From Micrococcales bacterium (GTDB taxonomy: Bacteria; Actinomycetota; Actinomycetes; Actinomycetales; Microbacteriaceae), in the NCBI GenBank assembly GCA_947452985.1, contig CANGEU010000012.1, forward strand, positions 1-48,491: a stretch of DNA of 48,491 nt. Reading direction: 5' to 3'. The notes under the pieces were generated by a model. It searched no databases, was not told the DNA's origin, and saw only the letters and a program-made list of their open reading frames with translations. The translations under genes were made by a program, and so were the position numbers. Numbering within the stretch: position 1 is the first letter of the stretch; each line of letters begins with the position of its first letter. Below are positions 1 to 48,491 of the stretch, piece by piece.

Positions 1-231
1 ACCTACGAACTACTAGTAACCGAGACCGCTCCTCCAGCCGGTGCAGCCAACACCGCGCCTAAGGATCTCCCAAAGAACCATAGCTTTGTGGTGCCAGTAA
101 CCGGAACCGGAAGCGTAACCGTTTCAGTTCCAGGCTTGCACCCAGGCTCGTACAAGGTTGACCTAGTAAAGGTCAGCTCAAGCCAAGACCTAACCGTTTC
201 GGCACCAGCAGTAACCGCAACAACCAAGTAG
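1..231 (+). CDS. C-terminal end of a probable secreted or surface protein (partial)
   Basis: An open frame enters from the left edge and stops with TAG at 229-231, leaving 76 residues. The residues are rich in Thr, Val, Pro and Ala and alternate like beta-strands (for example GSVTVSVPGLHPGSYKVDLV), the look of an Ig-like or fibronectin-like domain at the end of an exported protein. No catalytic motif or anchor is visible in this part. A strong terminator follows 39 nt later, so it is the last gene of its transcript. The family cannot be named from this fragment. Confidence 0.6.
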   Translation, partial: TYELLVTETAPPAGAANTAPKDLPKNHSFVVPVTGTGSVTVSVPGLHPGSYKVDLVKVSSSQDLTVSAPAVTATTK

Positions 232-269
232 CAACTTCATCTAGAAATCCTCCTAATACCTTGATGGCA

Positions 270-306
270 GAAGGCCTCCAGCGAAATGCTGGAGGCCTTC
301 TGTTTT
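270..306 (+). terminator. Rho-independent terminator
   Basis: A 13-bp perfect stem (270-282 with 288-300) with a 5-nt loop is followed by TGTTTT. It ends the transcript of the partial gene at the left edge. The minus side has no T-run, so it does not obviously serve trhO. Confidence 0.85.
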
Positions 307-313
307 AAGTTAT

Positions 314-1222
314 TTAGCCGACTTGGCCGATGCGCTTTCCGCGGGTGTGATCTGGCTGGCAGGCTAAGTTCACATCTTTGCTGGCACATTCGTCGCAGAG
401 CAGAATCAGGTCTTTGCAAGAGAGGCTGGCGCAGTTGCGGAACTTGGAGGTTGGTCCGCCGCAAGCTTCGCATTCACCAATGGTCTTGGCTTCGTCGGTG
501 AAGTTGATGTTCATGCGGTCGTCGAAGACGTAGAGCGAACCTTCCCAGAGGCTGTTGTCGCCCTGTGATTCGCCGTAGCGAACGATGCCACCCTGGATTT
601 GGTAAACCTCTTTGAAACCGCGCTTGATCATTACCGCTGAAAGCACTTCGCAGCGAATACCGCCGGTGCAGTAGGTGACAATCGGCTTGTCTTTTATGTG
701 GTCGTATTTGCCACTTTCTAGGTCGGCGATGAAATCGTGGCTGGTGTCGACATCTGGAACGATGGCGTTCTTGAACTTGCCAATCTTGGCTTCCCAGGCG
801 TTGCGGCCATCGAAGAAGAACACGTCGTCGCCGCGTTCGGCAACCAGGGCGTCCACTTCTTTAGGCTTCAAGTGCTTGCCGCCACCGACCACGCCGTTTA
901 CGTCGACGACCAGTTCATCTGGTGAGCCGAAGGCCACCAATTCAGGACGAACGCGCACGCGTAGGCGTGGGAAGTCGTTGCCGGTGCCATCAGACCACTT
1001 GAAGTCGATCTTGCGGAAACCAGGGTATTCCTTGGTCTGGCGAACGTACTTCTTGAGAGCAGCCATGTCGCCGCCGAGGGTTCCGTTGATGCCGTGCTTC
1101 GAGATGATGATGCGGCCCTTGAGTCCGAGAGACTCGCAAAGGGTCTTTTGCCAAAGCTTTACGGCTTCAGGATCGCTGATTGGAGCGAAGCCGTAGTAGA
1201 GAATAATCTTCTGTAGGTCCAC
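314..1222 (-). CDS. trhO: tRNA uridine(34) hydroxylase TrhO (UPF0176, rhodanese domain)
   Basis: TrhO (formerly YceA in E. coli) hydroxylates uridine 34 of certain tRNAs to 5-hydroxyuridine in the cytoplasm, using prephenate-dependent chemistry in vivo. The product has the family's N-terminal ferredoxin-like part ([12 protein letters not shown]), then a rhodanese domain with the active-site loop YCTGGIRCE (Cys185 and Cys191 in this numbering). A Cys-rich tail follows ([19 protein letters not shown]) that probably binds zinc. An in-frame TTG at 1243 would add seven residues. The GTG at 1222 is preferred because relatives begin almost directly with KIILFY-like sequence. It is transcribed divergently from pepO, with starts only about 25 nt apart. 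The family call is firm and the start is uncertain. Confidence 0.9.
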
Positions 1223-1245
1223 GATAAGAATTGTAGTCTTCAATA

Positions 1246-3210
1246 ATGAGTATCAAACCCGGTCTGGAACTGGACAACTTCGATAAAGCCATCCGCCCAC
1301 AGGACGACCTGTATTTGCACACCAACGGAAAGTGGTTCCGTGAAACGGAAATCCCTGCCGATCAGTCGATTCACGGCTCGTTCCACATGTTGCGTGATGC
1401 TTCTGAGGAAGCCGTCAAAGTTATCTTGGACGAAGCTGCGGAGAACCCTCAGCCTGGTGTTAGCCAGCAGATTGGCGACCTCTATTCATCGTTCTTGAAT
1501 GAAGAGCTCGCTAATGAATTGGGTGTTGCACCAATTGCCGGCGACCTTCAGCGCATTCGTGATGCCAAAAACATCGACGACCTGATGCGTCTCCTCGGCG
1601 AGTTCTCGCGTCAGGGAATTTCCGGTTTCTTCGGTCTTTACATGGACAACGATCCTGGTAATCCTGAGCGCTACCTGCCGCACATGTCGCAGGGTGGTTT
1701 GGGTTTGCCAGACGAGGCTTACTACCGCGAGGAGAAGCACGCCGAGATCCGCGATGCCTATGTTCCTTTCATTGCTCAGATGTTCCAGCACGCTGGCTTC
1801 GACGCGGTGACCGCAGACCAAGTAGCTCGCAAGATCCTGGAATTCGAAACCGCGCTAGCCGCAACCCACTGGAACGTGGTTGACTCACGCGATGCCGAAA
1901 AGACTTACAACCTGTACTCCCTTTCTGCTCTTCAGGCGCTAACTCCTGGCTTGGACTGGAACCAGTGGACCTATGGGTTAGACATCAAGGCCGACAAGTT
2001 GGCTGAAGTTGTTTTGATGATGCCTTCGTTCTTTGAGGCTTTGCCGAAACTTTTCAACGACGAAAACTTGGAGTCCGTGAAGCTTTGGTTCCAGTGGGAA
2101 CTAATCAACTCGATGGCGCCATACCTTTCGAAGGAACTGATCAACACCCGTTTCGAGTTTTATGGCAAGAAGTTGACCGGTCAGCCGGAGATGCGCGCTC
2201 GCTGGAAGCGTGCTGTTGGTTTAGTTGAAGGCGCTTTGGGTGAAGCGGTCGGCAAGATTTACGTGGAGAAGCACTTCCCACCAGCGGCCAAAGAGCAGAT
2301 GGATGAACTGGTTCACTGGTTGGTTGAGGCTTACCGCGAGAGCATCAAGGGCCTTACCTGGATGACCGAAGCCACAAAGGCCAAGGCGTTGGTGAAGCTC
2401 GACAAGTTCACCCCGAAGATCGGTTACCCGAGCAAGTGGAAAGACTACTCATCGCTGGTCATTCGCAAGGACGACCTAGTTGGCAACGTTCGTCGCGCTT
2501 CAAGTTGGGAAACCGACCGCGAGCTAGCCAAAATCGGCTCGAAGATTGACCGCGAAGAGTGGTTCATGACCCCGCAGACCGTGAACGCCTATTACAACCC
2601 TGGTTTCAACGAAATCGTGTTCCCTGCAGCGATTTTGCAGCCGCCATTCTTCTCATCAGAAACCGACGCTGCTGTGAACTTCGGAGCAATCGGCGCAGTG
2701 ATTGGGCACGAGATCGGTCACGGCTTCGACGACCAGGGTTCGAAGTATGACGGCGACGGCGCGTTGTCGTCGTGGTGGACCGACGAAGACCGCGAGGCTT
2801 TCGAGAAACTGACCAAGGAATTGATTTTCCAGTACGACCAGCTTTCGCCAGCACAGCTTTCCGATGAACACCGAGTCAACGGCGCATTCACGATTGGTGA
2901 AAACATCGGCGACCTTGGTGGCTTGGCAATTGCCTACAAGGCGTACCTGATGTCACTCGAGGGTTCAGAGCCTCCGGTAATCGATGGTCTAACTGGCGCT
3001 CAGCGTCTGTTCCTTTCGTGGGGTCAGGCTTGGCGCACCAAGGGTCGAGATGAAATCATGATTCAGCGTTTGGCAACCGACCCACACGCACCAGCGGAGT
3101 TCCGTTGCAACCAGATTGTTCGAAACATCGACGCCTTCTATGAGGCTTTCGACGTGAAGGAGACCGACCAGGCTTGGCTCGCACCAGAGTCACGAGTGAG
3201 TATCTGGTGA
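1246..3210 (+). CDS. pepO: M13-family zinc metallopeptidase PepO
   Basis: This is a neprilysin-like oligopeptidase of 654 residues, the normal length for bacterial PepO. It carries the zinc motif HEIGH (His488, Glu489, His492) followed by [10 protein letters not shown], the third zinc ligand in ENIGD (552-556), and the substrate-backbone motif NAYYNP upstream. There is no signal peptide or N-terminal membrane segment, so it should act in the cytoplasm on short peptides. The ATG start at 1246 lies close to the divergent trhO start. The stop overlaps the next gene as GTGA, so the thioesterase is probably translationally coupled. Confidence 0.95.
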
Positions 3211-3758
3211 AGCTCTGGCTTCGAATGATTTGGGCCTTCACCGGCTGGCGTTTCAAAACTAAATTGACTTACTCGGAAGTTGGTATTCGAACCTTCCGTG
3301 TTTGGCCTACCGACCTGGATGCATTTCTCCACATGAACAACGGCGTCTATCTGTCGGTTATGGATCTTGGACGATTCGACCACCTGCTTCGCACCGGGCA
3401 CTGGCCAATTTATAAGAAGCTGCGCTGGTATCCAGTGGTGGTCGCGGTGAGCATCACCTATCGCAAGTCGCTCGAACTTTGGAAACTGTTTCAGGTTGAG
3501 TCAAAGTTGATTGGCTGGGACGACCAGGCATTCTTCATTGAACAGCGCTTCACTCGTAACGGTGAGATTTACACAAAAGCGATTGTCAAGATTCGTTGGC
3601 TTCAAAACCCACGTGGAATTGTGACACCAACTGAAGTTTTAGATGCCGCCGGTGGTTGGGTTGGTGAAGTTCCAAAGTTGCCAGCCTGGATTTTGAAATG
3701 GAACACCGACTCGGCTCTGCCTAAGGGCAAAGAACCCGCGCCAAGTAACTGGGATTAA
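3207..3758 (+). CDS. Hotdog-fold acyl-CoA thioesterase-like protein
   Basis: A 183-residue protein with the hotdog-fold pattern WPTDLDAFLHMNNGVYLSVMD, resembling the 4-hydroxybenzoyl-CoA thioesterase and THEM6-like families that hydrolyse acyl-thioesters. The Asp and Asn of this motif are the expected catalytic region. The N-terminus (LWLRMIWAFTGW) is hydrophobic and aromatic and may touch the membrane. An upstream ATG at 3174 lies inside pepO. The GTG at 3207, overlapping the pepO stop by GTGA, is the likelier start. It ends next to apbE in a convergent arrangement with about 4 nt overlap. The substrate is unknown. Confidence 0.75.
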   Translation: MKLWLRMIWAFTGWRFKTKLTYSEVGIRTFRVWPTDLDAFLHMNNGVYLSVMDLGRFDHLLRTGHWPIYKKLRWYPVVVAVSITYRKSLELWKLFQVESKLIGWDDQAFFIEQRFTRNGEIYTKAIVKIRWLQNPRGIVTPTEVLDAAGGWVGEVPKLPAWILKWNTDSALPKGKEPAPSNWD

Positions 3759-4540
3759 ACCGAAGCTCTGAGAACTTCAGCAAACCCGTCGGTGCCGTCG
3801 ATGTTGCCGTCGCTGAAAACAAACATTGCTTCAACGCCTTCTACCTTTGCGATTCGATCGAGCGCTCGCGGTCCTTCGGCGAATGCCGCGGTTGCCCAGA
3901 CATCTGCAGTAACCAAGTCTTTGGCTAGAACCGAAACCTGAACAAGTTCGCCAGTGGCGGCTTCGACACCCTGAGGGTTCCAGATGTGGGCACCGCGTTC
4001 GGCGCTACCGCTGGTAGCCAAGGCTCGGAACTCGGACCCTTTGAGATTGACTACCGCGAGCACGCCAGCTTCGGGTGAGGCGATGGTAATCGGCTTTGAG
4101 ATTCCAATCTTCCAGTCGACGTCCTCGCTGACAACATCACCAATCCAGACGTCGCCGCCGGCATTCAAGGTGAAATCTGTGACGCCCTCGGTAAGCAGGA
4201 CATCGATGGCAGCCTGGGCGGCCCAGGTCTTTACTAGACCAGAAGGGTCGAAGGTGTGCTGAGGGGTGAAGGCCTTGAAGTAGCCACCAGTGGTTTGCTC
4301 CCACTCTTCGCAAAGGTTCCAAACGTGATCAACCACGGGAGGGCAGGCGGCTACCGAGGTTTCCCCACGAGCCAATTGGCTAAGCGGAGACTCAGGTTTG
4401 TAAAGCGAAAAGATTCGGTCAGCCTCGTGAAGTTTTTCGCAGGCACGATTCAAAAGCGATTCAATTTCTGGGTGATCGGTTCGTCCGCGAAAAACGAATA
4501 CGGTGCCCATGCACTCTTCATTTCTGCGGAATTCGGTCAT
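3755..4540 (-). CDS. apbE: FAD:protein FMN transferase ApbE
   Basis: ApbE transfers FMN from FAD to a Ser/Thr of FMN-binding domains. The 261-residue product shows the family signatures in order: an N-terminal MGTVF, FSLYKPESPLSQLARGE, DPSGLVKTWAAQ (the usual form is KGW, here KTW), FTLNAGGDVW and ATSGSAERGAHIWNP near the C-terminal metal/FAD site. No signal peptide is evident, and export of this enzyme is not obvious from the sequence. Its start overlaps the stop of the preceding FMN-domain gene as TAATG. It is the last gene of the operon that encodes its two likely substrates. Confidence 0.93.
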   Translation of the reverse strand: MTEFRRNEECMGTVFVFRGRTDHPEIESLLNRACEKLHEADRIFSLYKPESPLSQLARGETSVAACPPVVDHVWNLCEEWEQTTGGYFKAFTPQHTFDPSGLVKTWAAQAAIDVLLTEGVTDFTLNAGGDVWIGDVVSEDVDWKIGISKPITIASPEAGVLAVVNLKGSEFRALATSGSAERGAHIWNPQGVEAATGELVQVSVLAKDLVTADVWATAAFAEGPRALDRIAKVEGVEAMFVFSDGNIDGTDGFAEVLRASV

Positions 4541-4992
4541 TAGCCCAGGGTTGATAGCGCTGAGTCGAGAGCCTGCTTGAAGGCATCGGTTGTGTAGGTG
4601 GCTCCACCAACATTGCCGAAGCTGCTGCCATTGGCTTTTACCGCGGCATCCACAAGCATGCTGAATGCCTGATCACGCCCAGCGGTTGCACCGGCTTGTA
4701 CGAGGTCGATTGAGTCGATTTTGCCGGCAGTTTTGGTGACCTTTAGCTGCACCGTGCCGTAGCGGTAGTCAATCGCGTTACCGGTTGCCGACTTGGTTCC
4801 GTTTGGATTGGTCGTGGGGCTGCTTGGGCTCGAACCGAACAGGATGGTGAGAGCATTCGGGTTCAGCGCTAGGTCGATGCCAACGGCACCAACAATCGAA
4901 AGAAGTGCAAGCGCGATTGTGGATGCCAGGTACTTTCGCTTCCCACCAACCGGCTTTTGGAAAGTGTAGAGGTTAGAACTTTGCAAGGGCAT
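4540..4992 (-). CDS. Membrane-anchored FMN-binding domain protein 1
   Basis: A 150-residue protein with one N-terminal membrane helix (about residues 20-42), a short Ser/Thr/Pro linker and a C-terminal FMN_bind domain. The flavinylation motif is GGATYTTDAF, where the Thr of GGAT (about residue 132) is the predicted covalent FMN site. The ATG at 4992 is chosen because it gives a compact N-terminus overlapping the upstream gene by 20 nt. An upstream in-frame start at 5037 would add 15 residues read inside that gene. The domain should lie outside the membrane and carry electrons from the ferric-reductase-like partner. It is a clear tandem paralogue of the next upstream gene. Confidence 0.88.
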   Translation of the reverse strand: MPLQSSNLYTFQKPVGGKRKYLASTIALALLSIVGAVGIDLALNPNALTILFGSSPSSPTTNPNGTKSATGNAIDYRYGTVQLKVTKTAGKIDSIDLVQAGATAGRDQAFSMLVDAAVKANGSSFGNVGGATYTTDAFKQALDSALSTLG

Positions 4993-5539
4993 TGTCCAAT
5001 GCTCGCTTGAATGCGTCGGTGGTGTAGGTAGCTCCACCGAGGTTTCCGAAGTTTGATCCGTTCGAGCTAATTGCTGCTGCCTTCAAACTGGCAAACGCTG
5101 CGCTGCGGCCATTTGTCGCGGTGCAGTTCAAGCAGTCCACGGAGGTAATGTTGCTGCCCTTTTTGGTGACCTTAAGCTGAACGGTTCCAAATCGGTAACC
5201 AACCGAGGAGCTGGTCTGGCTAGTGCTGCTAGCAACCGGCGCTGGGGTTGGGGTCGGGGTTGGGGTAGTTGTTCCACTGCCAGATGAGGCAGAGGTGCTG
5301 GCCTTTGTGGTCTTTTTGGTGGTCTTCTTGGTTACGGTCTTGGTCGAAGTTGTGGTCGTGGTTGAAGTAGTTGGGGTCGGAGTTGGGGTTGCCGTGGTCT
5401 CCGACGAACTCGATGTAGTTCCAGGGGTTAGGGCCACTGGGTACGCGTTAGCACCGGCGGCTGGCAGACCCAGTTTGGCGGTTGCGACTAGGACACCGAT
5501 TCCGGCTAGTCCTACGAAAGTTTTAGTTGCACTTCTCAC
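4973..5539 (-). CDS. Membrane-anchored FMN-binding domain protein 2 with CxxC and low-complexity linker
   Basis: This 188-residue protein begins at a GTG that overlaps the stop of the oxidoreductase gene (GTGA). It has an N-terminal hydrophobic helix, then a long Thr/Pro/Ser/Lys linker with PTPTPT and KKTTKKTT runs. The FMN_bind domain ends in GGATYTTDAF (flavin-acceptor Thr about residue 171). Unlike its neighbour it has DCLNC (Cys136, Cys139) where the paralogue has DLVQAG. A longer frame starting at 5617 lies inside the upstream gene and is not supported. It is expected to be flavinylated by the ApbE of the same operon. Confidence 0.88.
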   Translation of the reverse strand: MRSATKTFVGLAGIGVLVATAKLGLPAAGANAYPVALTPGTTSSSSETTATPTPTPTTSTTTTTSTKTVTKKTTKKTTKASTSASSGSGTTTPTPTPTPAPVASSTSQTSSSVGYRFGTVQLKVTKKGSNITSVDCLNCTATNGRSAAFASLKAAAISSNGSNFGNLGGATYTTDAFKRALDNALAKF

Positions 5540-6954
5540 CAGGCGAACTCCTCTGCGTGAATCTGGCTGGCTGGGGTGCCAACTCTCTTTAGTGACTTCT
5601 CTACTGCGTGGGTCCATGGGCCAGGACCACAGATGTAAACATCCGATTCCGAAATGTGCGGGTTCATTTCGATTAGTCGGGCGTGGTCTGGAATGTCATT
5701 TAGGTGCCCAGGTAGCCATGAGTTTGCGGAGCCGCGCTTGCCGGAAAGTACGTGAAGGCGGAAACCGCGGTGACGGGCTACCTGCTCGATTTCGCTGAGT
5801 AGAGCAGCGTCTTCGTAGCTGCGAACACGGTAGATGATCGTGATGTCACCAGGACGAGCGGCCATTGATTCGGCTAGTGCGCGAATCGGAGGAGCACCAA
5901 CACCAGCACAAATTAGGGTGACCTTTTCCTTGGTGCGACGCTCCTCGGTGAAGACGCCGTAAGGCCCTTCAAGGAACACGCGGGTACCAACCTTTAGGTC
6001 TGGTAACTGTGAAGTGAAGTCACCTCGGTCGCCGATGGTGAAGCGCACGAAGCGGTTGTTTGGGGCAGCTGAGATTGAGAATGGGTGTGGCTTGCCCCAG
6101 TTGGCTTTATTCATAACGCGGAGCATGTAGAACTGTCCAGCCTGACCGCCGAGGCGCTCAAGACCACGACCGGAAACGTAGATCGAAACGGTGTCGCTTG
6201 ACTCGCGAACGATTGAGGAAACTCGAAGTCCTAGCCCAAGGTTCAAAACCAGCGGTGCTAGCGCGCGGTACCAAACCACGTTTAGAGCAACGAATAGGTA
6301 AAGCGAAACCCAGAAGAGGGTCTGCAGTGGCTTGCCGGCAATGTCTGAACCGGTTGAGAACTGGTGAGGAACTGCGGCCAGGATCGAAATGTAAGCGAGA
6401 AGGTGGATTACGTACCAAACTTCGTAGCTGAGCTTCTTGCGAGCGGCGTTGATTGAGGAAACGACGACCGCCAGCATTAGGACGAAGCCAACGGTGGCAC
6501 TCCACATGTCTGGAACCGTGGTGAAAAGGGAAATCATTTCGGCAACAACCGACTTGCCGTCGGCGATTGCAAACTGAATTAGCGACGCAAGAAAGTGTGC
6601 AGTAATCACGTAAAGGATTGGCTTGCCAAGCTTCTTGTGGGCGACTGTCGCTTTGTCGTGACCGTAAAGTTTGTCGATCCATGGCACACGAGCCACTAGC
6701 AGGGTGTGAATTAGTAGCAAATCGGTGCCAATCAGAGCGGTTAGGCGGCTGGTCGACTGAAGGATGTCGTTCAGGTTGCCGAATCTGGCAAGCCCGCCGT
6801 CCATGAAGAACATGGCTGCCACGAACACCACGGTGGCCCAGGCAAAGGTTTCAATAAGGTCTTGAGAGCGCTTTAGCTGCACGAACTTCTTGGCCCCAAG
6901 GCGAACGCGGGTGTTCGGTGGGGTCAAAGTTAGCTGTGGTGCGCTCTGATTCAT
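5536..6954 (-). CDS. Ferric-reductase-like membrane NAD(P)H oxidoreductase
   Basis: A 472-residue protein with about six membrane helices in the first half. Histidines at about 106, 120, 184 and 197 are candidates for ligating haems in a ferric reductase-like transmembrane domain. The C-terminal half is a ferredoxin-NADP reductase module: HPFSIS (290-295) for FAD, GVGAPPIRAL (351-360) for the nicotinamide nucleotide, and a terminal CGPGPW-EEFAW end. It should move electrons from cytosolic NAD(P)H across the membrane. The gene heads an operon with two FMN_bind proteins and ApbE, which suggests these are the outward electron carriers. The final acceptor (iron, quinone or protein thiols) is unknown. 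Confidence 0.9.
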   Translation of the reverse strand: MNQSAPQLTLTPPNTRVRLGAKKFVQLKRSQDLIETFAWATVVFVAAMFFMDGGLARFGNLNDILQSTSRLTALIGTDLLLIHTLLVARVPWIDKLYGHDKATVAHKKLGKPILYVITAHFLASLIQFAIADGKSVVAEMISLFTTVPDMWSATVGFVLMLAVVVSSINAARKKLSYEVWYVIHLLAYISILAAVPHQFSTGSDIAGKPLQTLFWVSLYLFVALNVVWYRALAPLVLNLGLGLRVSSIVRESSDTVSIYVSGRGLERLGGQAGQFYMLRVMNKANWGKPHPFSISAAPNNRFVRFTIGDRGDFTSQLPDLKVGTRVFLEGPYGVFTEERRTKEKVTLICAGVGAPPIRALAESMAARPGDITIIYRVRSYEDAALLSEIEQVARHRGFRLHVLSGKRGSANSWLPGHLNDIPDHARLIEMNPHISESDVYICGPGPWTHAVEKSLKRVGTPASQIHAEEFAW

Positions 6955-7051
6955 AAAACCAAGACTTCCCGACTAACTTGGGAGTTTCCTGTGAGCCACC
7001 TGTGTGAATGCGCTTAATGGTTTTCAGGATTTCAGGCGTAACATTCAAATT

Positions 7052-7909
7052 ATGACCGACCTACCGCTTCGTAGAAGCTTCACAGACAGCCACGGCGTTG
7101 AAATCGTTTTCTGGGAGTGGCCAGTAGCCAGCCCAAAGGCCGTTGTTCAGTTAGTTCACGGTATTGGCGAGCACTCTCGCCGCTACGACCACGTAGCTAA
7201 AAAACTCAATTCGCTTGGCTACGCCGTCTACTCAGACGACCACCGCGGCCACGGCCAAACTGGCAAAGGAATGGTCGCAGCAGGAATCACCAAAAAGCAG
7301 GGGCTGCTAGGCCCAGGCGGCATGGATGCCGTGCTTGGTGAAGTTAGACAACTTACCGAACTGATGAAGAGCGAACACCCAAACACCAAGTTGGTCATGC
7401 TCGGTCACAGCTGGGGTTCCATGCTCGCCCAACGCCTGTTCGATAAGCACTCCAGCGACTTCAGCGCATTCGTGCTCAGCGGTTCATCGCTACTCATCCC
7501 CGGCATCATCAATGGCGGCAAGCTCAACAAGAAGTGGGCTCACCTACCAAACGCCACCGGTGGAGAATGGCTCAGCCGCGATCTCGAGGTTGGTCGCAAG
7601 TTTCGCGAAGACCCGCTGAATTTTGTTGAGTCTTTTGCTCAGGTAGTTGGCTTGGTCGACACCCTGAAACTCATGGGAAAGCCAAAGAAGACCATCAACA
7701 CCAACGTGCCAATTCTCATTCAGGTCGGCAGCGACGACTCGCTCGCCGGTGAGCGTGGAAACGTTTTGCTGGCAAATGCATATCGCAAATTGGGTGTCGA
7801 CGACATCGTGCTATTTATCTACGACGGCGCTCGTCACGAAATTTACAACGAGACCAATAAGGAAGAAGTGCTGAACGATCTAGCCAATTGGCTAGAAGCT
7901 CACATTTAG
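7052..7909 (+). CDS. Alpha/beta hydrolase, monoacylglycerol lipase-like (serine aminopeptidase S33 superfamily)
   Basis: A 285-residue hydrolase of the Hydrolase_4 type that cleaves lipid or ester substrates. It has the oxyanion motif VHGIGEHSRRY, DHRGHGQT, the nucleophile elbow GHSWGS with Ser120, an acid at about Asp229 (GSDDSLAGE) and His262 (GARHEIYNE). The ATG at 7052 gives the normal MTDLPLRRSF start. An upstream frame from 7004 only extends into the gap. No signal peptide is seen, so it should be cytoplasmic. It converges on the acetyltransferase gene with a 4-nt overlap. Confidence 0.87.
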   Translation: MTDLPLRRSFTDSHGVEIVFWEWPVASPKAVVQLVHGIGEHSRRYDHVAKKLNSLGYAVYSDDHRGHGQTGKGMVAAGITKKQGLLGPGGMDAVLGEVRQLTELMKSEHPNTKLVMLGHSWGSMLAQRLFDKHSSDFSAFVLSGSSLLIPGIINGGKLNKKWAHLPNATGGEWLSRDLEVGRKFREDPLNFVESFAQVVGLVDTLKLMGKPKKTINTNVPILIQVGSDDSLAGERGNVLLANAYRKLGVDDIVLFIYDGARHEIYNETNKEEVLNDLANWLEAHI

Positions 7910-8235
7910 TTTCTAGGCGGAAGCTTGCAAGAGGCTACGGCCTCTTCGATTGAGATAGCCAAGAGGTCGTGGGTATCCGGGTGCTTCTCCATGTAGCGAA
8001 CCACATACGAGCAGGTAGGTTCAACGAGCACGTGCTGGTTGGTGCGAATGTCTTCGAAGGCCTCGCGAACCAAAATGGCAGCAAGGTTCTTTCCCTGGTG
8101 GGCTGGGTTCACAAAAGTGTGGTCAAAAACCCAGCGGTCACCCTTAGGTGTGTAGGTGGCTTCGCCAACCTCTTCGCCCTCAAGAAAGATTGCGTAGCGG
8201 TTTCGACCTGCTTGGTGAATTACTTCAGTGCTCAT
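7906..8235 (-). CDS. Small GNAT-type N-acetyltransferase (YjdJ/NATD1-like)
   Basis: A 109-residue protein matching the short GCN5-related family. It has the strand pattern RYAIFLEGEEVGEATYTPKG, the region VFDHTFVNPAHQGKNLAAILV for acetyl-CoA binding, and EPTCSYVVRYMEKHPD, the typical Cys-Tyr end of this family. Substrates of such proteins are mostly unknown. It starts at 8235, sharing a few bases with the divergent methyltransferase reading frame, so one short promoter region must serve both. Confidence 0.85.
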   Translation of the reverse strand: MSTEVIHQAGRNRYAIFLEGEEVGEATYTPKGDRWVFDHTFVNPAHQGKNLAAILVREAFEDIRTNQHVLVEPTCSYVVRYMEKHPDTHDLLAISIEEAVASCKLPPRN

Positions 8236-8254
8236 GTGGGTTAATCTCTTCTAT

Positions 8255-9100
8255 GTGTCCGACTCTAAAAATTTAGTCCTCTTTGGGGACAACCTGGTGC
8301 ATCTCAAACAGATGCCCGATGAATCGGTACAGCTCATTTACATTGATCCGCCGTTCAACACCGGACGCCGCCAGACTCGCGGTAAATCAACCACCACGCG
8401 CACCGAAACCGGTAGCCGGGTAGGTTTCAAAGGGCAGCGCTACGACATCGTGCGCGACACAGTGCTCGGCTACGACGACGAATTCGCCGACTACTGGAGC
8501 TTTCTGGAGCCGAGGCTCGAAGAGGCTTGGCGCCTACTTAACGAGACTGGAACTCTCTACCTTCACCTCGATTACCGGGAAGCTCACTATGCCAAGGTGC
8601 TGCTAGACGCACTCTTTGGCCGCGAAAACTTTTTGAACGAAATCATTTGGGCCTACGACTACGGCGCCAAGTCGAAAAGCCGCTGGCCTGCAAAGCACGA
8701 CACCATCTTGGTTTATGTGAAAAACCCTGACAAGTATTACTTTGATTCAACCGCCGTAGACCGTGAACCTTACATGGCACCTGGTTTGGTTACGCCTGAG
8801 AAGGTTGCCAAGGGCAAGCTGCCAACCGATGTCTGGTGGCACACCATCGTTTCACCAACTGGCACAGAAAAAACCGGTTATCCAACCCAGAAGCCAATTG
8901 GTATTTTGCGTCGCATCATTCAGGCGTCGTCGAAACCGGGCGACCTCGTCCTAGATTTCTTTGGCGGTTCGGGAACCACCGGTTTTGTCGCTGCTCAGTT
9001 AGAACGTCGATTCATCTTGATGGATCGCAACACCGAGGCCATCGAAGTTATGCGAGACCGTTTCGCTTCGGCCGGCGTTCCTGTAGATTTTCGCGACTAA
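8255..9100 (+). CDS. Orphan site-specific DNA methyltransferase (N4/N6 type)
   Basis: The order of motifs is that of a beta-class amino-methyltransferase: the catalytic IDPPFNTG comes first and the AdoMet-binding LDFFGGSGTT sits near the C-terminus. Between them lie a variable insert with TYPTQKPIGILRR just before the AdoMet motif and a basic Arg/Thr-rich stretch right after DPPF. The GTG at 8255 gives VSDSKNLVLFGDN. ATG codons at 8228 and 8234 in the same frame overlap the divergent gene and are possible. No restriction endonuclease lies next to it, so it may be a regulatory or solitary methylase. Its last 53 nt overlap the end of thiP. Confidence 0.88.
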   Translation: MSDSKNLVLFGDNLVHLKQMPDESVQLIYIDPPFNTGRRQTRGKSTTTRTETGSRVGFKGQRYDIVRDTVLGYDDEFADYWSFLEPRLEEAWRLLNETGTLYLHLDYREAHYAKVLLDALFGRENFLNEIIWAYDYGAKSKSRWPAKHDTILVYVKNPDKYYFDSTAVDREPYMAPGLVTPEKVAKGKLPTDVWWHTIVSPTGTEKTGYPTQKPIGILRRIIQASSKPGDLVLDFFGGSGTTGFVAAQLERRFILMDRNTEAIEVMRDRFASAGVPVDFRD

Positions 9101-10655
9101 TCGCAAACACAACGGCAAAGGTCAACCCAATAATTAGCGTTGCTGCCGCCATCGCCATGCCGTAGTTCTGCCCGCCCGGTTTCGTGATCAGCGAATAAAG
9201 CACGGTCGGAAGAGTTGCCTGGTCTCCGTAAGCGAGCAAGCTGGCTGCGCCGAATTCACCAAGCGAAACCAGCGCCGCAAAAGCCGCCGCTGTGTAAACG
9301 CTGAAGCGAATCGCCGGAAGTTCGATAAACCACCAAATCTGCCAACGGTTGGCACCGGCTGTTGAGGCCGCTTCGTAGTGGCTGCGCTCAACTGAAACGA
9401 GTGCGGGATAAATCAAACGAATCACAATTGGCACCGACATCACCGATTGGATCAGCGGTGTCACCATCCAGGTTTCGCGGAGCGGAAGTGGGTAACCACC
9501 AAACGTGACCAAGTAACCGAAACCGAGCACCACGGTTGAAATACCCAGAGGCAACAGGAACATCACATCGAGAATGCGGTTGACCAGGGTTTGCTTAAAG
9601 TTGTTTGCGGGTAGGGCTAGCAGGTAAGAAACCACAACACCAATCACCATGGCAATCGCAGCCGAGATCACCATGTTTCGAAGGCTGTTGCCCGCGGCAT
9701 CCAGAACGCTTAGGTTCAAGATGTTCCTAGTTCCACGACCGCCAAGGTTCATAAAGTTGCCAACGAATCCTGCCCCTTCGGTGAAAGTCTTGTAAACAAT
9801 CATCGACATTGGCGCGACAATCAAAATTGCGAAAACGGGGAACGTGAGTAGCGATGCAAGCCAGTCTCGTCTGTCTAGGTTTTTTACCTCGCCGTCGTGT
9901 TCCCCAACCTCGATTCCAATGTTCGCTCGTCCGCCAGTCTGGGTGATGCCGAAAGCAATCACACTAAGCATGGTTTGAATCAAGGCAAGTGCCGAAGCTT
10001 TTGGAAGGTCGAGCAAAGTATTGGCGGCGGTAGCTATTTCGGTTTCAAGCGAATGAACCTGACCGCCACCGAGCACCAAAATCACTCCGTAGCTGGCGCT
10101 GCAGTAGAGGAATGTCGACGCTGCTGCAGAAATCAGTGCCGGCTTTAGTTGCGGAAGCGAAATGCTCCAAACCGTTCGGAATCGACCAGCTCCCGAAAGG
10201 GCGGCAGCCTCCTCGGTTTGCAAATCTAGCGACATCCAAAAACTTCCAATGGTTCGAACCGCAAGCGAGTAGTTCAAGAACACGTGAGCCGTGATGATCC
10301 AAAACACCGGGTTCGACCAAAGGTGACCGGCATCTCTAAAAATGGTGAAACCGGTTGCCACCACAATCGTTGGCAACATAAACGGAATGGTTATCAGCGA
10401 GCGAAGAGCGCGTTGACCCCAAAACCTTTTTCGGTAAAGCAAGTAGGCGCCTGGAAGTGCCAACACCAAGGTGACCAGTGTGGAAAGCAGCGCCTGCCAA
10501 ACGGTGAACCAGGTGATCGACCAGTCGCGAACGTTGAGTAAATGAAGAACCCAATCACCTTGGAACCCCCGCGCCAAAATACTTGTAAGCGGCCAGACGA
10601 ATAGGACTCCCAGAAACAGTAGTGGGAGAAACCAACCGACCAGTCGTTTACTCAA
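9048..10655 (-). CDS. thiP: Thiamine ABC transporter permease, fused two-domain (ThiP-like)
   Basis: A 535-residue membrane protein made of two binding-protein-dependent permease domains, each with about six helices. They are joined by a polar linker (GEHDGEVKNLDRRDW). The second domain shows the EAA-type loop YEAASTAGANRWQIWWFIELP, and the first has EEAAALSGAGRFRTVWSISLP. The TTG start at 10655 overlaps the end of thiB by 8 nt (TTGAGTAA), a translational coupling arrangement. An earlier frame start lies inside thiB. With the TPP riboswitch upstream of thiB, thiamine or TPP is the likely substrate. No ThiQ ATPase gene follows, so an ATPase must come from elsewhere. Confidence 0.9.
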   Translation of the reverse strand: MSKRLVGWFLPLLFLGVLFVWPLTSILARGFQGDWVLHLLNVRDWSITWFTVWQALLSTLVTLVLALPGAYLLYRKRFWGQRALRSLITIPFMLPTIVVATGFTIFRDAGHLWSNPVFWIITAHVFLNYSLAVRTIGSFWMSLDLQTEEAAALSGAGRFRTVWSISLPQLKPALISAAASTFLYCSASYGVILVLGGGQVHSLETEIATAANTLLDLPKASALALIQTMLSVIAFGITQTGGRANIGIEVGEHDGEVKNLDRRDWLASLLTFPVFAILIVAPMSMIVYKTFTEGAGFVGNFMNLGGRGTRNILNLSVLDAAGNSLRNMVISAAIAMVIGVVVSYLLALPANNFKQTLVNRILDVMFLLPLGISTVVLGFGYLVTFGGYPLPLRETWMVTPLIQSVMSVPIVIRLIYPALVSVERSHYEAASTAGANRWQIWWFIELPAIRFSVYTAAAFAALVSLGEFGAASLLAYGDQATLPTVLYSLITKPGGQNYGMAMAAATLIIGLTFAVVFAISRENLQERRPKRNGLA

Positions 10656-11616
10656 ACAGTTTGCTCCAGGCAGTAATCCAGCCCTTGCGACCGGCCTGAA
10701 CATCGAGCTGCTCACCAACCAGAGTGGTTGCGGCCGGAGCGAACTTCTCCCAGTCAATTGGCAAATCCAAACCTCTGGTCATTGGGTAGACATACATTGA
10801 CTCCGGCAGGGCTTTTTGAAAGTCCTGAGAGAGCATGAATTTCACCAAGGCGGCAGCGCCCTTCGAGTTCTTGGCACCCGCCAAAACTCCTGCGTACTCG
10901 GTTTGGCGGTAGCAGTCGTTCAAGATGCTAGCGGTTTGGCTCTCGCCATTATCGCGCACCTCGTAGGCGGGCGAACTCGAATAACTAAGCACGATCGGGT
11001 AAGGCCCGTGCCCGCTGGATCCGGAGAAGTCGGTGAAGTAGGCATCTTCCCAACCGGCAGCCACCTTCACGCCATTCGCCTTCAACCTCGTCCAGTAGGT
11101 GAGGTAGCCATTTTCACCAAACTTCGCAACCGTGGTAGCAAGGAAAGCCATGCCGGTCGACGAACTAGCTGGGTTTTCAACTACGGTCAGGTTCTTGTAA
11201 TTCGAGTCAGTAAGTTGAGAAATATCGCTAGGAACTGGAATGCCTTTCGCGGCAAACCAGTCTTTGTCGTAGTTCATACAGACATCGCCGAAGTCGATCG
11301 GCTGAACATCGCCTTCAACTATGTTGTTCTCTTTCGCCAACCCAATCAGGGTGTTGTCGATACCAAACACGGCGTCACCAATTGGTTGGTCTTTGGTAAG
11401 AATCAACTTGTTGGTCATGGCGCCGGCGTCGCCAACTTTAACAACCTTTAGTTGGTAGCCGCTCTCGCTCTCAAACTTGTGAATCAATTCGTCGCTGATC
11501 GCAAAGGAATCGTGGGTCACTAAGACCACGGTCTTGGAATCGGTTACCGGTGAACAGCCGGCCAAAGCCAGGCTGGAAATCACTGCCACAACAGCAGCCT
11601 TGAATAGTTTCTGCAC
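10648..11616 (-). CDS. thiB: Thiamine ABC transporter substrate-binding lipoprotein
   Basis: An exported 322-residue binding protein with a lipoprotein signal (LALAGC, Cys21). The mature part matches ThiB: VVLVTHDSFAISDELIHKFE, GDAVFGIDNTLIGLA, a VENPASSSTGMAFL loop, and YPIVLSYSSSPAYEV. It should capture thiamine outside the membrane for ThiP. The GTG at 11616 is preceded by an AAGGAGG ribosome site 8 nt away and directly opens the signal peptide. The 28 residues upstream in the same frame are riboswitch sequence. Expression is predicted to be repressed by TPP. Confidence 0.92.
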   Translation of the reverse strand: MQKLFKAAVVAVISSLALAGCSPVTDSKTVVLVTHDSFAISDELIHKFESESGYQLKVVKVGDAGAMTNKLILTKDQPIGDAVFGIDNTLIGLAKENNIVEGDVQPIDFGDVCMNYDKDWFAAKGIPVPSDISQLTDSNYKNLTVVENPASSSTGMAFLATTVAKFGENGYLTYWTRLKANGVKVAAGWEDAYFTDFSGSSGHGPYPIVLSYSSSPAYEVRDNGESQTASILNDCYRQTEYAGVLAGAKNSKGAAALVKFMLSQDFQKALPESMYVYPMTRGLDLPIDWEKFAPAATTLVGEQLDVQAGRKGWITAWSKLFE

Positions 11617-11620
11617 TTTC

Positions 11621-11644
11621 GTGCCCTCCTTTTTAGTAGGGCAC
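11621..11644 (-). promoter_or_regulatory. Shine-Dalgarno-masking hairpin of thiB
   Basis: On the minus-strand RNA, GUGCCCU (11644-11638) can pair with AGGGCAC (11627-11621), closing the AAGGAGG ribosome site into loop and stem. The 5' arm shares three bases with the 3' side of riboswitch P1. The GCAC of the 3' arm can instead pair with GUGC that contains the start codon, through a GAAA loop (11624-11613). These pairings exclude one another, as expected for a translational switch. Confidence 0.6.
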
Positions 11645-11743
11645 GGGTTAGAGGTCCTCCCTGCGCTGGCATTACCCAGATCAGGTTTGACGGTCGACAA
11701 CTTGGTAGTTGTCCTCTCAGTCCGGTAACACCGAACTCCCGTG
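11642..11743 (-). ncRNA. TPP (THI-box) riboswitch
   Basis: The leader carries the conserved THI elements in order on the minus strand: P1 5' side CACGGG (11743-11738), CUGAGA (11720-11715), and the core UGAUCUGGGUAAUGCCAGCG with GCAGGGAG (down to 11657), closed by CCCGUG (11647-11642). It binds thiamine pyrophosphate and controls thiB and thiP. The platform is short and lies on the thiB ribosome site, so control of translation is more likely than of termination. Confidence 0.95.
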
Positions 11744-11753
11744 TATCTCTAGA

Positions 11754-13433
11754 TTAGTGCGCTGACGAAGCTGCCGCTTCAGCTGCAGCCGACTTCGTGC
11801 GAAGTGGCTGCGCCTTGATGAAGAACGACATTGCGAAAGCAATTGCAACTACTGCTGCCGCTGTAATGAATACAGTTACAGCCGAGTCGGCAAAGCCCAT
11901 TAGGAACGGGCGAGCCAGGCGTGGGTCTAGGTGAGTCAAGAACGATGAGTCACCATTTAGCTTGTCACCCAACGCAGCCGGGTTAGCAGCTGCATCCTTT
12001 AGGAACACTACGTTCGGGTTGTCGGCTTTGTACTTGCCCGACATCGCACCAGCGATGTATTCCTTGGCGGCGTCGGTCATGCCGTTCTGAACTTCTGGAA
12101 CCTTGGTTGCCGACTTGATGGCGTCTGGTAGTCGGTTGAACAGAATCGAGATGAACACTGCAACACCGAGAGTTCCACCCATCTGGCGGAAGAACATCGA
12201 CGATGAAGTAGCAACACCGATGTCCTGTGGTGAAACAGCGTTCTGGGCAGCCAGAGTAAGGGTCTGCATTAGCTGACCAAGGCCGGCACCGATGATGATC
12301 ATCGAGATCGACATGACCCAAATTGGGGTGTTGTACTGGAAGCTGAACATCGAGATGTAACCGAGAAGAAGCATTCCGGTACCGGTGATCATGAAGATCT
12401 TGTACTTGCCGGTCTTGCCGGTGATGGTTCCAGAGACGATTGAGGCGGTCATCATTCCAAGCACCATTGGCAACATTAGGAAGCCAGACTCGGTTGGGCT
12501 AACACCCTTAACAATCTGAAGAACTAGAGGAATGGTCATCATTCCACCGAACATGCCGATACCCACGATTACACCGAGGATGGTGACCGAGGTGAATACC
12601 TTCGACTTGAACAATGAGAGCGGAAGGATAGCTTCGTGCTTAGCAATGCGCTCGGCAAGGATGAAGGCAACGATACCGACGACGCCAATTACGTAGCAGC
12701 TGATTGATTCGGTGCTGGTCCAGCCCCAAGTGCGACCGTTTTCAGCAACCAAAAGGATAGGAACAACTGCCATGATGATGGTGATCGCGCCTAGCCAGTC
12801 GATGCGGTGCTTCACTGGGGTGTGAGGAACGTGAAGGAACTTCCAAACTAGGAAAAGAGCCAAGGCGCCAATTGGCACGTTGATTAGGAAGATCCACTTC
12901 CAACCGGCGATGCCTAGGATCATTCCGGCGTCGGCGAATAGACCACCGACAACTGGGCCTAGAACGCTTGAGGTTGCGAAAACAGCGAGGGTGTAACCCT
13001 GGTAGCGAGCGCGCTCGCGTGGAGGAACGATGTCGCTGAGCACGGTAATGGCTAGCGAGAACAAACCACCGGCACCAATACCCTGAACTGCACGCCAACC
13101 AGCAAGCTCAAGCATCGAGCTTGACAGCGACGACAGCGCTGAACCGGCGACGAAAATCGCGATCGCAATGATGAATAGGCGACGACGTCCGAAGATGTCA
13201 CCGAGCTTTCCATAAATTGGGGTCGAAATCGTCGAAGTGATTAGGTAGGCGGTGGTTACCCAAGCCTGAAGTTCAAGACCGTGAAGGTCATCGGCGATGG
13301 TGCGCATCGCGGTACCAACAACGCTCTGGTCTAGAGCCGACAGGAACATACCTGCCATTAGGCCAACTAGTACCAGCAGAATTTCGCGGTGTGACATCTC
13401 GCCAGGAACGGCGACTTTTTCATTTTTTGACAT
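11754..13433 (-). CDS. DHA2-family multidrug efflux MFS transporter (EmrB/QacA type)
   Basis: A 559-residue protein with 14 predicted membrane helices, the DHA2 pattern. Early motifs are LDQSVVGTAMRTIADDL (the motif D1-like region with the membrane Asp) and GKLGDIFGRRRLF (motif A). Helix 5 carries the antiporter motif C-like GPVVGGLFAD. A roughly 80-residue polar insert before the last helix (VPEVQNGMTDAAKEYIAGAM) lies outside, as in many actinobacterial members. It probably exports drugs or other toxic compounds using the proton gradient. GGAAGAAG precedes the ATG at 13433. Its short gap to the divergent peptidase gene must hold both promoters. Confidence 0.9.
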   Translation of the reverse strand: MSKNEKVAVPGEMSHREILLVLVGLMAGMFLSALDQSVVGTAMRTIADDLHGLELQAWVTTAYLITSTISTPIYGKLGDIFGRRRLFIIAIAIFVAGSALSSLSSSMLELAGWRAVQGIGAGGLFSLAITVLSDIVPPRERARYQGYTLAVFATSSVLGPVVGGLFADAGMILGIAGWKWIFLINVPIGALALFLVWKFLHVPHTPVKHRIDWLGAITIIMAVVPILLVAENGRTWGWTSTESISCYVIGVVGIVAFILAERIAKHEAILPLSLFKSKVFTSVTILGVIVGIGMFGGMMTIPLVLQIVKGVSPTESGFLMLPMVLGMMTASIVSGTITGKTGKYKIFMITGTGMLLLGYISMFSFQYNTPIWVMSISMIIIGAGLGQLMQTLTLAAQNAVSPQDIGVATSSSMFFRQMGGTLGVAVFISILFNRLPDAIKSATKVPEVQNGMTDAAKEYIAGAMSGKYKADNPNVVFLKDAAANPAALGDKLNGDSSFLTHLDPRLARPFLMGFADSAVTVFITAAAVVAIAFAMSFFIKAQPLRTKSAAAEAAASSAH

Positions 13434-13469
13434 TAAAACTTCTTCCTACACGCAGGTAGTCTGGGACAT

Positions 13470-14183
13470 GTGAAAACCCGCAACTCAAAAACTAACCAAC
13501 GCGTTGCGCGTATTTATTCCGTGAGAGCGCTGGCTCTCGTTCTAGCACTAAGTCTAACCGCAGTGACTTCAGTTGCGGCTAGCGCTGTGGTCGCCATTGA
13601 CACAGCAACTTCTTACCAGGTCGTTGTCAACAAGACCAGACCGCTCAGACCCGTAACCTATCACCCAAGCGACTTGGTCAGGGTGCCAAAATATAACCCA
13701 TACTCCAGAATTGTTCGCCGAGACGTTTCGGCTGCAATCGTGCTACTTGGAAACGACATGAAGGTTGCCGGGCAAGGTACTTTGATTGTTCAAAGCGGTT
13801 ACCGCAGCTACGGTTCTCAAACCACTATTCATAAGGCGAAAGTTCGCGCGCTTGGCAAGGTTCACGGCGAAAAGTTGGCCGCTCGCCCTGGTTACTCCGA
13901 GCACCAAACCGGTTTGGCAGTCGATTTTGCTGCTCGAGGTGTTTCGACGTTGCAAGTAAGTTTCGCCAAGACCAAGGCTGGCATTTGGTTGGCTGCCAAT
14001 GCTTACCGCTACGGGTTTGTACTTCGTTACCCGTCTGGCAAAACCTCGATCACTGGCTACAGTTTCGAACCTTGGCACTTTAGGTATGTTGGCGTGCAGG
14101 TTGCCACGGCGATGCATGACCAAGCGATTACCACCTTGGAAGAGTTTTACTCACTTCCGGCAGCGCCAAACTACTTGAACTAG
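13470..14183 (+). CDS. Secreted M15B D,D-carboxypeptidase (VanY family)
   Basis: A 237-residue exported zinc peptidase expected to trim D-Ala from peptidoglycan stems. An N-terminal hydrophobic segment (about residues 18-43) with ASA sites acts as a signal or anchor. Zinc and catalytic residues are visible as SEHQTGLAVDF (His145, Asp152) and EPWHFRYVG (Glu200, His203), with SGYRSYGSQ upstream. The GTG at 13470 is taken because a basic N-terminus KTRNSKTNQRVAR directly precedes the hydrophobic core. It converges with pgm, overlapping by 4 nt. Confidence 0.9.
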   Translation: MKTRNSKTNQRVARIYSVRALALVLALSLTAVTSVAASAVVAIDTATSYQVVVNKTRPLRPVTYHPSDLVRVPKYNPYSRIVRRDVSAAIVLLGNDMKVAGQGTLIVQSGYRSYGSQTTIHKAKVRALGKVHGEKLAARPGYSEHQTGLAVDFAARGVSTLQVSFAKTKAGIWLAANAYRYGFVLRYPSGKTSITGYSFEPWHFRYVGVQVATAMHDQAITTLEEFYSLPAAPNYLN

Positions 14184-15802
14184 GAGAGAACCGAGTCGAC
14201 TAGTTCTTTCGCCTCGGCCTGCACCTGCTCCAAGTGAGCCTGGCCCTTGAAGCTTTCCGCGTAAATCTTGTAAACGTTTTCGGTTCCCGAAGGTCTGGCT
14301 GCAAACCAGGCGTTCTCAGTTTCAACCTTTAAGCCGCCAAGCGCTGCGCCATTTCCTGGCGCGTGAGTGAGGATCGCGGTGATGTTTTCGCCAGCCAAGG
14401 AACTTGCCGAAACTGTTTCTGCGGAGAGCTTGCCCAGTTTGGCCTTTTGTTCCAACGTTGCGGGGGCATCGATTCGCTCATAAACCGAAGAACCGAACTT
14501 GTCGGTTAGTAATTGGTATTGCTGCGAGGGAGTCCTGCCAGTGACCGCGGTGATCTCACTGGCCAGTAAAGCCAGGATGATTCCGTCTTTGTCGGTTGAC
14601 CAGGCTTCGCCATTGCGACGAAGGAAGCTGGCACCGGCAGACTCTTCACCGCCGAAACCAACCGAGCCATCGATAAGCCCTGGTACGAACCACTTGAAAC
14701 CAACCGGCACTTCAATCAGCTTTCGACCAAGGTCGGCAACCACCCGGTTGATGATTGAAGACGAAACCATGGTCTTTCCAACTGCTGCCGAAGTAGACCA
14801 CTCCGGGCGGTTGCGGAACAGATAGTCGATGCTCGCAGCCAAGAAGTGGTTTGGGTTCATCAGCCCGTGATCGCGGGTGACGATTCCATGACGGTCGGCG
14901 TCGGCATCGTTTCCGGTGGAAATGACGAAGCGCTCGCGGTCTTCAATCAGTGAAGCCATGGCGTAAGGGCTCGAGCAGTCCATGCGAATCTTTTCGTCCC
15001 AGTCCAAAGTCATGAAACCGAACTGGAAGTCAACGCTTGGGTTCACCACGGTGAGGTTCAGGTTGTAGCGGGAGCCAATTTCACCCCAGTAGTCAACTGC
15101 GGCTCCACCCATCGGATCGGCCCCAATGGTCACCGACGAATTTGCGATGGCGTCCAGGTTGATAACCGAACCCAATTGCGAAATGTAGTTGTCTTTGAAG
15201 TTGTAGGCAATGCCGGCTGGCTTCGCTTTCCTTACCTCGCGCAGGCCGTTTCCAATGATCTGGTTGGCGCGGTTGGCAACCCAGTTGGTTGCATCTGAGT
15301 CGGCAGGGCCTCCGTGGGGAGGGTTGTATTTGAAGCCACCGTCGGTTGGTGGATTGTGGCTAGGGGTGATTACAAGTCCGTCGGCGCGAGAAGAATCGGT
15401 TTCGCTCTTGCCCACGTTGTGGTTGATGATTGCCACCGAAACTGCCGGGGTTGGAACGTAGCGACCGTCCGAGTCGACCAACGCGACCACGCCGTTACCA
15501 GCCAAAACCTCGAGTGCGGTTTCTTCGGCCGGCCCGGAAAGAGCGTGGGTGTCTTTGCCAACGTAAATTGGGCCCTGAATGTTCTGGGCCTGGCGGTATT
15601 CAACAATCGCCTGAGTGATCGCAGCAATGTGGTCGTGGTTGAATGAGCCGTTTAGCGAAGTGCCGCGGTGGCCGGAAGTGCCGAACGCAACCTTCTGAAC
15701 TGGGTCGGTGAAGTCCGGGTGAATCGCGAAGTATTCGTCCACCAGTTTTTCAATGTTGACTAGGTCTTGTACCTGCGCCTTTTTGCCAGCTCGCTCACTC
15801 AT
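14180..15802 (-). CDS. pgm: Phosphoglucomutase (alpha-D-glucose-phosphate specific)
   Basis: Interconverts glucose 1-phosphate and glucose 6-phosphate, supplying sugar nucleotides for envelope and storage polymers. At 540 residues it has the normal Pgm length. Visible motifs are KVAFGTSGHRG (substrate loop start), the phosphoserine loop VITPSHNPP (Ser148), the metal loop DADADRHG, the sugar loop GFGGEESAG and the C-terminal phosphate loop ARPSGTENVYK. The ATG at 15802 begins MSERAGKKAQ. It is divergent from pheA with about 29 nt between starts. Confidence 0.95.
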   Translation of the reverse strand: MSERAGKKAQVQDLVNIEKLVDEYFAIHPDFTDPVQKVAFGTSGHRGTSLNGSFNHDHIAAITQAIVEYRQAQNIQGPIYVGKDTHALSGPAEETALEVLAGNGVVALVDSDGRYVPTPAVSVAIINHNVGKSETDSSRADGLVITPSHNPPTDGGFKYNPPHGGPADSDATNWVANRANQIIGNGLREVRKAKPAGIAYNFKDNYISQLGSVINLDAIANSSVTIGADPMGGAAVDYWGEIGSRYNLNLTVVNPSVDFQFGFMTLDWDEKIRMDCSSPYAMASLIEDRERFVISTGNDADADRHGIVTRDHGLMNPNHFLAASIDYLFRNRPEWSTSAAVGKTMVSSSIINRVVADLGRKLIEVPVGFKWFVPGLIDGSVGFGGEESAGASFLRRNGEAWSTDKDGIILALLASEITAVTGRTPSQQYQLLTDKFGSSVYERIDAPATLEQKAKLGKLSAETVSASSLAGENITAILTHAPGNGAALGGLKVETENAWFAARPSGTENVYKIYAESFKGQAHLEQVQAEAKELVDSVLS

Positions 15803-15831
15803 AAAACCATTGTGTCGCTTAACCTTGTCTT

Positions 15832-16773
15832 ATGTCATCACAAGCTCGTAACACTAAGACCACCTACGCCTATCTGGGTCCGGCTGGCACGTTTACCGAG
15901 CTTGCCCTGCGTCAGGTTGCTGCCGCGGTTGGTAAAGACTGGGCCCCGGTGCTTACCGTTGCCGATGCGCTGAATCTCGTGCTCACCGGAAAGGCCGTGC
16001 GCGCCATCGTGCCGGTTGAGTCTTCGGTTGAAGGTGGCGTGAGCGCAACCCTTGATGCACTGGCCAACACCGAGGGTTTGCAGATTTACGGTGAATACCT
16101 CGTGCCGGTGAACTTCAACCTAGTCGCCCGTCCGGGTGTCAAGCTTTCTGAGGTAAAGACCGTTGCCGCGCATCCGGTTGCCTACGCTCAGGTTCGCAAG
16201 TGGTTGGCTGCCAACATCAAAAACCATAAGCACCTTCAGGCAACCTCAAATGCCGCTGCCGCTTCAGACCTTTGGGAAAACGAGAAAATCGACGCAGCAG
16301 TTTCCACCCCAAACATCACCGACCACTACATGGTGAAGGTAATTGCCAAAAACATCGCCGACACCAAGCACGCCGAGACCCGCTTCATTGAAGTTGGTAA
16401 GAAGGGTGCGCTTCCAAAGCGAACCGGACACGACAAAACTTCGGTAATCGTTGAATTGCCGAGCGATCGTCCTGGTGCACTTCTTGAAATGTTGGAACAG
16501 TTTGCTGCTCGCGGAGTGAACCTCAGCCGCATCGAGTCTCGCCCGGTCGGAGACAAACTAGGACGCTACCGTTTCAACGTGGACGCAAACGGCCACGCAA
16601 CCGACGAAGCGGTCGCCGAAGCGATTCAAGGCCTCTACCGTTTTAGCCCGAAACTGATCTTCTTGGGCTCATACCCACGCGCCGACAAGAAGCCTTCGGT
16701 TCACGAAGGTAACAACCACTCAGCCAGCTATGTAAGCGCCAAGCGTTGGTGGCTTAAAGCCATCGGGAAATAG
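15832..16773 (+). CDS. pheA: Prephenate dehydratase
   Basis: Converts prephenate to phenylpyruvate in phenylalanine synthesis. The 313-residue protein has the dehydratase domain first ([31 protein letters not shown], and the catalytic ETRFIEVG) and a C-terminal ACT regulatory domain. That domain contains [20 protein letters not shown] and SRIESRP, the region that binds phenylalanine for feedback inhibition. No chorismate mutase domain is fused. The stop is 10 nt before serS, so the two are likely cotranscribed. Confidence 0.95.
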
Positions 16774-16783
16774 GATTGTCCCT

Positions 16784-18055
16784 GTGATTGACCTAAACCT
16801 CCTTCGAGAAAACCCAGACGCCATCAAGGCTTCGCAGCGCGCTCGCGGTGCCAGTGAAGAAATAGTTGATGAGGCGATTGCGGCCGAAGTGAACCGCCGC
16901 GCCAAGTTGGCCGAGTTCGAATCACTTCGCGCCGAGCAGAACGCTCACTCGAAGACCGTTGCCACTGCCCCTAAAGAGGAGAAGGCTGCACTGGTTGCCG
17001 CCGCTCAAGTTTTGGCCGCCAACGTGAAGGCTGCCGCTGCCGCTGCCACCGACGCTTCCGAAGCGTTAGACAAAATCCTTTGGCAGATCGAGAACGTGGT
17101 TTGCGAAGGCGTTCCTGCTGGTGGCGAAGACGACTTCGACGTGCTTCGTGAGGTTGGCACCAAGCCAAACTTTGGTTTCACCTTGAAAGACCACACCGAA
17201 CTTGGGCTCGACCTAGACATCCTCGACCTTGAGCGTGGTGTGAAGGTTTCTGGTTCTCGCTTCTACTTCCTAAAAGGTATGGGCGCTCGCCTCGAAATCG
17301 CCATGATGAGCCTCGCTCTAGACCAGGCTGCCGAAGCTGGATTCACCGCGCTAATCACCCCAACCCTGGTTCGTCCAGAGGTTATGGCAGGAACCGGATT
17401 CCTTGGCCAGCACGCCGACGAGATTTACTACCTACCTGCCGACGACCTTTACCTAACCGGTACCAGCGAGGTTGCCCTAGCGGGTTATCACCGCGACGAA
17501 ATCGTGGACCTAACCGACGGCCCGTTGCGTTACGCCGGTTGGAGCACTTGCTACCGCCGCGAAGCTGGCAGTGCCGGCCGAGACACCAAGGGCATCTTGC
17601 GTGTTCACCAGTTCAACAAGCTTGAGATGTTCTCCTATGTTGAGCCTGAGCAGGCCGAAGCGGAACACGAAAAACTTCTCGCCTGGCAGGAGCTAATGCT
17701 TCAGAAGTGTGAACTGCCTTACCGCGTTATTCACACCGCCGCCGGCGACCTCGGCTCTAGCGCTGCCCGCAAATACGACATCGAAGCTTGGGTACCGAGC
17801 CAGGAAACCTACCGCGAACTAACCTCAACCTCGAACTGCACCACGTTCCAGGCCCGCCGCCTAAACATGCGTTACCGCAAAGAAGATGGCAAGACCGCAA
17901 CCCTGGCAACCCTGAACGGAACTCTTGCCACCACTCGCTGGTTGGTTGCGATTCTGGAAAACCACCAGCAGCCAGACGGTTCGGTGAGAATTCCAGAAGC
18001 ACTTCGCCCATACCTTGGCGGCACCGAATTCATCAAACCAAAGGTCAAAGCCTAA
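16784..18055 (+). CDS. serS: Serine-tRNA ligase
   Basis: Charges tRNA-Ser with serine. The 423-residue protein has the N-terminal coiled-coil arm (about residues 25-100, Ala/Glu/Lys-rich). The class II core follows with motif 2 ([19 protein letters not shown]) and motif 3 ([18 protein letters not shown]), ending [12 protein letters not shown]. The GTG start at 16784 gives [12 protein letters not shown], the standard N-terminus. It follows pheA closely and is 3 nt upstream of the HAD phosphatase, suggesting one transcript. Two of its tRNA substrates are encoded in this window. Confidence 0.97.
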
Positions 18056-18058
18056 ACA

Positions 18059-18904
18059 ATGACAGTTTCCGGCGACCAGCGTTGGCTCATCGCGCTCGAT
18101 ATCGATGGCACGCTTGTCCACGACGATGGCTATCTTTCGCCTAGAGTCGCTGCCGAAGTAAAGCGCGTTCAAGAACTCGGCCACCTAGTTGTGGTTGCCA
18201 CCGGACGCAGTGCCGTCAACGCCATCGGTGTTACCAAAGAAATCGGACTGATGGACGGCAAGCTAATTGCCTCCAACGGAGCCGTCACGGTAAAAATCAA
18301 TCACGACCACCCAAAGGGTTTCGAAACCGAAGAGGTCATCACCTTCGACCCAACCGAAGTGCTCACCAAACTCATCAACAGCCTTCCCGATGCCCATTTC
18401 GCGGTTGAAGACGCTCAGGGTGTTTACAAGTTCCACAAGCATTTCCCGGCTGACGCCCTTGGCGATGAAAACCACGAGACTCCGCTTGAAGAACTCATGC
18501 ACCACCCGGTCAGCCGAATCGTGGTGCTGAGCCCCGAACAAGAAACCGAAGAATTCGTGGACACCGTTGCCACCCTCGGGCTCTCATCGGTCAGCTACGC
18601 AATTGGTTACTCGGCTTGGCTCGACATCGCGCCGCTTGGAGTAACCAAAGCCAGCGCGCTAGAAGCGGTTCGCGCTCACAACGACATTCGCCCAGACCAG
18701 ATCATCACGGTCGGCGACGGACGCAACGACATCAGCATGTTCGAATGGGCGAAGGCCGGGGGAGGCCTAGCGTTCGCCATGGGCCAAGGCCCTGAAGAGG
18801 TTCACGCTGCAGCAAGTTTCGTAACCGATGCCGTGGAAGACGACGGCGTTGCCAGCGTTCTTTCAGGTTTTGAGGGCATCCTATTCACAAGGTCCCTCGG
18901 GTAA
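18059..18904 (+). CDS. Cof-type HAD-IIB phosphatase
   Basis: A 281-residue HAD phosphatase that probably dephosphorylates a sugar phosphate or flavin precursor. It has motif I DIDGTLV (14-20, nucleophile Asp14), VVATGRS as motif II, a large C2 cap, and motif IV GDGRNDISMFEWA. Relatives act on many small phosphates, so the substrate is not assigned. It lies 3 nt after serS and just before the LCP gene's own leader. Confidence 0.85.
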   Translation: MTVSGDQRWLIALDIDGTLVHDDGYLSPRVAAEVKRVQELGHLVVVATGRSAVNAIGVTKEIGLMDGKLIASNGAVTVKINHDHPKGFETEEVITFDPTEVLTKLINSLPDAHFAVEDAQGVYKFHKHFPADALGDENHETPLEELMHHPVSRIVVLSPEQETEEFVDTVATLGLSSVSYAIGYSAWLDIAPLGVTKASALEAVRAHNDIRPDQIITVGDGRNDISMFEWAKAGGGLAFAMGQGPEEVHAAASFVTDAVEDDGVASVLSGFEGILFTRSLG

Positions 18905-18950
18905 ACTGAGACCTCGAAAGCTATCGCTGACTAGAAATTTGGAGAAACCA

Positions 18951-20123
18951 TTGGCTAAAACCAAGAGTGTCGATCCACGTCACGCAAACCCGGGGAAACC
19001 TAAGGGTGAGGGCATCAAGAAAATCCTTTTCCGCCTAACCGCAATCGTGCTTGGCGCATCTCTCGCAATCGTGGGTGTTACCGCTTTCTCGCTAAACAAC
19101 CAGATCAAGGCCCACGGCATTCAACTGGTTGACGCCAACGGTCAAGCCATCAAACCTCCAAGCACCGAAGACCTCAAAGGTGCCATCAACATTCTTTTGG
19201 TCGGTTCCGACACCCGCCAAGGTCAGTCTGGTGTTTTCGGCCACGACCGCTCCGTCCTAGCCGATGTGATCATTCTGGTTCACATTTCTAAAGACCGTAA
19301 AAACGTGGTTGCCACCAGCTTCCCTCGCGACCTCATGGTTCCTTGGCCAAGCTGCCCAGACCCTAAGGGCGGCTCGCCTTACCTTGCTCAGGCCATGGGC
19401 CAGATCAATGCAACCATCGCCAACGGCGGCCCAGGTTGCACCCTCTTGACCATTGAAAAACTGACTGGCCTCAAGATTCCTTACCTGGCCATGATCAACT
19501 TCCAGGGCGTAATCGACATGTCGGATGCCATCGGTGGCGTTGAGGTTTGTCTATCTCGTCCGCTCAAAGACAAGTACACCTTCCTAAACCTCCCTAAGGG
19601 CAAGAACGTTCTTCAGGGCATGAAGGCACTTCAGTTCTTGAGAACCCGTCACGGTGTTGGCGATGGCTCAGACCTAGGACGTATTTCAAACCAGCAGGTA
19701 TTCCTGACCTCACTGATGCGCAAAATCAAGAGCGGTGGAGTTCTCACCAACCCGATCCAGCTCTACTCGCTTGCTAACGCAGCCGCCAGGAACATGACCC
19801 TTTCTTCTAGCCTCAGCGACGTTGGCACCATGGTTTCAATCGCATCAAGCCTGAAGAATGTCGACCTAAACAAGATCACTTTCATCCAGGTTCCAAACCA
19901 CACCGGACTCCCTGCGCCATACGCTGGCCGTGTTGGTCTCACCGAAGACAAAGCCAAAATTGTTTTCGACAAGCTAATCGCCGACGAACCGATTCTGGTG
20001 AGCGGAAAGAACACCGGATTTGGAACCACTAACGTCGATGGCACAACAACCAACACCGACAGCAAAGACACCCTGGACTGGCTAGTAGGAACTAACTCAG
20101 CCACCACAACCTGCGCGGGTTAA
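18951..20123 (+). CDS. LytR-CpsA-Psr (LCP) family cell-wall glycopolymer ligase
   Basis: LCP enzymes attach secondary cell-wall polymers to peptidoglycan outside the membrane. The 390-residue product has a basic cytoplasmic tail, one membrane helix (about 24-46), and the LCP domain. The domain shows NILLVGSDTRQGQSG, HDRSVLADVIILVH, TSFPRDLMVPWP and FLRTRHGVGDGSDLGRISNQ, with the conserved Arg and Asp residues that bind polyprenyl pyrophosphate. The TTG at 18951 is preceded by GGAGAAACCA. A longer frame from 18828 lies in the upstream gene and is rejected. TAAACT at 18902-18907 could be its -10 box. Confidence 0.92.
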   Translation: MAKTKSVDPRHANPGKPKGEGIKKILFRLTAIVLGASLAIVGVTAFSLNNQIKAHGIQLVDANGQAIKPPSTEDLKGAINILLVGSDTRQGQSGVFGHDRSVLADVIILVHISKDRKNVVATSFPRDLMVPWPSCPDPKGGSPYLAQAMGQINATIANGGPGCTLLTIEKLTGLKIPYLAMINFQGVIDMSDAIGGVEVCLSRPLKDKYTFLNLPKGKNVLQGMKALQFLRTRHGVGDGSDLGRISNQQVFLTSLMRKIKSGGVLTNPIQLYSLANAAARNMTLSSSLSDVGTMVSIASSLKNVDLNKITFIQVPNHTGLPAPYAGRVGLTEDKAKIVFDKLIADEPILVSGKNTGFGTTNVDGTTTNTDSKDTLDWLVGTNSATTTCAG

Positions 20124-20160
20124 CAGCCCAACCAAAATCAAGTAAACTTACACAGTACTT

Positions 20161-20249
20161 GGAGACGTCGCATAGCCCGGTCGAGTGCGCCTCACTGCTA
20201 ATGAGGTAACCCTGAAAGGGGTTCGGAGGTTCAAATCCTCTCGTCTCCG
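20161..20249 (+). tRNA. tRNA-Ser(GCT)
   Basis: The acceptor GGAGACG (20161-20167) pairs with CGTCTCC (20242-20248) and the discriminator is G. The anticodon arm CCTCA-CTGCTAA-TGAGG gives anticodon GCT. A long variable arm (AACCC...GGGTT) marks it as class II serine tRNA, and the T arm has GGTTCAAATCC. CCA is not encoded. A TAAACT box at 20143-20148 may be its -10. Confidence 0.97.
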
Positions 20250-20260
20250 CACAAAAGAAA

Positions 20261-20289
20261 AGCCCCGAGAAATCGGGGCTTTTCGCTTT
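20261..20289. terminator. Bidirectional terminator
   Basis: AGCCCCGA (20261-20268) pairs with TCGGGGCT (20273-20280) around a GAAA loop. It is followed by TTTCGCTTT and preceded by an A-rich run, so it can end the tRNA-Ser transcript and the minus-strand amidase-like gene. Confidence 0.85.
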
Positions 20290-20291
20290 AA

Positions 20292-20879
20292 CTATTCCCT
20301 TAGATGCCAGAAGTATGTTTTGGTGTTTGGTGAGAACGAGCTAAGGATTACTTCGTCGAGAGGCCAATCAAACGCGCTTGGGCTATGAGATGAAACCAAG
20401 AGGGTTCCGTCCTCTCGGATTCCAGAAATGATGGCGGTGTGATCTCGGTCGCCCGAGTTGTCCCAGTCGAATTGAACTACGTCGCCCACAACAATTTTCG
20501 AGCGGTCTTCATAAGCTACGGAAGTGGCTAGTTCTGGATGCTTGGTGAGGAATTCTTTGAAGCCGGTGGAGTTGATCCAGGCTCTTGTGTATTCCATCTT
20601 GCCGTTACGGAATGCCTGTCCCCACATCGGAGTCATCTTCCAACCTCTAGCTAGAAGGGTTTGACTTGTGAAGTTCACGCAGTCAACACCACCAAGGTCG
20701 CCAAACTCTTTTGCATTTGGGTTTCTGTAGTGGTCTTTTGCGTATTTAAGTTGCTTTAGTACTGCAGGGTTCTCGGACCGAGTCACATCTCCCGCTTGTT
20801 TCGCATCGTGCACGCATCCGCTCACCGTCAAAGCCAAGGCAATAACTGTTACTAGCTTGGTTAGCTTTTTGTTCCCCAC
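20292..20879 (-). CDS. Lipoprotein with amidase-like (Amidase_6 / papain-like) domain
   Basis: A 195-residue exported lipoprotein (LTVSGC, Cys22). The mature part has the Amidase_6 signature: YRNPNAKEFGDLGGVDCVNFTSQ with the presumed nucleophile Cys67, VGDVVQFDWD, and DHTAIISG with the His. Such domains are related to NlpC/P60 and CHAP enzymes and may cut peptidoglycan cross-links, though the true substrate is unknown. The start is a GTG at 20879 (GTGGGGAAC). It is divergent from the EamA transporter, with about 34 nt between starts. Confidence 0.85.
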   Translation of the reverse strand: MGNKKLTKLVTVIALALTVSGCVHDAKQAGDVTRSENPAVLKQLKYAKDHYRNPNAKEFGDLGGVDCVNFTSQTLLARGWKMTPMWGQAFRNGKMEYTRAWINSTGFKEFLTKHPELATSVAYEDRSKIVVGDVVQFDWDNSGDRDHTAIISGIREDGTLLVSSHSPSAFDWPLDEVILSSFSPNTKTYFWHLRE

Positions 20880-20913
20880 CCTGCCAATCTACTGCTCCAC
20901 GTAGGATTGAGCC

Positions 20914-21807
20914 ATGTCAACTAAATCGTCAGCTCGCTTCAGCGCTGGCGATTTTATGCTGCTGGTTGTCGCAGGTTTCTGGGGTGCCACCTACTTAGTT
21001 GTGAAAGATCTTGGCAACGCCGGCTCTATCGGCGGAATGATGGCGATTCGATTTGTGATTGCCGCAGCTGGACTTTGGGCTTACTGGCTGTTCAAGCGAG
21101 ACAAGTTTCAGAAGCAAGAATGGATCATGGGCATTGCCTTCGGTCTAAGCCAAACCATTGTCCTGAACCTCGAAGCATGGAGTGTTCACCTAACGTCGGC
21201 CACCAACGGCGGATTGATTATTGCCTTGGCAATCATCACTGTTCCAATTTTGGAAAGCGCCTGGCGCAAGAATTGGCTTCCTTACAAATTCTTTATTGCA
21301 ACTAGCGTCGCAGTAATTGGTCTCGCACTTTTGATTATGGGCAACGGTTTCGTGCAACCAAACTTAGGCGACCTTTTTATGTTCTTGGCGATGATTCTGA
21401 GAACTTTCCACTTCGTAATTCTGGGTCGCCTTACTCAGGGCAAAACCTTTTCTCCGGTGAACCTAACCACGATCATGGTTTCCACCTCGGGGTTGATCAT
21501 GCTTCTGACTAATCCGGTTGAGGCAATCAACACCGCTGCCAACTACAACGCTGGCAACTGGACGTCGATGTTGTTCCTTTCATTGCTATGCACGTCGTTC
21601 GCTTTCATCGGAATGAACTGGGCGGTCAAACACACGTCGGCTTCAAGAGCCAGTTTGCTTCTGGGAACCGAGCCGGTTTGGGCAACCATCATTGCCGTGA
21701 CGATTGGTAGCGAACTCATCGGCGCTATCGGAGCACTTGGTGCGGCAATGGTTATTGGAGCTACTTACTGGGGTCAAGCCATCGAATCGAGACATAGGCT
21801 GAAATGA
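20914..21807 (+). CDS. EamA/DMT-superfamily transporter
   Basis: A 297-residue membrane protein with ten hydrophobic helices in two homologous EamA halves. The first begins ATYLVVKDLGNAGSIGGMMAIRFVIA and the second ends with KHTSASRASLLLGTEPVWATI, both typical of this family. Members move metabolites or amino acids, and the substrate cannot be told. Its stop overlaps the start of the next gene as ATGA. Confidence 0.9.
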   Translation: MSTKSSARFSAGDFMLLVVAGFWGATYLVVKDLGNAGSIGGMMAIRFVIAAAGLWAYWLFKRDKFQKQEWIMGIAFGLSQTIVLNLEAWSVHLTSATNGGLIIALAIITVPILESAWRKNWLPYKFFIATSVAVIGLALLIMGNGFVQPNLGDLFMFLAMILRTFHFVILGRLTQGKTFSPVNLTTIMVSTSGLIMLLTNPVEAINTAANYNAGNWTSMLFLSLLCTSFAFIGMNWAVKHTSASRASLLLGTEPVWATIIAVTIGSELIGAIGALGAAMVIGATYWGQAIESRHRLK

Positions 21808-22460
21808 CTAAATACACGACCATCCTTTGGGATTTAGATGGCACGATCATCAACTCTTCGCCCGGTGTTTACGAGTCTTTCAACCACACTTTCCGCGCGC
21901 TTGGTATGCCGGAAATGACCGCGGCCGATATGCAACCGCTCATGGGACCCCCGCTGCGAGTTAGCTTTGGCCAAATTCTCGGGCTATCTCACGAGGAAAC
22001 CGAAGAAGCGCTTGCTCTCTACCGCGACTTTTATTTGAAGCAGGGTGGTGCCTTGAACTGCGAGCTCTACCCAGGCGTAATAGAAATAATTCAGAAATCT
22101 AAAGCTGCCGGAATTACAAATTCTTTAGCAACATCGAAGGCGGAACGCGGAACCAAACTGGTTGGCGAACACTTCGATTTCCTAAAATACTTCGACATTC
22201 TTGGAACTGCAGCCAACGACGAAACCCGAAACTCGAAGATCGACGTGATTACCTACGCGTTTGAAGAATTACAAAAAATCGATGCCGACCTAAGCCGAGT
22301 AATCCTGATTGGCGATCGCATCCACGACGTCGAAGGCGCAAGGCATCACAACCTCGAGGTTTGTTTGGTGAAGTGGGGTTTCGGCAACGAGCAAGAGTGG
22401 GTATTGGCCGACTACGTCGTTGAGGACGCAGAAGAACTTCAGCAACTTTTGGGGCTTTAG
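21804..22460 (+). CDS. HAD-IA phosphatase, phosphoglycolate phosphatase-like
   Basis: A 218-residue HAD hydrolase. It has WDLDGTIINSSPGVYESFNHTF (motif I, Asp10 and Asp12, given here in two parts: WDLDGT and the cap start), the middle LATSKAERG with motif II/III Ser and Lys, and GDRIHDVEGARHH as motif IV. The resemblance is to Gph and PpaX types that act on phosphoglycolate or pyrophosphate. It is coupled to the upstream transporter through ATGA. The substrate is inferred only by family. Confidence 0.87.
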   Translation: MTKYTTILWDLDGTIINSSPGVYESFNHTFRALGMPEMTAADMQPLMGPPLRVSFGQILGLSHEETEEALALYRDFYLKQGGALNCELYPGVIEIIQKSKAAGITNSLATSKAERGTKLVGEHFDFLKYFDILGTAANDETRNSKIDVITYAFEELQKIDADLSRVILIGDRIHDVEGARHHNLEVCLVKWGFGNEQEWVLADYVVEDAEELQQLLGL

Positions 22461-22508
22461 GCCGAAACGCTGAACGAACACTAGCCAAGGGACCACATCC
22501 CGTATAGA

Positions 22509-22537
22509 TTGGCAATGGTAGAAAAAAAGTCTACATA
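22509..22537 (+). promoter_or_regulatory. Promoter of the large secreted protein gene
   Basis: TTGGCA (22509-22514) and TACATA (22532-22537) are 17 nt apart, close to the sigma-70 consensus. The distance fits transcription starting shortly before the TAGGGACC ribosome site and the TTG at 22560. It also argues against translation starting at 22509. Confidence 0.6.
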
Positions 22538-22559
22538 TTTGTTGTATTTAGGGACCAAA

Positions 22560-25500
22560 TTGAAACTTACCAAGAGCATCCTGGCCACAATCACCTCTGC
22601 AGCACTAGCCATTAGCGGCCTAGTTGCCACCGCAACTCCAGCATCCGCTGCAGACTCAATCGGTGTTTACCCTCTAAACATCAACTCTGCTAGCTCACCA
22701 GCCGACGCAAAAGAGTTTGTGACCTACAATGGCAAAGTTTACTTTGCTGCGAACTCGGAAGAGCACGGTCGCGCAATCTTCTCAACCGATGCCACCAACC
22801 CGATCGGTTTTCAATACCTAGCCGGCCAGGTTACCGAAAACAAAATGGGCGACCCTCGCCAGTTGACCGGGTTCCTAGACAACATTTACTACTGGAACAG
22901 CCCCTTGACCAACGGGACTTACCAGTTGTCTTATGCCAAGACCACCGCTGCTAGCCGCGGATCGGTTGAGACCGATGGCGGCAGTTACCTTGTCACCGAC
23001 GGGCAGCACCTATATAACCCAGTGGTACTAAACGACAAACTCTTGATCGTTGCTGCCGAACAGGGAACCCCAACCGACTACAAGCTTTGGTCAATCAACT
23101 CGAACGGCAACCTATCAATGGTTGACGACATCAACTTCACTCCTTCAGTTCCAGATTTCAACGGAAGCACCGGCTACGGAGATATTGCAAACGCGATGAT
23201 TGCATTCGGAAGCTCAATCGTTCTAGTCACTGAAAACTCAGGCTGGAACACCAATGACTCAGTAGCGAAGATTTACGACAGCGTTGCAGGCACCTGGTCG
23301 ACTGTTGACCTAAACGGTTCCAGCTTCACCGGGTCTTTGTTGATGGGCAAGTTCCGTTACAACAGTGAAGACGTGCTCATGTTTGCCAAGCGTTCGGGTT
23401 GGGCCTACGAGTACTACTACCTAAAGGCCGATGGCACCATGAATCGTTTGGGTAACTTCACCGCCTCTTCTGGATATTTCGTGAACCTAGGTGAGCGACT
23501 TTTCAACTTTGACTACCCGACCTTCAGCGAGGTTTCAACCGTTGACGGCAGCCGTTCAAACGTTATTTCAACTCTGTCGCCAACCGCGCAGTCGATCAAC
23601 GTTGAATCAGTTGTTGAGTCACAAGGCAAGCTAATCATGATGGCGAAGCTGAACGACTCAAGCGTCAGCCCAGCCCCTGTGGAACACCTTTACCAGTGGG
23701 ATGGCACAGCAGCTCTTAGCCAAATCGGCACCGTTTCACCAATCCCAGGAACCGAATGGCTACCTGAATGGCCAACCACTCGCGGCTGGGGAAGAAACAC
23801 CCAGATGTTTGCCGCAGGTAACGGCGTGCTGGTAAACCTTTACCAGAGCGCTGACACAGGTTACGAGCCTTACTATGTGAACCTCAACGGCACTGCAACC
23901 GCACTCGGCAACATTGGCACTGGAACCGAAGGCTCAAACCCTTCGACCAACTGCATGAAGAGCGCCGGAAACGTTGACACCGTAGTTTCATCGGTTACCG
24001 GAATGTTCGGTGAAAAGTCGGTTCTAACCGTGTTCAAGGAAGATGGCATCTACCTGAAGTACAAGGTTCTAGACATCCCGAACGTAACCGGGATTTGTGG
24101 AATTTCGACTGACGGCACCAACACCTTCTTTAACGGCTGGGACCGATCACGCAACATCCAGTCTGTTTACAAGATGGACGTCAACAACGTGGTAACCCGC
24201 GTTGGAGACATGTCGAGCTACGCCAACGATGCAGCTGCTTTCAACGGTAGCTACTTCTGGCTAGACGACGATAATAGTGACATCTTTATGACATCTAGCG
24301 CTGGCGTAGAAACCAAACTAACTGGAACCGGCTCGGACATCATCGGCAATGGGGATGTGGATGAAATCGTTCAGGTCGGAGGCAAGCTCTACTTCTCAGC
24401 TCAGGACCGAGCTAACAATTATTGGAACCTTTACAGCATCGACATGGCTAACCCAACCGTTGCTCCAGTTCCTCACCTAGTAAACGACAGTAGTAACTGG
24501 ACCACGAAACCTCAAAACCTAACCGTTTCGGGAACCAAGCTCTACTTCACCCGTTCACCAAGTACCGACAACGATGGTTCTAAGGTTTACTCGCTAGATA
24601 CCGCAAACGCGGCTGCCACCCCAACCCTTGAATTCGACGTTTACGCCGACGCAAGTGTGCTTGCTATGGTCGACTCGCTCCGAATTGTTGGAGACACTTT
24701 CTACGCCGTTGTCTACGACGACAACAATGGCAACAACAAGTGGTTGACCAAGAGAAGTGGAACCGAAACGGTAGCAACCGTTATGGCGCTTCCTGGTTCA
24801 TTCGCCGTGAACTGCATGGAAATTGTTGGTGGAGACCTAATGGTTTCGAACAACGAAGGAGCGTCTAAGTACCTCGGCGACGGAAGTGCAACTTTCCGTG
24901 ACACCGGCGTGGTGTTCAGTGACGATACCTCCGCACTTTGCGATGCGTTCTCATCGCCTCGTGGAACTTACTTCCGATTCCCAGAATCCACCGTTGTCAA
25001 CGGTCCTTGGGGAACCGAACCTGCTTACGTTGGCCGCCTGATTCCTTGGGCTGTTGAACGTCTAGGCGTTGCGGTAACTGAAAGCCCTGCAACCGCTCTA
25101 AGTGGCACCGGTCAGACCAACTTCCCAAGCGGTCCAACCACCACTATTGACCCAGACGACATCAACCTTGGAAACCTTGACGAAAGCCTCGACTTCAGTG
25201 GATTCAAGGGATCAATCAACTTCCCAGATGGCACCGGATTTACTATCGATTCCAAGGGGAACGTTAAGGCGAAAACCAAGTCGATCTACCTGGTTCAAGC
25301 CTCAGGAAAAATCAAGTTCAGCTATGTTTCCGGAACCAAAACCAAGTCCGTGACCTGTAACATCAAGAACTTCGGAAGCACCAAAAAGGTGAAGAGGGCA
25401 TATTCCACTAAGAAGCTCTACACCTCAGGTACAGCTTGTAAGTTGTCCCCAACTGTTATCAAGGCGATGAAGTCTGGTGTTGTTACAGTTGTTCAAACCT

Positions 25501-25610
25501 TGAAGGTGAAGCGTTACTACTCAACCACCATGAAAGCGAAAACTCCTGTGGGCGGAATCATTAAGGTTCAAAACCGAAAGATGACCGTTCGCATGGGCAA
25601 GCTTAGCTAA
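22560..25610 (+). CDS. Large secreted protein with propeller-like repeats and conserved C-terminal domain
   Basis: A 1016-residue exported protein. The TTG at 22560 follows TAGGGACC and gives MKLTKSILATITSAAL with a signal peptide cleaved after TPASA (about 31). The body has repeated short blocks of the kind VTYNGKVYFAANSEEHGRAI, QVGGKLYFSAQDRANNYW and VSGTKLYFTRSP. Their G-K-L-Y-F-S/T pattern is that of ELP-type or beta-propeller repeats. A Gly/Asp-rich spacer follows, then a basic C-terminal domain of about 100 residues with two Cys (VTCNIKNFG, GTACKLSP). No sortase motif or transmembrane anchor follows. The function is unknown and surface binding is a guess. A terminator lies 17 nt after the stop. 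Confidence 0.8.
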   Translation: MKLTKSILATITSAALAISGLVATATPASAADSIGVYPLNINSASSPADAKEFVTYNGKVYFAANSEEHGRAIFSTDATNPIGFQYLAGQVTENKMGDPRQLTGFLDNIYYWNSPLTNGTYQLSYAKTTAASRGSVETDGGSYLVTDGQHLYNPVVLNDKLLIVAAEQGTPTDYKLWSINSNGNLSMVDDINFTPSVPDFNGSTGYGDIANAMIAFGSSIVLVTENSGWNTNDSVAKIYDSVAGTWSTVDLNGSSFTGSLLMGKFRYNSEDVLMFAKRSGWAYEYYYLKADGTMNRLGNFTASSGYFVNLGERLFNFDYPTFSEVSTVDGSRSNVISTLSPTAQSINVESVVESQGKLIMMAKLNDSSVSPAPVEHLYQWDGTAALSQIGTVSPIPGTEWLPEWPTTRGWGRNTQMFAAGNGVLVNLYQSADTGYEPYYVNLNGTATALGNIGTGTEGSNPSTNCMKSAGNVDTVVSSVTGMFGEKSVLTVFKEDGIYLKYKVLDIPNVTGICGISTDGTNTFFNGWDRSRNIQSVYKMDVNNVVTRVGDMSSYANDAAAFNGSYFWLDDDNSDIFMTSSAGVETKLTGTGSDIIGNGDVDEIVQVGGKLYFSAQDRANNYWNLYSIDMANPTVAPVPHLVNDSSNWTTKPQNLTVSGTKLYFTRSPSTDNDGSKVYSLDTANAAATPTLEFDVYADASVLAMVDSLRIVGDTFYAVVYDDNNGNNKWLTKRSGTETVATVMALPGSFAVNCMEIVGGDLMVSNNEGASKYLGDGSATFRDTGVVFSDDTSALCDAFSSPRGTYFRFPESTVVNGPWGTEPAYVGRLIPWAVERLGVAVTESPATALSGTGQTNFPSGPTTTIDPDDINLGNLDESLDFSGFKGSINFPDGTGFTIDSKGNVKAKTKSIYLVQASGKIKFSYVSGTKTKSVTCNIKNFGSTKKVKRAYSTKKLYTSGTACKLSPTVIKAMKSGVVTVVQTLKVKRYYSTTMKAKTPVGGIIKVQNRKMTVRMGKLS

Positions 25611-25627
25611 GCTCCTCTCCTAGTGAA

Positions 25628-25662
25628 GAAACCGCAGGTCGAAAGGCCTGTGGTTTCTTTTT
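25628..25662 (+). terminator. Rho-independent terminator
   Basis: GAAACCGCAGG (25628-25638) pairs with CCTGTGGTTTC (25647-25657), with one G-T pair, and is followed by TTTTT. It ends the large secreted protein transcript. Confidence 0.85.
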
Positions 25663-26179
25663 AGTTCGTTAGCCTTACCAGCACTTCGTTTCGTCGCAGG
25701 AACGGTGGCATGAAGGGCGGGTTGTATACCGCGCTACTAACCGGCCCGGAAACTGATAACCCGGAATCCGAGCAAGCATTCAACAGCTCGGCGCTTTTCG
25801 CGGCAAACTTTTTGTCATTCCATAGTCCCGAGTATTCGAGCACAGCATATTTGCCTGCTTCAACTTTTCGAATCGAAATCGACGAATTCGCAGGAACAGG
25901 AATGTCGCCCAGTGACACATCTTTAGGAACGACAAAGGAAACCTTCCAACCAGTCTCGGCAGGAATTTGTTGAACCGGGGAAGTCATCGCGATCTTCTGT
26001 GATGCAGAGTTTTCGCCGCTGATGTAGTTGAACAGGCGTCCGAAGGCTCGGCTCGAAGCTTCACTCAAATCAGACGCATTGGCAACGTGGCATTCGGCGA
26101 CCCAGTATTCGTCGTAGTCGCGCACTTCAATACCGTGCTTGGAACTAAGGATTTTGTATGTCGGTTGTTCAATGGCCAT
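25661..26179 (-). CDS. SOUL/HBP-family haem-binding-like protein
   Basis: A 172-residue cytoplasmic protein of the SOUL family: YKILSSKHGIEVRDYDEYWVAE at the start, SQKIAMTSPVQQ in the middle, and YNPPFMPPFLRRNEVLV at the end, all typical. Family members bind haem or related tetrapyrroles, but in bacteria the role is rarely tested. The ATG at 26179 lies upstream of the tRNA-Arg on the other strand. Confidence 0.92.
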   Translation of the reverse strand: MAIEQPTYKILSSKHGIEVRDYDEYWVAECHVANASDLSEASSRAFGRLFNYISGENSASQKIAMTSPVQQIPAETGWKVSFVVPKDVSLGDIPVPANSSISIRKVEAGKYAVLEYSGLWNDKKFAAKSAELLNACSDSGLSVSGPVSSAVYNPPFMPPFLRRNEVLVRLTN

Positions 26180-26286
26180 AACTCCATCATCCTCTTATAA
26201 GACTGTGAACTTGCCCCGAATTACTGCCACTAGCGAAGAGCAAACCAATCGGCTAAACTAATCAAGTTGTTTCACACAACACCCAA

Positions 26287-26359
26287 GCGTTTGTAGCTCA
26301 ACGGATAGAGCATCTGACTACGGATCAGAAGGTTGGGGGTTCGAGTCCCTCCAAGCGCA
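26287..26359 (+). tRNA. tRNA-Arg(ACG)
   Basis: The acceptor GCGTTTG (26287-26293) pairs with CAAGCGC (26352-26358), with one G-T pair, and the discriminator is A. The anticodon arm TCTGA-CTACGGA-TCAGA reads ACG, and the T arm is GGGGGTTCGAGTCCCTC. The 3' half from the anticodon loop onward is repeated exactly 1638 bp downstream, so this gene is an integration site. A TAAACT box at 26253-26258 may be its -10. Confidence 0.97.
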
Positions 26360-26360
26360 C
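26317..26360 (+). repeat. attL-like direct repeat (tRNA-Arg 3' half)
   Basis: These 44 bp run from the anticodon loop to just past the 3' end of the tRNA and are identical to 27955-27998. This is the usual core position for tyrosine-recombinase integration into tRNA genes. Confidence 0.85.
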
Positions 26361-26369
26361 AAAGCTAAG

Positions 26370-26393
26370 GCCCTGTATTTACAGGGCTTTTTG
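26370..26393 (+). terminator. Terminator after tRNA-Arg
   Basis: GCCCTGT (26370-26376) pairs with ACAGGGC (26381-26387) around ATTT and is followed by TTTTTG. It differs from the terminator after the right-hand repeat (28001-28037), so each tRNA 3' end came with its own terminator. Confidence 0.85.
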
Positions 26394-26409
26394 CGTTTCT
26401 GCTTGGGAA

Positions 26410-26439
26410 TCGACTTTATTAGAACATGGAAAAAGTCGA
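26410..26439. repeat. Inverted repeat at the left end of the islet
   Basis: TCGACTTT (26410-26417) and AAAGTCGA (26432-26439) form an 8-bp perfect inverted repeat with a 14-nt spacer and no T-run. It lies in the roughly 190-nt gene-free stretch between the tRNA terminator and the metalloprotease gene. It could be a protein-binding site, but nothing shows which. Confidence 0.4.
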
Positions 26440-26529
26440 ACTGAATTCCTAGGCACTCAATACCGGATACTTTCAAGCTAACAGTCTGGCAAAGGGTATT
26501 GAAGTAAACAAAATCCAAATGCGAATTTC

Positions 26530-26556
26530 TTGTCAAAGAGTATGTAAAGTTATGAT
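26530..26556 (+). promoter_or_regulatory. Possible promoter of the islet metalloprotease
   Basis: TTGTCA (26530-26535) and TATGAT (26551-26556) resemble -35 and -10 boxes but are only 15 nt apart, so the match is tentative. A GGGGGAA ribosome site follows just before the ATG at 26587. Confidence 0.4.
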
Positions 26557-26586
26557 TTCTGGTTTGAAAGCATCATTGGGGGAACA

Positions 26587-27576
26587 ATGAACATCAAGGT
26601 ATTGTCGCTATTAGCAATTTCAGGACTTTTGCCCATTTGGTCAGCCACTCCAGCAAATGCATTTGCGAATTCGGCCTGTTCACCGGACGGTTTGTATTCC
26701 TTGGCTGATGTCGATTCGGGAATCACTGTATGTCAAGATTCTTCCATCGCAATTGCGTTGGGTGCAGGCTCTCAACAATTAGAAGTACCTCAGAGTGGCG
26801 CCGTAATGTCATTTCTTTATGCGAGCCCAGTTGACACAACTATTAGCCATGTTTCAGTGTTTACAGATGATCAGCAAAAAGTGGGACTGTTGATTGATGA
26901 CGTGGCATTTGGTGCAACGTTAGAGGTCGGATCAACAGGTCCGATTACAACCCTGTCTTCTTTTCCTGGCTGCAGCACCTCAAGTTATAATCTCCTGCCG
27001 ATGCATTGGATCAAAACTTATGTTTGGTACTACAACTCCACCAATTCACCAAGTTCATCTGCACTCTCAGAATTGCAGTCGTCAATTTCACTCTGGACAT
27101 CGGGGGTTAACCGGTGCACTGGGCAGACCTATTCGAGTACATTCGCCTCAAGATACGCTGGCGCTACGGGCCTAAGCCCAAACTTCTCCGTCACGACAAG
27201 TAATGGAATATCGACCATTGGTTGTGCTTTGCCAGACGGTAATAATGTGATCGGGTGGTTGAATCCGACTGGCACATCCTCTGTTCTCGCAGTGACATGC
27301 ACTTGGCCATCCGGAAGCCCTGGGATTCTCGCGGGTGAATCCGACATCTTTGTCAACAAAAACTATTCGTTCTACTTTGGGTCAAGCACAGCGGGCTGCA
27401 CAGGCTCTCTGTATGACTTCAGGGAAATTGTTACGCATGAGTTTGGACATGTTGTTGGCCTGGCTCATTCGTCACAGCTAGACAGACAAATTATGAAACC
27501 AAACTTCAGCACGTGTGAAACTAGTGAACGATTACTTGCACCTGGCGACATTAGTGGACTTCAAGTCAGGTACTAA
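26587..27576 (+). CDS. Secreted matrixin-like zinc metalloprotease
   Basis: A 329-residue exported protein with a signal peptide ending near ATPANA (about residue 25). Near the C-terminus is the metzincin zinc motif HEFGHVVGLAH (His284, Glu285, His288, His294), and a Met-turn follows with IMKPN (Met303), as in peptidase M10/matrixin. The middle part is rich in Ser, Thr and Gly with several Cys and no clear domain. It has a strong GGGGGAAC ribosome site. Codons ending in A/T are more frequent than in neighbours, fitting an acquired gene. It lies inside the tRNA-Arg islet, 2 nt upstream of a lipoprotein gene. The substrate protein is unknown. Confidence 0.85.
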   Translation: MNIKVLSLLAISGLLPIWSATPANAFANSACSPDGLYSLADVDSGITVCQDSSIAIALGAGSQQLEVPQSGAVMSFLYASPVDTTISHVSVFTDDQQKVGLLIDDVAFGATLEVGSTGPITTLSSFPGCSTSSYNLLPMHWIKTYVWYYNSTNSPSSSALSELQSSISLWTSGVNRCTGQTYSSTFASRYAGATGLSPNFSVTTSNGISTIGCALPDGNNVIGWLNPTGTSSVLAVTCTWPSGSPGILAGESDIFVNKNYSFYFGSSTAGCTGSLYDFREIVTHEFGHVVGLAHSSQLDRQIMKPNFSTCETSERLLAPGDISGLQVRY

Positions 27577-27578
27577 AT

Positions 27579-27932
27579 ATGAAGTCTTCATCTAGAAATA
27601 AGTGCACAGGCGTATTTTTGCCTCTAGTTCTGTTATTCGCTGTTTCTGGGTGCAGCAATTTAGAACCCGAGGCAGAACCAACTCAATCGAGCCCGAGTGC
27701 CACTTGTATAAGTCGAGGCACCTTGCACGAGGAGCATTTAGAAGATTCACCAAAAGCAGTATGCGCTGGACACGAAGTCAAAATTGTACTCAAATCTGGC
27801 CAGACAATAGCAATTCCAGAAGTCGGAGCCTCTGGGGCGACCAGTTGCATTGACTCTGCAACTGACGGGGCAAGCTCTTGCTTCACGATCTTCACCGACG
27901 ATGGTGGATTTCCTCATGTGTCCAGAGGCTGA
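27579..27932 (+). CDS. Small lipoprotein of the islet, unknown function
   Basis: A 117-residue protein with a lipoprotein signal (LLFAVSGC) followed by an acidic Ser/Pro stretch and about 75 residues with five Cys and many beta-type residues (KIVLKSGQTIAIPEVG, CFTIFTDDGG). No known family is recognised. It begins 2 nt after the metalloprotease stop, so the two are cotranscribed. A role as partner, inhibitor or anchor of the protease is possible but only inferred from position. Confidence 0.65.
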   Translation: MKSSSRNKCTGVFLPLVLLFAVSGCSNLEPEAEPTQSSPSATCISRGTLHEEHLEDSPKAVCAGHEVKIVLKSGQTIAIPEVGASGATSCIDSATDGASSCFTIFTDDGGFPHVSRG

Positions 27933-27954
27933 GAAACAAAGATAATACAACATC

Positions 27955-27998
27955 ACTACGGATCAGAAGGTTGGGGGTTCGAGTCCCTCCAAGCGCAC
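27955..27998 (+). repeat. attR-like direct repeat (orphan 3' half of tRNA-Arg)
   Basis: An exact 44-bp copy of tRNA-Arg from the anticodon loop to the 3' end, without any 5' half, so it cannot fold as a tRNA. A further CATC match just upstream is separated by a 2-nt gap. The stretch from 27933 to 28113 holds otherwise only the terminator below and the leader of the next gene. Confidence 0.85.
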
Positions 27999-28000
27999 GA

Positions 28001-28037
28001 AAACCCCGCAGGATCTCAAGTCTCGCGGGGTTTTTAC
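28001..28037 (+). terminator. Terminator after the orphan tRNA half
   Basis: AAACCCCGC (28001-28009) pairs with GCGGGGTTT (28025-28033) and is followed by a T-run. It directly follows the right repeat and is probably the original terminator of tRNA-Arg before the insertion. Confidence 0.85.
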
Positions 28038-28113
28038 TTTAATCTCTATTTGCCCAAGACCAACAAGTAACTCATTGCCCATAAACTTGGGAAGGTCACT
28101 GTTAGGAGACCCT

Positions 28114-30138
28114 GTGTCGGTTAAGAAATCTTTTGTGTCTGTAATTGCAATTTTTAGCATGCTGCTCGGTTTGGCAGTTACTTCCTTGCCAGCTCAGGCA
28201 GCTGTCACCAGCCCACTTGTCTCGGGCACCCCAGCGGTTGGTTCGACACTCACGGTGAATCCAGGTACTTGGGATGCAACACCTACCCCGACCAAGCAGT
28301 GGTTCAGAAACGGCCTAGCAATTCGTGGCGCGACATCAGTTTCTTACACACTTACTGCCAGTGATTACCTTCAAGAAATCACGGTTGCAGTTATGGGCAA
28401 ACGATCCAAGAAAGATGCAGTGGAGTTCGCACCTCTTTTGCCATTGATCGCTGCTGGCCCAGACACTCCCGCCGCAAATGGAACAACCGTTGCGCAACTC
28501 ACGCAAGGGGTGACCGGGGGCCGATGCGCACTCATTCCAAACGGCACTGTTCAATGCTCTCTTGTTAGCAGAAGCTTAATTGGTGTGACTGGCGCAACCG
28601 AAATTGCGGGCATTACTAATGCGGTAGAAATCGCCGGGTCGGAGCGTTACAACTGCGTGCTTATCCTCGACGGCACCGTTACTTGCTGGGGTTCAGGTTG
28701 GGCTGGTGGGCCAAAGGGTAACTTCAACCCTTCAGGCAAAGCATTAAAGATTGCCGGTTTAACGGGTGTAAGAGCTATCTCGGTTGGCTCAACCGTCTGT
28801 GCTCTGTTGAAGGATGGCTCAGAGAAGTGCTTCGGCGACGATGAGCGCTCGCAGCTCGGCTCAATTAAGCCACTAATTTATCGAGCTGAAACAGCATTTC
28901 CGTACACCAAGACTCCTCAGTTGATTCCAGGCGTAACCAATGTCATTCAGATTTCAAGTGGACCAGAAAATAACTGCGCACTCACTGCAAGCGGGCAGGC
29001 GGAATGTTGGGGTAGCAATAGCTCGGGACAACTAGGCTACAAACCGACTAACACCACAGCCAAGATGCCAGTGGTTGTTAAAGGACTCTCAAAAGTGCTC
29101 CAAGTTAAATCAAACTATGGAGAAACATGCGTGGTGCTTGAAGCAGGGGGAATAACCTGCTGGGGTGCTCGCAACATAGGCGGTGCCAGCTACGCAAAGC
29201 ACAATGTGCAACTCGTCGGAAGCTCTGCAGTTGTTCAGATGGAAAGCTCCGCTGATTCAAGTTGCGCACTCATGGCTGATGCAACCGAACAGTGTTGGGG
29301 AAATGACGTTGACGGCTGGCTTGGTGGAGTGGGCTGGGACTCAGTAAACAACCCTGACGACACTTATGACTGGGGCAACGTGCCACCATTCACCCTGGAT
29401 TGGCAGGAGGGAGTGTTGCAAATCTCTTCGCCAATCGGTTGCGCAGTCTTGCTCAGCGGCTCGGCATACTGCAGAGGTTCCGGTGGTACTACTTCGTACC
29501 TCGCAAGACGTTCACAAACGCCTGCCGATCTATTCGGTGTAGCAAATCCAGCGGCTATCCCAATGGTTAGCATCAGCGGCATCGAACAGGGTGCAAGTAC
29601 CCTCACAGGATCGATAAATGGGCTTCCCGAAAATGCAACGAGCGTTTCTTACAACTGGGGCATGGATAGAAATGTGGTTCAAACCAGTGACCTTAACGCT
29701 GGCGACCCGTCGTCCGATGCTAAGAGTTTGGTCATCGGAGCAGATGGACTCTGCGTCGGCTCGGTCATCTATTTCCAGGCGGTTATACGAACCCCTGGGT
29801 ACCGTGCATTGGTTGCAACTGCAAAAGCCGTGGTTCCGAAAGTCTCTGTGCCAATCTCTGCAACTCCGACGATAAGTTCGTCGACAGGTGTCTTTGCCGC
29901 TGAATCGGTATTGACGGCTGTTCCAGGTGTTTGGACTGAAGGCGCGACCTTCAAGTACGTGTGGAAGCGTGATGGTGTAGCGATCGCCAAAGCCACGAAG
30001 TCCACATACAAGTTGGTTGCTGCTGATTCGGGTCATGCTATTTCAGTGAGCGTGACCGGTTCGGCAGATTACAGCTGCTCTGGCACACCGTATTTCCCGG
30101 TAATCAAAACATCAGATTCAGTTTCAGTTACGCGCTAG
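28114..30138 (+). CDS. Secreted RCC1-like repeat protein with Ig-like ends
   Basis: A 674-residue exported protein. The GTG at 28114 follows TAGGAGA and opens a signal peptide ending in LPAQA. A first Ig-like unit (GTPAVGSTLTVNPGTW, KQWFRNGLAI) is followed by six or seven RCC1/BNR-type propeller repeats. Most repeats have two Cys, for example NCVLILDGTVTCWGSG, VCALLKDGSEKCFGDD, NCALTASGQAECWGSN and SCALMADATEQCWGND. A second Ig-like unit (ESVLTAVPGVWTEG, YVWKRDGVAIAKA) ends the protein. No anchor motif is seen. It lies between an orphan tRNA 3' half and a tRNA 5' fragment. The ligand is unknown. Confidence 0.8.
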   Translation: MSVKKSFVSVIAIFSMLLGLAVTSLPAQAAVTSPLVSGTPAVGSTLTVNPGTWDATPTPTKQWFRNGLAIRGATSVSYTLTASDYLQEITVAVMGKRSKKDAVEFAPLLPLIAAGPDTPAANGTTVAQLTQGVTGGRCALIPNGTVQCSLVSRSLIGVTGATEIAGITNAVEIAGSERYNCVLILDGTVTCWGSGWAGGPKGNFNPSGKALKIAGLTGVRAISVGSTVCALLKDGSEKCFGDDERSQLGSIKPLIYRAETAFPYTKTPQLIPGVTNVIQISSGPENNCALTASGQAECWGSNSSGQLGYKPTNTTAKMPVVVKGLSKVLQVKSNYGETCVVLEAGGITCWGARNIGGASYAKHNVQLVGSSAVVQMESSADSSCALMADATEQCWGNDVDGWLGGVGWDSVNNPDDTYDWGNVPPFTLDWQEGVLQISSPIGCAVLLSGSAYCRGSGGTTSYLARRSQTPADLFGVANPAAIPMVSISGIEQGASTLTGSINGLPENATSVSYNWGMDRNVVQTSDLNAGDPSSDAKSLVIGADGLCVGSVIYFQAVIRTPGYRALVATAKAVVPKVSVPISATPTISSSTGVFAAESVLTAVPGVWTEGATFKYVWKRDGVAIAKATKSTYKLVAADSGHAISVSVTGSADYSCSGTPYFPVIKTSDSVSVTR

Positions 30139-30148
30139 CGTTCTATCC

Positions 30149-30165
30149 AGCGTTTGTAGCTCGAT
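30149..30165 (+). pseudogene. Fragment of a tRNA-Arg 5' end
   Basis: AGCGTTTGTAGCTC (30149-30162) matches the start of the tRNA-Arg gene at 26286-26299, followed by a diverged D-arm (GATCGGTCGTTC). There is no anticodon arm or 3' half. It sits in the 41-nt gap between the RCC1-like gene and ahcY. Confidence 0.6.
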
Positions 30166-30179
30166 CGGTCGTTCAATAT

Positions 30180-31658
30180 TTAGTAACGGTAGGTCTCTGT
30201 TTTATAAGGACCTTGAACGGGTACGCCTATGTAACGAGCTTGCGAGGCGCTCAACTCGGTTAGTTCAACACCGAGCGCTGAAAGGTGAAGGCGGGCGACC
30301 TTTTCATCATGCTGCTTGCTGATTAGGTGAACCGTATTCGACAGCTTGTCGCCGTTGGTGGCGATTTCGATTTGAGCGAGAACTTGGTTACTGAACGAGG
30401 CACTCATGATGAACGACGGGTGGCCGGTGGCGTTTCCTAGGTTCATCACGCGACCCTCGCTGAGCACAATCAGCGAACGACCAGTTGGCAGACGCCATTC
30501 GTGAACCAGCGGTTTGATCTCGGTGCAGGTGATGCCAGGCATAGCGGCAAGGCCAATCATGTCGATCTCGTTGTCGAAGTGGCCAACATTCGCGAGAATC
30601 GCCAAGTGCTTCATTTTCGGGAAGTGCTCTGGGCGGAAGATGTCACGATTTCCAGTGGTGGTTACGAAGAAGTCGATGTCTTCAATTACAGATTCAAGTC
30701 GAGCAACCTGGAACCCGTCCATCGCGGCTTGCAGGGCACAGATTGGGTCAACTTCAGACACTATTACTCGCGCGCCCTGACCCTTGAGGGCTTCGGCGCA
30801 ACCCTTGCCGACATCGCCATACCCGGCCACGAACGCGACCTTACCGCCAATCAGCACGTCGGTGGCACGGTTCAGGCCGTCGACGAGAGAGTGGCGAATT
30901 CCGTATTTATTGTCGAACTTCGACTTGGTCACGGCGTCGTTCACGTTGATAACAGGGAACAGGAGTTTCTGGTTAAGTTGCAGCTGAAGTGCTCGTTGAA
31001 TACCAGTTGTAGTTTCTTCGGATGCACCAACTAGATTCGCGGCCGCATCGGTAAATCGAGTCGGGTTCTCGGCCTTAGATTCCTCGAGGAGGCGGCGAAC
31101 AATCGAGAACTCATGGCTATCCCAGGATTCCTCTTGAGCCAGCTCCCCATCATTTTCAAACTCAGTACCCTGGTGTAGCAAGTAGATGAGATCTCCGCCG
31201 TCATCGACGATGGATGTTGGGCCGAGCGGCAAACCGTAGTTATGTGAAGACCAGTCGAGCGACTCGTTACCTAGCTCCCAGAATTCTTCGGTGGTTTCGC
31301 CCTTCCAACCGAAGACTTCGATTCCGGCCGGTGAAGTTTCTGTGCCAGCACCAACGACCAGTGCGGCAGCGGCTTCGTCTTGGCTAGAGAAAATGTTGCA
31401 GCTGGAAAGGCGAACCTTTGCTCCCAGCAATACAAGGGTTTCGACGAAAACGGCAGTCTGCACGGTAATCGAAAGTGAAACGGTGATGCGCGCTCCAGCC
31501 AATGGTTTGGTCTCAGCGAATTCCTCGCGAAGAGCAACAAGCCCCGGCATTTCATTTTCTGCCAACGAGATCTGGTGGCGACCCGCCCCCGCCAGCGAAA
31601 TGTCCGCAATGCGGTATTGGAGCGGCTTCGAATTAGCTGCGGCAGTTGAATTCGTCAT
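30180..31658 (-). CDS. ahcY: Adenosylhomocysteinase
   Basis: Hydrolyses S-adenosylhomocysteine to adenosine and homocysteine, recycling the methyl cycle. The 492-residue product has the actinobacterial/eukaryote-like insert. Motifs include [14 protein letters not shown] near the N-terminus, [13 protein letters not shown] (catalytic Lys/Asp region), the NAD-binding [15 protein letters not shown], and the C-terminal PYKTETYRY. No SAH riboswitch is evident in the short leader. Its stop is 15 nt from the tRNA 5' fragment. Confidence 0.97.
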
Positions 31659-31719
31659 TGTGAATTTAGTCTAGACAGACAACGCTGTGTGATGTCTTTC
31701 TATTACGTCGCTCTAATCG

Positions 31720-31748
31720 TTGTTCAAATAGCTCGGACGGTACAGAAT
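31720..31748 (+). promoter_or_regulatory. Possible promoter of the YCII gene
   Basis: TTGTTC (31720-31725) and CAGAAT (31743-31748) are 17 nt apart. The -10 ends only 5 nt before the ATG at 31754, so the message would be leaderless or almost so. No clear ribosome site precedes the ATG, which agrees with that. Confidence 0.45.
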
Positions 31749-31753
31749 TAGTT

Positions 31754-32086
31754 ATGGCTAAATACATCATTTATTTCAACCAGCAATGGGTCGGCGACCA
31801 CAGCGAAGAATGGTTTCAAGCAAGAGGCCCGCTATCTCGCCAGGTGGTCGAGGAAATGCGTGAGGCTGGCGTTGTTGTCTTCGCAGGCGGTCTAGTTGAA
31901 GAGATTGAGGAAGCCATCGGCTTTGACGAAAACGGAACGAAGTTAGGCCCGATCACTACAACCGGAGAATTCCTTGGCGGCATGACCATCATTGATGTTG
32001 AGTCCGAAGCCGAAGCGGAAAAGTGGGGAGCCAAGATAGCCGTTGCTTGTGGCTGGCCTCAGGAAGTTCGCCGCTTCAAAGGTTGA
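31754..32086 (+). CDS. YCII-domain protein (DGPF/YCII superfamily)
   Basis: A 110-residue single-domain protein: KYIIYFNQQWVGDHSEEWFQ, then GGLVEEI, TTTGEFLGGMTIIDVES and AEKWGAKIAVACGW. This is the ferredoxin-like YCII fold, with conserved His and Asp. Relatives include enzymes and accessory domains of sigma-factor systems. No sigma factor is next to it, so no function is assigned. Divergent from ahcY. Confidence 0.85.
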   Translation: MAKYIIYFNQQWVGDHSEEWFQARGPLSRQVVEEMREAGVVVFAGGLVEEIEEAIGFDENGTKLGPITTTGEFLGGMTIIDVESEAEAEKWGAKIAVACGWPQEVRRFKG

Positions 32087-32125
32087 CCTTTTTATGGGAC
32101 TCAGTTTCGGCTAGAATATTGGTAC

Positions 32126-32214
32126 GGAAGCGTGCCGGAGCGGCCGAACGGAACAGTCTTGAAAACTGTCGTAGTTAATAGCTACCGTGGGTTCAAATCC
32201 CACCGCTTCCTCCA
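32126..32214 (+). tRNA. tRNA-Ser(TGA)
   Basis: The acceptor GGAAGCG (32126-32132) pairs with CGCTTCC (32204-32210). The anticodon arm ACAGT-CTTGAAA-ACTGT reads TGA, a long variable arm is present, and the T arm is GGGTTCAAATCCC. CCA is encoded at 32212-32214, unlike the other two tRNAs here, and the discriminator is T rather than the usual G of serine tRNAs. Confidence 0.95.
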
Positions 32215-32215
32215 T

Positions 32216-32249
32216 AAAAAGGACTCAGTATTTTGCTGGGTCCTTTTTC
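32216..32249 (+). terminator. Terminator after tRNA-Ser(TGA)
   Basis: AAAAAGGACTCAG (32216-32228) pairs with CTGGGTCCTTTTT (32236-32248), with one G-T pair, giving a hairpin with a T-run immediately after the tRNA. Confidence 0.85.
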
Positions 32250-32267
32250 TTTGGGAATTAGTTTGAG

Positions 32268-32543
32268 ATGCAACGAATTATTGGCTGTGTGAAGAACAAT
32301 ACTTTGGCAATGTTGGCCACTATCTCGTTGGCCGTTAGCGTTGCAATTTTGATTAGTTACATTGATCCAACCGTTTGCGCTGGAAGCGGCATTCAAAGCT
32401 TGGAAGCATGCACCCAGTTGGCAAATGAGCACATTTGGGGCTTCGTGGGATTCTTGTCCTTCGGAGTGATCACCCTGGTTGGTGGGGCACTGCGTCACAG
32501 AATCCAAGTGGCGTTGGTCCGTAAAAAGGCTGCGACTAAGTAA
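32268..32543 (+). CDS. Small two-helix membrane protein
   Basis: A 91-residue protein with two hydrophobic segments (about 13-32 and 53-74) and a positively charged tail (LVRKKAATK). Two Cys (Cys38, Cys48) lie in the loop between them and could form an outside disulfide. The family is not recognised. It ends convergently with the next small gene, overlapping 8 nt. Confidence 0.6.
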   Translation: MQRIIGCVKNNTLAMLATISLAVSVAILISYIDPTVCAGSGIQSLEACTQLANEHIWGFVGFLSFGVITLVGGALRHRIQVALVRKKAATK

Positions 32544-32778
32544 CTGGTTTTGCCGTTAGAAGTACCGACTCGTTGGTGCCCTTGGTGGCATGCGAAAACA
32601 TGTTTCCGGCTAAAGCCACCAGAGTTATTCCAGTCATTCGCATTGACCACTCGAGATCTGGGGTTGAGTTAAGGCCGAGTAGTTGGTTGAACAGGTTTGG
32701 GGTTACTACTAGGGCAATCGCGCTCAATCCAAAGACGATGGCACCTAATCGCAGAATTGTTCTCAACTTGTTTGTCAT
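32536..32778 (-). CDS. Small two-helix membrane protein
   Basis: An 80-residue protein with hydrophobic segments at about residues 11-28 and 48-62 and a polar loop NQLLGLNSTPDLEWSMRMTG. The pattern resembles the short DUF4345-like membrane proteins, but this is a weak guess. Convergent with the previous gene. Confidence 0.55.
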   Translation of the reverse strand: MTNKLRTILRLGAIVFGLSAIALVVTPNLFNQLLGLNSTPDLEWSMRMTGITLVALAGNMFSHATKGTNESVLLTAKPVT

Positions 32779-32799
32779 GTGCTCAAACCTAGTTGTGTT

Positions 32800-33003
32800 T
32801 TAGCGAAACCGAATCTTCTTTGCGTCCATGATTACTCGCAAGCGAGCGATTGTTGATTTCGCGATCCCTGGCATCGCGGCCAGTTCGTCTAGGGAAATTT
32901 TTCTAAGGTCGGAGACTCGATAGAGTTTGGCTTCTACCAAGGCCTTTCGGGCGGGTCCGCTGAGGCCGATGCGAGACCATTCCTGGTCTGGTTCAGGTTT
33001 CAT
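32800..33003 (-). CDS. Stand-alone helix-hairpin-helix protein resembling the RNA polymerase alpha C-terminal domain
   Basis: A 67-residue protein. IGLSGPARKALVEAKLYRVS, then DLRKISLDELAAMPGIAKST has the alphaCTD-like helix-hairpin-helix order: a first LS..A...L..A helix, V-DL, then an EL..MPGIAKST hairpin and a final helix. The ATG at 33003 has a perfect AGGAGG 7 nt away (33011-33016). The TTG at 33009 in the same frame is too close to it. It may bind DNA or a transcription complex. There is no neighbour of known function. Confidence 0.7.
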   Translation of the reverse strand: MKPEPDQEWSRIGLSGPARKALVEAKLYRVSDLRKISLDELAAMPGIAKSTIARLRVIMDAKKIRFR

Positions 33004-33060
33004 GACCAAACCTCCTAAGGCTCTAGACTACGAGGATTCAACTAATCCTCGAAGGAAATC

Positions 33061-33270
33061 ATGAAGCCTCCATCAGTTCACGTCCGTGCTTTCATTACTT
33101 GGCTAGCAATCTTCCCGCTGGTCTCGCTCGGTTTCCTAACGATTGTTCCAGCTATGGGGAACGCCCACCCGCTGTTGAAGGTATTTGTTTTGACCTTGGT
33201 GGTTGTGCCATTGGCTGTTTATCTTGTGGTGCCAGCATTGATGAAACTTTACGGACGGCTCAAAAAGTAA
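33061..33270 (+). CDS. Small two-helix membrane protein
   Basis: A 69-residue protein with hydrophobic segments at about residues 10-31 and 39-62 and a basic end (YGRLKK). A GAAGGAAATC ribosome site precedes the ATG. It resembles antibiotic-biosynthesis-monooxygenase-associated and DUF2798-like short membrane proteins only loosely. Function unknown. Confidence 0.55.
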   Translation: MKPPSVHVRAFITWLAIFPLVSLGFLTIVPAMGNAHPLLKVFVLTLVVVPLAVYLVVPALMKLYGRLKK

Positions 33271-33324
33271 CGATTTGCGAATATTTACGCTGTGAAAATT
33301 TTCGAAGATAAACTCAATGGAATA

Positions 33325-33334
33325 GCGATATCGC
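33325..33334. promoter_or_regulatory. Palindrome upstream of the LamG gene
   Basis: GCGATATCGC is a perfect 10-bp palindrome 11 nt downstream of a TAAACT box (33309-33314) and 27 nt before the ATG. It could be an operator overlapping the transcription start. Short palindromes also occur by chance. Confidence 0.3.
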
Positions 33335-33361
33335 GCTACCCAATGAGACGGGTTACTCCTT

Positions 33362-34240
33362 ATGAGCAAATTGAACCGCCTGGGCCGCGTGCTTAGCGTC
33401 GCGGGAACCGCTCTAGTCCTTTCTGCTTCAGCTACTTTTGCCCTGGCGGCAACCACTCCGAGCAACCAGTGGAAGTTCGACGAAGCTACCGCGGGCGACG
33501 CAACAGACCTGCTTGGTGGAAATACCGCCCTAGCAAATGGCAACCCTGTCCCTCAGCCTTCCAGCGATGTTCCATACACGTCTCCCGCAAACACTGGCAG
33601 CGTGCTGTTCAACGGTCAGAACTACTTTGATTTGAATAACCCGGTTTCTGCCGACTTCACGATCTGCGCCTGGATCAAAACGCTCTCCACTGGCGGTGAC
33701 CAGCACTACATTGGCGCAAACATTATTGAATCTGAAGCCGGCGGCTTTGCGTACGACTGGGGCTTCGGAATAAATAACGAAGGCAAACTAATGTTTGGTA
33801 ACGGTGGTTCGCTGAACGGAAGCGATCAAGACGCAAATGTAATGGGTGTTTCGGTGGTTTCCGACAACACTTGGCACGAAGTTTGTGTCACTCGCAATAA
33901 CACCACCGGCGAAGACATTCTTTACGTAGACGGTCGTCAGGATGCAACCGGCTTTACCGGAACTGCTCTGGTTACCCAAAACCCTCTAGCTCACATTGCC
34001 AGCGGAACCGATGGGGCTACGCCGTTCGTTGGAAACATGGACGACCTGCGCATCTATCAGCAGGTTCTCTCCACTCAGGAGATCGGTTCGAATTTCGGAA
34101 TCGAAGACGAGACCTACAAAAATGATGTTTTTCTAGCCAACACTGGCCGAGACAGCGGCATGCTGTTGATGTTCGGATCGGTGCTACTACTTCTTGGCGC
34201 AGGGTCGATGACCGTAGCCAGAATTAGACAGAAACAATAA
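33362..34240 (+). CDS. Cell-wall-anchored LamG/concanavalin-like lectin domain protein
   Basis: A 292-residue exported protein. A signal peptide ends near ATFALA. The central LamG-like jelly roll shows GSVLFNGQNYFDL, DFTICAWIKT, NTWHEVCVTRN and VGNMDDLRIYQQVLS. The C-terminus has LANTG (258-262), a hydrophobic helix and a basic tail (RIRQKQ), the order of a sortase signal of the LAxTG type used by class E sortases. It probably displays a glycan- or protein-binding domain on the wall. It overlaps the convergent P450 gene by 17 nt. Confidence 0.88.
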   Translation: MSKLNRLGRVLSVAGTALVLSASATFALAATTPSNQWKFDEATAGDATDLLGGNTALANGNPVPQPSSDVPYTSPANTGSVLFNGQNYFDLNNPVSADFTICAWIKTLSTGGDQHYIGANIIESEAGGFAYDWGFGINNEGKLMFGNGGSLNGSDQDANVMGVSVVSDNTWHEVCVTRNNTTGEDILYVDGRQDATGFTGTALVTQNPLAHIASGTDGATPFVGNMDDLRIYQQVLSTQEIGSNFGIEDETYKNDVFLANTGRDSGMLLMFGSVLLLLGAGSMTVARIRQKQ

Positions 34241-35408
34241 CGCTCTCGTAGCCTCGAAGCACGAAACCCGGTCTTCTAACCGGTTCGCTAACCAACTTCA
34301 TGGTTGGGTACTTTTCGATTAGCGCCGGAAGCGAAGTCGTCATTTCCATTCGCGCTAGCGGGGCACCAATACAGAAATGAATTCCGGCTCCGAAACCAAT
34401 TTGGGGATTCGGGTCGCGGGTTATATCCATCTCGGTTGGGTTTTCAAAAACACTCTCGTCGCGGTTTGCTGAACCAAGCAGCGATGCAATCTTCTGACCT
34501 TCTTTGATCAGGACTCCGCCGATTTCAACGTCGGCCGTCGCCGTTCTTTCAAACAGGTGAAGCGGGGCGTCGAAGCGAATAAATTCATCGACGGCGGTTG
34601 CCGCAAGTCCGTAAGGGTTTGCGCGGAGCATTGCAAGCTGGTCGTCGCGTTGCATTAGGGCAACGAAGCCATTGCCGAAACCGTTCACGCTGGCCTCGTG
34701 ACCAGCGTTCAGCAAAAGAACACAGGTGGCAATGAGTTCCTGGGCGTTGAGCTTTTGGCCGTCCTCTTCCACGGCAGCCAGGTCGCTGATCAGGTCGGTG
34801 CCAGGGTTGCGTTTGCGCTCCTCCATAAGACCGCGAACGTATTCGGCGAACTCGTGGCTAGCTTGCTGAGCTTCTAACTGGGTCTGCTCGCTTGGGTTCA
34901 CCTCGTACATCTTCACGATGGACTGAGACCATGGGCGAAGTAGGTGTTCGTCTTCATCAGGGAAGCCGAGCAACGCAGCAATAACTTTTACCGGAAGCGG
35001 TTCAGCGAAATCGCCGATCACATCGAAGGTTCCGGTTTGTTCGAGTTTTTGGTCGATCTTGGTAAGCAAGTCTTGGGTGAGGCGTTCAACATCGGGCCTG
35101 AGGCTTTCAATCTTGTTCTTGTTGAATGCTTTCACAAGAAGGCTTCGAAGCCTGGTGTGTTTTGGCGGTTCGCTGTCTAGCAGGCTGTCGCTGTGAAGCC
35201 AGTTAAAGGTGTCCCAGGTCTCATTCGGTTCTTTGGGTTTGAAAATGCGTCCCAGTGAGCGGTTTCGCAAAACCGCGTTGGCGTCTTGGTAGGTGGCAGC
35301 GAGAAAAAGGTTGGTGGCTTCGTGCCAGACCGGCTTGCCGTGCTTTCTAAGCTCGGCCAGCGAAGGGTATGGGTTCTCAATAAATTCGGGATTTTCGAAG
35401 TCGATCAC
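34224..35408 (-). CDS. Cytochrome P450
   Basis: A haem monooxygenase with all main marks: the ExxR helix (DEFIRFDAP region), the haem loop FGAGIHFCIGAPLAR with the ligand Cys, and the I-helix LLNAGHEAS, where the usual acid-Thr pair is Glu-Ala-Ser. The GTG at 35408 gives VIDFENPEFIENPYPS, the usual actinobacterial N-terminus. A frame start at 35492 would add 28 basic residues. No ferredoxin or ferredoxin reductase lies beside it, so electrons come from elsewhere. The substrate is unknown. Confidence 0.9.
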   Translation of the reverse strand: MIDFENPEFIENPYPSLAELRKHGKPVWHEATNLFLAATYQDANAVLRNRSLGRIFKPKEPNETWDTFNWLHSDSLLDSEPPKHTRLRSLLVKAFNKNKIESLRPDVERLTQDLLTKIDQKLEQTGTFDVIGDFAEPLPVKVIAALLGFPDEDEHLLRPWSQSIVKMYEVNPSEQTQLEAQQASHEFAEYVRGLMEERKRNPGTDLISDLAAVEEDGQKLNAQELIATCVLLLNAGHEASVNGFGNGFVALMQRDDQLAMLRANPYGLAATAVDEFIRFDAPLHLFERTATADVEIGGVLIKEGQKIASLLGSANRDESVFENPTEMDITRDPNPQIGFGAGIHFCIGAPLARMEMTTSLPALIEKYPTMKLVSEPVRRPGFVLRGYESVIVSV

Positions 35409-35508
35409 AGTTTGAGGATACCCTTGCCAGCCACTTCGTCTCGGTTTGGGTGCTTGAAACTGGGATAGTCTGGCATCGGTAAATCTACGCAAACGTTAGG
35501 GCCGATGG

Positions 35509-36975
35509 TTGGCAAAAGCAATACTTAGGGTTTCGGCCTGGGCGCTGGCTTTAATCAACTTTTGGGTGTTTTCCCGATTCACCGTGGATGACGCGTTCAT
35601 CACCTGGCGTTACGGGCAGAATTTGGTTGGTCACGGGGTCTGGAATTACAACCCAACCAACTTTGACCCAACTCAGGCTTACACCAACCCGATTTTCGCC
35701 TTGCTTTCAGTGATTCCCGCCTTCCTTGGCTTCAATGCGGTCCTCTTTTTCAAAATTATTTCCCTGCTTGCTCTGGTCGCGTTCATAATTTTCTTCCTGC
35801 GTCGTCGTCCGGAGGCTAATCTTCCACTCGCACTTTTCTTTGCAGTTCCAGCAACCATGATTCACGTCTTTAGCGGACTGGAAACTTTCTTGTTTGTATC
35901 GCTGATGCTTTTGCTGCTTATGGCTATCAAGAACAACCAAGGACGTTTGGCCGTGGCAGCGACTGCTGTGTTACTGATCACTCGCCCAGAGGCAATTTTG
36001 CTTCTGGTGTTGGTGCCGCTGCTCTTGGCCGTTCGCCTCGAAAACCGACGCGTCTTGGTCAACTGGAATCGACTAGTTCGAATTGGGCTGGTTCTGCTAG
36101 GTTTTGCCGGCCTAATTTTCGCCGCAAATGTGGCGGTATTTGGTGAAGCACTTCCCAACACGTTCTTTGTGAAGTCTGGTCAATACTTCTTCAACGGCTC
36201 GTTCTTCGTCTGGCTGCTTGCGTTCATTCCCCTAGTTCCGCTGGCCTTCCTAAAACTTTGGCGCGTTGTAATCTTCGCGGTTGCGTTTTACCTGCCGGTG
36301 GTTTTCAGCTACTCAACCTCCTACTTGGCAATGGACTATGCCGGAAGGTTCGCTTTTCAGGTTTATGCGCCCATGGCGCTTTTGGCGATCTATGTTTTGG
36401 CGCTAAAGGAGAACCGTGAACGATTGGCGGAGCTTTGGAAATTCAGAGCTGTGGTTATCCTTGCGCCAGTGATTGCTGTTGCATTAGCAATTCCCACCCT
36501 CAATCCAGCCGTTGCCGAAATCACGACCTACTATCCGAGGTTGCAGGCGGTTCACGGTGAATTGGGTCGGGTAGCACAGGCCCTTGGTAGCGAAGGTTTG
36601 GTGCATGTTACCGCCATGGGAGATGCCGGTCTATTTGCATACGAATCCGAGTTGCCAAACTTGGACGTACGCAAGCTGGGAACTCACTTAGGCGCGGTAC
36701 ACGGAGTAAACCGAGACCTAGTTGAGCGCTATGGCGTTGATTTTGCGATCATCTCTGATTACACAGTCTCCGACAGTGTGATGCGACCCTATGTTTTGCG
36801 TATGGGCATGATCCATGTTTGTGATGCCTATATGTCGCCGACCTACGTCATGGAAATTTGGGCTCTCAAATCTGATGACCGGCTAATTGCTGTCTGCGAA
36901 AACTCCAAGAAGTACTCGACCGGTGTTCAAGATTTTTCGGGGCTAATCAGCGCTCCTTGGACTGATTGGCGTTGA
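35509..36975 (+). CDS. GT-C membrane glycosyltransferase, AftB-like arabinosyltransferase candidate
   Basis: A 488-residue protein with about ten membrane helices. The GT-C signature comes right after helix 1: FTVDDAFITWRYGQNLVGHG (Asp27-Asp28), then NPTNFDPTQAYTNPIF. A soluble C-terminal part of about 150 residues includes GDAGLFAYESELPNLDV. This layout matches polyprenyl-phosphate-sugar-dependent enzymes such as mycobacterial AftB (Rv3805c), which in Mycobacterium sits next to ubiA. The next three genes here make decaprenyl-phospho-arabinose, so an arabinofuranosyltransferase acting outside the membrane is the best guess. The start is TTG. Confidence 0.75.
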   Translation: MAKAILRVSAWALALINFWVFSRFTVDDAFITWRYGQNLVGHGVWNYNPTNFDPTQAYTNPIFALLSVIPAFLGFNAVLFFKIISLLALVAFIIFFLRRRPEANLPLALFFAVPATMIHVFSGLETFLFVSLMLLLLMAIKNNQGRLAVAATAVLLITRPEAILLLVLVPLLLAVRLENRRVLVNWNRLVRIGLVLLGFAGLIFAANVAVFGEALPNTFFVKSGQYFFNGSFFVWLLAFIPLVPLAFLKLWRVVIFAVAFYLPVVFSYSTSYLAMDYAGRFAFQVYAPMALLAIYVLALKENRERLAELWKFRAVVILAPVIAVALAIPTLNPAVAEITTYYPRLQAVHGELGRVAQALGSEGLVHVTAMGDAGLFAYESELPNLDVRKLGTHLGAVHGVNRDLVERYGVDFAIISDYTVSDSVMRPYVLRMGMIHVCDAYMSPTYVMEIWALKSDDRLIAVCENSKKYSTGVQDFSGLISAPWTDWR

Positions 36976-37026
36976 CCTACGTTCTAGAGGCAGAATTGGT
37001 TCTTACGGCATAGAAAGGCGGGTCTT

Positions 37027-37944
37027 TTGTCTGACAGCAAAGCTTCAGGCGTTATTCGCCTTTGGGCTCGCCAAATGCGCATTCACCAGTGGGCCAAAAA
37101 TCTGCTGCTCTTCGTTCCGATTTTGGCGTCCTTCAAGGTTTTCCAAGTTGAGCCTGTGGTCTTTCTGTCACTTGGCTTGTCTTTCATTTCGTTCTGCTTG
37201 GTTTCGTCGGCGGTTTATGTTTGCAATGACTTAGTTGATCGCGGAAGCGACCGAGCGCACCCAATCAAGCGCAATCGACCAATCGCGGCTGGACTCATTT
37301 CATTTTCAGACGGCGTCTTTGTGTCGTTGGTCTTGGCTGCAGCCGGTTTAGGAATCGGTATCTTCGTTGGGCTTGGTTTTTTCATCGCGCTGGTTGCCTA
37401 CCTGGCGCTAACTTTCGTTTACTCGTTCTGGCTTAAGAGAGTCGCACTGGTTGATTGCATTAGCCTTGCTGGCCTTTATACGATCCGAGTTGTAGCCGGC
37501 GGATTCGCTTCGGCAATTGAAGTCTCGTTTTGGCTGCTCGCGTTTTCGGTGTTTTTCTTTCTATCGCTTGCCTATGTGAAACGTTATGCCGAGTTGGAAG
37601 CAACCCAAAAGAGCGGGGAAACCAAGGCGGCAGGCCGAGGCTACCTCGTTTCCGATATGCCTTTGATTTTGGTGTTCGGCGCCGGTTCGGCATTCTTGGC
37701 GGTCCTGATTTTTGCCCTCTACCTGGACAGCTCGGCCATTCGTGAAACATATGCGGTTCCGCAAGTTGGTTGGTTGGCTATTCCATTTTTGATGTACCTA
37801 ATTGGACGCATGTGGTTCAAGGCACATCGCGGTGAAATGAATCAAGACCCAGTGCTTTTTCTATTCCGCGATTGGCCGAGCTTGGTCACGGTTGCACTTA
37901 TGGGTGCGTCCTTGGTGGTAGCTCACATTGGCTTTGGTATATGA
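37027..37944 (+). CDS. ubiA: Decaprenyl-phosphate phosphoribosyltransferase (UbiA superfamily)
   Basis: Joins phosphoribosyl pyrophosphate to decaprenyl phosphate, the first committed step to decaprenyl-phospho-arabinose. The 305-residue membrane protein has about nine helices, the first Asp-rich motif NDLVDRGSDRAHP and the second, YSFWLKRVALVDCISLAG, both as in Rv3806c rather than in quinone prenyltransferases. The start is a TTG with an AAAGGCGGG ribosome site. It overlaps dprE1 by ATGA, consistent with a shared operon. Confidence 0.9.
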   Translation: MSDSKASGVIRLWARQMRIHQWAKNLLLFVPILASFKVFQVEPVVFLSLGLSFISFCLVSSAVYVCNDLVDRGSDRAHPIKRNRPIAAGLISFSDGVFVSLVLAAAGLGIGIFVGLGFFIALVAYLALTFVYSFWLKRVALVDCISLAGLYTIRVVAGGFASAIEVSFWLLAFSVFFFLSLAYVKRYAELEATQKSGETKAAGRGYLVSDMPLILVFGAGSAFLAVLIFALYLDSSAIRETYAVPQVGWLAIPFLMYLIGRMWFKAHRGEMNQDPVLFLFRDWPSLVTVALMGASLVVAHIGFGI

Positions 37945-39233
37945 AACTAACTTCGTTCGGCGGAAAAACCGCCCAAGTTTCCGGTTTGCTACAGCCGCAC
38001 TGGGTGGGAGACATTTCCGGCTCCCTTGGCTCGGAGACCTTCCTACCGGTTGGTATGGGTAAGAGTTACGGCGATGTGGCGTTGGCCACCAATGCAAAGG
38101 CAATCAGCTCGCTGTCACTCAATCGAATGATTAGCTGGGACGCCTCGAGTGGGATTCTCGAGTGCGAGGCCGGCGTTCTACTAAGCGACATCCAGTCCAC
38201 GTTCGTGAAGCAGGGTTGGATGCTTCCGGTTACTCCCGGCACTTCTTTTGTGACCGTTGGTGGCGCAATTGCCAACGATGTTCACGGCAAGGATCATCAC
38301 TTCGCAGGCACTTTCGGTGACCACGTTTTGAGTTTCACCCTGATCCGCTCTAGCGGTGAGATTTTGAACTGCTCGCCTTCCGAGAACGCCGAAATGTTTA
38401 GGGCAACTATTGGTGGTTTGGGGCTAACCGGGTTCATTGCAACCGCGCGACTAAAGCTTCGAGCCGTGGTCGGTCCATTTTTTGATTCGGAGGTTATTCC
38501 TTACGGAAACCTTGCCGAGTTCTTCGCGCTTTCTGAGGAAACCGAAGCCCAGGGCTGGCAGGCCTCGGTGTCTTGGTTCGACTGCTCAACCGCCAAGGCT
38601 GGTCGTGGTTCATTCACTCGCGGCAATTCGTCTGCTCGAAAGTATGAGGAGGAGCCTCGCGGGCTTGGGCTCTCGATACCTTTCACTCCGCCCATTTCGT
38701 TGGTAAACAAACTTTCGCTAGATCTCTTCAACAGCGCCTATTTCGAACTACAGAGACGAAGCGCCGGACGCAGCGAAGTGCATTACCGAGAGTTCTATTA
38801 CCCACTCGATGGGGTTGGCAATTGGAACCGAATTTACGGACCGCAAGGTTTCTTCCAATACCAGTCGGTGGTGCCAATGGCTCATGCGAGTGAAGCCACC
38901 GAAGAGATGCTTTCGGTAATCAAAAAGTCTGGACAGGGTTCCTTCCTGGCTGTTCTGAAAACCTTCGGAGATCGGAAACCGGCCGGCCTACTTTCGTTCG
39001 CACGGTCTGGCGTCACATTGGCTTTAGATTTTCCAAACCGTGGCGACAAGACCGAGCAGCTTTTCAAAGCTCTAGACAAAATCGTTCTCGAAGCCGGAGG
39101 CACCTTGAACCCGAGCAAAGATGCCCGCATGAGTAGGGAAATGTTCCATTCGGGGTTCCCGGGGGTGGCCGAGTTCGCCAAATTCCGTGACCCTAGGATT
39201 GTCTCCGACTTTGCTAGAAGGGTGATTGATTAG
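37941..39233 (+). CDS. dprE1: Decaprenylphosphoryl-beta-D-ribose 2-oxidase subunit DprE1
   Basis: The FAD-dependent oxidase that begins the 2'-epimerisation of decaprenyl-phospho-ribose to arabinose. The 430-residue product has the FAD-binding GMGKSYGDVAL (39-49), TPGTSFVTVGGAIANDVHGK (99-118) followed by DHHFAGTFGDHV, and the C-terminal LNPSKDARMSREMFHSGFPG with the expected catalytic Lys. The residue matching Mycobacterium Cys387 (in LALDFP) is Ala361. The ATG at 37941 is chosen over the upstream frame because it overlaps ubiA by only 4 nt. Confidence 0.92.
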   Translation: MKLTSFGGKTAQVSGLLQPHWVGDISGSLGSETFLPVGMGKSYGDVALATNAKAISSLSLNRMISWDASSGILECEAGVLLSDIQSTFVKQGWMLPVTPGTSFVTVGGAIANDVHGKDHHFAGTFGDHVLSFTLIRSSGEILNCSPSENAEMFRATIGGLGLTGFIATARLKLRAVVGPFFDSEVIPYGNLAEFFALSEETEAQGWQASVSWFDCSTAKAGRGSFTRGNSSARKYEEEPRGLGLSIPFTPPISLVNKLSLDLFNSAYFELQRRSAGRSEVHYREFYYPLDGVGNWNRIYGPQGFFQYQSVVPMAHASEATEEMLSVIKKSGQGSFLAVLKTFGDRKPAGLLSFARSGVTLALDFPNRGDKTEQLFKALDKIVLEAGGTLNPSKDARMSREMFHSGFPGVAEFAKFRDPRIVSDFARRVID

Positions 39234-39234
39234 C

Positions 39235-39963
39235 ATGCGCGTTGTTGTTGTCTCAGCCACATCGGTGATTGCGGTTGCCTGTGTGAAGCGGTTGGCCGAA
39301 ACCGGAAGCCACGAGTTCGTGTTAGTTGGGCGTTCCAAGGAACGTTTGGCGGTCACCGCAAATGACCTTGGGCTGCGTTTTCCGGCGTCAAAGTTTTCTG
39401 TGGAGCTAGTTGATTTCGCTTCGACGTCCTCAATTGGTTCAATGGTCGCCAACCTGTCTAAGTCTGTAATCGATTTGGTTCTAGTTGCTCAGGGTTCGCT
39501 TACCGAGCAGAAAAAGGCGTCCGCCGATCTGGCCTATCTTTGGTCTGAATTAGAACTGAATGCGGTCTCCGTGGCCGTGGTTGCAGAAGCCTTTGCCGGA
39601 GTTCTTGCCACTCAAGGATTTGGAACTCTCGGCGTGATCGGTTCGGTGGCCGGAGACCGAGGTCGTGCCTACAACTACAGTTATGGCGCGAGCAAGGCGC
39701 TTCTCGAAAACTACACGCAAGGGCTTCAGCAGCGTTTTGGTTCAAGTGAGGTCGCGGTCTGCCTAATCAAACCCGGGCCAACTGCCACACCAATGACCAC
39801 ATCCCACGCCGGCAAAATGGCCGACCCGAATGACGTTGCCAAAGTTATCGTTGCCGGGTTGTTAGCGAAGCGTCGAGTCATCTACGCACCTAGCCTGTGG
39901 CGTTACATCATGCTTGTGGTCAGACTAATTCCGTTCGCTATTTTCAAGAGACTCACCTTCTAA
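39235..39963 (+). CDS. dprE2: Decaprenylphosphoryl-2-keto-ribose reductase DprE2
   Basis: The short-chain dehydrogenase partner of DprE1; it reduces the keto intermediate to decaprenyl-phospho-arabinose with NADH. The 242-residue protein has an atypical N-terminal nucleotide site (VVVVSATSVIAVACVKRLAE, as in DprE2 rather than classical SDRs), GRSKERL, and the catalytic YNYSYGASKALL. A hydrophobic C-terminus (YIMLVVRLIPFAIFKRL) may sit on the membrane. The ATG at 39235 is 1 nt after the dprE1 stop. A TTG at 39226 in frame is an alternative. Confidence 0.92.
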   Translation: MRVVVVSATSVIAVACVKRLAETGSHEFVLVGRSKERLAVTANDLGLRFPASKFSVELVDFASTSSIGSMVANLSKSVIDLVLVAQGSLTEQKKASADLAYLWSELELNAVSVAVVAEAFAGVLATQGFGTLGVIGSVAGDRGRAYNYSYGASKALLENYTQGLQQRFGSSEVAVCLIKPGPTATPMTTSHAGKMADPNDVAKVIVAGLLAKRRVIYAPSLWRYIMLVVRLIPFAIFKRLTF

Positions 39964-39989
39964 ACCACAGCCAACTACACTCGATTGTG

Positions 39990-40835
39990 ATGGCACCTAG
40001 CGGAAAACTCAGACGCCTTTTGGCAATGGCATTGGCCTTGTCTATCTCGCTAAGTTTGCCTGCCTGCTCTTTTCCAAATCCGGCGGAAAAGTCGTCCGAT
40101 TACTCGGTTTCCCCAGAGGTAATTGCCGTTGTTGGCGACTTCGGTAGCGGCCGCGCCCGTGAAGGCCAAGTTGCCAAAATGGTGGGTGCCCACAACCCAA
40201 ACTTTGTTTTGACTCTTGGCGACAACAACTACAGCAAAAAGAGTTACCAGACGATGGTTGGTCGCTACTACCCGCAGAAGATTGTGGCGGCCACCGGAAA
40301 CCACGACTATTTGGTTGGCATCGGCAGGTTTGATGCCTTTTTCAAGATGGACATGTGGAATCGCAGCTACGTTTACCGAGCGAAATCGGGAGTCGATTTT
40401 TTCATCTTGGACAGCACTGCGGGGCTTATGTCGCGTTCGGTTCGAGCATCGCAGCTGGACTGGCTAACCGCAGAACTAAAGAAATCGAGGGCCAATTTCA
40501 AGGTTGTCGTTCTTCATCACCCGCCATACTCGTCTGCAAAGCACGGTTCAACCAAGCGCTATCAATGGGCTTATGCCGATCTCGGTGCCGACCTGGTGCT
40601 CAGCGGGCACGACCATACCTATGAGCGAATCATTCGTCGAGGCGGCATGTATGTGGTCAACGGCACCGGCGGCGCCAAGCTCTACAAATGCAAAAAGAAG
40701 TTGGTCTATGGCAGCCAGGGCTGCGATGACAAACACTACGGCGCCATGTTCCTCTATGTGAACAGCTACTCAATGAAAGCTGTCTTCAGGGGCACCCGGG
40801 GACAAATTTTGGACTCGTTCTCAATCGACAAGTAG
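39990..40835 (+). CDS. Lipoprotein metallophosphoesterase (purple-acid-phosphatase-like)
   Basis: A 281-residue exported lipoprotein (SLPAC, Cys26) with the complete calcineurin-like metal-site set: GDFGSG, LGDNNYSK, GNHDY, VVLHHPPYS and SGHDHTYER. The last motif is typical of the purple acid phosphatase subgroup. It acts outside the membrane on an unknown phosphate ester. It follows dprE2 by 26 nt in the same direction, so a role with lipid-linked sugars or wall polymers is possible but unproven. A longer frame from 39897 lies inside dprE2 and is rejected. Confidence 0.87.
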   Translation: MAPSGKLRRLLAMALALSISLSLPACSFPNPAEKSSDYSVSPEVIAVVGDFGSGRAREGQVAKMVGAHNPNFVLTLGDNNYSKKSYQTMVGRYYPQKIVAATGNHDYLVGIGRFDAFFKMDMWNRSYVYRAKSGVDFFILDSTAGLMSRSVRASQLDWLTAELKKSRANFKVVVLHHPPYSSAKHGSTKRYQWAYADLGADLVLSGHDHTYERIIRRGGMYVVNGTGGAKLYKCKKKLVYGSQGCDDKHYGAMFLYVNSYSMKAVFRGTRGQILDSFSIDK

Positions 40836-40854
40836 CCAAATCCTTTAGGCTCGA

Positions 40855-42078
40855 ATGATGCGCTTTATTCTTTCCAAACTTGGTTTAGGCGCGCTCAGGA
40901 ACGACCCTGTGGTGCGCGCCATCTCTTGGCAAACCATTATTAGTCGCGTGGGCAACGGTTTGTTCATGACCATCGAGGTCATCTACATCACTCTGATTGT
41001 TGGTCTTACGCCCCTGGAAGTATCAATAGCTCTCGGACTTGGCGGCCTAGTTTCGCTGCTTGTATCCGTTCCTGCCGGTCTCATCGCCGACCGATTCGGC
41101 GCGAAGCGCGTTCTGTTTCTTGCATTCGTAATCGAAGGCTTAGCGCTACTTCCCTTGATGTTCGTCCGCGACTTCTGGTCTCTGCTCGTAGTTAACATAT
41201 TCGTTTGGATCGCCGGAACCGTTGGGCACAACGCAACTTCTACGGTGATTGCAACTCTCGGCACGGGAGAAGATCGAGTGAGCATTCGTGCTGCGCAACG
41301 AGCCATGGCGAACCTTGGCATTGCCATTGGTACGGTTTTCGCTGGAGTGGCCCTGGCAATCAACACCGAGTTGGCTTATCAAATAACCATTGGGCTTGAT
41401 TTCCTAATGTTCATGTGGGCGGCCACCTTTATTCAGCGACTTCCTCACGTGAAGCCGACCGTCAAGAAGGGTGATCCAATCTCTTTGGTCGCTTTCAAGG
41501 ACTGGCGTTTCTTAGCGGCTACGGTCTTGAACGGTGTGGTCTCGTTGCACTTCCTGATTCAGGGAATAGCACTACCACTATGGATTTTGCACTACACGGA
41601 AGTTCCAAAGTGGTGGGTCTCGGTGCTCTTCGTGATCAACACCGTAATTGTCACTTTCCTGCAAATTCGTATGAGCAAGGGTACCGGCGACATCATGGTC
41701 AGCGTGAAAAAGTTCAGGCTCGGAACCGTGTACCTTCTAGGCTCATGTCTCATTTACGCGGCTTCCGCGCATCTTCCGCTTTGGATTTCAGCCACGGTAC
41801 TCGGCGTAGGCATGGTCGTTCACACCATGGGCGAGCTCTATGCTGCTGCCGGTTCATGGAGCATTGGCTTCGACCTTGCCGTTGAAAAACACATGGGTCA
41901 GTATCAGGGCGTCTACTCGCTCGGTTGGGGTCTTGGTGGAACCGTCGGACCGGTCTTCATCACGGCCATGGCCATCACGCTTGGTGTTGTAGGTTGGGCG
42001 ATTCTCGGCTTGGTGTTCTTGGCAAGTGGAATTCTGATGCACTGGTTGGTGAAGACCCACCCGAAGTTTGCGGCTTAG
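40855..42078 (+). CDS. MFS transporter, 12 helices
   Basis: A 407-residue major facilitator with motif A as GLIADRFGAKRVLFL and twelve helices. The loop QRLPHVKPTVKKGDPI sits between halves. It resembles drug or metabolite exporters of the YajR/MdtH type. It closes the arabinose-donor gene run, 19 nt after the phosphatase, and overlaps the convergent CotH-like gene by 4 nt. The substrate is unknown. Confidence 0.85.
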   Translation: MMRFILSKLGLGALRNDPVVRAISWQTIISRVGNGLFMTIEVIYITLIVGLTPLEVSIALGLGGLVSLLVSVPAGLIADRFGAKRVLFLAFVIEGLALLPLMFVRDFWSLLVVNIFVWIAGTVGHNATSTVIATLGTGEDRVSIRAAQRAMANLGIAIGTVFAGVALAINTELAYQITIGLDFLMFMWAATFIQRLPHVKPTVKKGDPISLVAFKDWRFLAATVLNGVVSLHFLIQGIALPLWILHYTEVPKWWVSVLFVINTVIVTFLQIRMSKGTGDIMVSVKKFRLGTVYLLGSCLIYAASAHLPLWISATVLGVGMVVHTMGELYAAAGSWSIGFDLAVEKHMGQYQGVYSLGWGLGGTVGPVFITAMAITLGVVGWAILGLVFLASGILMHWLVKTHPKFAA

Positions 42079-43310
42079 CGACCGTATTTCATAAGTAACG
42101 CATCAACGTCGTTGCTCTTCATGTCAATCCAATTCTTGACCGCAAGCTGACCCCAGGTTGGGGTGCCGTTTAGCATGCTGCCGATCTGGTCAACCTTTGC
42201 CTTCAGCTTCATGGAGGCCGCCTTTTCCTTCACTGTGCGAAGGGTGTCTAGGTATTGGTTGCGGCAAGGTTTGTAGTTCAAGCAACGGGTAAACATGATG
42301 CCGCGCCCCTTGGTTTGAATCTGGAAGTTGTCGTAGATCAACGGGTAACCGATTGCGGTTGCGTCCATCTTGAAGTTGTATTCAAAGGTTTCGTCGGCAC
42401 CGGTTGGCAGCATGGTGAAAACTCCCATGCTGTCTGAGCGTAGGTAGTAGTTATTAATGATTGCGCCGGAATAGCTATCCCAGGCGGAGACGAAGTTCTC
42501 GACCGCCCACATACGAATGAACTCGTCGCGGTCGGTGTAGCGGTCCATGGCGGTCCACCACTGCGAGTTATCGGTAAGTTTTTGAATCGAAGAAAGCGCT
42601 CTGAGGTCTAACTTGTTTGGAACCTTCTTCCAACCCTCTTTTACTTCGAACACCGCGTTGTCGCAGGTATCGGTTCCTTTTGAGGTGCCTGGCCGAGTCA
42701 CGTCAGTCCAGTGCGAACAAGGCTCATAAAGGTGCTGGGTCCGGCTCTCGAAGTGGCGTTGCAGGAAAGCGTCGTCGTATGGTTCGATGATCGCGAACAG
42801 ACCCTTGTCGTATGAGCGACCACCGATAACAACGGTCACTTTGGCATAACCAACGCGAGGAGCTGGAACTCCCATTGCGTTGTAAAGCTTGTAGGCGGTG
42901 TACTCGTGAATCTTCGACTGGTCTTGAGTCATCGAATTCAAAGTTAGCGACTTGCCGAGGAAGGGGAGTTTGACGGCCCCATCCTGGTGGAACTTCACCC
43001 TCAAGCTTGGCCGGCTTGAAATCAGGCTTGGATTTTGCCTCAGCGTGCTGGTGCCTTTTAGGTGGAAGTCGACCGGTAGATTTTCAAATTTTAGGGAGCC
43101 AGAATCATTCGAAATCGCAAACCGTGCCGGAACCGAAGTCTTCGGAGCGTGAGCAATTTTTCCCGCCGACTTGCCAGACACGGTGATCGTGATTTGGCTG
43201 ATCGACTTGCTGCTGAAAATATCGGCTGGCTGGTTTTTGGCTTCGCTGGCTGGAGCGCCCAAGAAACTCAACGCAAGGGCTATCGTTGCGACTAAACCCC
43301 TGATTTTCAT
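42075..43310 (-). CDS. Secreted CotH-kinase-family protein
   Basis: A 411-residue exported protein with a signal peptide (LALSFLGAPASEA). The CotH domain shows HLKGTSTLRQNPSLIS, LTLNSMTQDQSKIHEYTAYKLYNAMGVPAPR (split here as LTLNSMTQDQSKIHEYTAYK and LYNAMGVPAPR), GLFAIIEPYDDAFLQRHF, and WAVENFVSAWDSYSG. The end of the catalytic region is LPTGADETFEYN, where the usual LPWDxDxxF motif reads LPTGADETF. Spore CotH is an atypical protein kinase, while secreted actinobacterial relatives have unknown targets. Confidence 0.88.
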   Translation of the reverse strand: MKIRGLVATIALALSFLGAPASEAKNQPADIFSSKSISQITITVSGKSAGKIAHAPKTSVPARFAISNDSGSLKFENLPVDFHLKGTSTLRQNPSLISSRPSLRVKFHQDGAVKLPFLGKSLTLNSMTQDQSKIHEYTAYKLYNAMGVPAPRVGYAKVTVVIGGRSYDKGLFAIIEPYDDAFLQRHFESRTQHLYEPCSHWTDVTRPGTSKGTDTCDNAVFEVKEGWKKVPNKLDLRALSSIQKLTDNSQWWTAMDRYTDRDEFIRMWAVENFVSAWDSYSGAIINNYYLRSDSMGVFTMLPTGADETFEYNFKMDATAIGYPLIYDNFQIQTKGRGIMFTRCLNYKPCRNQYLDTLRTVKEKAASMKLKAKVDQIGSMLNGTPTWGQLAVKNWIDMKSNDVDALLMKYGR

Positions 43311-43360
43311 GTCTCAATCTTAACAACCCAACCTGTGAATGAATTGGGTAGTCTTTGACC

Positions 43361-44761
43361 ATGATCAACAAAGCAGTTGACCTCGCGCGTAAAGCCCAGG
43401 TCGAATGGGTTAAAGTCCCTGTGCGTGAGCGTGCCGCGATTTTCCGCAAGTTTTCTAAGCTCGTTTTGGAACGCCAATCCGAAATCATGGACGTTCTGCA
43501 GGAGGAGACTCACAAGAATCGCCTAAGTGCATTCGAAGAGGTTCTCGACACCGTTCAGTTGACTCATTACTACGGACGCCACGCTGCCAAGTTCTTGAAA
43601 GACCAGAAACGTAGCGGCGCTTTCCCAATTATCACCAAGACCCGTGAGGTTCACCGCCCGGTTGGCGTGGTTGGCGTTATTACCCCTTGGAACTACCCAT
43701 TCACCCTTCCTTCAACCGATGTTGCTCCAGCAGTAATCGCCGGCAATACCGTGGTTTTACTTCCAGATGAACTAACCCCGAAGTGTGCCGACTTGATGCT
43801 TTCGCTAATGCGTGAGGCGGGACTGCCAGAGGGCGTGGTTACTATCGTTCACGGCGGAGGCCGAGTACATGGAAGCGATCTCATTAACGCAGCTGACTTC
43901 ATCATGTTCACCGGTTCAACCGCCACGGGCCGAATTGTTGCCAAACAATGCGCCGAGCGTCTGATTGGCTTCTCCGGAGAACTCGGCGGTAAGAACCCGA
44001 TGCTGGTTCTATCCGATGCCGACGTTGAAAAAACTGCCAAGGGCGCAGTTCGTGCTTGCTTTGCCAACAGCGGTCAGCTTTGCGTGAGCATTGAGCGCAT
44101 CTATGTTGTTGAGAGACACTACGACGAATTCCTCAAGGCGTTCGTTGCTGAAACTGAATCCATGAAACTTGGCGACAGCAACGACTGGGAGATCGACATG
44201 GGTCCGCTGATCAGCGACAAGCAGTTCGTGCGCGTTCGCGACCAGGTCACCGATGCAATCTCTAAGGGTGCCAAACTTCAAGCCGGTGGCCGAGTGCGCG
44301 CCGACATTGCGCCGACCTTCTTTGAGCCGACCATTCTCACCAACGTCTCAGACGACATGGACCTCAGCCGTGGCGAGACCTTCGGCCCGGTTGTGGCAAT
44401 TTACAAGGTCGCCACCGATGCCGACGCGGTTTGGAAAGCCAACGACACCGACTACGGTTTGAACTCGAGCGTTTGGGGTGGAGCCGCAGCCTTGAAGGCA
44501 GCACCGCTATTGGAGTCGGGAACCGTAACCGTGAACGAGGGTTTCAGTGCCAGCTTCGCTTCCCATGATGCACCGATGGGTGGAATGAAGACTTCCGGCG
44601 TTGGCCGTCGTCATGGTCGCCAGGGTCTGCTGAAGTACACCCAGCCTCAAACCATTGCCGTGCAGAGACTGATCGGTATTGCGCCGATTGGCAAACAGAC
44701 CAACCAAGCGTTCGCAAAGTTGGTAACTTCCCTTCTAGGAGTTTGGAACCGAATCAGATGA
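43361..44761 (+). CDS. gabD2: Succinate-semialdehyde dehydrogenase (GabD2-like)
   Basis: Oxidises succinate semialdehyde (or a related aldehyde) to the acid with NADP or NAD. The 466-residue protein has PWNYPFTLPSTDVAPAVIAG, the Rossmann FTGSTATGR, catalytic ELGGKNP and nucleophile ANSGQLCVS, GETFGPVVAIYK and a normal C-terminus. Where most family members have a Lys in VVxKP, this one reads VVLLPDELTP. The ATG at 43361 is favoured over the TTG at 43355. It is coupled to the next gene by ATGA. Confidence 0.92.
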   Translation: MINKAVDLARKAQVEWVKVPVRERAAIFRKFSKLVLERQSEIMDVLQEETHKNRLSAFEEVLDTVQLTHYYGRHAAKFLKDQKRSGAFPIITKTREVHRPVGVVGVITPWNYPFTLPSTDVAPAVIAGNTVVLLPDELTPKCADLMLSLMREAGLPEGVVTIVHGGGRVHGSDLINAADFIMFTGSTATGRIVAKQCAERLIGFSGELGGKNPMLVLSDADVEKTAKGAVRACFANSGQLCVSIERIYVVERHYDEFLKAFVAETESMKLGDSNDWEIDMGPLISDKQFVRVRDQVTDAISKGAKLQAGGRVRADIAPTFFEPTILTNVSDDMDLSRGETFGPVVAIYKVATDADAVWKANDTDYGLNSSVWGGAAALKAAPLLESGTVTVNEGFSASFASHDAPMGGMKTSGVGRRHGRQGLLKYTQPQTIAVQRLIGIAPIGKQTNQAFAKLVTSLLGVWNRIR

Positions 44762-45567
44762 GTTACAAAGTGTCTCTAAGTGGCGCACGCGCACTAATTA
44801 CCGGTGGCGCTTCGGGTCTAGGCCGCCAGTTGGCCATTCAGGCTGCCGCAAAGGGCTCGCACGTAATCATCTGGGACATGAACTTGGACGCAGCCAATAA
44901 GGTTGTGGCTGAAATTACCGGAAACGGCGGAACTGCCGAGGCTCACAAGGTTGATATCACCGATCTTGCGGCTGTGAACAAGTTGGCACTGGAAGTTGGC
45001 GCCGTTGATGTTTTGTTCAACAACGCAGGCGTGGTTTCGGGCGACTGGTTCCTAGATCTCGACCCAGCCTCAATCGAGCGCACTTACAAGGTGAACGTGC
45101 TTTCGCTCTACTGGATGACCCAGGCGTTTTTGCCCGCAATGGTTCAGGCAAACCACGGTTGCGTGGTTACTATCTCGAGCGCTTCCGGTTTACTCGGCGT
45201 TGCCAAGCTAACCGACTACGCGGCTAGCAAGTTTGCAGCTTTTGGCTTTATGGAGTCGCTTCGCTCAGAACTTCGCATGAAGCGCAGTTCGGTGAACACC
45301 CTGACCGTGTGCCCGCACTACATTGGCACCGGAATGTTCGACGGCGTTCAGACCAAGTTCCCTTGGCTTCTGCCAATTCTTGAAGAGGCCAAGGTTGCCG
45401 CCAAGATTTTGGCTTCGGTCGAAAAGGGTAAGGCTCAGTTGGTCATGCCGAAGTTTGTCAACGTAATTCCGGTGACTCGCATTTTGCCTGTGCGCGCTTT
45501 CGATAGGGTCACCGACTTTTTCGGGGTCAACCGAACCATGGACCATTTCCGCGGTCGTCAGAAGTAA
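44758..45567 (+). CDS. Short-chain dehydrogenase/reductase
   Basis: A 269-residue classical SDR: ALITGGASGLGRQLA for NAD(P), WDMNLDAANKV where the Asp-Met after the second strand suggests NAD, NNAGVVSGDW, SSASGLLGV and the catalytic YAASKFAAFGFMESL. The C-terminal part with LPVRAFDRVTDFFGVNRTMD resembles the membrane-associated RDH10/DHRS7-like and actinobacterial fatty alcohol SDRs. The pairing with an aldehyde dehydrogenase suggests successive oxidation of an alcohol to an acid. Confidence 0.87.
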   Translation: MSYKVSLSGARALITGGASGLGRQLAIQAAAKGSHVIIWDMNLDAANKVVAEITGNGGTAEAHKVDITDLAAVNKLALEVGAVDVLFNNAGVVSGDWFLDLDPASIERTYKVNVLSLYWMTQAFLPAMVQANHGCVVTISSASGLLGVAKLTDYAASKFAAFGFMESLRSELRMKRSSVNTLTVCPHYIGTGMFDGVQTKFPWLLPILEEAKVAAKILASVEKGKAQLVMPKFVNVIPVTRILPVRAFDRVTDFFGVNRTMDHFRGRQK

Positions 45568-46575
45568 TTACTGCGCGCTGGTTAGGAATTCTTCAACGCG
45601 GTCGCGACCGAGACCGTCGAAGTGTTTCAATGACTGAGCCGATAGTTCGGCACGAAGTTTTTGGTTCGTTAGCAACTGCGTAATTTGTTCGGCTAACTCG
45701 CCAGCCTTTTCGTCGCCGGCTCCACTGAGGTTATTAGTCAAGGTGAGACCGTTCTCCGCAATCTGGTTCAGTGAGAACTCCTGGTTGTCGACCACCGAAA
45801 GTAAAAGAGCCGGAACGCCGAGACTGCAAACATCCCAAGCGCTGGTTCCGGCCGCCGAAATCACCACATCAACGCCCCGATAGTAATCGGTGAGCTTAGG
45901 GGTTAGCCCGATGACAGAAACCTTTGATGAGTTTGAATCCAAGGCTGCGTGGATTGCCTCGTGCGACGTTTCCGGAGCAATGAAGGTCGCCTGGAATGGA
46001 ACTTCAACTTTTTCCAATGCCTCTGCTAGTAGCGGGCTATAGCCGTAGGGGTCGGAACCCCCGAGGAACACCAAAACCTTTGGGGGATTGCCCACGCCAA
46101 TTTCCGGGTGCGAGCGCTTGTGAACCAAGACGCCGTCACGAACCAGAGCGAACTTGCTGCCAGCCAAAAGCCTGGCTTCAACTCCACTCGGCCAGTTCAA
46201 TCGTTCCGAGAACAGGTTGGTATCGAGGTAAGCGCTCGCGGTGATGCCTCGGGCATCGCCATCGACAATTGCCAGGACCCGAAGCTCCTGATTTACGTCA
46301 CTGATTTGTCCGGCAGGAATTTGGTAGGAATCGACAATCAGCCAATCGGCCTTGAAGTCGCCTAATTGCTTAGTCGAAAGTTCGTCGGCAGTTACGCGGA
46401 ATACTTCCACTTTAGAAGCCGCAATCGCCGCCTCTAACCAGGCAATCTCAGACGAATTGGTGAACAGTCCAACTCGGTGACCTTTTTGCAGGAGTTTTTC
46501 GGCAAGCGACAGACAGCGCATGACGTGGCCGGTTCCCTGAACCACTCCGGCGTCGGCGCGAATCGCGAAAATCAA
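45568..46575 (-). CDS. pseG: UDP-2,4-diacetamido-2,4,6-trideoxy-L-altropyranose hydrolase (PseG-like)
   Basis: Removes UDP in pseudaminic acid synthesis. The 335-residue GT-B fold protein starts IRADAGVVQGTGHVMRCLSL, the PseG signature with His17. The second half has VLVFLGGSDPYGYS, and VDVVISAAGTSAWDVCSLGVPALLL for nucleotide binding. It overlaps pseF by 4 nt and is expressed with it. Legionaminic acid enzymes of the same fold use a different sugar, so the exact stereoisomer is inferred. Confidence 0.88.
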   Translation of the reverse strand: MIFAIRADAGVVQGTGHVMRCLSLAEKLLQKGHRVGLFTNSSEIAWLEAAIAASKVEVFRVTADELSTKQLGDFKADWLIVDSYQIPAGQISDVNQELRVLAIVDGDARGITASAYLDTNLFSERLNWPSGVEARLLAGSKFALVRDGVLVHKRSHPEIGVGNPPKVLVFLGGSDPYGYSPLLAEALEKVEVPFQATFIAPETSHEAIHAALDSNSSKVSVIGLTPKLTDYYRGVDVVISAAGTSAWDVCSLGVPALLLSVVDNQEFSLNQIAENGLTLTNNLSGAGDEKAGELAEQITQLLTNQKLRAELSAQSLKHFDGLGRDRVEEFLTSAQ

Positions 46576-47279
46576 TGTCCGTCCTCGATCAGGATTCGTT
46601 CGGGGTGGCGCTCCAGCAACTCCATAATGTCGGCACTGTCGAAGTTTGGCTTGGTCGGGTAAAGCTCACTGTAAACCCAGAGGGCAAAGTCGTAGTCTTC
46701 GGGGTTATCCACCGTCCATCGAAGATGACAGTTGTCGGTCTCGCCCGCGTAATTGGTCAGGGTGAATTCGCCCTGACGCTTGTAGAAGCCTAGGGTCACG
46801 TGCTCATGCTCGTCTTCGGAAAGGTCTAGTTCAGAAAGGCGGTCGAGAGCAGCCACTGTGAAAACTTCGGCATCCAGACCGCGCGGGAAGGTTCTGGAAA
46901 TCACGTTCGAGGTGTAGTCAACCTGAGTTTCAACGTGCTGCTCAATGATTCCGTCAATCACGGCTGGGTCGGTGAGCGGGCAGTCGGCGGTTAGGCGAAC
47001 GATGTGGGTTGGGTTGTAATCCGCGCGCAGGGTCTGGAAGCGCGAAAGGACGTCGTCCAATGATCCACGGAACACCGAGTAACCGGCATCGGTGACTGCC
47101 TTGGCCAGTGGGTCGTCGCTGGATTCGGTTGAGGTAGCAACCACGATTTGGTCAATGAGTTTGCTGCGAGAAATTCGCTCCAACTGGCGAATGACCATCG
47201 GTTGGCCCAAGACATCTTTGAGAACCTTGCCAGGCAATCGGGTCGAAGACATGCGGGCCTGGATCACTGCGAGAATCAT
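46572..47279 (-). CDS. pseF: Cytidylyltransferase, PseF/SpsF-like
   Basis: Likely activates the nonulosonic acid with CTP. The 235-residue protein opens with AVIQARMSSTRLPGKVLKD, the nucleotidyltransferase loop, followed by VATSTESSDDPLA, RGSLDDVLSRF and VRLTADCPLTDP (metal Asp). The ATG at 47279 gives MILAVIQARM, the family start, with GAGGTG close upstream. An ATG at 47306 adding nine residues, preceded by AAGGG, cannot be excluded. In Campylobacter terms it is PseF; SpsF of Bacillus is the alternative name. Confidence 0.85.
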   Translation of the reverse strand: MILAVIQARMSSTRLPGKVLKDVLGQPMVIRQLERISRSKLIDQIVVATSTESSDDPLAKAVTDAGYSVFRGSLDDVLSRFQTLRADYNPTHIVRLTADCPLTDPAVIDGIIEQHVETQVDYTSNVISRTFPRGLDAEVFTVAALDRLSELDLSEDEHEHVTLGFYKRQGEFTLTNYAGETDNCHLRWTVDNPEDYDFALWVYSELYPTKPNFDSADIMELLERHPERILIEDGH

Positions 47280-47365
47280 GGACACCTCTGCCTGCTTAGG
47301 ACTCATAAAAAGCCCTTATGTTAGGCTCAATCTAGTCAATATTGCCTGAATAGATGCGGAAAAAC

Positions 47366-48343
47366 ATGTCAATTCTGAAGAATTCGACCATTCTGATTAC
47401 CGGTGGAACCGGCTCGTTTGGTAAAGCGTTCATTGAGTACGCGCTAGCCAACCTGGAGCCAAAGAAGATCATCATCTTCAGCCGCGACGAACTAAAGCAG
47501 TACGAAGTTCGCCAGCTATTCAACAACGACTCACGTCTTCGCTTCTTCATCGGCGACATCCGCGACCAGCACCGCCTGGGCCGTGCAATGCACAACGTTG
47601 ACTACGTGGTTCACGCAGCTGCCCTAAAGCAGGTAGACACCGCCGAGTACAACCCGTTTGAGTTCGTTCAGACCAACATCATCGGTTCCCAGAACGTCAT
47701 CGAAGCTTCGATTGACGCCGGCGTAAAGAAGGTCGTGGCACTTTCAACCGACAAGGCTTCAAGCCCACTAAACCTTTACGGCGCAACCAAGTTGGCTGCC
47801 GACAAGCTTTTCCAGTCGGGTAACCACTACGCCGCCAGCTACGTAACCCGCTTCAGCGTGGTTCGCTACGGAAACGTTATGGGTTCACGTGGCTCGATTG
47901 TTCCTTTCTTCAAGAAGCTTGCTGCCGAAGGCAAGTCACTTCCAATTACCGACAACCGCATGACCCGTTTCTGGATCACCCTTCCTGAGGCCGTTCAGTT
48001 TGTCGTCGACTCATTCGACCGCATGGTTGGTGGCGAGCTTTACGTTCCAAAGATTTCTTCGATGAAGATCATGGACCTGGTCGAGGCAATTGCTCCTGGC
48101 TCACAGACTCACGAGATCGGCACCCGCCCAGGCGAGAAGCTTCACGAAGAAATGATTTCGGAAGACGACTCACGCCGCACCCTTGACCTCGGCGACCGCT
48201 ACGTAATTCTTCCAACCATCGCCGAGTGGGGTTTCGTTGCTCCTGAAGGTGAAGCAGTTACCGATGGTTTCGCTTACCGTTCAGACACCAACCCTGAGTG
48301 GTTGAGCGTTCAGGACATGCGCGACCTTCTCGAAGAGGCGTAA
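47366..48343 (+). CDS. pseB: UDP-N-acetylglucosamine 4,6-dehydratase (inverting), PseB
   Basis: First step of pseudaminic acid synthesis: UDP-GlcNAc to the 4-keto-6-deoxy-L-arabino sugar. The 325-residue extended SDR has ILITGGTGSFGKAFIEYAL for NADP, SRDELKQYEVRQ, AAALKQVD, LSTDKASSPLNLYGATKLAA with the catalytic Thr/Asp/Lys and Tyr/Lys, and RYGNVMGSRGSIVPFF. The ATG at 47366 gives MSILKNSTILITGG. An upstream start at 47354 adds four residues. It is divergent from pseF and 5 nt before pseC. Confidence 0.93.
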   Translation: MSILKNSTILITGGTGSFGKAFIEYALANLEPKKIIIFSRDELKQYEVRQLFNNDSRLRFFIGDIRDQHRLGRAMHNVDYVVHAAALKQVDTAEYNPFEFVQTNIIGSQNVIEASIDAGVKKVVALSTDKASSPLNLYGATKLAADKLFQSGNHYAASYVTRFSVVRYGNVMGSRGSIVPFFKKLAAEGKSLPITDNRMTRFWITLPEAVQFVVDSFDRMVGGELYVPKISSMKIMDLVEAIAPGSQTHEIGTRPGEKLHEEMISEDDSRRTLDLGDRYVILPTIAEWGFVAPEGEAVTDGFAYRSDTNPEWLSVQDMRDLLEEA

Positions 48344-48348
48344 AACTC

Positions 48349-48491
48349 GTGGCCATTCCGTACGGTCGCCACTCCATCAACCAGGACGACATCGATGCAG
48401 TTGTCGAAGTTCTGAAGGGTGACTGGCTTACCACCGGACCGAATGTAACCAAATTCGAAGCCGAAATCGCTAAGCGTTCTGGCACCGAAGA
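48349..48491 (+). CDS. pseC: UDP-4-amino-4,6-dideoxy-N-acetyl-L-altrosamine transaminase PseC (partial)
   Basis: The first 47 codons of a gene running off the right edge. IPYGRHSINQDDIDAVVEVL followed by KGDWLTTGPNVTKFEAEI is the standard N-terminus of DegT/DnrJ/EryC1 sugar aminotransferases, and its place after pseB fits PseC. The GTG start lies 5 nt after the pseB stop. The PLP lysine is beyond the window. Confidence 0.85.
   Translation, partial: MAIPYGRHSINQDDIDAVVEVLKGDWLTTGPNVTKFEAEIAKRSGTE

Follow-up and report, generated by a model that had tools for sequence, protein, structure and literature searches.

The 48,491-nucleotide stretch of Micrococcales DNA analyzed here (the window) carries an islet of ~1.6 kb whose site-specific insertion at a tRNA-Arg(ACG) gene is close to certain. 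The islet is one among many insertions at a hotspot that spans the genus, a setting hidden from the first-pass annotation of this DNA, which had seen one sequence only. Probably, if only by a modest margin, it is a non-autonomous gene cassette of recent acquisition, of the CIME or additive-island tRNA cassette type.

The single intact tRNA-Arg(ACG) in the window, the target gene, was located with ARAGORN at 26287..26360 (+ strand, as are all islet features given below). Its 3′ half, starting in the anticodon loop (26317..26360; left core, attL side), is identical at 44 of 44 positions to 27955..27998 (right core, attR side), where the displaced 3′ half alone is present; the flanking bases differ on both sides of the two copies. 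By reasoning, the probability of a chance exact match of 44 bp within 48 kb is negligible. A search of the 1.42-Mb genome (92% complete) revealed no third copy of the tRNA half (≤3 mismatches to a 33-nt part), and the control scan with the reversed pattern gave 0 matches. An intact tRNA at one end and a displaced tRNA 3′ fragment at the other is the layout of tRNA-integrated islands. Each copy is followed by a terminator, one at 26367-26390 within the left end of the islet (26362..26432), and the other, the original chromosomal terminator of the tRNA, at 27999..28036. Both fold (-17.3 and -21.2 kcal/mol; z -3.6 and -5.6), and a simple terminator scan returned the left one only. The sole non-overlapping ORFs of note between the repeat copies are those for a protease and a lipoprotein, and the Pfam integrase search of the genome found none on the contig bearing the islet. 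The first-pass description of an exact 44-bp repeat running from the anticodon loop to the tRNA 3′ end, with a terminator for each copy, a two-gene interior and no recombinase, is thus borne out.

The first cargo gene (26587..27576) encodes a secreted M10 (matrixin-like) metalloprotease of 329 amino acids, which matches PF00413 (Peptidase_M10) at 35 bits against a Pfam cut-off of 24, and contains the sequence HEFGHVVGLAH, which we take to be the signature motif of an M10 protease. The second (27579..27932) specifies a small lipoprotein of 117 amino acids from the ORF list, with a lipobox-like VSGC read by eye; it matches no Pfam family above its cut-off. We surmise that the exported protease and surface lipoprotein probably use or modify peptides outside the cell. 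Across the 67 genomes of the genus, in which the comparison is with other species, the lipoprotein is present in one, its own, and the protease in three, the other two (G063 and G011) at 26-28% identity and with no tRNA within the surrounding 3.7-4.0 kb. Additional protease matches at 26-36% occur in eight others among 297 genomes of the order, and two lie on Streptomyces plasmid sequences; no cargo donor is named. No viral relatives of either cargo gene were found. The GC3 of the cargo genes (0.445 and 0.415) lies below that of six of the seven other genes measured (0.55-0.61), the exception being a gene for an RCC1-repeat protein (0.49). The latter gene adjoins the islet (28075-30138). RCC1-like matches recur near the site in other species, mostly as weak ones (24-48% identity; 80% in G029), and one lies inside the 2.5-kb unit of G067.

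The empty site anticipated by the first-pass annotation exists in two other species, G073 and G062. In G073, the EamA, HAD and SOUL genes (88%, 66% and 72% amino acid identity) and tRNA-Arg follow in the order of the window, the tRNA runs directly into a homologue of the right-hand terminator of the window, and the joined window flanks differ from it at about 6 of 137 columns; G073 lacks a 1033-amino-acid gene that separates HAD from SOUL in the window, so that the content of the left flank is not identical. G062 is colinear with the window flanks and empty. A homologue of the terminator at 27999..28036 directly follows an intact tRNA in G073, G062, G033 and G032:C97. Three further pairs of empty and occupied sites were recognized: G016 with G070 (flanks 94% and 89%; a 14.2-kb island with an integrase in G070), G010 with G006 (92.5% on the left, 79 bp at 100% on the right; a 7.4-kb island without an integrase in G006), and G033 with G019 (99.1% over 1812 bp, at the right border only, the G019 contig being 3.8 kb). 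The empty sites of G073 and G062, which share the left neighbour and right terminator of the window, contradict the notion that a local duplication or chance produced the second tRNA half beside two resident genes, a notion for which nothing speaks beyond the repeat itself. None of the other 66 genomes of the genus yielded the lipoprotein, and the left end of the islet resembles that of a mobile island, and we give this explanation next to no credence. The two genes and the second tRNA half being common to all relatives, which the first-pass annotation had named as telling against insertion, is the reverse of what the empty sites and the rarity of both genes reveal.

The genome of the window is placed in the Rhodoluna/Aquiluna group as a small-genome actinobacterium, and the exact 44-mer occurs in 69 stretches from Rhodoluna, Aquiluna, metagenome-assembled genomes (MAGs) labelled as Microbacteriaceae, Micrococcales or Actinomycetota, and three entries titled Auritidibacter. 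A 38-nt tRNA 3′ half (≤3 mismatches) is present in 48 of the 67 genus genomes. Thirteen of the 48 possess at least two copies on one contig and strand: G000 (the genome of the window), G001, G005, G006, G007, G011, G064, G065, G067, G070, G071, G082 and G083. An integrase lies between the copies in four of these (G001, G005, G007 and G070), and in G082 the contig with the array has one upstream of it; none was found in the other eight, by Pfam search in G000, by a local profile alone in G083, and by both in the other six. More decayed tRNA-half copies are seen in G020, G023, G079, G017 and G059. All of these counts are lower bounds because contigs are often short and the stretches examined were at most 20 kb. 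An integrase also adjoins tRNA-Arg(ACG) in G077, in G075 (a 254-amino-acid frame) and in G032, where it is cut by the contig end. In sister species the site is thus occupied by 10-14 kb islands with a tyrosine integrase, or by integrase-less units of ~0.6-10 kb, and the cargo varies among relatives as it does in tRNA islands. Different cargo at the same locus, which the first-pass annotation had named as a confirming sign, is what sister species display. A tRNA-Ser(TGA) gene lies downstream of tRNA-Arg(ACG) in the window (32126-32214), and a stretch matching it is found upstream of tRNA-Arg(ACG) in loci L055, L056 and L059, from which it follows that the region has been rearranged.

The first-pass annotation had also called for an integrase with a matching attachment sequence. 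This holds for sister species and fails for the genome of the window itself, where the only integrase that is not Xer-like lies at tRNA-Arg(TCT). That genome encodes three tyrosine recombinases, two of which are Xer-like by their length and place in the tree. The start of the third (C1:133887-135092) lies some 130 bp from tRNA-Arg(TCT) (G000:C1:133684-135092), and where this protein matched a tRNA-Arg(ACG) integrase at all, the identity over long alignments was 21-25%; by sequence it was rejected as the helper. No integrase for tRNA-Arg(ACG) was found by Pfam search in this 92% complete genome. A phage origin was likewise rejected. Neither the 39-nt core nor the 23-nt right junction has an exact match among IMG/VR contigs, and the viral relatives of the G001 integrase are distant, at 24-30% in 12 IMG/VR loci and at 27-33% among the matches listed, 20 of 2530 phage records.

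The ends of the elements were compared next to their cores. Eight right ends are conserved over about 63-126 bp left of the core (70-100%): those of elements with an integrase in G001, G005, G070 and one in G082, those of integrase-less units in G006, G083 and the second unit of G082, and that of G019, which is cut by the contig end. Within them the 11-bp sequence ATTCCGTTTAG is repeated as a pair with a spacing of 11 bp, which was first spotted by eye and then scanned for. Nine such pairs (≤2 mismatches per unit) are present in 698,757 bases of 58 loci, all beside cores, and the reversed sequences of these loci contain 0; in 64 other loci the two pairs found are the same G006 and G070 sites. 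Six are right pairs (G001, G005, G006, G070, G082 and G083) and three are left pairs (G001, G005 and G070, all with an integrase), so that three integrase-bearing islands possess pairs at both ends and three larger integrase-less units have the right pair only. Lambda-type integrases use arm-type sites, and from their position we regard the ATTCCGTTTAG pairs as candidate arm-type integrase sites. The islands of G007, G077 and G075 have no such pair, and their integrases fall outside the clade of the paired-island integrases or on a long branch in the tree.

In the window islet, the scan revealed a ATTCCGTTTAG pair on neither side. At its left end, 71 bp align at 83% identity (E 1.6e-14) with the corresponding end of the G001 island, which bears an integrase; this similarity is limited to that one genome and ends about 10 bp before the left pair of G001. 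Its right end (27935..27954) carries a core-proximal motif, AATACAACATC, which resembles the GTAxTGCAACATA of other elements. The match covers the core-proximal 14-20 nt, at PSSM scores reached at frequencies of 4e-5 (14 nt) and 1e-5 (20 nt) among about 97,000 window positions. An end without an arm, G011b, is nearly equal at 20 nt (3e-5 vs 1e-5 for the window), and over 34 nt G065b scores at least as well as the window end. A gapped, right-anchored test against seven arms gave 0, 0, 1, 2, 6, 23 and 38 of 4000 random positions that were as good, and this spread renders the support for the right end uneven. A full right arm of ~126 bp in the window was therefore rejected, the similarity being core-proximal only.

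With both arm-like pairs absent, the islet is expected to be stranded, unless core sites suffice or another integrase family serves. Their lack weighs toward decay and suggests that the islet is not now excisable by the known type of integrase. It could accordingly be a remnant of a complete G001-like island that integrated here and then lost its integrase, its replication genes and both arms through internal deletions, so that two cargo genes remained between the former att sites. That the left-end homology halts just short of the G001 pair and that the right end keeps only its core-proximal similarity, with no pairs left, are both in keeping with this, and decay of an ICE or IME is an origin that PMC5704250, in the part available, describes for CIMEs. 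That would take two large deletions, however, neither of which touched the two cargo genes, the ends of the islet or the right core, which is undecayed. Moreover, small units lacking an integrase are frequent here, and different species have two kinds of them in common as whole units, on which ground arrival in an already non-autonomous state is favoured; we regard the remnant as a substantial possibility that falls short of an even chance. The right core, which is dispensable for the tRNA, remains 44/44, whereas copies in G020, G023, G017 and G079 have decayed; this, along with the odd GC3 of the cargo, speaks for a recent arrival.

The sharing of units between species concerns two other integrase-less units, the window islet being found in no other genome compared. 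The first is a 6,420-bp module that is 99.84% identical between G005 and G082 (L037, 9375-15794, and L226, 7494-13913, oriented), where Xer loci are 69-71% identical; its genes, named by eye from their sequences, are those of an ABC transporter and a two-component system. In G082 it has a core at both borders and stands in tandem with an integrase-bearing element; in G005 the left core is lost and the module is fused to an integrase-bearing island. The contigs of these genomes were taken as CANGGL010000001.1 and CANCKM010000018.1, and the isolate names, Jr-25may17-10 and JR-MC-G-240519-118, may point to one water body. The second is a 0.6-kb SnoaL cassette of G020, G023, G064 and G065, 77-93% identical vs 64-75% at two Xer loci. 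G011 has a further copy, at a distance from any clear core, which is 87-92% identical to three of the cassettes; at 79.6%, the comparison of G020 with G011 is not above background (80.6%, 78.1%). Of 643 stretches of at least 150 bp, three begin and end no more than 15 bp from a core in one locus or more, a count from which the G023 pairs are missing because the right core of G023 is truncated. For five of the seven unit-sharing species pairs, which leave out G011, the flanks were tested, and 0.9-1.5 kb beyond the shared unit gave no match at E≤1e-3. Two units shared above background, with homology ending at or beside the cores, indicate that integrase-less units do move here. Nearly all of the compared genomes are drafts and many are MAGs, so that there may be errors of binning or of joining at repeats; contamination in G064 amounts to 8%. 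Rhodanese cassettes of G071, G079 and G011 are only about 2-7 points over background, which leaves recent transfer unsupported for them. Two of these, L222 (G071; 183-908) and L233 (G079; 2962-4162, both oriented), have two parts in opposite order, which looks like cassette reshuffling.

The same data bear on whether the islet entered this lineage by homologous recombination with islet-bearing DNA of a relative, with no site-specific recombination in the lineage itself. Homologous exchange is common in bacteria, and the tRNA, core and terminator together offer about 120 bp of near-identity between species. Yet such an exchange merely shifts the question to the donor, and in the five shared-unit pairs homology halts at or beside the cores with the flanks unmatched; we find this route improbable.

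On the favoured reading of a non-autonomous cassette, a tyrosine integrase would have integrated the cassette into tRNA-Arg(ACG) at the core in its anticodon loop, presumably by the same reaction as the integrase-bearing islands. The 3′ half and terminator brought by the cassette would have restored the tRNA, and the old tRNA half with the old terminator would have been pushed 1.6 kb downstream. The integrase may have come from another element at the hotspot, acting either in trans or through tandem integration followed by loss of the helper. Integron gene cassettes are single-gene units in arrays, with a recurring recombination site between them. The single-gene units of ~0.6 kb found here, in arrays with a recurring site, are alike in this respect; the difference lies in the recurring site, which here consists of a tRNA 3′ half and a terminator. 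One may tentatively go further and view tRNA-Arg(ACG) as an integron-like platform, on which core-only cassettes are added, dropped and reordered by a trans-acting integrase, and the islet as a two-gene cassette. Single-gene cassettes would then start with a terminator and end with the 44-bp tRNA half, and carry neither integrase nor arm sites; this view of the site we consider rather unlikely.

Tycheposons of Prochlorococcus were, in their original description, reportedly cargo at tRNA genes moved with tyrosine recombinases in streamlined plankton. Cargo at tRNA genes, tyrosine recombinases and streamlined plankton are common to both, as far as the partial account goes; by contrast, the window islet contains no recombinase, and at 1.6 kb it falls below the 4-200 kb range given in the accessible part of PMC10872708. 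CIMEs, as defined in the portion of PMC5704250 at hand, have no integration or transfer genes and keep attL and attR, and on that definition the concept provides the best mechanistic frame for the islet. The islet is likewise devoid of integration and transfer genes of its own, having two cargo ORFs and no integrase on the contig, and its cores are exact, although the arm-like pairs are absent on both sides. The tandem and fused arrangements of G082 and G005 are not seen for the window; the two islands that were checked, those of G001 and G005, carry prim-pol genes. Available sections of PMC7771536 and PMC10872708 describe tRNA-targeted cassettes in additive flexible genomic islands of 'Ca. 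Actinomarinales' and in fGI-2 of 'Ca. Methylopumilus', respectively, the Methylopumilus cassettes ranging from 330 bp to 42 kb (PMC10872708). The overall pattern, with its variable size, is the same. Relative to those sections, the present case differs in the tRNA, which is Arg(ACG), in the identification of islands that have an integrase and this core, in the mapping of arm-like pairs, and in two units shared with their borders at cores; these features may also be described for the two groups elsewhere in those papers. Titles and abstracts in the Rhodoluna/Aquiluna and tRNA-island literature, with subscription journals outside the scope, hold no account of the locus, nor is it described in the accessible parts of PMC10872708 and PMC6106888.

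What is added beyond the known pattern is the map of candidate arm sites, the shared units bordered at cores, and large metabolic cargo. One example of the latter is a 10.4-kb integrase-less unit at the tRNA-Arg site of G083 (L221, G083:C1:1336000-1354000; 3387-13783, oriented). By Pfam, it holds a near-complete heme pathway, comprising Aminotran_3, ALAD, HemD, HemC, GlutR, UroD, ferrochelatase and two more genes; the Aminotran_3 protein is likely HemL, and the amine oxidoreductase and chlorite-dismutase family protein are likely HemY and HemQ. HemC is present in only 8 of the 67 genus genomes. In G006 (L038; 4075-11454, oriented), a 7.4-kb integrase-less unit between exact tRNA-Arg cores, with the right arm-like pair present and the left absent, encodes the beta-oxidation enzymes acyl-CoA oxidase, thiolase, 3-hydroxyacyl-CoA dehydrogenase and enoyl-CoA hydratase.

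The wider question is how new functions reach streamlined aquatic bacteria, and the tRNA-Arg(ACG) site offers a traceable answer to it. A single tRNA is involved, its core is mapped, candidate arm sites are at hand, and the site holds islands with an integrase as well as units without one, the cargo of the latter ranging from one gene to the near-complete heme pathway of G083 and the beta-oxidation genes of G006. If it is true that helper integrases move core-only cassettes, a tRNA gene would serve these bacteria as a cassette platform without an integron.
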